Source: a virus
Direction: 5' to 3' (one strand)
DNA length: 25,557 nt
Virus record (IMG/VR): IMGVR_UViG_3300037574_000149
Location: 1 to 25,557 of that record
The notes under the pieces were generated by a model. The model saw only the letters and a list, made by a program, of their open reading frames with translations. It did no database searches and had not been told where the DNA came from. Positions 1 to 25,557 of this stretch are shown in pieces (position 1 is the first letter of the stretch; each line of letters opens with the position of its first letter). Both the position numbers and the translations under genes were made by a program.

Positions 1-494
1 GATACCTCGGCGATGTGTTTGTGACCACAGCACAACTCTAGGAAGTATGTGGTGCCGAATGGGAAGTGAGCCGTAGCCGAGCCTGTGTACTTACTGCCGT
101 CTTGGTAGGTGAAGTACTTGCATCGCTTCGGGTCGTAGTGAACTTCCACTGAGTGTTTTGCTATGTCAAGTTGGCAAGCGCCTGAGGTGCATATCTCACT
201 GTCGTGGATACGTCCTCCTGCTACATCTGTGAGGTGGGTGACATTGCCACGGATATCCGCTACAACTCGCCTCTTGCCATCCTTGAGGATGTCCTCGTAC
301 TTCTTGTTGGTGCCACCCCTGCTACCGCTTGGGTCAACAGGTCGGCAATTGGTCAGCGTGATTGTAGTCACATTGGCAATTAATTTGCCTGTCTTGGCAT
401 CAAGTACTGACCACTGGTCAGGATGACCGTGGCGTTTCTTGTGTAGATTCATGTGAACTTTTACGTCAGTTCCTTCAGGGATATACTGTGTCAT
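1..494 (-). CDS. Partial hypothetical phage protein, N-terminal 164 residues
   Basis: An open frame starts at an ATG at 494 and runs off the window edge without a stop, so the C-terminus is missing. The start is set by a clear ribosome site, AAGGAG at 501-506, six bases upstream. The product begins MTQYIPEGTDVKVHMNLHKK; the VHxNLHKK opening, a following stretch about a 'tagKlIAnvttItL' strand, and a later 'VHYDPKRCKYFTY' block resemble a small uncharacterised protein common in T7-like phage genomes. That resemblance is from memory. Compared with that family the gene has an insert rich in Gly, Asp and Cys (about residues 55-115) and a Cys-Cys-Gly-His-x-His cluster near the window edge that could bind metal. 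It is separated from the late operon by about 500 bases, so it is probably transcribed independently, perhaps as an early gene. Function unknown. Confidence 0.75.
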   Translation of the reverse strand, partial: MTQYIPEGTDVKVHMNLHKKRHGHPDQWSVLDAKTGKLIANVTTITLTNCRPVDPSGSRGGTNKKYEDILKDGKRRVVADIRGNVTHLTDVAGGRIHDSEICTSGACQLDIAKHSVEVHYDPKRCKYFTYQDGSKYTGSATAHFPFGTTYFLELCCGHKHIAEV

Positions 495-559
495 CTTGTT
501 CTCCTTGGTTGGTAGGTGACTTGTCATGTCTTCACGGTAGCATACTAATCGACATAGTG

Positions 560-572
560 CAAGTGATACTTG
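560..572. repeat. Short inverted repeat, 5-3-5
   Basis: CAAGT-GAT-ACTTG is an inverted repeat with a three-base centre, 66 bases upstream of the start at 494. A second repeat of the same geometry lies at 606-618. It could be an operator half-site pair, but 5-bp arms arise by chance often. Confidence 0.25.
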
Positions 573-605
573 AATCCATTTTGAAAAGGGCAGGTCAATA
601 CATCG

Positions 606-618
606 GATATGACATATC
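606..618. repeat. Short inverted repeat, 5-3-5
   Basis: GATAT-GAC-ATATC has the same arm and centre lengths as the repeat at 560-572, but a different sequence. The two centres are 46 bases apart. A regulatory role upstream of the gene at 1-494 is possible and not demonstrated. Confidence 0.2.
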
Positions 619-789
619 AATATCTAACATCTGACGCCCACCAAACCGCTCCCTCTTGCTACGACATCCAACGCCACAGCCCTGCCACAATAGACGCCGA
701 CATCGTTGTTTAATGACCCCCCCACCCCCATCGACGTAGTCTTGTTTAGACTCGCACGGGCAGAAATGAGGTACGGGGCGAGGGGGGGT

Positions 790-805
790 GCGCCGAGCGG
801 GGCGC
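790..805. repeat. GC-rich hairpin GCGCC/GGCGC
   Basis: Five G-C pairs (790-794 with 801-805) enclose a six-base loop. It abuts the palindrome at 805-818, and a G7 run lies immediately to its left. No T-run follows on either strand, so it is not a standard intrinsic terminator. Confidence 0.35.
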
Positions 806-818
806 CTATACGTATAGG
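805..818. promoter_or_regulatory. Perfect 14-bp palindrome CCTATACGTATAGG
   Basis: The 14 bases read identically on both strands and sit in the middle of the largest non-coding gap. Both strands therefore contain TATAGG; the plus strand continues as TATAGGGC. TATAGGG resembles the initiation end of T7-type RNA polymerase promoters, but the upstream promoter bases are not recognisably conserved, so an operator or a DNA-end-related site is equally possible. Confidence 0.3.
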
Positions 819-866
819 GCTTCACAAGTTTGCGACCTAACATTTGTGACCCATGGGTTACTACTC

Positions 867-932
867 TCAGCACACTGCTGTGATCAGCACAGCTTTCCCA
901 ATAATTACATACAGCCTGTTCCAATACAGCAT
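867..932 (-). CDS. Possible 21-residue hydrophobic peptide or leader
   Basis: An ATG at 932 is preceded by AGAAGGAAATTAAT, a good ribosome site (AAGGA with seven-base spacing). The frame gives MLYWNRLYVIIGKAVLITAVC and then TGA. The peptide is hydrophobic with two basic residues and could be a tiny membrane peptide or a leader peptide. Only the ribosome site supports it; a good Shine-Dalgarno plus ATG can occur by chance in 500 bases, and no homolog is recognised. Confidence 0.25.
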   Translation of the reverse strand: MLYWNRLYVIIGKAVLITAVC

Positions 933-994
933 ATTAATTTCCTTCTTCTAGTACTTATTGCCCCCCGTCAATTCTTCCAGTTTTCTGGGTAGCG

Positions 995-1011
995 GGGTCG
1001 TAGAGGGACCC
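995..1011 (-). terminator. Small hairpin after the last late gene
   Basis: GGGTC (minus strand) pairs with GACCC across a seven-base loop, beginning inside the TAG stop at 1011-1013. A second small stem, CCAG-AAAA-CTGG, follows within 20 bases. Neither is followed by a T-run, so factor-independent termination is not supported. It may be a 3'-end stabilising structure or a stop for a phage-encoded polymerase. Confidence 0.25.
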
Positions 1012-1526
1012 TATTGTTTTTGAGCTAAAAACGAGGGTTTCCATATCATGACTAAATCACAATATTTAGAATATTTTTCGGCAATAAAATCAAACCAGGC
1101 CTTCTGTCTCATGTCATGAAGTTCGGTCCAATGATCGAGCCAGGCGAAGTCAAATCGATTGCAGGCTTTGTCTGTCCACAGGTTTGGCTCCCAGGTATCT
1201 GCATCAGCGTGGACAATTTCGAACCGATCATCTCTTTTGCAGTGAGGCCACACCATGTCGATGACTTCTTTATGCTTCTCCACGATGACGACGTGGTCAA
1301 TATCAGGGAGAGTAATGAGATGTTCATTCACTAGCCCAACGCCTAGCCCCGTGATGAGTATGTCGCCATGCAGCGGCAAGGAGAAGAAGACAGCATGCTC
1401 ATCTGATTCCTCCTGTCGGTCACTCATGATAAGCTGCTGGCCGTTGAACAGCTGTGTCTGGTCACCATCATTTCGAATTTCGAAGTCATTTACTTGCTGT
1501 GTCGGAATGTGGGATTTTATGTGCAT
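1011..1526 (-). CDS. Spermidine-synthase-like SAM-fold protein, 171 aa
   Basis: A small Rossmann-fold protein of the class I methyltransferase / spermidine synthase type. Motif I is ILITGLGVGL (residues 56-65), followed at the end of the second strand by an acidic residue, E83 in VVIVEKHKEVIDMV, as expected for cofactor-ribose binding. An acidic loop HADADTW (106-112) and a hydrophobic strand FDFAWLDHW (125-133) complete the core. At 171 residues it is far shorter than cellular spermidine synthases (about 280-300), so it is probably only the nucleotide-binding core, and the true substrate is unknown. It starts three bases after the stop of the preceding gene and lacks a strong ribosome site, implying translational coupling. 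It is the last gene of the late operon, downstream of TerL. Confidence 0.7.
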   Translation of the reverse strand: MHIKSHIPTQQVNDFEIRNDGDQTQLFNGQQLIMSDRQEESDEHAVFFSLPLHGDILITGLGVGLVNEHLITLPDIDHVVIVEKHKEVIDMVWPHCKRDDRFEIVHADADTWEPNLWTDKACNRFDFAWLDHWTELHDMRQKAWFDFIAEKYSKYCDLVMIWKPSFLAQKQ

Positions 1527-1529
1527 GCT

Positions 1530-1970
1530 CTACCCATGATATGTCATGCCACGTTGGTGTGCCACTGACTCTAATCTAGTTAGTCTGGTTCTAGAGATTT
1601 GTCCACGAGTTCTCATGGCAGATCGTCGTATCCATATATCGCAAGTGGCCATCACCGCTGTTCCTCTTGAAGTAGTCCAAGTTCCTTTTATTTTTTCAAT
1701 AACCAGGTTAAATGGATTGGCTTGGCTTCCCATATAGGGGTTGTCGTTGGGCGAGCTCCATGGTTCGCCAAATGGAATCTGGGACGTGGTCTGAAATTCG
1801 AGGTATTTTGGCATATCGCCATCGTGGCATTGTACGCCTGTTACATTGTGAATCATGCTCCGAGAGTGTAGTCTATAGGCCCCAAAAGCGCCGCCCCCGA
1901 CTACCATTCCCCACGGCGTCACCGCCGACATGGTATAAGTTGCGGGAAGGGTTATTTTTTTTGATGACAT
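1530..1970 (-). CDS. Hypothetical protein downstream of TerL, 146 aa
   Basis: Start chosen at the ATG at 1970 because AGGAGA (1975-1980) sits four bases upstream; a longer GTG-initiated version (to 1994) would run into TerL and lacks such a site. The ribosome site overlaps the TerL stop, so the two are coupled. The product begins MSSKKITLPATYTMSAVTPW. It has no signal peptide or membrane span, has Gly-rich (MVVGGGAFGAY), Trp- and Pro-containing mid sections, and ends in an Arg-rich tail. The composition suggests a compact beta-rich protein. In T7 a small gene (19.5) occupies the same place after TerL, but I see no sequence similarity to it. I do not recognise the family. Confidence 0.75.
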   Translation of the reverse strand: MSSKKITLPATYTMSAVTPWGMVVGGGAFGAYRLHSRSMIHNVTGVQCHDGDMPKYLEFQTTSQIPFGEPWSSPNDNPYMGSQANPFNLVIEKIKGTWTTSRGTAVMATCDIWIRRSAMRTRGQISRTRLTRLESVAHQRGMTYHG

Positions 1971-1978
1971 TTTATCTC

Positions 1979-3679
1979 CTAGTGTTTGAACCATCTGGGA
2001 GCTCCGGCTGGCTCCAGCCCAAGCTCAATATAATGAGCTCGTAACCGTTCTTCTGACTGTCTTTCTCGCTGACGTTCAGCCGAGACTGCTTGATCTTGAT
2101 TGAGGACATCGGTCCATTGCTTGACGCACATGGCCAAGGCCTCGACTTCGTCCTCATGTCGCAGGCAGTTACGGTCCCTGGTGATGGTCACCATCTGCCT
2201 TTGAAGTTCTTGGTTCATGGCCACGTCAGGGTGCATGATCAGGCGGTGCTGATTCATCACGGGCTCTAGAGACTGTATTATTCTGACTTCCTTTTGCCCA
2301 CTCGTGTGGACACCGTCTATCGACGCCCCCCAGCCATCTGGTAAATCTTCTGTGTCTCCCCGTCGAACAAGGTGCTTCATTATCACAGGCTCTATGAGAG
2401 AGACAAACATGTCCATTCCGAAGTTGCTTTCTACGAAGATTTCTCGAACCATGTGTTTTTTTGCCAGCGCGACTAGGTGTTCCAGCACGTCTGGAGAATA
2501 GCCACCATCTAGCCCACCAACATCTTTTACGAACAAGTTTCCGTTTAGATGTGAGACTATCGCGTATGCGGTTTTGTCGGCGCCTCTCCCGGCCGGATCG
2601 ATCCACATCTTGCTTCCCGTGTATTTTCCCCAATCTTTCGAATACATGATTGGCGAGTAGAAGCCATCCGTTCCAAACCCAAGCGATGGGATTTCTTCGC
2701 ACCGTGTCGTTCCTCCTCTATCATTTGTCTGTCCCCATGTAATGGTTAATGGTGCCTCTTCGCGAGCCACCGGGAATATGATTAGATCTTTCAGTTGCAG
2801 TGGGTACTGGACTCCACCACCGAGGTGTGTCAGCATCATGTACTGCATCATGAACGTGGAGCGTCCTTCGGAGGCCTCACGCTCTGTCAGCTCGTCAGTT
2901 GTGAATCTTTCTGGCCATACAGGCTCTCCGGGCTCCTCGCCGTCTCCGAGCCTCTGAGCCAGCTCTGGGGCAAGGTCATCAGTGAGCTCATCCGCTGTTG
3001 GCAGTCGGCATGGCCAACACCTAAAGGCGTAGCCAGCATCGACTAGCTTGTCATAGAGTGATTCTTTATGGTGAGGTGTACCGAGCATGATAATGTCGCC
3101 GCCAGGAATGAGAATGTTCTCGAATTCTTTTACTTGCTCTCGCAGGCGGTCGCGCATTTCTATAGTTAGTGTGTTCTCGGAAGTCTCACAGTCATCGCCA
3201 AGGATGATGGTCGCTCGTCGTCCAGTGATTTGGCCAGTGACTGATGCCGCCGCGAAAGATGGTGTTCGATCATTTTCAGCTGGGCCGACATCGAACATGA
3301 CAGCGCTATCGCGTTGACCGCCTCGTCTGTCTGGGCTGAGATGTTGGAGCCATGGAACCTGAGAGATCCATCGCCGAATCATGAACAATGAGTCCTTCGA
3401 GTTTTTCTCCGATTTGGAAACAAGGAGGATTCTCTCGTTGGGATTCACGAACAATCGCCACAGGCAGTAAGCCAGCGTAACCCAAGTTTTCGACGCTCCA
3501 CGGAATGCCCGTACTCCACGTCTCCGTGGTCCATCCTGTAGCCAATGTCCTATCTCCTTTTGGTGTAGGGCAAATGCTGGGAGCCCAATCTCTTGCCACA
3601 GCTCCTCGCCGAAGAACGAAAAGTCTTCAGCCAGCCTGCTGATATAAACTTCTAGCTGTTTGTTTTTATCTACTGGCAT
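1979..3679 (-). CDS. terL: Terminase large subunit (T7 gp19-like)
   Basis: ATP-driven DNA packaging motor and headful/concatemer nuclease acting at the portal. At 566 aa it is close to T7 gp19 (586). The Walker A region is AFRGASKTW (residues 58-66), matching the AFRGxxK[ST] form of T7-like terminases. Walker B is TIILGDD (157-163), with the following ETSENT and the coupling motif MLGTPHHKESLY as in T7. The C-terminal RNase H-like nuclease shows D361 in IDPAGRGADKTAYA, an acidic VESNFG strand, and HEDEVEAL near residue 510 for the last metal ligand. The start at 3679 has AGGAAG seven bases upstream and overlaps the end of the phosphoesterase gene by 10 bases. TerS lies three genes upstream. 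Confidence 0.95.
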   Translation of the reverse strand: MPVDKNKQLEVYISRLAEDFSFFGEELWQEIGLPAFALHQKEIGHWLQDGPRRRGVRAFRGASKTWVTLAYCLWRLFVNPNERILLVSKSEKNSKDSLFMIRRWISQVPWLQHLSPDRRGGQRDSAVMFDVGPAENDRTPSFAAASVTGQITGRRATIILGDDCETSENTLTIEMRDRLREQVKEFENILIPGGDIIMLGTPHHKESLYDKLVDAGYAFRCWPCRLPTADELTDDLAPELAQRLGDGEEPGEPVWPERFTTDELTEREASEGRSTFMMQYMMLTHLGGGVQYPLQLKDLIIFPVAREEAPLTITWGQTNDRGGTTRCEEIPSLGFGTDGFYSPIMYSKDWGKYTGSKMWIDPAGRGADKTAYAIVSHLNGNLFVKDVGGLDGGYSPDVLEHLVALAKKHMVREIFVESNFGMDMFVSLIEPVIMKHLVRRGDTEDLPDGWGASIDGVHTSGQKEVRIIQSLEPVMNQHRLIMHPDVAMNQELQRQMVTITRDRNCLRHEDEVEALAMCVKQWTDVLNQDQAVSAERQRERQSEERLRAHYIELGLEPAGAPRWFKH

Positions 3680-4383
3680 ACGCGCTTCCTGCTAAATTTA
3701 GATTTGTGGTATTTTTCTCCCCGCGCGATGGGCATTATTTCATGGTATGGAATGCCGTCCATGACAACGCCAGCTGCAAGGATTGGCTTGCTGATCATAT
3801 TCTTCCCGTATGCCATTGCAGGGTGACTCACGTCAACTCCACAGCCTACATCCATTCCGAAGATCCGCATGTTTGGTCCACACGCCCATCTCACGCCAGC
3901 AACTGAATGCACATGACCAATGACGGTTGATTGCATGGATTTTAATGCGGCGTTGATGGCTGGAGTCTTTCCTCCAATGCCAGTGCCGTGAAAATAATGT
4001 ACATCATCTAGTTCAATTTCTCGAACCCAATTCCACTTCGGCGTGTTCCAAACTACGCTGTAGTCTGTGATGAACCGAGCAGGAATGTTAACGCTGGCCG
4101 CTAATCGGTAGACTCTCTCGTCATGGTTTCCAATCATAACGTCAGCTTTTGGAAACGCTTTAACCCACCGTTGTATTCTCTTGGTGGTTTGGTCCGCTTC
4201 GCGAGTGGCACTATCGGCGTCTACGTTACGCATATGGAAACTAATATTGTGATGGTCTACAATGTCACCGATGAACAATACGCGATTGCAGTTCCAGGTT
4301 TCGTAAAGATCTTTGCAAAACTTTAAATATCCAGGGTGAGTCGCTGGCTCGTGGACATCCCCGATTACCAGTATTCGACTCAT
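3670..4383 (-). CDS. Calcineurin-like metallophosphoesterase, 237 aa
   Basis: A complete set of two-metal phosphoesterase motifs is present in order: GDVHEP (D9, H11), GDIVDHH (39-45), GNHDE (85-89), FHGTG (H132) and GHVHS (156-160). The family hydrolyses phosphomono- or diesters with Mn/Fe/Zn; members include protein phosphatases, nucleotidases and DNA-repair nucleases, and the substrate here cannot be deduced. There is no signal peptide, so it is probably cytoplasmic. It begins in a TAATG overlap with the preceding gene, with a very strong ribosome site (AGGAGGAAGGA), and overlaps TerL at its end. Placement between TerS and TerL suggests a link to packaging, DNA ends or nucleotide turnover late in infection, but that is only context. 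Confidence 0.9.
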   Translation of the reverse strand: MSRILVIGDVHEPATHPGYLKFCKDLYETWNCNRVLFIGDIVDHHNISFHMRNVDADSATREADQTTKRIQRWVKAFPKADVMIGNHDERVYRLAASVNIPARFITDYSVVWNTPKWNWVREIELDDVHYFHGTGIGGKTPAINAALKSMQSTVIGHVHSVAGVRWACGPNMRIFGMDVGCGVDVSHPAMAYGKNMISKPILAAGVVMDGIPYHEIMPIARGEKYHKSKFSRKRVCQ

Positions 4384-4703
4384 TATCCTTCCTCCTCGGT
4401 GTTCACTGGATTAAGGTATCGCATGGAGTTGATCGCACACCGTGGAATTGCCATGGTGTAATCATATGTCTCTTGTGCAGGCTTTATTCCACCAGCTATA
4501 ACGATGTAGTCCTCTTCTTCATGTATAATAAATCCCGCATAAAACAGTCGTTGTGGCGATGGTAAATCGTAAATCCCTACATCTGAATTATCGGCATTCT
4601 CGCAGCTATCTATCCAATCTACTAAAACTATGGGGTAGCCATCTCGGCTACTGTTTTGAATTTGATCGAAATTAACATCCATGTCATGCGGTTGCGGCGT
4701 CAT
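4383..4703 (-). CDS. Small conserved-type phage protein, up to 106 aa
   Basis: Two starts are possible: ATG at 4703, overlapping TerS by 20 bases, or ATG at 4682, directly after the TerS stop (giving 99 aa beginning MDVNFDQIQ). Neither has a good ribosome site, so coupling to TerS is likely. The sequence pattern VLVDWIDS...FYAGFIIHEEEDYIVIAGG...YTMAIPRCAINSMRYL fits a compact beta-rich fold. It resembles a small family frequent in phages that typically reads W-x-D, then a 'vG-x-l-x-eetddyi-x-la' strand pair, then IPxxxIxxIxxL. That recognition is from memory and the family has no known function. It sits inside the packaging gene group between TerS and the phosphoesterase. Confidence 0.7.
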   Translation of the reverse strand: MTPQPHDMDVNFDQIQNSSRDGYPIVLVDWIDSCENADNSDVGIYDLPSPQRLFYAGFIIHEEEDYIVIAGGIKPAQETYDYTMAIPRCAINSMRYLNPVNTEEEG

Positions 4704-4956
4704 CTGTGTCGTCTAACGATGGAAGATTCATGCCACGTTTTCGCCACTCCTCTACTATGTTTGCAACTGGGCTATCCCCCGTTGCAGTTGTCGTGATGCC
4801 GCAGTCTTTTAGACGTTGGCGTATTACATTTAGGTCCGCTGCGGTTGCCTCGATTCGGACAGACTCGCCTTCTTTGGTAAGCGTCTCCCTACCTTCTCGT
4901 AATATTTTTAAAAGTTGCTGATCATAAAGGTCGGCAATATCATCTAAGTTTGTCAT
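4684..4956 (-). CDS. terS: Terminase small subunit (T7 gp18-like), 90 aa
   Basis: Probable DNA-recognition subunit that forms a ring and loads TerL on concatemeric DNA. At 90 aa it matches T7 gp18 (89 aa). The central segment with IEATAADLNVIRQRLKDCGI fits the 'adLnviRqfLkdngI' helix pattern typical of these proteins, preceded by an N-terminal helical stretch (LYDQQLLKILREGR) and followed by an acidic tail (SLDDTDDAATA) that could contact TerL. The ATG overlaps the stop of the giant core gene in an ATGA junction. Position immediately after the gp16-like gene and upstream of TerL is the T7 order. Identification rests on size, pattern and place rather than on catalytic residues. Confidence 0.8.
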   Translation of the reverse strand: MTNLDDIADLYDQQLLKILREGRETLTKEGESVRIEATAADLNVIRQRLKDCGITTTATGDSPVANIVEEWRKRGMNLPSLDDTDDAATA

Positions 4957-7900
4957 GGTGTAGCCCCTAGAAGTTTTAATCGTTCCATTTCATCCGTCAT
5001 CCGTTTCACGGCACTCGAGTCACCGCCAAGTGCCTCGATGGCACCAGGAAGATCACGAGCCATCTCGTCATAATCTAGCTGATTGCTGATCATTTGCCAC
5101 TCTGGTGACTCTTCCCTTGCTTGGTCCATTGCCGACGTGTTATAGTTAGAGATGGTATCTCGCACAAACATCTGTTGGTCGGTGATCCCGGATCTTGGAT
5201 CGGCGTCAACCTTGCCGTCACTGATATACATGCTGTGCATTTTACCACCGGGAAGTAGATATGACTCAAGTGTTTCCCTTAATGTCATCTCCTTTGTCGT
5301 CCCGTCTGGAAATGCTTGGGCCATTTTTATTTGAGATACCAAGGATCTTCCGTAGTGGTAAACAGACCAATCGTAGTGGTCTGGTCCGGCAACATTACTT
5401 AGGTCTACACCATCATACATGCGCGATGGCGCCCTGAATGGGTAGCTCAATTTTTCCAGCTCTTGGAGTACTGGGTCTGTTGTCACGGACTGTATTCGAA
5501 CTGGCGAGATAACATTGAGTGGAATCATCCACCAGCCATCTTGTGTCTTGTGTCTATAAATAAGTTCGCCAAGAACTGAGTATTTTGGAGGCGCCTCGCC
5601 GCCACCCCACAAAGTCGTCGCTCTGACATTGTCCACGAGTTTTCTAGTGTCTCGAACAATAGGGTCAGTCGCGTAACTCATGGTTCGTTGCAGAGAGTTC
5701 CAGGGAATAAGTGTTCCGAGGAACTGCTTCTTCCATGTGTTAATCGTTGAGGATTCCGGGTCAGGGTCGGCGAACATGTCAGTAATCGCGGTTAATGATT
5801 TAATGTACATCTTCTCATCGAGCTGTTTTGTGAGGGCGTAGACAAGTGTGGTCATGATATCTGACTGCTGCTCTTGGGTCATGTCTGGGTTTGCCTCCAT
5901 GACCTCAAATGCGTCTGCGACAACTGCAAGAACTGTTGCAAACGGATCGATCTTTCTGAATTGCAACCGCTTGCCACCTATTTTTAACGAGTACGGCATG
6001 CCGCCATTGGCTTCCCATGTTTTTCTCATATCAGGATCTGTTGGTCCAGCGCCCTGGATCATATCGTTTTCATACCAGTACCAGGCAAGGCCAATCAGAG
6101 CCAGACCAGTTGCCTGTCGTCCACGCGCTTCGGCCATTCGTCGAGGATCTCCGCTTTGAAGATCTTCCATGTGCTTGCGGTGGAATCGCCAGAGCTCGGC
6201 ATCTTTCGGTAGCCCATAGGTGCGGCTGTTATTCGCCAAAGCATTTGTCCGTCGTGTGTGTAGGGCCTTCTCGGCTGGCGTAGCCTTGTCTATCCAATCA
6301 TCACCGTACTTACTCACGAGCATCTCTTCAACAGCAGCAAGACGTTGTTCGAATTCTGGTTTTCGACCGCCCAGAAGGTTCTGTAATTTTTGAGCATGTT
6401 CGGTTATGTGTGTAGTCGGCGACATGCCAAACGCTCTGTTCATGAGGTTCATAGGTGTTCTATAGAACGGTATGATAATTCTTCCGACACCCCATGTACT
6501 TTGATCTAAGACTTTTTGGAATGCTGCTTGGTTTGGTCCAAGGTCGCCCTGGAACACGGGGCGAGTCGCGTAGTCTTGAACGTGTTCAATCATTTCACTG
6601 TGTCGCGTTGTCATCGTGTCGTTGACGTGCTGGGAGATTGCGAGCGCTCGTTCATAATCATCAGGGATTGCAGCAATCTTTGGGTCGTTCATTCCCTCGT
6701 GGATCAGTGTCTGCTCATTACGAAGGTGACCATCTTTGATGGTGTTTCGCAATTCAGTGTCAACCATTTCAGACACTTGACCATGCAACTTTCTTTTGTA
6801 TGCTGCAATCTCGTACCTGTTTGCGTTGGGTGAAAGAGTGCCATTCTCAACCGCCAACTTAACCTGTTGGCTCATGATGTCTTTGTACGACTTTTCAGCC
6901 AGCGCTGTGCGCCCTGCCATTTGTCTAAAGAACTCATCGATTGTCATAATCGCTCTACTAGGGTGTCGAACCATAAGGTCGCCGATGATGTGGTTAAGTA
7001 TAAATTTGCCAGCTTGACCAGCAAAGCTATCTGGCTCCGCGTCGGTCCATACAGCTCTACGTGCGTACCTAGAGTCGTTCAGCTCTCTACCAGGCATGAG
7101 CTGGCCTTCACCTTTCGCCAGGGTTTTTAGAGCATACTTTAAAGCGTGGCCCATATTGCCAAAGTTGCTGATGAAGTTCTTGGCAACTTGCGCCATCATC
7201 GCTGTGTCGCCACGAGAAGCTGCACCAAGGAAGGTGCCTGCTCCTTCAACAAGCATGGTTATGATCGGGCTGCCAGCGGCAAGACCTGTGTAGGTCGATG
7301 GTCCTGACAGTAGCCAGTTTGTGTAGACCTCTTGAATGACTCCCCGGAACTTGCTTCCGAGGTGTTTGTTTGTATTTTTTACAACTTCTGAAATTAATCC
7401 GAGATCATCTAAGTCTCCTGGATTAAGTCCTCGAATAGTATTCGTCATATCTTGAACAGAGCCAGCGTCACGGCCCAGGCTTTCTAAGAAGTCGTGTGCC
7501 TTTGCTGCGTCTGCAAGTTCTGACGCGGTCGGTAACTTCTTTGGTAATCCCCAGGCGTGAAGTTCCTGCCCGTGTTGAGTGCGTTTCATTTGCGCCATTA
7601 CAGCAACGAATTGATACTCGATGAACGCCCGTTGTAGTCTTGCTTTTGCAACTACAGAGCCAGTTTCGTCTACTTCCCTCCCCAGGGCTTGAAGCTTCTT
7701 GAGTCTAGCCTGTAGCATGAAATTGGCGATCCATACTTTCTTTGCTCCCTCGCCAGGGTTTCTATCATTAACTAGCATGATCTCTGCCATTTGGTGTTCT
7801 ATTGGAACGTCATGTACCGCCCCCAAGCGTCCGTACATCTTGATCGCGTCGCGCATAATCTGATCATCAGTTAATTTTGGTAGTATGTCCTCGTCCATTA

Positions 7901-10900
7901 GAGTTCGGACAAGGTCGCCATACGCCGCAGCGGTCTTGAGTATCTCGTCTGGGTCGTCTGGTTTGATTCCAAATGTAGATCTTTCAGGATCCAACCCTGG
8001 GTTCAATCCCGACCTACCCGGATTCTTATCTAATAGCTTTGGATCACGCATTCTCGCGGTGCCTAGTATGTCACCTTCTACGATCATGTCTTGAATGCTT
8101 TCGCCTTTAGCAATTCCAGATTTAACTCTGGCGGTTGCTGACTCCCAAGAGATCGCTGGCATGTACTTTCCTGGCGCGTATCGAATAGGCAAATCCGTCC
8201 GCGACATTAGACCGCTAAAGAACTTGGCAACTTGTGGATCAATCTTTCCTTCAATTGGCGAGCCCTTGACGTCTCTGTACAGATCCCGCATTTGTGCTGC
8301 TAATTCGCCAAGCGATTCGCGTTGGCCAGCTGACATGCCTTCTGGGTTAGCAATGAACTGTTCCATTCCATCGGCGAACCGTTCCATGGCAGCCTTATCC
8401 CAGTTGCCGTCGATAACGCCGAAAGCGTCTTCCATCGCCTTGAGAGATTTTTTATCCCCTCTGGCTAATAGTTGTGCGTGTAGTGCGTGACTTAGTTCGT
8501 GAACTGCGGTCGATGCATCAGGAGATGTTAATCCTCTGATGAAGGCGACGCCGGACTCGGTGTCGATGAGGGCTTCGCCTCGTTCGTCTTGTCGGAGCCG
8601 CTGCTCCCCACTCCGTCGATCAGTACCCGGAACTCCTTCATCGAGTTCTCGGACTCCTGTAGTTCCAGACGGCGCTTCAGGTACTTCGTGCCAGGGTGAT
8701 CTGGGCCATGTTTCTTGAGGCTGTATTGGTGTAGGTGTTCTATCATTGCTTAATATCCTATCATAATCGTCGGGTCTTAGGGTGACTGTGTCAAATGCTT
8801 CTGTTTCAGCCCTTGCTACTACGTCTAATTCGGCCAATTCGTTCCTTAACTCATAAAATTCTTCGAACTTTCTTTCCATATGTGCCGTAGCATCGTCGGT
8901 TTTTCCAATAAGTCCGCTTGCTGCGTCGTCGAATTCTGGTACGTAGATTGTTCGAATGCCGATAATCTTTTCACCGCCAGCACGAGTAGCTCCACGTTCA
9001 GCTTCACTTATTGTCTGAGCTCCGAGCCCCTTGGATTTAAGGAACTCTAAGATGTGTCCAACCTCTTCAAGTGAAACAGCATCATCAAAGTACACTTCAA
9101 CGCCTGGTCTGGCGTTGGGGTTACTCTTGAGAATGTTTCCTTCTGAAGCAGGGTTAAGTACTTTACTAACCATGACAGCGTCTTGACTACCGTCTTTGCC
9201 TATCTGAGCAGCAGTGCGAAGAGCGGAACTAAAGTCTGGAACTTGGTCCGTTACGGACACTGTCTTGAATTTAGGCTTTCCTTTTGAATCAAGAATAGGT
9301 TTTCCGTCAGCGTCAACTTGTGGAGCCTTGGCTGGCTTTTGAGTGTTTGAGTATGTGACCTCAATGTGTAATGAGGCTTCGCCTTCTCCAGCCCAAATCC
9401 CATGGTTCTCGCCAATGCTGAACGCAGTTGCGGTTGGGTCGTCGCTAAGGATTGTGCGAGCTGTTGTCTGCGCCGCTTCAACTTTTACTGGGTCTTGCGT
9501 TGACATCCTGATCGGCTCTCTGCCTGCACCTATTGGAACGTCTACTATTGGCATTTCAGGTCGAGAAACGCTTGTGCCCATGACAACTCGTTGTGGAGCG
9601 ATAAGGTCTGACTCTAGGTCGAACGAGCCACCTTCGCCATCAAGGTTTGTCCAATTCTTCTTTGTCCATTTTTCTTTTTCCATGAACCAGCCAACTGCCT
9701 GGAGATCGTCTGCTTCCATCCCTAGACGTCTTGCTGCGTTCTCAAAGACTTCTTGTCCAAACCCCATAGCAGAACCAGCTGTATCTTTTGTTGGGTCGGT
9801 GCCTTTGATGAAACTGCCTGGTACAGCTCCCTCAGCGGTTGGTGGAATAGCCTTGCGGCCAGAGAGTCTTTCCAAAAATCGAGCAGCCCAAACATCAATG
9901 GTCGCTTGGTTGTCACGTCCTAAAAGATTTGCTGCAAAGTTTACAGCTTTTACGCCTTTACCCTGCACACCCTTTCTTGTGTGATACCAATGACCCGTCA
10001 ACGTGTCCATAGCGTTGGCGGTATTAAAGCCAAACTTTGTAAAGCCTTTGTCTGCGAGATCTTTAACTGATGAGTCTACTAAGCCATCTTTTCCAATAAC
10101 TTTATTGCCTGCCTCAACCCATTGTTTATACGTACCGCCAGCTTGGCGATGCTTTCCGTATGCCTCAAGGACGTCGTCAAATGCGCCGCGTGTGTAGTGG
10201 TGCATGACATTGGTCATGTTTGCGAAGTTTGCACGAACCTTTGTTTGTGGGCTTAGAGCGCCAAGTAGTTCTCCTACAAGATCTCTGTAAACTCCCCACT
10301 CTCTTCCGAGCCTCTGTCGCATAGTGGCGTACCAATTTGCGTGACCAAGAATGGTTTTGGCAACTTCATCGCCAGCTTCCGCTCGTGCTCGTATCTCAAG
10401 AACCTCTGCTTCTAGCTTTCCACCCAAGTCTCGAACACGTCGTTGTCGCTGTGGACTACCGACCGGGTAGATTTTACCATCTCTGTTTTGATGGAATGTA
10501 TATGGCTTTGATTTATAGTTTACTTCCAGAACCGCGTTGCCGTCTTTGTCAACAACAGGCTTTCCATCTTTAGTTTTTTGTTTGATGGATGCAATTTCAA
10601 GAGCTTGCCATTCGCTTTGTGGGTGCCTCGCTTGTGCCTTCGCAATCTGTGTTTTTAAACTATTGCTAGTTTCTTCATCTAGACCGTGAACACTTATCGC
10701 ATCGTCAACAACTTGGCTATCATTTTTGCTAAGTTTTGCAACAGCCGTTGTTCTCTCGCCTCGTTCTGTTCCCATGACACGCGCATCTTGGTGTAAGACT
10801 TGTTCTCTTTGGGTCTTAATTCGTGTACGTAGTTTTTCGGGATCATGAAATGATTTCGGTAGTGTGAACCCTCGATCTGAAGCGACTGCCCATTCTTCTA

Positions 10901-12569
10901 TGTATTTATGGAACTCATCTACATTTTGTATGGTTACTACCTGTCCATCTTCAGTGAATCTTATTCCGTGTTCCGCAGCGTCCCTGCGAAGGGTACCTTG
11001 TCCATTTATGTATTCAAAGAATTTTCTTTCTGATGGGGTTAGGCTTTCTAACATGCTTTCGCCAACCTTTAATGGCCGACCGCTTGGAGTTTGTATTTGT
11101 CTCTGTCTCTGATGTAAGACTTGCGTAGTTTTAACGCCTGATTCATCTACAGTTATTACGATATTACCCGCAAGGTCTATTTCCGATGTTGCGCCCTTCC
11201 CGCCGACAAAAACTCTTTTAAAGTCCATGTCGCCCATCATCATGCCGCGAACAGTTTCTTCCGCTGCTTCCATGCTGATATCAAATTCGTGAGATATCAA
11301 GACCGACATGGCAGGAATTAAATCTTCTTCAAGTACAGTGTCCATTCCAAGTCCAGCCTTTTGAAGCCTTCCCGGAATCTCACTTAGTGGAACACCCTCG
11401 GACAAAAGGTCTTTAGCCGCCTTGTTCCTTGCAACCCAGATCCTGCCTGCTTGATCTAGTCTTTTGGTTTGACTAGGGCTTAGTCCCATTTCCTTTACTG
11501 CGACACCAATTTGGCCTTTAAGATCTCTCGCAGAGCGTCCTACGAACCCGATTCCACGAAGAAAGACGTCAGCGAAGACACCTACTGGCGCTCCCTCTGT
11601 CGCCACCATAAACCTGGCTGTTAAGAATTGTCCGTTTTCGGCATAGCTTCTTGCGCCCATGTTTTGTGTCCACCAATTGTCATATCCAGCATCGGCGAAC
11701 AGGTCTGTCATGTTTCCCTTGATGGGATCCCACGCAACAATGTCAGCGGCAAAGCCAGCAACAGCTGCTTGGCCCACGGCTTTTCCTGCGTTCACGACGT
11801 GACCCGTTTTTGTTGTAGTTTTTGTTACAGTGTTCGCTGTAAATCGACGGCCAACGACCCCGCCGCCTTGCCTAACTTTACTAATCTTTGAACTAACTCC
11901 AACAAAGGGAATCATAAATCCTGTCATAAATTCAACAAGGTCTGTGGTGGACAGATCTATATCGTCCCACTCTGAATTGAAATAGCTCAGTGGAATTGGT
12001 ATGTGACCCCAGGCGCCTGGCATGGGATTTGGACCAAGTTGTTTTTGTACATCAATACGGAATACATCGTTGATCGTCTTCCCGTCACGACCGAATGGAA
12101 GTGCTACCACCTCCACTCCAAGATTCCATGTTTGGGCGAGTACATTTGCCGTACCTCTAAACAATGGACCGACAAGATGACCGCCAGGTAGTTCGTCAGT
12201 TCGTCTTAGCTTCCCAAATAATCCGTAGTCGCCAAAAATAAATGCGTCACCCATGCCAAAAATTTCTTCTACCACTGTTGGCTCTGTCTCTTGTGCACCC
12301 AAGCTGAACTCGCGTTCTGGATCTTTGCTATGATCTTCAAACTCTTGCTTAGTCATTCCAGCGATCTTGCCAGTTGCTATTGTTGATCCAGGTGGTGGTG
12401 TCGCTTGCGGCGGTGGGTTTCTATTCTCAATTTCTAGTTCTGGTGTTCCCAACTTGCCTTTTAAGTGCGCCTCAAGCTCTTCCTGAAGTTCTGGGTCAAC
12501 GGCTGCGTGTGGGTTTTGCTCGCTTCCTGGTCCAAATTCTTCTGATAGAATGTCTTGTTCTTGTGGCAT
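4953..12569 (-). CDS. Giant internal/ejection protein (gp16-like position) with gluzincin metallopeptidase domain, 2538 aa
   Basis: At 2538 aa it is nearly twice T7 gp16 (1318 aa) and occupies the same place, after the gp15-like gene and before TerS. Regions in order: acidic/proline-rich N-terminus (1-60); Gly/Ala-rich region with hydrophobic helices (about 100-340); a conserved-looking alpha domain starting GHANWYATMRQRLG at 742 and reaching about 1000 (contains LLGALSPQTKVRANF); an alpha/beta stretch (about 1040-1230); a Pro/Arg/Glu-rich linker (1277-1339); a zincin-like domain with HELSH (H1357, E1358, H1361) and ERFAD (E1396, D1400), the HExxH plus ExxxD gluzincin pattern; a membrane-active-looking segment (TNWLLSGPST, W1752); and a C-terminal region near 2155-2330 with GAGPTDPDMRKTW and PYSLKIGG, a pattern I associate with giant phage ejection proteins. 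No T7-type transglycosylase motif is seen. A ribosome site overlaps the preceding stop. Expected role: ejection into the envelope at DNA entry, with the protease as a virion-borne activity. Confidence 0.85.
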   Translation of the reverse strand: MPQEQDILSEEFGPGSEQNPHAAVDPELQEELEAHLKGKLGTPELEIENRNPPPQATPPPGSTIATGKIAGMTKQEFEDHSKDPEREFSLGAQETEPTVVEEIFGMGDAFIFGDYGLFGKLRRTDELPGGHLVGPLFRGTANVLAQTWNLGVEVVALPFGRDGKTINDVFRIDVQKQLGPNPMPGAWGHIPIPLSYFNSEWDDIDLSTTDLVEFMTGFMIPFVGVSSKISKVRQGGGVVGRRFTANTVTKTTTKTGHVVNAGKAVGQAAVAGFAADIVAWDPIKGNMTDLFADAGYDNWWTQNMGARSYAENGQFLTARFMVATEGAPVGVFADVFLRGIGFVGRSARDLKGQIGVAVKEMGLSPSQTKRLDQAGRIWVARNKAAKDLLSEGVPLSEIPGRLQKAGLGMDTVLEEDLIPAMSVLISHEFDISMEAAEETVRGMMMGDMDFKRVFVGGKGATSEIDLAGNIVITVDESGVKTTQVLHQRQRQIQTPSGRPLKVGESMLESLTPSERKFFEYINGQGTLRRDAAEHGIRFTEDGQVVTIQNVDEFHKYIEEWAVASDRGFTLPKSFHDPEKLRTRIKTQREQVLHQDARVMGTERGERTTAVAKLSKNDSQVVDDAISVHGLDEETSNSLKTQIAKAQARHPQSEWQALEIASIKQKTKDGKPVVDKDGNAVLEVNYKSKPYTFHQNRDGKIYPVGSPQRQRRVRDLGGKLEAEVLEIRARAEAGDEVAKTILGHANWYATMRQRLGREWGVYRDLVGELLGALSPQTKVRANFANMTNVMHHYTRGAFDDVLEAYGKHRQAGGTYKQWVEAGNKVIGKDGLVDSSVKDLADKGFTKFGFNTANAMDTLTGHWYHTRKGVQGKGVKAVNFAANLLGRDNQATIDVWAARFLERLSGRKAIPPTAEGAVPGSFIKGTDPTKDTAGSAMGFGQEVFENAARRLGMEADDLQAVGWFMEKEKWTKKNWTNLDGEGGSFDLESDLIAPQRVVMGTSVSRPEMPIVDVPIGAGREPIRMSTQDPVKVEAAQTTARTILSDDPTATAFSIGENHGIWAGEGEASLHIEVTYSNTQKPAKAPQVDADGKPILDSKGKPKFKTVSVTDQVPDFSSALRTAAQIGKDGSQDAVMVSKVLNPASEGNILKSNPNARPGVEVYFDDAVSLEEVGHILEFLKSKGLGAQTISEAERGATRAGGEKIIGIRTIYVPEFDDAASGLIGKTDDATAHMERKFEEFYELRNELAELDVVARAETEAFDTVTLRPDDYDRILSNDRTPTPIQPQETWPRSPWHEVPEAPSGTTGVRELDEGVPGTDRRSGEQRLRQDERGEALIDTESGVAFIRGLTSPDASTAVHELSHALHAQLLARGDKKSLKAMEDAFGVIDGNWDKAAMERFADGMEQFIANPEGMSAGQRESLGELAAQMRDLYRDVKGSPIEGKIDPQVAKFFSGLMSRTDLPIRYAPGKYMPAISWESATARVKSGIAKGESIQDMIVEGDILGTARMRDPKLLDKNPGRSGLNPGLDPERSTFGIKPDDPDEILKTAAAYGDLVRTLMDEDILPKLTDDQIMRDAIKMYGRLGAVHDVPIEHQMAEIMLVNDRNPGEGAKKVWIANFMLQARLKKLQALGREVDETGSVVAKARLQRAFIEYQFVAVMAQMKRTQHGQELHAWGLPKKLPTASELADAAKAHDFLESLGRDAGSVQDMTNTIRGLNPGDLDDLGLISEVVKNTNKHLGSKFRGVIQEVYTNWLLSGPSTYTGLAAGSPIITMLVEGAGTFLGAASRGDTAMMAQVAKNFISNFGNMGHALKYALKTLAKGEGQLMPGRELNDSRYARRAVWTDAEPDSFAGQAGKFILNHIIGDLMVRHPSRAIMTIDEFFRQMAGRTALAEKSYKDIMSQQVKLAVENGTLSPNANRYEIAAYKRKLHGQVSEMVDTELRNTIKDGHLRNEQTLIHEGMNDPKIAAIPDDYERALAISQHVNDTMTTRHSEMIEHVQDYATRPVFQGDLGPNQAAFQKVLDQSTWGVGRIIIPFYRTPMNLMNRAFGMSPTTHITEHAQKLQNLLGGRKPEFEQRLAAVEEMLVSKYGDDWIDKATPAEKALHTRRTNALANNSRTYGLPKDAELWRFHRKHMEDLQSGDPRRMAEARGRQATGLALIGLAWYWYENDMIQGAGPTDPDMRKTWEANGGMPYSLKIGGKRLQFRKIDPFATVLAVVADAFEVMEANPDMTQEQQSDIMTTLVYALTKQLDEKMYIKSLTAITDMFADPDPESSTINTWKKQFLGTLIPWNSLQRTMSYATDPIVRDTRKLVDNVRATTLWGGGEAPPKYSVLGELIYRHKTQDGWWMIPLNVISPVRIQSVTTDPVLQELEKLSYPFRAPSRMYDGVDLSNVAGPDHYDWSVYHYGRSLVSQIKMAQAFPDGTTKEMTLRETLESYLLPGGKMHSMYISDGKVDADPRSGITDQQMFVRDTISNYNTSAMDQAREESPEWQMISNQLDYDEMARDLPGAIEALGGDSSAVKRMTDEMERLKLLGATP

Positions 12570-12577
12570 ATGTATTC

Positions 12578-14545
12578 CTATTTAGTTTCTTTCGGTGACC
12601 ATTGATTACCGCGTCTATATGCGGACGGGTCTTTAGTTATGTCGTACATCGGCACCTTGCTCATATCTTCAGTGCCTAGATATAAATCCGCGAGACGAAT
12701 GATTTCCGCAGTTCGTGCTGTCAAATAAGCGTTCGGATCCGTTTCTTTAAGAAGTAGGCTTGCTGGATCCGTAATCCATTTTCGCCAATCACCACGAAGT
12801 TGAGCTTCGAGTTTCATCCAATCTCTATCCGACCCTGGGGCAGCGTCTTTTGGCATGGCCCATAACATTCGTTGCCCGGAAGCGGTACCAGGCATCATCG
12901 GCTCGGCTCCAGCCGCTCGCCAGTATGCGTTGTAAACTTGATCGAACAATCCCATAGCCTCTGGCGAGAACTTGTCGTCCTCGTAACTAGTCTCAAGCGT
13001 GTTCATGCGCCACAGCGTGTTGGCCTGTGCAATGGTTAGATCGCCTTTGTCAAGAGATTTAATAATCTTATCCCCGACACCGCGTCGTTTTGCAACATTG
13101 CTGGTTTTGATTTGTGTCATAAAATCAGCGTATACTTCCTCGTTGCCTGCCGAATCACCCTGAAGGCCTGTTATCTTCTTATTAAGTTCCATCATCTCAA
13201 GCGCAAAGTCGTTGCCTAGATTATATGTACTTCGTAAATAATCACTCATTGCATCTGGTGTGGTTATCGTCTGATCGTTCCCGTCTGCGCCTTTTACCAC
13301 TACTTGCTTATCTAATAAGTACGCAAGACTTAGTTGTCTCGCTTCAGTTCGTTCCGCACTGTCTCTTGCTATTTGCAGACGCTGCTGCTCATACTCGTCA
13401 GGCAGCTTCTCAATTAAATCATTTATTGCGTCTCTCGCATGCGAATGTCTTGGGAACAGCAGGACTCCATTTCCATCAGTTTGGTTTCTAAATCTTTTTA
13501 AAAACTGGTCTTTCTTGCCAATAGACAAGTGAGATTCCAGGAGGCTATTCTCAAGCGTGGACGCAAGTCTTGATGCTGCCGCTTGACTGTCTCGTGGGTC
13601 TGATGTCGCTGCCACGAGATTGTTTTCTACTTGTTCATTCATTACCCAGGTTGTAATGGTGCCCCCAGTTAGTTCAGTAAGCGCCACGGAAAGATCAGCC
13701 ATCGCACTTTCTCTTCGGCCCTCAATGAGCTTAGTATCAAGACCAATTCTGCCAGAGTAATTCTCTGGCAATCTTTTCATTAGCTTTTCGGCACGATCAT
13801 ATAGGCCAGCCTCTGTAGCTTTTTGGATTGCTGTAACATTTATACCAAGGGTGTATATTTCTTTTCTGTCTGGGTTAACGCCAGGCGCTTCAAGCGCCTC
13901 TTCGTATAAGGCTTGCCCTGATTTTAATTCATTGTCTGAAGCAAAAACGAGATCATAGACAACGCCATCTGTGTAGACTAACTTGCGCTCTTGATCGTAT
14001 CTATCGTAGTATGCTCTAAAGCCAGCCGCCGTTCCTTCATAAAAGGAGTTCATGTAAGCGTTAATTTCCATTTGGCTTACGTCATCGTTGGCAATGAGAT
14101 GCCCCTCTTCATCCTGCTCTACGCCTAATGTTTCAGCGGCAATACCAGTTGTGATATAGTGTGCGGCATCACCCACGTTACCTGTCTTTTCCACGAGTGC
14201 AAAGAATTCTTCTTCGAGCGACGTATCGTCCTCATTTTCCTTAGTTCTCGCCTCTCCAGTTTCGAGGTCATTAAGATAATGCTCGCGGTCTTCTGATCCG
14301 TCTTGTCTAAACCAACCCAAGTTTGCGCTGGCGTCACCCTTAACGCTCGACATTATTGACTTCGTAGATTTGCCAGCGGTGTCAAGTAAATTTAACACTT
14401 GCTTCAGCTCTTGATTAGGAACGTAGACGCCAGCGTTTGGTAGGTTCAACACGCTCGGCGTATACACATTCAGTTTTTGAGCTGATTGCGGTAAATAGCC
14501 GCTGTCCAATGTTGGGGTTTTTGGGGTTACTTTTCTTTTTGCCAT
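12578..14545 (-). CDS. Internal core protein (gp15-like), 655 aa
   Basis: Assigned mainly by place and character: between gp14-like and gp16-like genes, 655 aa against 747 for T7 gp15, largely helical, hydrophilic and acidic, no signal peptide. The start is set at ATG 14545 (MAKRKVTPKTPTLDSGYLPQ), in a TAATG overlap with the upstream stop; a longer version to 14572 would overlap the gp14-like gene by 28 bases. N-terminal basic residues and a proline-rich stretch precede a long helical body; no catalytic motif is visible. In T7, gp15 stacks with gp14 and gp16 inside the capsid on the portal and forms a periplasmic tube during ejection. I infer the same role. Direct sequence similarity to T7 gp15 is not evident to me. 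Confidence 0.7.
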   Translation of the reverse strand: MAKRKVTPKTPTLDSGYLPQSAQKLNVYTPSVLNLPNAGVYVPNQELKQVLNLLDTAGKSTKSIMSSVKGDASANLGWFRQDGSEDREHYLNDLETGEARTKENEDDTSLEEEFFALVEKTGNVGDAAHYITTGIAAETLGVEQDEEGHLIANDDVSQMEINAYMNSFYEGTAAGFRAYYDRYDQERKLVYTDGVVYDLVFASDNELKSGQALYEEALEAPGVNPDRKEIYTLGINVTAIQKATEAGLYDRAEKLMKRLPENYSGRIGLDTKLIEGRRESAMADLSVALTELTGGTITTWVMNEQVENNLVAATSDPRDSQAAASRLASTLENSLLESHLSIGKKDQFLKRFRNQTDGNGVLLFPRHSHARDAINDLIEKLPDEYEQQRLQIARDSAERTEARQLSLAYLLDKQVVVKGADGNDQTITTPDAMSDYLRSTYNLGNDFALEMMELNKKITGLQGDSAGNEEVYADFMTQIKTSNVAKRRGVGDKIIKSLDKGDLTIAQANTLWRMNTLETSYEDDKFSPEAMGLFDQVYNAYWRAAGAEPMMPGTASGQRMLWAMPKDAAPGSDRDWMKLEAQLRGDWRKWITDPASLLLKETDPNAYLTARTAEIIRLADLYLGTEDMSKVPMYDITKDPSAYRRGNQWSPKETK

Positions 14546-15108
14546 TATGTAGTGTCCACCAATCCAGACCATGACATTGGTCCGCTACCACCTTGCACAG
14601 ATCGTTGAATTCCAAGTCCTGTTGAAAGGCCAGAGATGCCACCAGTTAATCCGGCGAGCATGGTGTTCTGTCCCTGTGACAATGCTTGATTTATATTATT
14701 CTCATAATTCGCCATGTTCTCAAGATTCATGTTCTTGTAGTCAAGGTTCATCATTTGCATCCTGTTTGCAGTGTTCGTATTTAAGATGCCAAGGTTTTGC
14801 GCTTCGTCAATATCAGCCTGCTTTACAATTCTCGCCCCTGATCCAGAGCCAGTTGAAAGACCACCAGCTGCCTGAGCAACCCGAATCTTTCCACGAACTT
14901 CAGACGCTCGTCTCATAGTTTTCAGCGTCTCAGCGTCACGGGCCGCTAGTGTTTGTTTTTGCATAATCCCTCGACGTTCGATGATTGACTCTCGTCTCAT
15001 TTCTGCATACTTTTTATTTGTATACATTGACCTCGCGACGGCTTTGTTCTGCTGTTTAGCTGCCATCATCGATGTCACGGCGCCTAGCGCCATCATCTCT
15101 ACGCCCAT
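14545..15108 (-). CDS. Internal virion protein (gp14-like), 187 aa
   Basis: Matches T7 gp14 in length (187 against 196 aa), place (first gene after the nozzle) and composition: a small hydrophobic N-terminus (MMALGAVTSMM), a strongly basic helical section rich in Arg, Lys and Gln (about residues 18-75), a Gly/Ser hinge (GGLSTGSGSG), an Asn/Met-rich helix (LDYKNMNLENMANYENN) and a Gly-rich C-terminus. In T7 gp14 is ejected first and forms the outer-membrane channel. The start ATG at 15108 has CGGAG upstream, just after the nozzle stop at 15112. No membrane span is strong, in keeping with a protein stored in the capsid and inserted later. Confidence 0.75.
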   Translation of the reverse strand: MGVEMMALGAVTSMMAAKQQNKAVARSMYTNKKYAEMRRESIIERRGIMQKQTLAARDAETLKTMRRASEVRGKIRVAQAAGGLSTGSGSGARIVKQADIDEAQNLGILNTNTANRMQMMNLDYKNMNLENMANYENNINQALSQGQNTMLAGLTGGISGLSTGLGIQRSVQGGSGPMSWSGLVDTT

Positions 15109-15111
15109 GAG

Positions 15112-17598
15112 TTACTCCGTTGTGGTTGTGTGTTCACCGTGATATTCCAAAGATGTCCATATGCATGGCCTTGGGTCGGTGCTTGTTAGTTTAAAGGTTA
15201 AGTTCTCTGCGTTACCGTGCGCCCAGAATGCTTGCTCCCCATAAGTATCAATTTTACCCTCCGCTGCTGCGAAAGTTACTAATCTTGTTGTGCTTGTATC
15301 TTGGGAATCGGTCACGGAAAGATCATACGACCCCGCGTCTCGGTGCTCGGCAATTAATTTCTTAATAGCAGTACGTCCGTCAACTACGGCCTTGCCATCG
15401 TTGTCCCTCATGAACACTTTGCTCAATGTTAGTTCGGCTGTAAAGGCACGACCAAAGATGGGCTTCGCCAGCGCCCACTCGGTAGCATCGGCTTCTATGG
15501 CAAACGTAGCGGAAGCGTCAAAGCCATTAGAGGCCATAGTCACTGTTACGTGTTTACTAGTTGTGGGATTCACTGCTGTGTCTATATTGGTGTCGGCATA
15601 AGAAGCTCCGACAGCGTCTGACAGATCCCATTCTACGGTCCATGTAGGGTCAGTGAAAGTTTTTGTACCAGTTCTTTCTGCTGTTACCCGGTGATCAAGA
15701 TGTGTAGTGTACTCTCCAGCGTCTTTTGGCTCTGACCCAGAGGTGTCTATTTTGTCTACAAACAATCGCGTGGTGCTGACAACTCCAACCGTGTGTGTTT
15801 CTTTTCTTAGTAAGTAAAGGTCGGTATCAATAAGAGCCGCGTCCATAAATGCGTCGGTGTCAAAGTCCCACTGTCCCCATGCAGATTGTTTGCGTTCTTG
15901 ACCCTGTGTGTATGATTGGTACACATACAATTTAGCAGCTTGGTAGTCTACAATAGATGATCTTGCGCTTGATGCGTCTGCGGCATAATCATCAAATTCA
16001 ACGTAGTCGCCAGTGGCGATGATCGCATTGTCATATGACCTCGGCGAGCCGTCCACCGTCCAAGTACTTGACGCTGACCATTGAGCATACGCGCTGGGTG
16101 AGCCACCGCCGTCAGAGGTGAAGGTGGATCCACTGACGTCACCCTCTAGTGTGGGCATCACATACAGTGTTTCTGTGTTTGTGCATGCAACCATGTTCAC
16201 AATGACGGGTGGAACGTAGTTATGTACGTGCCGGGTAACATCCGCAGCCTTGTTTGAGACTGCCATGTCATCATAAAAGTATTCGTAAATAACGGAGTAT
16301 CGCTGACCACCGCCAGGAAAATAGAGCCTGTCGCCAATGGCCACGGGCCGAACCTGTTGTGTTTCATATCTCGTACTCGCCGTCACTGATGTCGTGCTTG
16401 GAGTGAGCGGTTCGCCTTGCGTTGAAAGTTCAAACTGCTGGCCTGCTCTTGTCATAATCAAGACAGATTGTCTAAACGGAACAACGTAGTCAACGAGTGT
16501 AATATCGGTGGCTGCCAACTGCGCTTCGATTGGGTCAGAGTCAACGATGAACGCTGAGTCGTCTAGGTAGTAGTTAAATAAATCGTCTGAAGCAGAGAAG
16601 ACAACATACTCGTCGCTAGCCAGAACCATTCTGTTGTTGTAGTAGCCAATGTCGGTAATCGGTAAGGCATCTCTAATAAATTGTGGCGCCGGATTTTGAT
16701 CGTCGTGACCCCGGCCAATGGCAAGTGCAATGGAGCCATATCCCGACGCCTTGCCAAATTGTAATATTTTGTTTGCCTCAATGTCTGGGCTGATTCGGAC
16801 GAACATTCGTTTGTGGTCTATTGGTCCACCAGTACAAATGATCTTTCCATAAGGAAATGCCTTCATCCCAACAATTGCGTCATCGTAGTCTTCTGGAGAT
16901 TTCCCATTTCCCTGTAGCGCCTCTTGCACGTCTGTAGAACTTGCGTTGCCTTGTATCCATGCCGACCACTCCCCCGTCCACTTACACTTTAGCCGCCACG
17001 TTTTCGCAGAAGTTCCGTTCCAGGCACCTGGTACCAGGCACTGCTCTTGAAAAGTTCTCGGCGTATAGCTAGAATATTTTATCGCCCAGGTAAATGGTGG
17101 CGACGAGTTAGTTCGCGCTAGCTTTACTGGCATCCTGGTGCTATCAATCTCATCCCCATCGGTGCCATAGACGTCCTTGACTCGTGTTGTCCGCTTTGTG
17201 TTGACAATAAAAGTAGCGTCAGCAATATTTTGGAATCGATAATCCCCAGATTCCGCGCCTCCAGCGCTTAGGTAGCTACCTGTTTGATTGCTTACACTAT
17301 TAAATTGATCGTTAAAAACATCATAAATTGAAACAATGCCACCATTTGTGTAAATGACCAAGAATTCAGTTATGTTATCTCGTTCTATTTTATGTAGTCT
17401 GTATTTTAGACCAGCGCTTATGCCACTAGAAAGGTAGTTCACAACTGTTGATCCAGGGCGTTTCCGAGCGCCGTCGATTACATTGAATGCTAAGTTCTTT
17501 GCTTCTTGTACTTGTCCTGGAAAGCGAATACTATCTGCCTGTCGGCTTACGCCGTGAATAAGCGAATTGATTCGTTGCACAAATGGTGAGCTTGGCAT
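15112..17598 (-). CDS. Tail tubular protein B / nozzle (gp12-like), 828 aa
   Basis: Forms the conical tip of the short tail below the gp11-like adaptor ring. The length (828 aa) is close to T7 gp12 (794). The N-terminus is diagnostic: FVQRINSLIHGVSRQADSIR then FPGQVQEAKN and GARKRPGSTVV correspond to the 'NLxGGISQQPDxxRxPxQ...GLxKRPP' opening of T7-like nozzle proteins. The rest is beta-strand rich with many Tyr, Asp, Thr and Ser, as expected for the propeller fold, including PFRQSVLIMTRAGQQFELS and, before it, an ADITLVDYVVPF strand. It starts six bases after the stop of the second gp11-like gene; the ribosome site is weak, so coupling is likely. Confidence 0.92.
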   Translation of the reverse strand: MPSSPFVQRINSLIHGVSRQADSIRFPGQVQEAKNLAFNVIDGARKRPGSTVVNYLSSGISAGLKYRLHKIERDNITEFLVIYTNGGIVSIYDVFNDQFNSVSNQTGSYLSAGGAESGDYRFQNIADATFIVNTKRTTRVKDVYGTDGDEIDSTRMPVKLARTNSSPPFTWAIKYSSYTPRTFQEQCLVPGAWNGTSAKTWRLKCKWTGEWSAWIQGNASSTDVQEALQGNGKSPEDYDDAIVGMKAFPYGKIICTGGPIDHKRMFVRISPDIEANKILQFGKASGYGSIALAIGRGHDDQNPAPQFIRDALPITDIGYYNNRMVLASDEYVVFSASDDLFNYYLDDSAFIVDSDPIEAQLAATDITLVDYVVPFRQSVLIMTRAGQQFELSTQGEPLTPSTTSVTASTRYETQQVRPVAIGDRLYFPGGGQRYSVIYEYFYDDMAVSNKAADVTRHVHNYVPPVIVNMVACTNTETLYVMPTLEGDVSGSTFTSDGGGSPSAYAQWSASSTWTVDGSPRSYDNAIIATGDYVEFDDYAADASSARSSIVDYQAAKLYVYQSYTQGQERKQSAWGQWDFDTDAFMDAALIDTDLYLLRKETHTVGVVSTTRLFVDKIDTSGSEPKDAGEYTTHLDHRVTAERTGTKTFTDPTWTVEWDLSDAVGASYADTNIDTAVNPTTSKHVTVTMASNGFDASATFAIEADATEWALAKPIFGRAFTAELTLSKVFMRDNDGKAVVDGRTAIKKLIAEHRDAGSYDLSVTDSQDTSTTRLVTFAAAEGKIDTYGEQAFWAHGNAENLTFKLTSTDPRPCIWTSLEYHGEHTTTTE

Positions 17599-17604
17599 GT
17601 TGTT

Positions 17605-18339
17605 TTACTTGCCTTCACTTTGTGATGGCTGGGATCCTCCCGGAATCATTGGTCTAATGTTCCAGTTCTGATCAAGCTCAGGTTTATTTCGCATCGCAAC
17701 GGCCTCCGCTTGCATGTACTCTTGGTTAAGAGTTGCATCGAGTTGTGGGTTACCTTGCATGCGTCGTTGGAATGTCATCTTCGCACGAGCAATAATTACG
17801 TCTTGTAAATGGAGTGGGAGGTAATCAAAGTCTAACTTTTCTGTAAGATCAGCAGTTATGTTCTCGGTGCTCGTTGCAGACGTTGAGCCGTGATTCGCGC
17901 CTTTCCTCATATCAAATGTACCTCGGTCAGCGTCGTACATGAAGGTGCCAGTGTAGTTGACATCACCTGACCCAGGATCAAAGATCCATGTCGATGGTCG
18001 TATCACTATGTTTCGATACGCGTCAGCGCCAGAGCCACGGATTTTTAGAACCTCTTCTGAAGTTGTAAACTGAACCCAACCGCCGCCAGACGGTGTAGTA
18101 GCGGACGCTACATCGTTGCCGTCCGTGGTCGTGTATGACACGGATTGTCGAGTATTCTCCGGCCAGCCCCACGCCTGGATCCTTCTGTTTTCTCTATCGA
18201 TGAACTGTTCCGCTCGGTAGTAAACCGAAGTCAAATCACTTTGGGCGCTAGGCTTAATGATCCCCGACATTGGAAACTCGAAAATCGTTTCGACTACTTC
18301 GTTGATGCCATCAACAAAAGTCATTCCCATTTGTGCCAT
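17605..18339 (-). CDS. Tail tubular protein A-like adaptor, second copy, 244 aa
   Basis: A gp11-type head-tail adaptor. The N-terminal helix reads YYRAEQFIDRENRRIQAWGW (residues 40-59), equivalent to the 'A-x-R-x-(I/L)-N-x-x-N-R-x-(I/V)-Q-S-R-G-W' helix of T7 gp11. The C-terminal helix pair FDYLPLHLQDVIIARAKMTF, then QRRMQGNPQLDATLN, matches the 'lPexlrryIaakAarxFqxrxxGdpel' pattern. Between them is a beta sandwich including IVIRPSTWIFDPGSGDVNYT. The tail is Pro/Gln/Ser-rich. T7 gp11 is 196 aa. The start at 18339 has AAGGAG upstream, overlapping the stop of the first gp11-like gene. Having two gp11-like genes in a row is unusual; this one keeps the more typical C-terminal helix and may be the true tail adaptor. 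Confidence 0.8.
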   Translation of the reverse strand: MAQMGMTFVDGINEVVETIFEFPMSGIIKPSAQSDLTSVYYRAEQFIDRENRRIQAWGWPENTRQSVSYTTTDGNDVASATTPSGGGWVQFTTSEEVLKIRGSGADAYRNIVIRPSTWIFDPGSGDVNYTGTFMYDADRGTFDMRKGANHGSTSATSTENITADLTEKLDFDYLPLHLQDVIIARAKMTFQRRMQGNPQLDATLNQEYMQAEAVAMRNKPELDQNWNIRPMIPGGSQPSQSEGK

Positions 18340-18352
18340 AATTGATTACTCC

Positions 18353-19267
18353 TTAATAGACGCTACGGTCTATAGTTCTTGGCCTGCCCCGTATTTGACG
18401 CATTTCTTGTGTGTTTAATAAGTTGGTGTCCGCAGCACGAATTTCTTCTTGCATCGCAGCGCTTCTTCTTGTTCTAACTTCCTCTTGCAACTCTGAGTCA
18501 CGGGGACGCGAGAACGAGGTGAGAAGGCTCGATTGAGCGTAGCTTGTATTTCGATTTAACGCCAACGCAGCGTCTGCAATTATCCAATCTTGGAAAGCTG
18601 GCGGTATGTCCACGTACTCGAATTGATACGTATATGTCATCTTAAATGTATCGCCAATTGCGAACGTATTATCGTCCACTTCGTACATGTACTCACCCCT
18701 GCGAATCAGGTTTTCGTTTATGTCTGAGTCGTCGGTGTCGATATGGTAAATATCATAAGCCAGTTGCGCGGTACCACCCGCGACGTATGTCGCGACATAC
18801 GCTGATCCATCAACGCCATCTAGCGAGAATGTATCGGCGTCAACCACAGTAATTGTGTGGATATACCCGGTAAGGTCATGCGTTGCCGCGACCCCACCAG
18901 CTGTTGCAATTAAACCGCTAAAGAACAGTCTGTCGCCAGTGACAACCCCGTGCCCAACACATGTAATCACAGATGGGTTAGCGGCTGAAATCCCGGAGAC
19001 AGCCCTTGTCGTTCCTAGTTCAAGCTTGTCTACGTGGACATATCCTATTCGAGGATCCGATAGTTGATCGTCTGCGGCAAGTGGCGTGACAGAAACAGCT
19101 ATCTTTCTGTTCCAGTTCCACCCTTGCGCCATTATGCTATTCGCAGCGTCATCGACCATTCGTTCGACTTGAGCATGCGTTGATGTGCCGCCTGTGTCTA
19201 GTGATGACACCCTGAGCTTGCCCATTCTTCGCAAGACTGCGTTTACTGCTTCAAGTTTGTTACCCAT
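18353..19267 (-). CDS. Tail tubular protein A-like adaptor with inserted beta domain, 304 aa
   Basis: The N-terminus KLEAVNAVLRRMGKLRVSSL and the helix reaching ANSIMAQGWNWNR (residues 42-54) match the 'LSAVNxILxxIGxxPVxxL...INRxIQSRGWTFN' opening of T7 gp11 closely. The C-terminal part, with DIPPAFQDWIIADAALAL then LNRN, matches the second conserved helix. Between them, residues about 88-170 form an inserted domain, ISAANPSVITCVGHGVVTGD...DADTFSLDGVDGSAY...VAGGTAQ, which follows the pattern of a beta module frequent in phage tail and fibre proteins, often labelled E1 FCCH-like. Without the insert the protein is about 220 aa, the usual gp11 size. It starts three bases after the preceding stop with only a weak ribosome site. 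It probably forms a ring under the portal, with the insert facing outwards. Confidence 0.85.
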   Translation of the reverse strand: MGNKLEAVNAVLRRMGKLRVSSLDTGGTSTHAQVERMVDDAANSIMAQGWNWNRKIAVSVTPLAADDQLSDPRIGYVHVDKLELGTTRAVSGISAANPSVITCVGHGVVTGDRLFFSGLIATAGGVAATHDLTGYIHTITVVDADTFSLDGVDGSAYVATYVAGGTAQLAYDIYHIDTDDSDINENLIRRGEYMYEVDDNTFAIGDTFKMTYTYQFEYVDIPPAFQDWIIADAALALNRNTSYAQSSLLTSFSRPRDSELQEEVRTRRSAAMQEEIRAADTNLLNTQEMRQIRGRPRTIDRSVY

Positions 19268-19270
19268 GGG

Positions 19271-19909
19271 TTACGCCTTTATTATTATGAATGACACTGT
19301 ACAGTCGCCCGTGACGGTAATACCGCAAGACGTACCGCTTCGGGATACATCCCCAGCCGCCGCTCCAGCAATGTTGCTCAGAAGAACCACATACGAGGTC
19401 GTCGCTAGGTCGGTAAAATTAATTGTCACTGTCCCAGCCACAGCCGTAATAGAACTTACTCCGAAGCCGTTGGCCTCTGTGGCGATGGTGGCACCACTGT
19501 GTACGTAGGTAAACGTACCGAACGATCTTGTCGCCACTGCGAGAAGGTTGCCGCCCACAGTAATCGAGGTTGCCGCAACCGAAAGCGTTTGCGCGACCAC
19601 AGCGCTGCATGTAATGTCTGGACCATTTGTGACAGCGTCTCCAGCTATGGTGTCTGTCTTAACGCTGCCCTCAACGGTAACATCGCCGGAAAAATCAGCG
19701 GTGGTTCCAGTAAGGGTGCCCGTAAAAGTCGGCGCAGTAGCGGCAATTGTTGAGGCACACGTAACAGCGCCTGTTAGCGCGGAAGTGCCTGTGACCTCAA
19801 GGTTGCTGGCGGCGGCGCTATCGCCTATCCTACAGTGGCTGCTACCATCCTCGCCGATTTGCACCACGCCAATGTCTGATTCGATTACATCTACTTTAAG
19901 GTTTGCCAT
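19271..19909 (-). CDS. Short fibre-like structural protein, 212 aa
   Basis: The sequence is low in charge and rich in Thr, Ala, Gly, Ser and Val, with repeats of a beta-helix type: VTGTSALTGAVTC, FTGTLTGTTADFSG and DVTVEGSVKTDT, the 'T-G-x-(h)-T-x-x-G' style of trimeric fibre shafts. The first 30 residues (DVIESDIGVVQIGEDG) may be the virion attachment segment. The last 90 residues (from about SFGTFTYVHSG to VSFIIIKA) look like a compact beta-sandwich tip, with Cys residues that could pair. There is no T7 gp17 N-terminal anchor. The start has AAAAGG upstream. Lying between membrane-peptide genes and the first gp11-like gene, it may be a short tail or head fibre. The exact role is uncertain. 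Confidence 0.65.
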   Translation of the reverse strand: MANLKVDVIESDIGVVQIGEDGSSHCRIGDSAAASNLEVTGTSALTGAVTCASTIAATAPTFTGTLTGTTADFSGDVTVEGSVKTDTIAGDAVTNGPDITCSAVVAQTLSVAATSITVGGNLLAVATRSFGTFTYVHSGATIATEANGFGVSSITAVAGTVTINFTDLATTSYVVLLSNIAGAAAGDVSRSGTSCGITVTGDCTVSFIIIKA

Positions 19910-19913
19910 CGTG

Positions 19914-20036
19914 TTACCTTTTAAATATCCAATTTTTGATTTTGTTTGCCATACTTATCCCGGCAATAAACGAGATCCCCATTGCGAGCCCGATGAACCA
20001 GGTTGTGCCTAGCATGTCAGCTAAAAATAAATTCAT
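19914..20036 (-). CDS. 40-aa single-span membrane peptide
   Basis: A short frame fills what would otherwise be a 120-base gap. It reads MNLFLADMLGTTWFIGLAMG, then ISFIAGISMANK, and ends with a basic tail NWIFKR. One membrane span is expected at about residues 8-29, followed by five Lys/Arg residues, giving a cytoplasmic C-terminus by the positive-inside rule. The ATG at 20036 overlaps the stop of the preceding lipoprotein gene in an ATGA junction; an in-frame ATG at 20042 is an alternative start, nearer to the AGGAAA ribosome site. The stop lies four bases before the fibre-like gene's ATG. Single-span, positively tailed peptides beside another small membrane protein are typical of phage holin, antiholin or pinholin genes, but nothing here proves it. 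Confidence 0.65.
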   Translation of the reverse strand: MNLFLADMLGTTWFIGLAMGISFIAGISMANKIKNWIFKR

Positions 20037-20419
20037 TTGCATTGTTTCCTATGTGAGAGAATTGAGGCTACGACCTTGTAGCCAAGAGCTAGAGTTAGTG
20101 CTCCCGTTGCGATAACAACAGGAATAAATAAAGCGTGAGCGTATGTTAATACGAGCCAGTTTAAAATAATAAGACCGACGCCAATGCACAGTGGATACCA
20201 GCCTTTTCGGCCAGCGGAAATCACGATTAACGCAATTCCCGCGAGCACTGCGACGCCGCCAAGCCAGGGTAAAATTTCGAATCCTGTGGCTCCTTCTGCG
20301 CCAACTGTTGGCATGCCACTTGGCAGTCCAATAGAGCCAGAGAATGGAGGTGGGGAAGGGCTAAACATTGAGCAACCTGTCATTGCGATCAACGTAACGA
20401 GTGTAAATAAAGTCTTCAT
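20033..20419 (-). CDS. Predicted lipoprotein with three membrane spans, 128 aa
   Basis: The N-terminus MKTLFTLVTLIAMTGCSMFS is a lipoprotein signal: two-residue basic start, hydrophobic core, and a lipobox-like MTGC with Cys16; Ser follows the Cys, which permits outer-membrane sorting. A Pro/Ser linker (SPSPPPFSG) comes next. Unusually, three further hydrophobic helices follow: about 50-69 (GGVAVLAGIALIVIS), 75-95 (LCIGVGLIILNWLVL) and 97-120 (IPVVIATGALTLALG), with a basic C-terminus (SHRKQCK). Three spans is the class I holin topology, and small lipoproteins are typical outer spanins, but the combination fits neither cleanly. AGGA upstream overlaps the stop of the LamG gene. It is coupled to the 40-aa membrane peptide. 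I infer an envelope or lysis role with low certainty. Confidence 0.7.
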   Translation of the reverse strand: MKTLFTLVTLIAMTGCSMFSPSPPPFSGSIGLPSGMPTVGAEGATGFEILPWLGGVAVLAGIALIVISAGRKGWYPLCIGVGLIILNWLVLTYAHALFIPVVIATGALTLALGYKVVASILSHRKQCK

Positions 20420-20426
20420 ATTGTTC

Positions 20427-22538
20427 CTAATGCATTAGACGTGATGGGCAGGCTATCGTGCAGAAACGAGTTAAGTGCTGGGTTGGCCGTCTAGAGCGCA
20501 TCTGCCTCTTGCCCCTAGAGAGTCTTTCTAACTCTCGGATTTGTGCTCGTCGCAAGGGTTTTGGAAATAAGGCCAAGTGAGTAGAAAATTGTTCTACCAC
20601 ATGTACGTTTGTTGTTGTGTCGGTATTGCTGTCCGGGTAGGTACCAGAGCTATATGCAAATGGGTTTCCAGGGCCAGCTCCGCTTGTGTAATGACGTGAA
20701 TAACACTCAATATTATTGATTTCAGACTCAGACGGGTTGTCAGCTACGACGTCTGTCGATGTGATTTTCCAGGATTTGTTAAACTCGTTTTGATGGAGAT
20801 GTGACAGAGGCATCGCTGTGCCGCCACCAACAGAGCAGCCTACAAATGTGTAGTCTCCCTTTCGCCATGTTCCATTGCTTGTGCCGCCGCCATGGTGAAC
20901 GCCTTCCCACCAACCGTTTCCGTTTCTGTTGTGATCACTCACAGGAAACGTGCTTGTCATTGTCATTTCAGGTCGAACAGGTATCCCACGATCAGAATTA
21001 TCACCATAAGAGCCATTGTTACGACCCCATACCGCCTGCATACTCCAGATCCAAGGAGACGATAATGGCGGCTTAAATAAGATCTGGAAACCGCCAGCCC
21101 ACATGGCATGCTCGCAATTGATACCCTCATAGGGTGATGGGTCATCATGGCAAGCGTCCCAAGCTTCCTCGCCAAGCAAGTTAAAGATTGTTCGTGGGTA
21201 AGAGCCACTAGTAGATTCTGTGTTCCAATGGAGCCCCGTTGTGGCTAGACCAGTGTCAGTATTAGGCGCGGATTGCCAATCGCGCAAGTCATCCTGCAAT
21301 CCCATTTTCCAGGCATCTATTTGCTCTGTGTCTTGAAAGCCGCCGCCTGGTACGATAACACCTGAACCTCTAAACTCAGCCTGAGAGGCTGCGGCTGGTG
21401 CCACGGTTTCGCCAGTATTTGACGTTCTAATTCCTTTGGCATATCTTTCTGTTCCATTAGGCTGCGCCTTGTGTGAAAATCCCTGATAGTTGAGAAACTT
21501 TATGTCCCACGGTCTTCGAGCAGCCCAATAATGTCGGCGTATTCTCGTTGGGTCGAGAGCAATATTATAAGTCGCGGCATACGCTAAGTACCCAGTGTTT
21601 AGATTTTCTTCTGGATCCAAAAAGTCATTGGGTCTATTAATTCTTACTTGTATTTTACTGGATGGGCCAGCTCCAGCGGTTGTCAGCGCTTTTTCAGCGA
21701 TCAAGTTCCCGTCATTGTACAGCTTGCAATACCCACTGGCGTCCCATGTCGCAACGAAATGGTTCCAGCCCGTGTGGTAGTAGTTAACACTATTCCATTC
21801 CCAGGTTCCAGCGCCATAGGTCATGTCGTCAACCGAACAACTTCCAACTGCGCCACCTTCAACACTTGCGTATGGAAAGTAATAATTGTTATAGTCTTGA
21901 CTTGGGGAAAGGTCGGAGTGCGCTTCAAGTGCAAGAAAACCGAGATGGGCCTCCTTGCCCGTTGAGTCTATAATTGACATGATTGTGGCCGTCGATTGAG
22001 GATCATGTCCGTAAGTGCTAAACTTGCACCATATCTCTAGGCTGAATGGGAAGCCGTCAATTTCTGTGTGTCCTGGGTGGGTCGGTATTCCTGTGGTGTC
22101 CCCAACTTGCCCGTTAACAGGACCGCTACCATGTCGATGTGTCTGTCCAATAACATTCATTGACCCTTGATCGTGATTCAAAATTGTTGGTCCATCCGAT
22201 GTCTCTGATGGATCAGCGTCAACAGACCAAGTACCGTCAGCGGGTAAGAGTGGAGTGCCGATGCTATATGTACCGTACCCGCCCTTGTTGTACCACAAGT
22301 CTCTAAGCGAGTTTCTTATAACGCTCTGGTCGTGGTCGTCACCAAGCGGGAAAATGCTTGTTGCCCCGGATCGTATCATCTCTTGCTCAAGCGGCCTGTG
22401 CGCCGAGTTCAGCCAATAAACAAAATCGCCCTCGGCGTAGGTGTCGTCATAAACAGCTATCGCGTCGAGGCGCCTGCACATCGACAAGAACGGCGTCATC
22501 TTAGATGATGATCTACCGATTGGTGGTGCAAATGGCAT
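20427..22538 (-). CDS. LamG/concanavalin-like virion adhesin candidate, 703 aa
   Basis: A large secreted-type structural protein without a signal peptide. Residues about 162-343 form a LamG-like jelly roll: FPFSLEIWCKF, IMSIIDSTGKEAHLGFLAL, YYHTGWNHFVATWDASGYCK, LYNDGNLIAEKA, and a closing GYLAYAATYNIALDPTRIRR. These are the canonical strands of the Laminin_G_3 fold, which binds glycans or proteins. The C-terminal half is rich in Gly, Asn, Trp and His (GRNNGSYGDNSDRG, WWEGVHHGGGTSNG) and may hold a second carbohydrate-binding sheet, ending with an LFPKPLRRAQIRELERL helix and a very basic tail. The start at 22538 follows the previous stop by three bases without a ribosome site, so coupling is likely. 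With no gp17-type fibre seen, it is the best receptor-binding or head-decoration candidate. Confidence 0.75.
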   Translation of the reverse strand: MPFAPPIGRSSSKMTPFLSMCRRLDAIAVYDDTYAEGDFVYWLNSAHRPLEQEMIRSGATSIFPLGDDHDQSVIRNSLRDLWYNKGGYGTYSIGTPLLPADGTWSVDADPSETSDGPTILNHDQGSMNVIGQTHRHGSGPVNGQVGDTTGIPTHPGHTEIDGFPFSLEIWCKFSTYGHDPQSTATIMSIIDSTGKEAHLGFLALEAHSDLSPSQDYNNYYFPYASVEGGAVGSCSVDDMTYGAGTWEWNSVNYYHTGWNHFVATWDASGYCKLYNDGNLIAEKALTTAGAGPSSKIQVRINRPNDFLDPEENLNTGYLAYAATYNIALDPTRIRRHYWAARRPWDIKFLNYQGFSHKAQPNGTERYAKGIRTSNTGETVAPAAASQAEFRGSGVIVPGGGFQDTEQIDAWKMGLQDDLRDWQSAPNTDTGLATTGLHWNTESTSGSYPRTIFNLLGEEAWDACHDDPSPYEGINCEHAMWAGGFQILFKPPLSSPWIWSMQAVWGRNNGSYGDNSDRGIPVRPEMTMTSTFPVSDHNRNGNGWWEGVHHGGGTSNGTWRKGDYTFVGCSVGGGTAMPLSHLHQNEFNKSWKITSTDVVADNPSESEINNIECYSRHYTSGAGPGNPFAYSSGTYPDSNTDTTTNVHVVEQFSTHLALFPKPLRRAQIRELERLSRGKRQMRSRRPTQHLTRFCTIACPSRLMH

Positions 22539-22541
22539 TGT

Positions 22542-23060
22542 TTAGAATAACGCGAGGCCAGCGTTACAGACTCCTGTAGGCGATCCACCATCGGTGGTTG
22601 CATTAGAAAATTGAATTTCTACCTTAGCCGCTCCCTCAAGATCAACTGTCGCTGACCCAATATTATTCTGTGTGTCTGTGATAACCTTCGTTGCCGTGTC
22701 GCCGTATTCTAGTTCAACGATGTCTGCAAAGAAATGACTTGTGCCAAATGGAGATCCTGCGGCGAGAGCGCCAGCTTGCGATCCAGCTGTAAAAGTTATT
22801 TCTGCAATGAAGTTTGCAATCCATTCACCGCCAGACATTTTAGACCATCCCCAAACCATCGCACAGCCAGTGGCATTATCCGCTGTTGCCGTGAAAACTA
22901 ATTTGCCAAGGTTGGCATGCTTGCAGTCAAGTATGCCTTCGCCAGAAGGCGTCGCTGTAGCATAGCCCTTTGTGGGCACAGATGCTGGTGTAACATCTGC
23001 GCTATGTGTTTTGTAATATGTTCGCTCCATCGTCTGAAGCGTAAAGGTTTGCCCTGCCAT
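22542..23060 (-). CDS. Beta-rich hypothetical structural protein, 172 aa
   Basis: The start overlaps the stop of the 73-aa gene in a TAATG junction. The product (MAGQTFTLQTMERTYYKTHS...) is rich in Ala, Thr, Gly and Val with few charges, no membrane span and no signal, which suggests a beta-sandwich virion protein. Segments GKLVFTATADNATGCAMVWG, then IANFIAEITFTAG and AKVEIQFSNATTDGG, look like alternating strands. Its place, second gene after the capsid gene and directly before the LamG protein, suggests a capsid decoration protein or the base that attaches the LamG adhesin. I do not recognise the family; the assignment is by context and composition only. Confidence 0.65.
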   Translation of the reverse strand: MAGQTFTLQTMERTYYKTHSADVTPASVPTKGYATATPSGEGILDCKHANLGKLVFTATADNATGCAMVWGWSKMSGGEWIANFIAEITFTAGSQAGALAAGSPFGTSHFFADIVELEYGDTATKVITDTQNNIGSATVDLEGAAKVEIQFSNATTDGGSPTGVCNAGLALF

Positions 23061-23281
23061 TATTCGTCTCTCCTGTCAAGGGTATTGTCCATTTGTGTTT
23101 CCATTCTTTCAAGTCTATCGGTAATTGTTTGCTGTCTCGTTAAAACTTCGACTATTAAACGGTCGTGCCGAAGATACGTTGTGGCGATAAGTACCAGTAG
23201 TGTAATTGCAATGGTGATAATTCCGATCCAATCTCGCCCGGCAAGGTTTACCACTCTCGGATTGCTATGATCTCGTGTCAT
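23060..23281 (-). CDS. Small membrane-anchored coiled-coil protein, 73 aa
   Basis: The N-terminus is hydrophilic (MTRDHSNPRVVNLAGRD), followed by one membrane span, WIGIITIAITLLVLIATTYL (residues 18-37), and then a charged helix, VLTRQQTITDRLERMETQMD, with heptad-like hydrophobic spacing expected to form a coiled coil. The layout resembles an inner-membrane spanin or a small phage holin-type protein with one span and a helical tail; at 73 aa it is shorter than most spanins. GAGGA lies about 10 bases upstream of the ATG, just past a strong hairpin that follows the capsid gene. It is the first gene of the accessory cassette. With the lipoprotein at 20033-20419 it could form an envelope-spanning pair, but the two are separated by two structural genes. 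Confidence 0.7.
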   Translation of the reverse strand: MTRDHSNPRVVNLAGRDWIGIITIAITLLVLIATTYLRHDRLIVEVLTRQQTITDRLERMETQMDNTLDRRDE

Positions 23282-23295
23282 TATATATAAATCCT

Positions 23296-23347
23296 CGCTA
23301 CCAAGGAGCCGCTAGCCTCGTGCCAGCGGCTCCCCGCGTGTGTAGCG
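23296..23347 (-). terminator. Strong hairpin after the capsid gene (Tphi-like position)
   Basis: On the minus strand GGAGCCGCTGGC pairs with GCTAGCGGCTCC over 12 bp around a five-base loop (plus-strand 23305-23316 with 23322-23333). One pair is G-U in the minus-strand RNA but A-C on the plus strand, so the structure belongs to the minus-strand transcript. An outer 6-bp stem (23296-23301 with 23342-23347) encloses it. T7 has its main late terminator at exactly this place, after gene 10. No T-run follows here, so it may instead slow polymerase, protect the capsid mRNA 3' end or be a processing site. Confidence 0.6.
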
Positions 23348-23376
23348 ACGGAGGACTCCATCGACTTAAGTGCTAC

Positions 23377-24555
23377 TTAGTAAACTTCAATGACGCCTGC
23401 ACACCATGGTGACAGGAAGTCATAACCAACCATCATTTGTGCTTTCATGAACTTCACGTTACGACGATGATCGTCTTGAAGAACTGTTTGCATACCTGAT
23501 GCCTGAACCATACCAACTGCTGGTGTACCTTCTTGTGCACCACAGAGAGCGACGCATGCAACTCGTGCAGCAGCAGCGCCTGAACCGTCAGCGGCAAGGT
23601 TGTACTTAGCACCAAGCGAAGCATCCCAACCATCGTATTCGATAATACTAGTAGAAGGAATATGGTTCGTAAGAACAATATGGAATCCTTCGAGCATACC
23701 GATTCCACGAGTGTTGTAATCCCACGTATTGGAACCAAATTGTCGGTTGTAGATACCGCCGTTTGTTGCAGCAGCGTAGCCAGTGTCTGTAGCAGCAGTT
23801 CCTGCATGCTCTACGAAGCCAACGTCGTGACGCAAGATCTTGCGAAGATACGGACTAATGAAGAGGTATCGACCGTCTTCAGGTACGTTGTCGTCGTCAA
23901 AGTCTTTCGCCAAAGTTGAAACATCGTCGCGGAACAAAGTCGATCCAGCAGCCGTGTCAGGGTAAGCGTCAGAGACTGCTGGTGTAGATGCCGATACGTT
24001 GCGCTGAACTTGTTGACCGCCTGGGTAGACGCCAGCAATACCATCGTTACGAGCTGCGTGAATCGCAGTTGTACAAACTTTCTTGTCATTTGAGATGGCA
24101 AGTGTTCGTCCAAGTTTCGTAGCGAATGGAGCCATGATGTCAAAGTGCGAGATGTCGAGATCAGCAAATGGAATATCAATCGCTGCCACGAGCATGTCAT
24201 CAACCTCAACGACTCGTTCGTTCATTTTCACTTTCGCACCAGAGATGAATTTCCCTGGTTCATGGTAGCCCTTGTAGAGGCCGCCAACTGATGTGTGAAC
24301 GCCAGCACTTGTGTAAGTACCGATTGCGTCAACGTCAATGTCGTCTCCGATTACTGGCCACTGGAATGACTTGCCACCAGTTAAAGTTTTGTGGGCCATG
24401 AATGACCCGGTGTTGTCGTAAAATACTGTCTTGTTGCGAAATGCTTCAAGTACTGTTCCTGAGAACAGCTTCAGCGCTAAAGAACGATCATCTCCATATG
24501 CGGAGCCGTCCCATGTTTGTAGTGTGCGTGACACTGTGGTGTTAATATCTGTCAT
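23377..24555 (-). CDS. Major capsid protein (T7 gp10-like, HK97 fold), 392 aa
   Basis: Forms the icosahedral shell. The N-terminal section FSGTVLEAFRNKTVFYDNTG, then SFMAHKTLTGGKSFQWPVIG, matches the 'F-x-x-x-V-x-x-a-F-x-r-x-s-v-x-x-x-h-(v/t)-x-R-t-I-x-x-G-k-s-x-x-F-p' N-arm and early core of T7-like capsids. ISGAKVKMNERVVEVDDMLV (E-loop and spine) and FISPYLRKILRHDVGFVEHA follow as expected, and the C-terminus LEGFHIVLTNHIPST plus MVGYDFLSPWCAGVIEVY gives the A-domain and final strand. The length is 392 aa against 345 for T7 gp10A. AAGGAAGGG precedes the ATG by eight bases. The gene is flanked by a structured leader upstream and a strong hairpin downstream, consistent with separate, high-level expression. 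Confidence 0.95.
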   Translation of the reverse strand: MTDINTTVSRTLQTWDGSAYGDDRSLALKLFSGTVLEAFRNKTVFYDNTGSFMAHKTLTGGKSFQWPVIGDDIDVDAIGTYTSAGVHTSVGGLYKGYHEPGKFISGAKVKMNERVVEVDDMLVAAIDIPFADLDISHFDIMAPFATKLGRTLAISNDKKVCTTAIHAARNDGIAGVYPGGQQVQRNVSASTPAVSDAYPDTAAGSTLFRDDVSTLAKDFDDDNVPEDGRYLFISPYLRKILRHDVGFVEHAGTAATDTGYAAATNGGIYNRQFGSNTWDYNTRGIGMLEGFHIVLTNHIPSTSIIEYDGWDASLGAKYNLAADGSGAAAARVACVALCGAQEGTPAVGMVQASGMQTVLQDDHRRNVKFMKAQMMVGYDFLSPWCAGVIEVY

Positions 24556-24725
24556 GATAAGAACCCTTCCTTGTTAAAAAAAATTACGTTAGATACCCGC
24601 TTTCATGCGAGGTGTCCTACGATTAACAGGGTCGGACAAGTCCGGGTGCCGTGCCAACTGTTCGGGCTCTCATCAAAACAAAGCGCAGTAACAGCGGTAG
24701 CCATTACTTCGCGAATTATATTAGA
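24556..24725 (-). promoter_or_regulatory. Structured leader upstream of the capsid gene
   Basis: This 170-base gap in an otherwise packed operon contains, in transcript order: TATAAT at 24720-24715; a 9-bp hairpin (24708-24687) with two G-U pairs valid only in minus-strand RNA; an AACAG/CTGTT stem (24662-24625) enclosing a CGGAC-TT-GTCCG hairpin (24644-24633); an imperfect hairpin of about 10 bp (24619-24590) with two bulges and one mismatch; a run of eight U (24583-24576); and the ribosome site. If TATAAT were a -10 element, the transcript would start at about the first base of the first hairpin, but no -35 is visible. It may be a promoter plus stabilising 5' leader, an attenuator or a processing site. 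Confidence 0.5.
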
Positions 24726-25106
24726 TCATGATTTCTTTTTTCGTGACGCTTTCTTTGCGTTTGCTTTAGGAGCTGAATTAGTATCGCTCTCGTCTTTCTC
24801 ATCCGACGCAGTCTCGTCGATGTCCAACTGGGACTCCAGATCTTCGACTCTGTCACGTAAAACCTTCTCATCTTCTTGGATTTGCTTCGGTGACCTTCCG
24901 AGGCCCTTTTGGTCGAATGAATTGTACGCATCGTCAAAAGCCTCATCGTCTGTATTTCCTCTTCCTGTGTGTATTATTTCACCAGAAGATTTGATTTTAA
25001 ATTGAACTTCACGCTGGGTCGCTCCGGCGACAGAGACGAAATTGCACCTAATGCCTTTTCCGTTTAATTCTATCGCGCCATATATACATGTTCCTGATAG
25101 TGCCAT
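24726..25106 (-). CDS. Coiled-coil protein between scaffold and capsid, 126 aa
   Basis: The ATG directly follows the TAA of the scaffold gene, with AGGGAG upstream. Residues 1-45 look like a small beta domain (MALSGTCIYGAIELNGKGIR, FKIKSSGEIIHTGRG). Residues about 50-95 are helical and acidic, with heptad spacing in KVLRDRVEDLESQL. The C-terminus switches from acidic (DETASDEKDESD) to strongly basic (KKASRKKKS). T7 has no gene between gp9 and gp10, so this is an addition. A coiled coil with a basic tail made alongside the scaffold could be a second scaffold-like factor, a head vertex protein or a capsid-internal DNA-binding protein. The family is not recognised. Confidence 0.7.
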   Translation of the reverse strand: MALSGTCIYGAIELNGKGIRCNFVSVAGATQREVQFKIKSSGEIIHTGRGNTDDEAFDDAYNSFDQKGLGRSPKQIQEDEKVLRDRVEDLESQLDIDETASDEKDESDTNSAPKANAKKASRKKKS

Positions 25107-25557
25107 TTACTCTACTCCCTGTATTATTTGTTGTGACGTGTTACTAAGTCTACGTTTGAATGATTCGTCTGGCTTTCCACTTCGTCGAACCTCAGCCATC
25201 GCGCCAAGCAACTCTCCCACGGTTCCAAATCCCGAAGAAGTATTTGGCATAGCCTGCCCCTCTATAAGTTGTTCTGTAAAACCACGACCCGATTCCATCT
25301 TCCAATCCCACATCATCTCTTTAACTGCTGTGCGCCATTGCGCCGGATCTTCTAGTAAGTTGTTAAGACTTGCTTGCTTGGCCTCTGGGTACTTTTGCGA
25401 TGCCCACCTCATAAGGTTGTTGTATTCATCTGCGCCGCCTGCCAACTCAGCCGCCTCGCTCTGAATTCTCTCTTGTGCATACGACCCGTTTTGTGCAATT
25501 GCAGTTTGCCCATGTAGGTAACTGTCAATTATATTTTTGGAAATCCCGGTTTTAGAA
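25107..25557 (-). CDS. Capsid assembly scaffolding protein (gp9-like), C-terminal part
   Basis: The frame is open to the right window edge, so the N-terminus is missing; 149 residues are visible, beginning near SKTGISKNIIDSYLHGQTAI. A later in-frame TTG at 25445 is not the start, because coding sequence continues upstream of it (AQERIQSEAAELAGG). The segment ELAGGADEYNNLMRWASQKY resembles the 'aGGxExYxxmxxWAxxnl' helix region near the C-terminus of T7-like scaffolding proteins, and the rest is helical, acidic and Gln/Glu-rich. It lies upstream of the capsid gene in T7 order. Scaffold proteins fill and shape the procapsid and leave before DNA packaging. The C-terminal part, MAEVRRSGKPDESFKRRLSN, is basic, which suits capsid contact. 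Confidence 0.75.
   Translation of the reverse strand, partial: SKTGISKNIIDSYLHGQTAIAQNGSYAQERIQSEAAELAGGADEYNNLMRWASQKYPEAKQASLNNLLEDPAQWRTAVKEMMWDWKMESGRGFTEQLIEGQAMPNTSSGFGTVGELLGAMAEVRRSGKPDESFKRRLSNTSQQIIQGVE

Follow-up and report, generated by a model that had tools for sequence, protein, structure and literature searches.

The giant protein in the gp16 position of the window, by which we mean the whole linear IMG/VR virus fragment of 25,557 bases that was analysed, carries a zincin-type domain that is genuine and, as judged from its sequence, functional-looking. Profile comparison with relatives shows that this domain is placed at the border of a variable front part and a conserved ejection core. 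The zincin type is known from other giant phage proteins and it is the fixed placement that is the less expected part. It is years since zincins were predicted in phage proteins that are injected, and no role has been settled for them; a fixed place between variable cargo and the gp16-type core gives a concrete question, namely, whether the protein splits there and, if so, whether in the phage head or inside the cell.

The giant protein and its layout

The late genes of the window are all on the minus strand and comprise those for the major capsid protein (phrog_267), the nozzle, gp14, the gp15-position protein, the giant protein, the small terminase, a metallophosphoesterase, and the large terminase together with two tail tubular genes. 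The giant gene lies between the gp15-position gene and the terminase genes (Table 1). The first-pass annotation had described its product as a 2538-residue protein in the gp16 position without a visible peptidoglycan-cleaving domain, and this description holds: the reading frame is there and is on the minus strand, it comes after the nozzle, gp14, and the 664-residue gp15-position protein, residues 2146-2391 match phrog_6651 'internal virion protein' (E 6.6e-31), and no lysozyme, SLT, or amidase domain was found with Pfam in the gp14-, gp15-, and gp16-position proteins of the window. The giant protein is probably co-injected with the phage DNA.

Table 1. Features of the giant protein and of the genes beside it, with positions in the window
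Feature	Coordinates	Strand	Basis
gp16-position ejection (internal virion) protein, 2538 aa	4953..12569	-	single open frame
gp15-position protein, 664 aa	12578..14572	-	no Pfam/PHROG match above threshold
gp14 homolog	14545..15108	-	PF24072 T7_gp14, 35.2 bits
Nozzle (gp12) homolog	15112..17598	-	PF25675, E 1.2e-87
Front module, residues 638-1275; separate gene ORF1 in zincin-less relatives	8745..10658	-	hhalign E 7e-108
Pro/Arg/Glu-rich linker, residues 1276-1330	8580..8744	-	composition
Zincin-type metallopeptidase domain, residues about 1331-1465	8175..8579	-	A3 profile, AF2, dN/dS
HELSH, residues 1357-1361, predicted zinc-binding and catalytic motif	8487..8501	-	invariant H, E, H
E1396, predicted third zinc ligand, helix after HExxH helix (ERFA)	8382..8384	-	66/66
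E1403, invariant second Glu of family motif	8361..8363	-	66/66 in A3
Y1431, invariant Tyr, possible transition-state residue (inferred role)	8277..8279	-	66/66
gp16-type C-terminal core, residues about 1500-2420; separate ORF2 in zincin-less relatives	5310..8072	-	hhalign E 5.9e-64

The Pro/Arg/Glu linker that had been proposed ahead of the motif is evident from composition, the segment having 15% P, 15% R, and 13% E against 5.0%, 6.1%, and 6.9% in the whole protein, and the two closest homologs share only 60% of its residues. In front of it, the hhalign match to the ORF1 set is confident from about residue 600 to 1275. This part includes DUF7178 (PF23802) at residues 745-899 with 27.2 bits against a cut-off of 27, and a model of the DUF7178 region (pLDDT 71, pTM 0.64) gave no match in a PDB fold search.

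In the zincin-less T7-like relatives (about ten contigs in L003-L014, some of them near-duplicates) the two flanks of the zincin are two genes, of which the second corresponds to residues about 1500-2350, and residues 1290-1500 have no confident counterpart there by hhalign. In one zincin-bearing relative, L070, the gene stops some 200 residues past the zincin and the gp16 C-terminal domain is in the next gene. Because the flanks split as genes both in the zincin-less relatives and in L070, the zincin lies at a natural joint of the protein. The zincin is upstream of the gp16 C-terminal domain in all 30 ORFs in which profiles detect both (some of these contigs overlap), with a gap that is mostly 500-970 residues. 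Among the 63 closed zincin ORFs the distance from the end of the zincin to the C-terminus has a median of 1016 residues (interquartile range 880-1141), while the residues ahead of the zincin number from 300 to 2695. This spacing is not universal, as L042 and L050 have more than 2000 residues after the zincin.

Conservation and predicted fold of the zincin-type domain

The HELSH motif at residues 1357-1361 and ERFAD at 1396-1400 are where the first-pass annotation had put them, with E1396 35 residues past H1361. Taken by itself, the bare HELSH motif is weak evidence as far as composition goes, since 0.076 HExxH motifs are expected in the giant protein, and 7.3% of its shuffles have an HExxH and 1.0% also have an ExxxD 20-50 residues on. 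HELSH is nevertheless firm because it is conserved across homologs. The nearest homolog, on the 43.9-kb contig L002, shares 75% of the domain's residues and has HELGH, and HExxH is also kept in L025 and L044, which are about 50% identical; thus the loss of HExxH from close homologs, which would have counted against the original reading, is not seen. The motif is HEMGH in L016 and L021 and HELGGH in L017 and L022, and HExxxH variants are present in L017, L091, and L094. Comparison of the window with L002 by the Nei-Gojobori method gave a dN/dS of 0.17 in the domain, a rough value from one pair, and at the level of codons this shows that the zincin domain is under purifying selection.

Iteration over viral contigs with alignment A2, in which the best 80 of 149 relatives were examined, extended the family. 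Among the matches listed from viral loci, 85 of 87 domain matches have HExxH and 84 of 87 have HExxH followed 13-49 residues later by an E-x-[FW]-A-x3-E motif; the family motif can be written as HExxH-x(13-49)-E[KR]FARGFE. The peptide patterns used in the search included both HExxH and E-motifs and the matches were therefore split by which pattern could find each of them. HExxH is present in 46 of the 47 viral matches that only an E-pattern could find, the sole exception being cut by the contig end, and conversely the E-motif is present in 12 of the 13 matches that only an HE-pattern could find. Scanning of bacterial genome contigs with four sequences gave no locus and with 66 sequences gave 22 loci; all of these came from the E-pattern, and HExxH is kept in 20 of them, replaced by HExxxH in one, and split between frames in one. 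No homolog was found when plasmids were searched for the zincin domain.

The alignment A3 was built from 66 matches having HExxH. Six residues, H1357, E1358, H1361, E1396, E1403, and Y1431, are invariant in it (66/66), although for HExxH this count is partly by construction and the 46/47 and 20/22 given above are less biased. W1390 is present in 64 of the 66. The discrete zincin-type domain that had been suspected is thus borne out by invariant H, E, and H and a downstream Glu. The gluzincin ExxxD signature claimed along with it is not: E1396 is present in every member, but position 1400 is Arg in 56 of 66 and Asp in only one.

Profile searches for known zincin families had been suggested as a check. 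Scans of the domain against Pfam, NCBIfam, and PHROGs found no curated family above cut-off, and the Pfam M78 model (PF06114) was not reached, the best E among the 66 members being 0.073. No Pfam family is prominent across the 66 members; those that match more than one of them, in each case below E 0.006, are established or suspected HExxH peptidases, and phrog_9880, which is of unknown function, matches seven of the first seven members. A Colicin_D match at residues 1381-1413 (E 0.0019) was rejected as chance because it is below cut-off, occurs in one of 66 members, and overlies the conserved helix of the family. When the family was compared by hhalign with M78 and M3 peptidases, each represented by a small alignment, it matched M78 at E 8e-6 and M3 at 4.4e-7, values similar to the 5e-7 of M78 against M3, with reversed-profile controls at 0.16 and 0.0075. 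In this comparison, over 81 columns, E1396-x-x-A falls on the ExxA motif of M78. Masking of the five HExxH columns abolished the match (E 0.55 and 0.16); hence it is the active-site helix that ties the family to other zincins at the profile level.

The AF2 model of the domain (pLDDT 78, pTM 0.74) puts HELSH in a helix (30-48) and both E1396 and E1403 in a second helix (70-85), and with moderate confidence it has two strands (9-13 and 20-24) preceding the HExxH helix and no N-terminal helix. Sequence searches of the PDB with the domain gave chance matches only and a Foldseek fold search of the PDB (E<=0.001) did not find a solved zincin. A Foldseek search of a viral structure library matched only giant phage proteins, several of them named 'large polyvalent protein' or 'ART-PolyVal-like', and these model-based matches add evidence on family and not on function. 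With a family model for the domain, labels that mislead, among them 'crystallin beta/gamma motif' and 'lysis protein', would be put right.

Possible roles of the domain

The gp16-type core, roughly 1000 residues long, forms part of the DNA-ejection channel. The position of the zincin next to it favours processing of virion proteins, and the reading that we favour, tentatively and with a little less than even confidence, is self-processing at the border of front part and core. We infer the binding of zinc, the cutting, and its site and timing as follows. Zinc would be held by H1357, H1361, and E1396 and water would be activated by E1358, as the invariance of these residues and the family pattern suggest. 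The zincin would then cut near the border, in its own chain or in that of an adjacent copy, either during head assembly or after ejection, and the front module would be freed from the ejection core, mimicking the two-gene state of the relatives.

In favour of self-processing there is the precedent of P1 DdrB, which is processed before packaging, and the proposal of autoprocessing for polyvalent proteins (PMC5512222). Against it, the N4 virion RNA polymerase, which also contains an HExxH domain, goes into the virion without being processed (PMC5512222). The fixed position may be no more than a product of recombination at domain borders, the PDB fold search and the masking of HExxH columns described above both count against it, and so do the long C-terminal parts of L042 and L050. 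A search of the literature on cleavage of podovirus internal proteins found nothing, and we know of no member of this zincin domain family for which a cleavage site or product is known. It is open to considerable doubt, but conceivable, that in short-tailed and related phages a built-in zincin at a fixed border of the ejection protein severs variable cargo from the core, which would be a general and undescribed step of ejectosome maturation or release. Cultured phages with homologs, namely, Caulobacter phage Jess A, Pseudomonas phage AF, and Bordetella phage BPP-1, make the role testable.

Another explanation, which we consider unlikely, is that the zincin is an effector that cuts a host protein, for example one of the defences or the envelope, after ejection and that the ejection protein serves for delivery only. 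This would agree with the wide variation of the front parts to which the domain is joined in giant phage proteins of many hosts, and host-directed action is among the options given for polyvalent zincins (PMC5512222). However, its place beside the ejection core is fixed, its active-site motif hardly varies between widely differing hosts, which is less expected in an arms race, and there is no candidate target. Somewhat less probable still is a metal-binding domain with a structural role or with a catalytic activity other than peptide cleavage. The C1 domain of the N4 polymerase with its conserved HExxH and uncleaved packaging (PMC5512222), the remark in the N4 structure paper that HExxH is also found in enzymes that are not proteases (PMC12633501), and the lack of a PDB fold match speak for such a site. 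The general-base Glu of HExxH is present in all 66 members, however, and this residue would be dispensable in a zinc site that is purely structural; moreover, the third ligand is spaced as in M78.

The first-pass annotation had also offered the zincin as a stand-in for the wall-cutting domain of T7 gp16 that would cleave peptidoglycan cross-links during entry. That Pfam shows no wall hydrolase in the three ejection-position proteins of the window is consistent with this, and the same hydrolases are not visible in gp15 and gp16 of several marine T7-like relatives. But in some zincin phages the neighbouring gp15-position protein bears a dedicated wall hydrolase: among 26 such neighbours scanned, SLT was found in three (including Bbp11 of BPP-1), NlpC/P60 in two, GH19 in one, and an AmiA-like domain in one. 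Furthermore, the gp16 of ProddE, which is T7-like and zincin-less, is also without a Pfam wall hydrolase, and thus hydrolase absence does not track the zincin. Since the zincin coexists with gp15-position hydrolases and ProddE gp16 lacks a hydrolase without having a zincin, wall cutting is disfavoured and we regard it as highly improbable. Lastly, a chance HExxH, which the shuffles would occasionally produce, is refuted by the invariance of the motif across a large family and by the low dN/dS, and retains virtually no probability.

Comparison with known systems

With T7 gp16 (internal virion protein D) the giant protein shares the gene order gp14-gp15-gp16 and the C-terminal domain (phrog_6651). 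It is about twice the length of T7 gp16 (1318 aa, PMC8954989) and adds the zincin and DUF7178, whereas the N-terminal transglycosylase domain of T7 gp16 was not detected in it with the Pfam SLT and lysozyme models. Not all gp16-like proteins have the transglycosylase domain, which is phage-specific (PMC8954989). We claim that the giant protein is gp16-like in position and C-terminal core only. To Peptidase M78 (ImmA/IrrE, PF06114) the likeness lies in the ExxA motif aligned with E1396-x-x-A, and it depends on the HExxH columns.

Related domains are present in Bbp10 of Bordetella phage BPP-1, gp16 of Pseudomonas phage AF, and gp39c of Caulobacter phage Jess A, in all of which the zincin gene comes after the gp15-position gene as in the window. 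They are also present in Xanthomonas, Vibrio, Cobetia, Acinetobacter, and Leptolyngbya phages and in the vir555 contig, which is ascribed to Methanomicrobiales. The A3 profile matches Bbp10 at residues 780-927 (E 2.6e-34), and residues 700-1000 of Bbp10 are among the seeds of the CLCA_X zincin family (Lenart et al. 2013, PMC3650047). The family of the window domain is thus one that was already noticed in 2013; the domain is homologous to the Bbp10 seed region, and both families consist mostly of phage and prophage proteins. However, the CLCA_X consensus HExxHxxxD is absent, position 1365 being Ala in the window, Glu in Bbp10, and Arg in 42 of 66 members, and for this reason we do not file the domain as CLCA_X in spite of its kinship to one seed. 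Instead, the invariant acidic residues, E1396 and E1403, are further on, 13-49 residues past the second His across members, and by this pattern E1396 is more likely to be the third ligand than the Asp position of CLCA_X.

The suggestion that the domain resembles zincins of polyvalent phage proteins agrees with our findings. Iyer et al. (2017, PMC5512222) found zincins to be the commonest domain of polyvalent proteins, in a text that does not mention BPP-1 or T7-like gp16 proteins. The window domain fits their polyvalent-protein metallopeptidases, of which there are 12 clades and which include those of P1 DdrB and the N4 polymerase. Those metallopeptidases have a three-stranded sheet and an N-terminal helix before the HExxH helix, whereas our model, of moderate confidence, shows two strands. 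HExxxH variants are a trait of both groups. The HExxH helix, the variable insert, and the helix with the ligand Glu are shared, and in both cases the domain is in the middle of a giant, multidomain protein encoded among virion genes.

Genes around the giant ejection protein

The two tail tubular protein genes in the table are neighbours of one family and look as if the gp11 tail-adaptor gene had been duplicated; both are also found in L002, the contig with the closest homolog. The 703-aa protein gave no match in Pfam, its phrog match being the sole one, and the place of its gene in the capsid/tail interval is unusual in T7-like phage. The metallophosphoesterase gene separates the small from the large terminase gene.

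Features of the window
Feature	Position	Strand	Match or basis
Partial gene	3-620	minus	PF25735 (phage L5 gp82), E 8e-9
Metallophosphoesterase gene	3670-4383	minus	PF00149
DUF7178-containing module	9600-10658 (residues 638-990)	minus	conservation with stand-alone proteins of zincin-less relatives
Tail tubular protein family gene, first of pair	17605-18339	minus	PF17212 Tube / phrog_446
Tail tubular protein family gene, second of pair	18353-19267	minus	PF17212 Tube / phrog_446
703-aa protein, capsid and tail genes on either side	20427-22538	minus	phrog_31125, E 0.0022

The DUF7178-containing module

This module of the giant protein is strongly conserved with the stand-alone proteins of T7-like contigs that lack the zincin (~35% identity, 41 invariant columns).

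Zincin variants in related contigs

PF25735 was also matched, more weakly, shortly upstream of the zincin within the giant proteins of contigs L016 and L021. In L087, an ORF starting at base 2 carries a tandem pair of zincin-family copies (residues ~1185-1328 and 1334-1474), of which the first is without HExxH and is possibly a decayed duplicate. Three other contigs, L017 (ORF residue ~1414), L091 and L094, have HExxxH instead of HExxH, in the forms HELGGH and HEMSGH, and are otherwise typical members of the family. These variants are like those described for some zincins of polyvalent proteins (Iyer et al. 2017).
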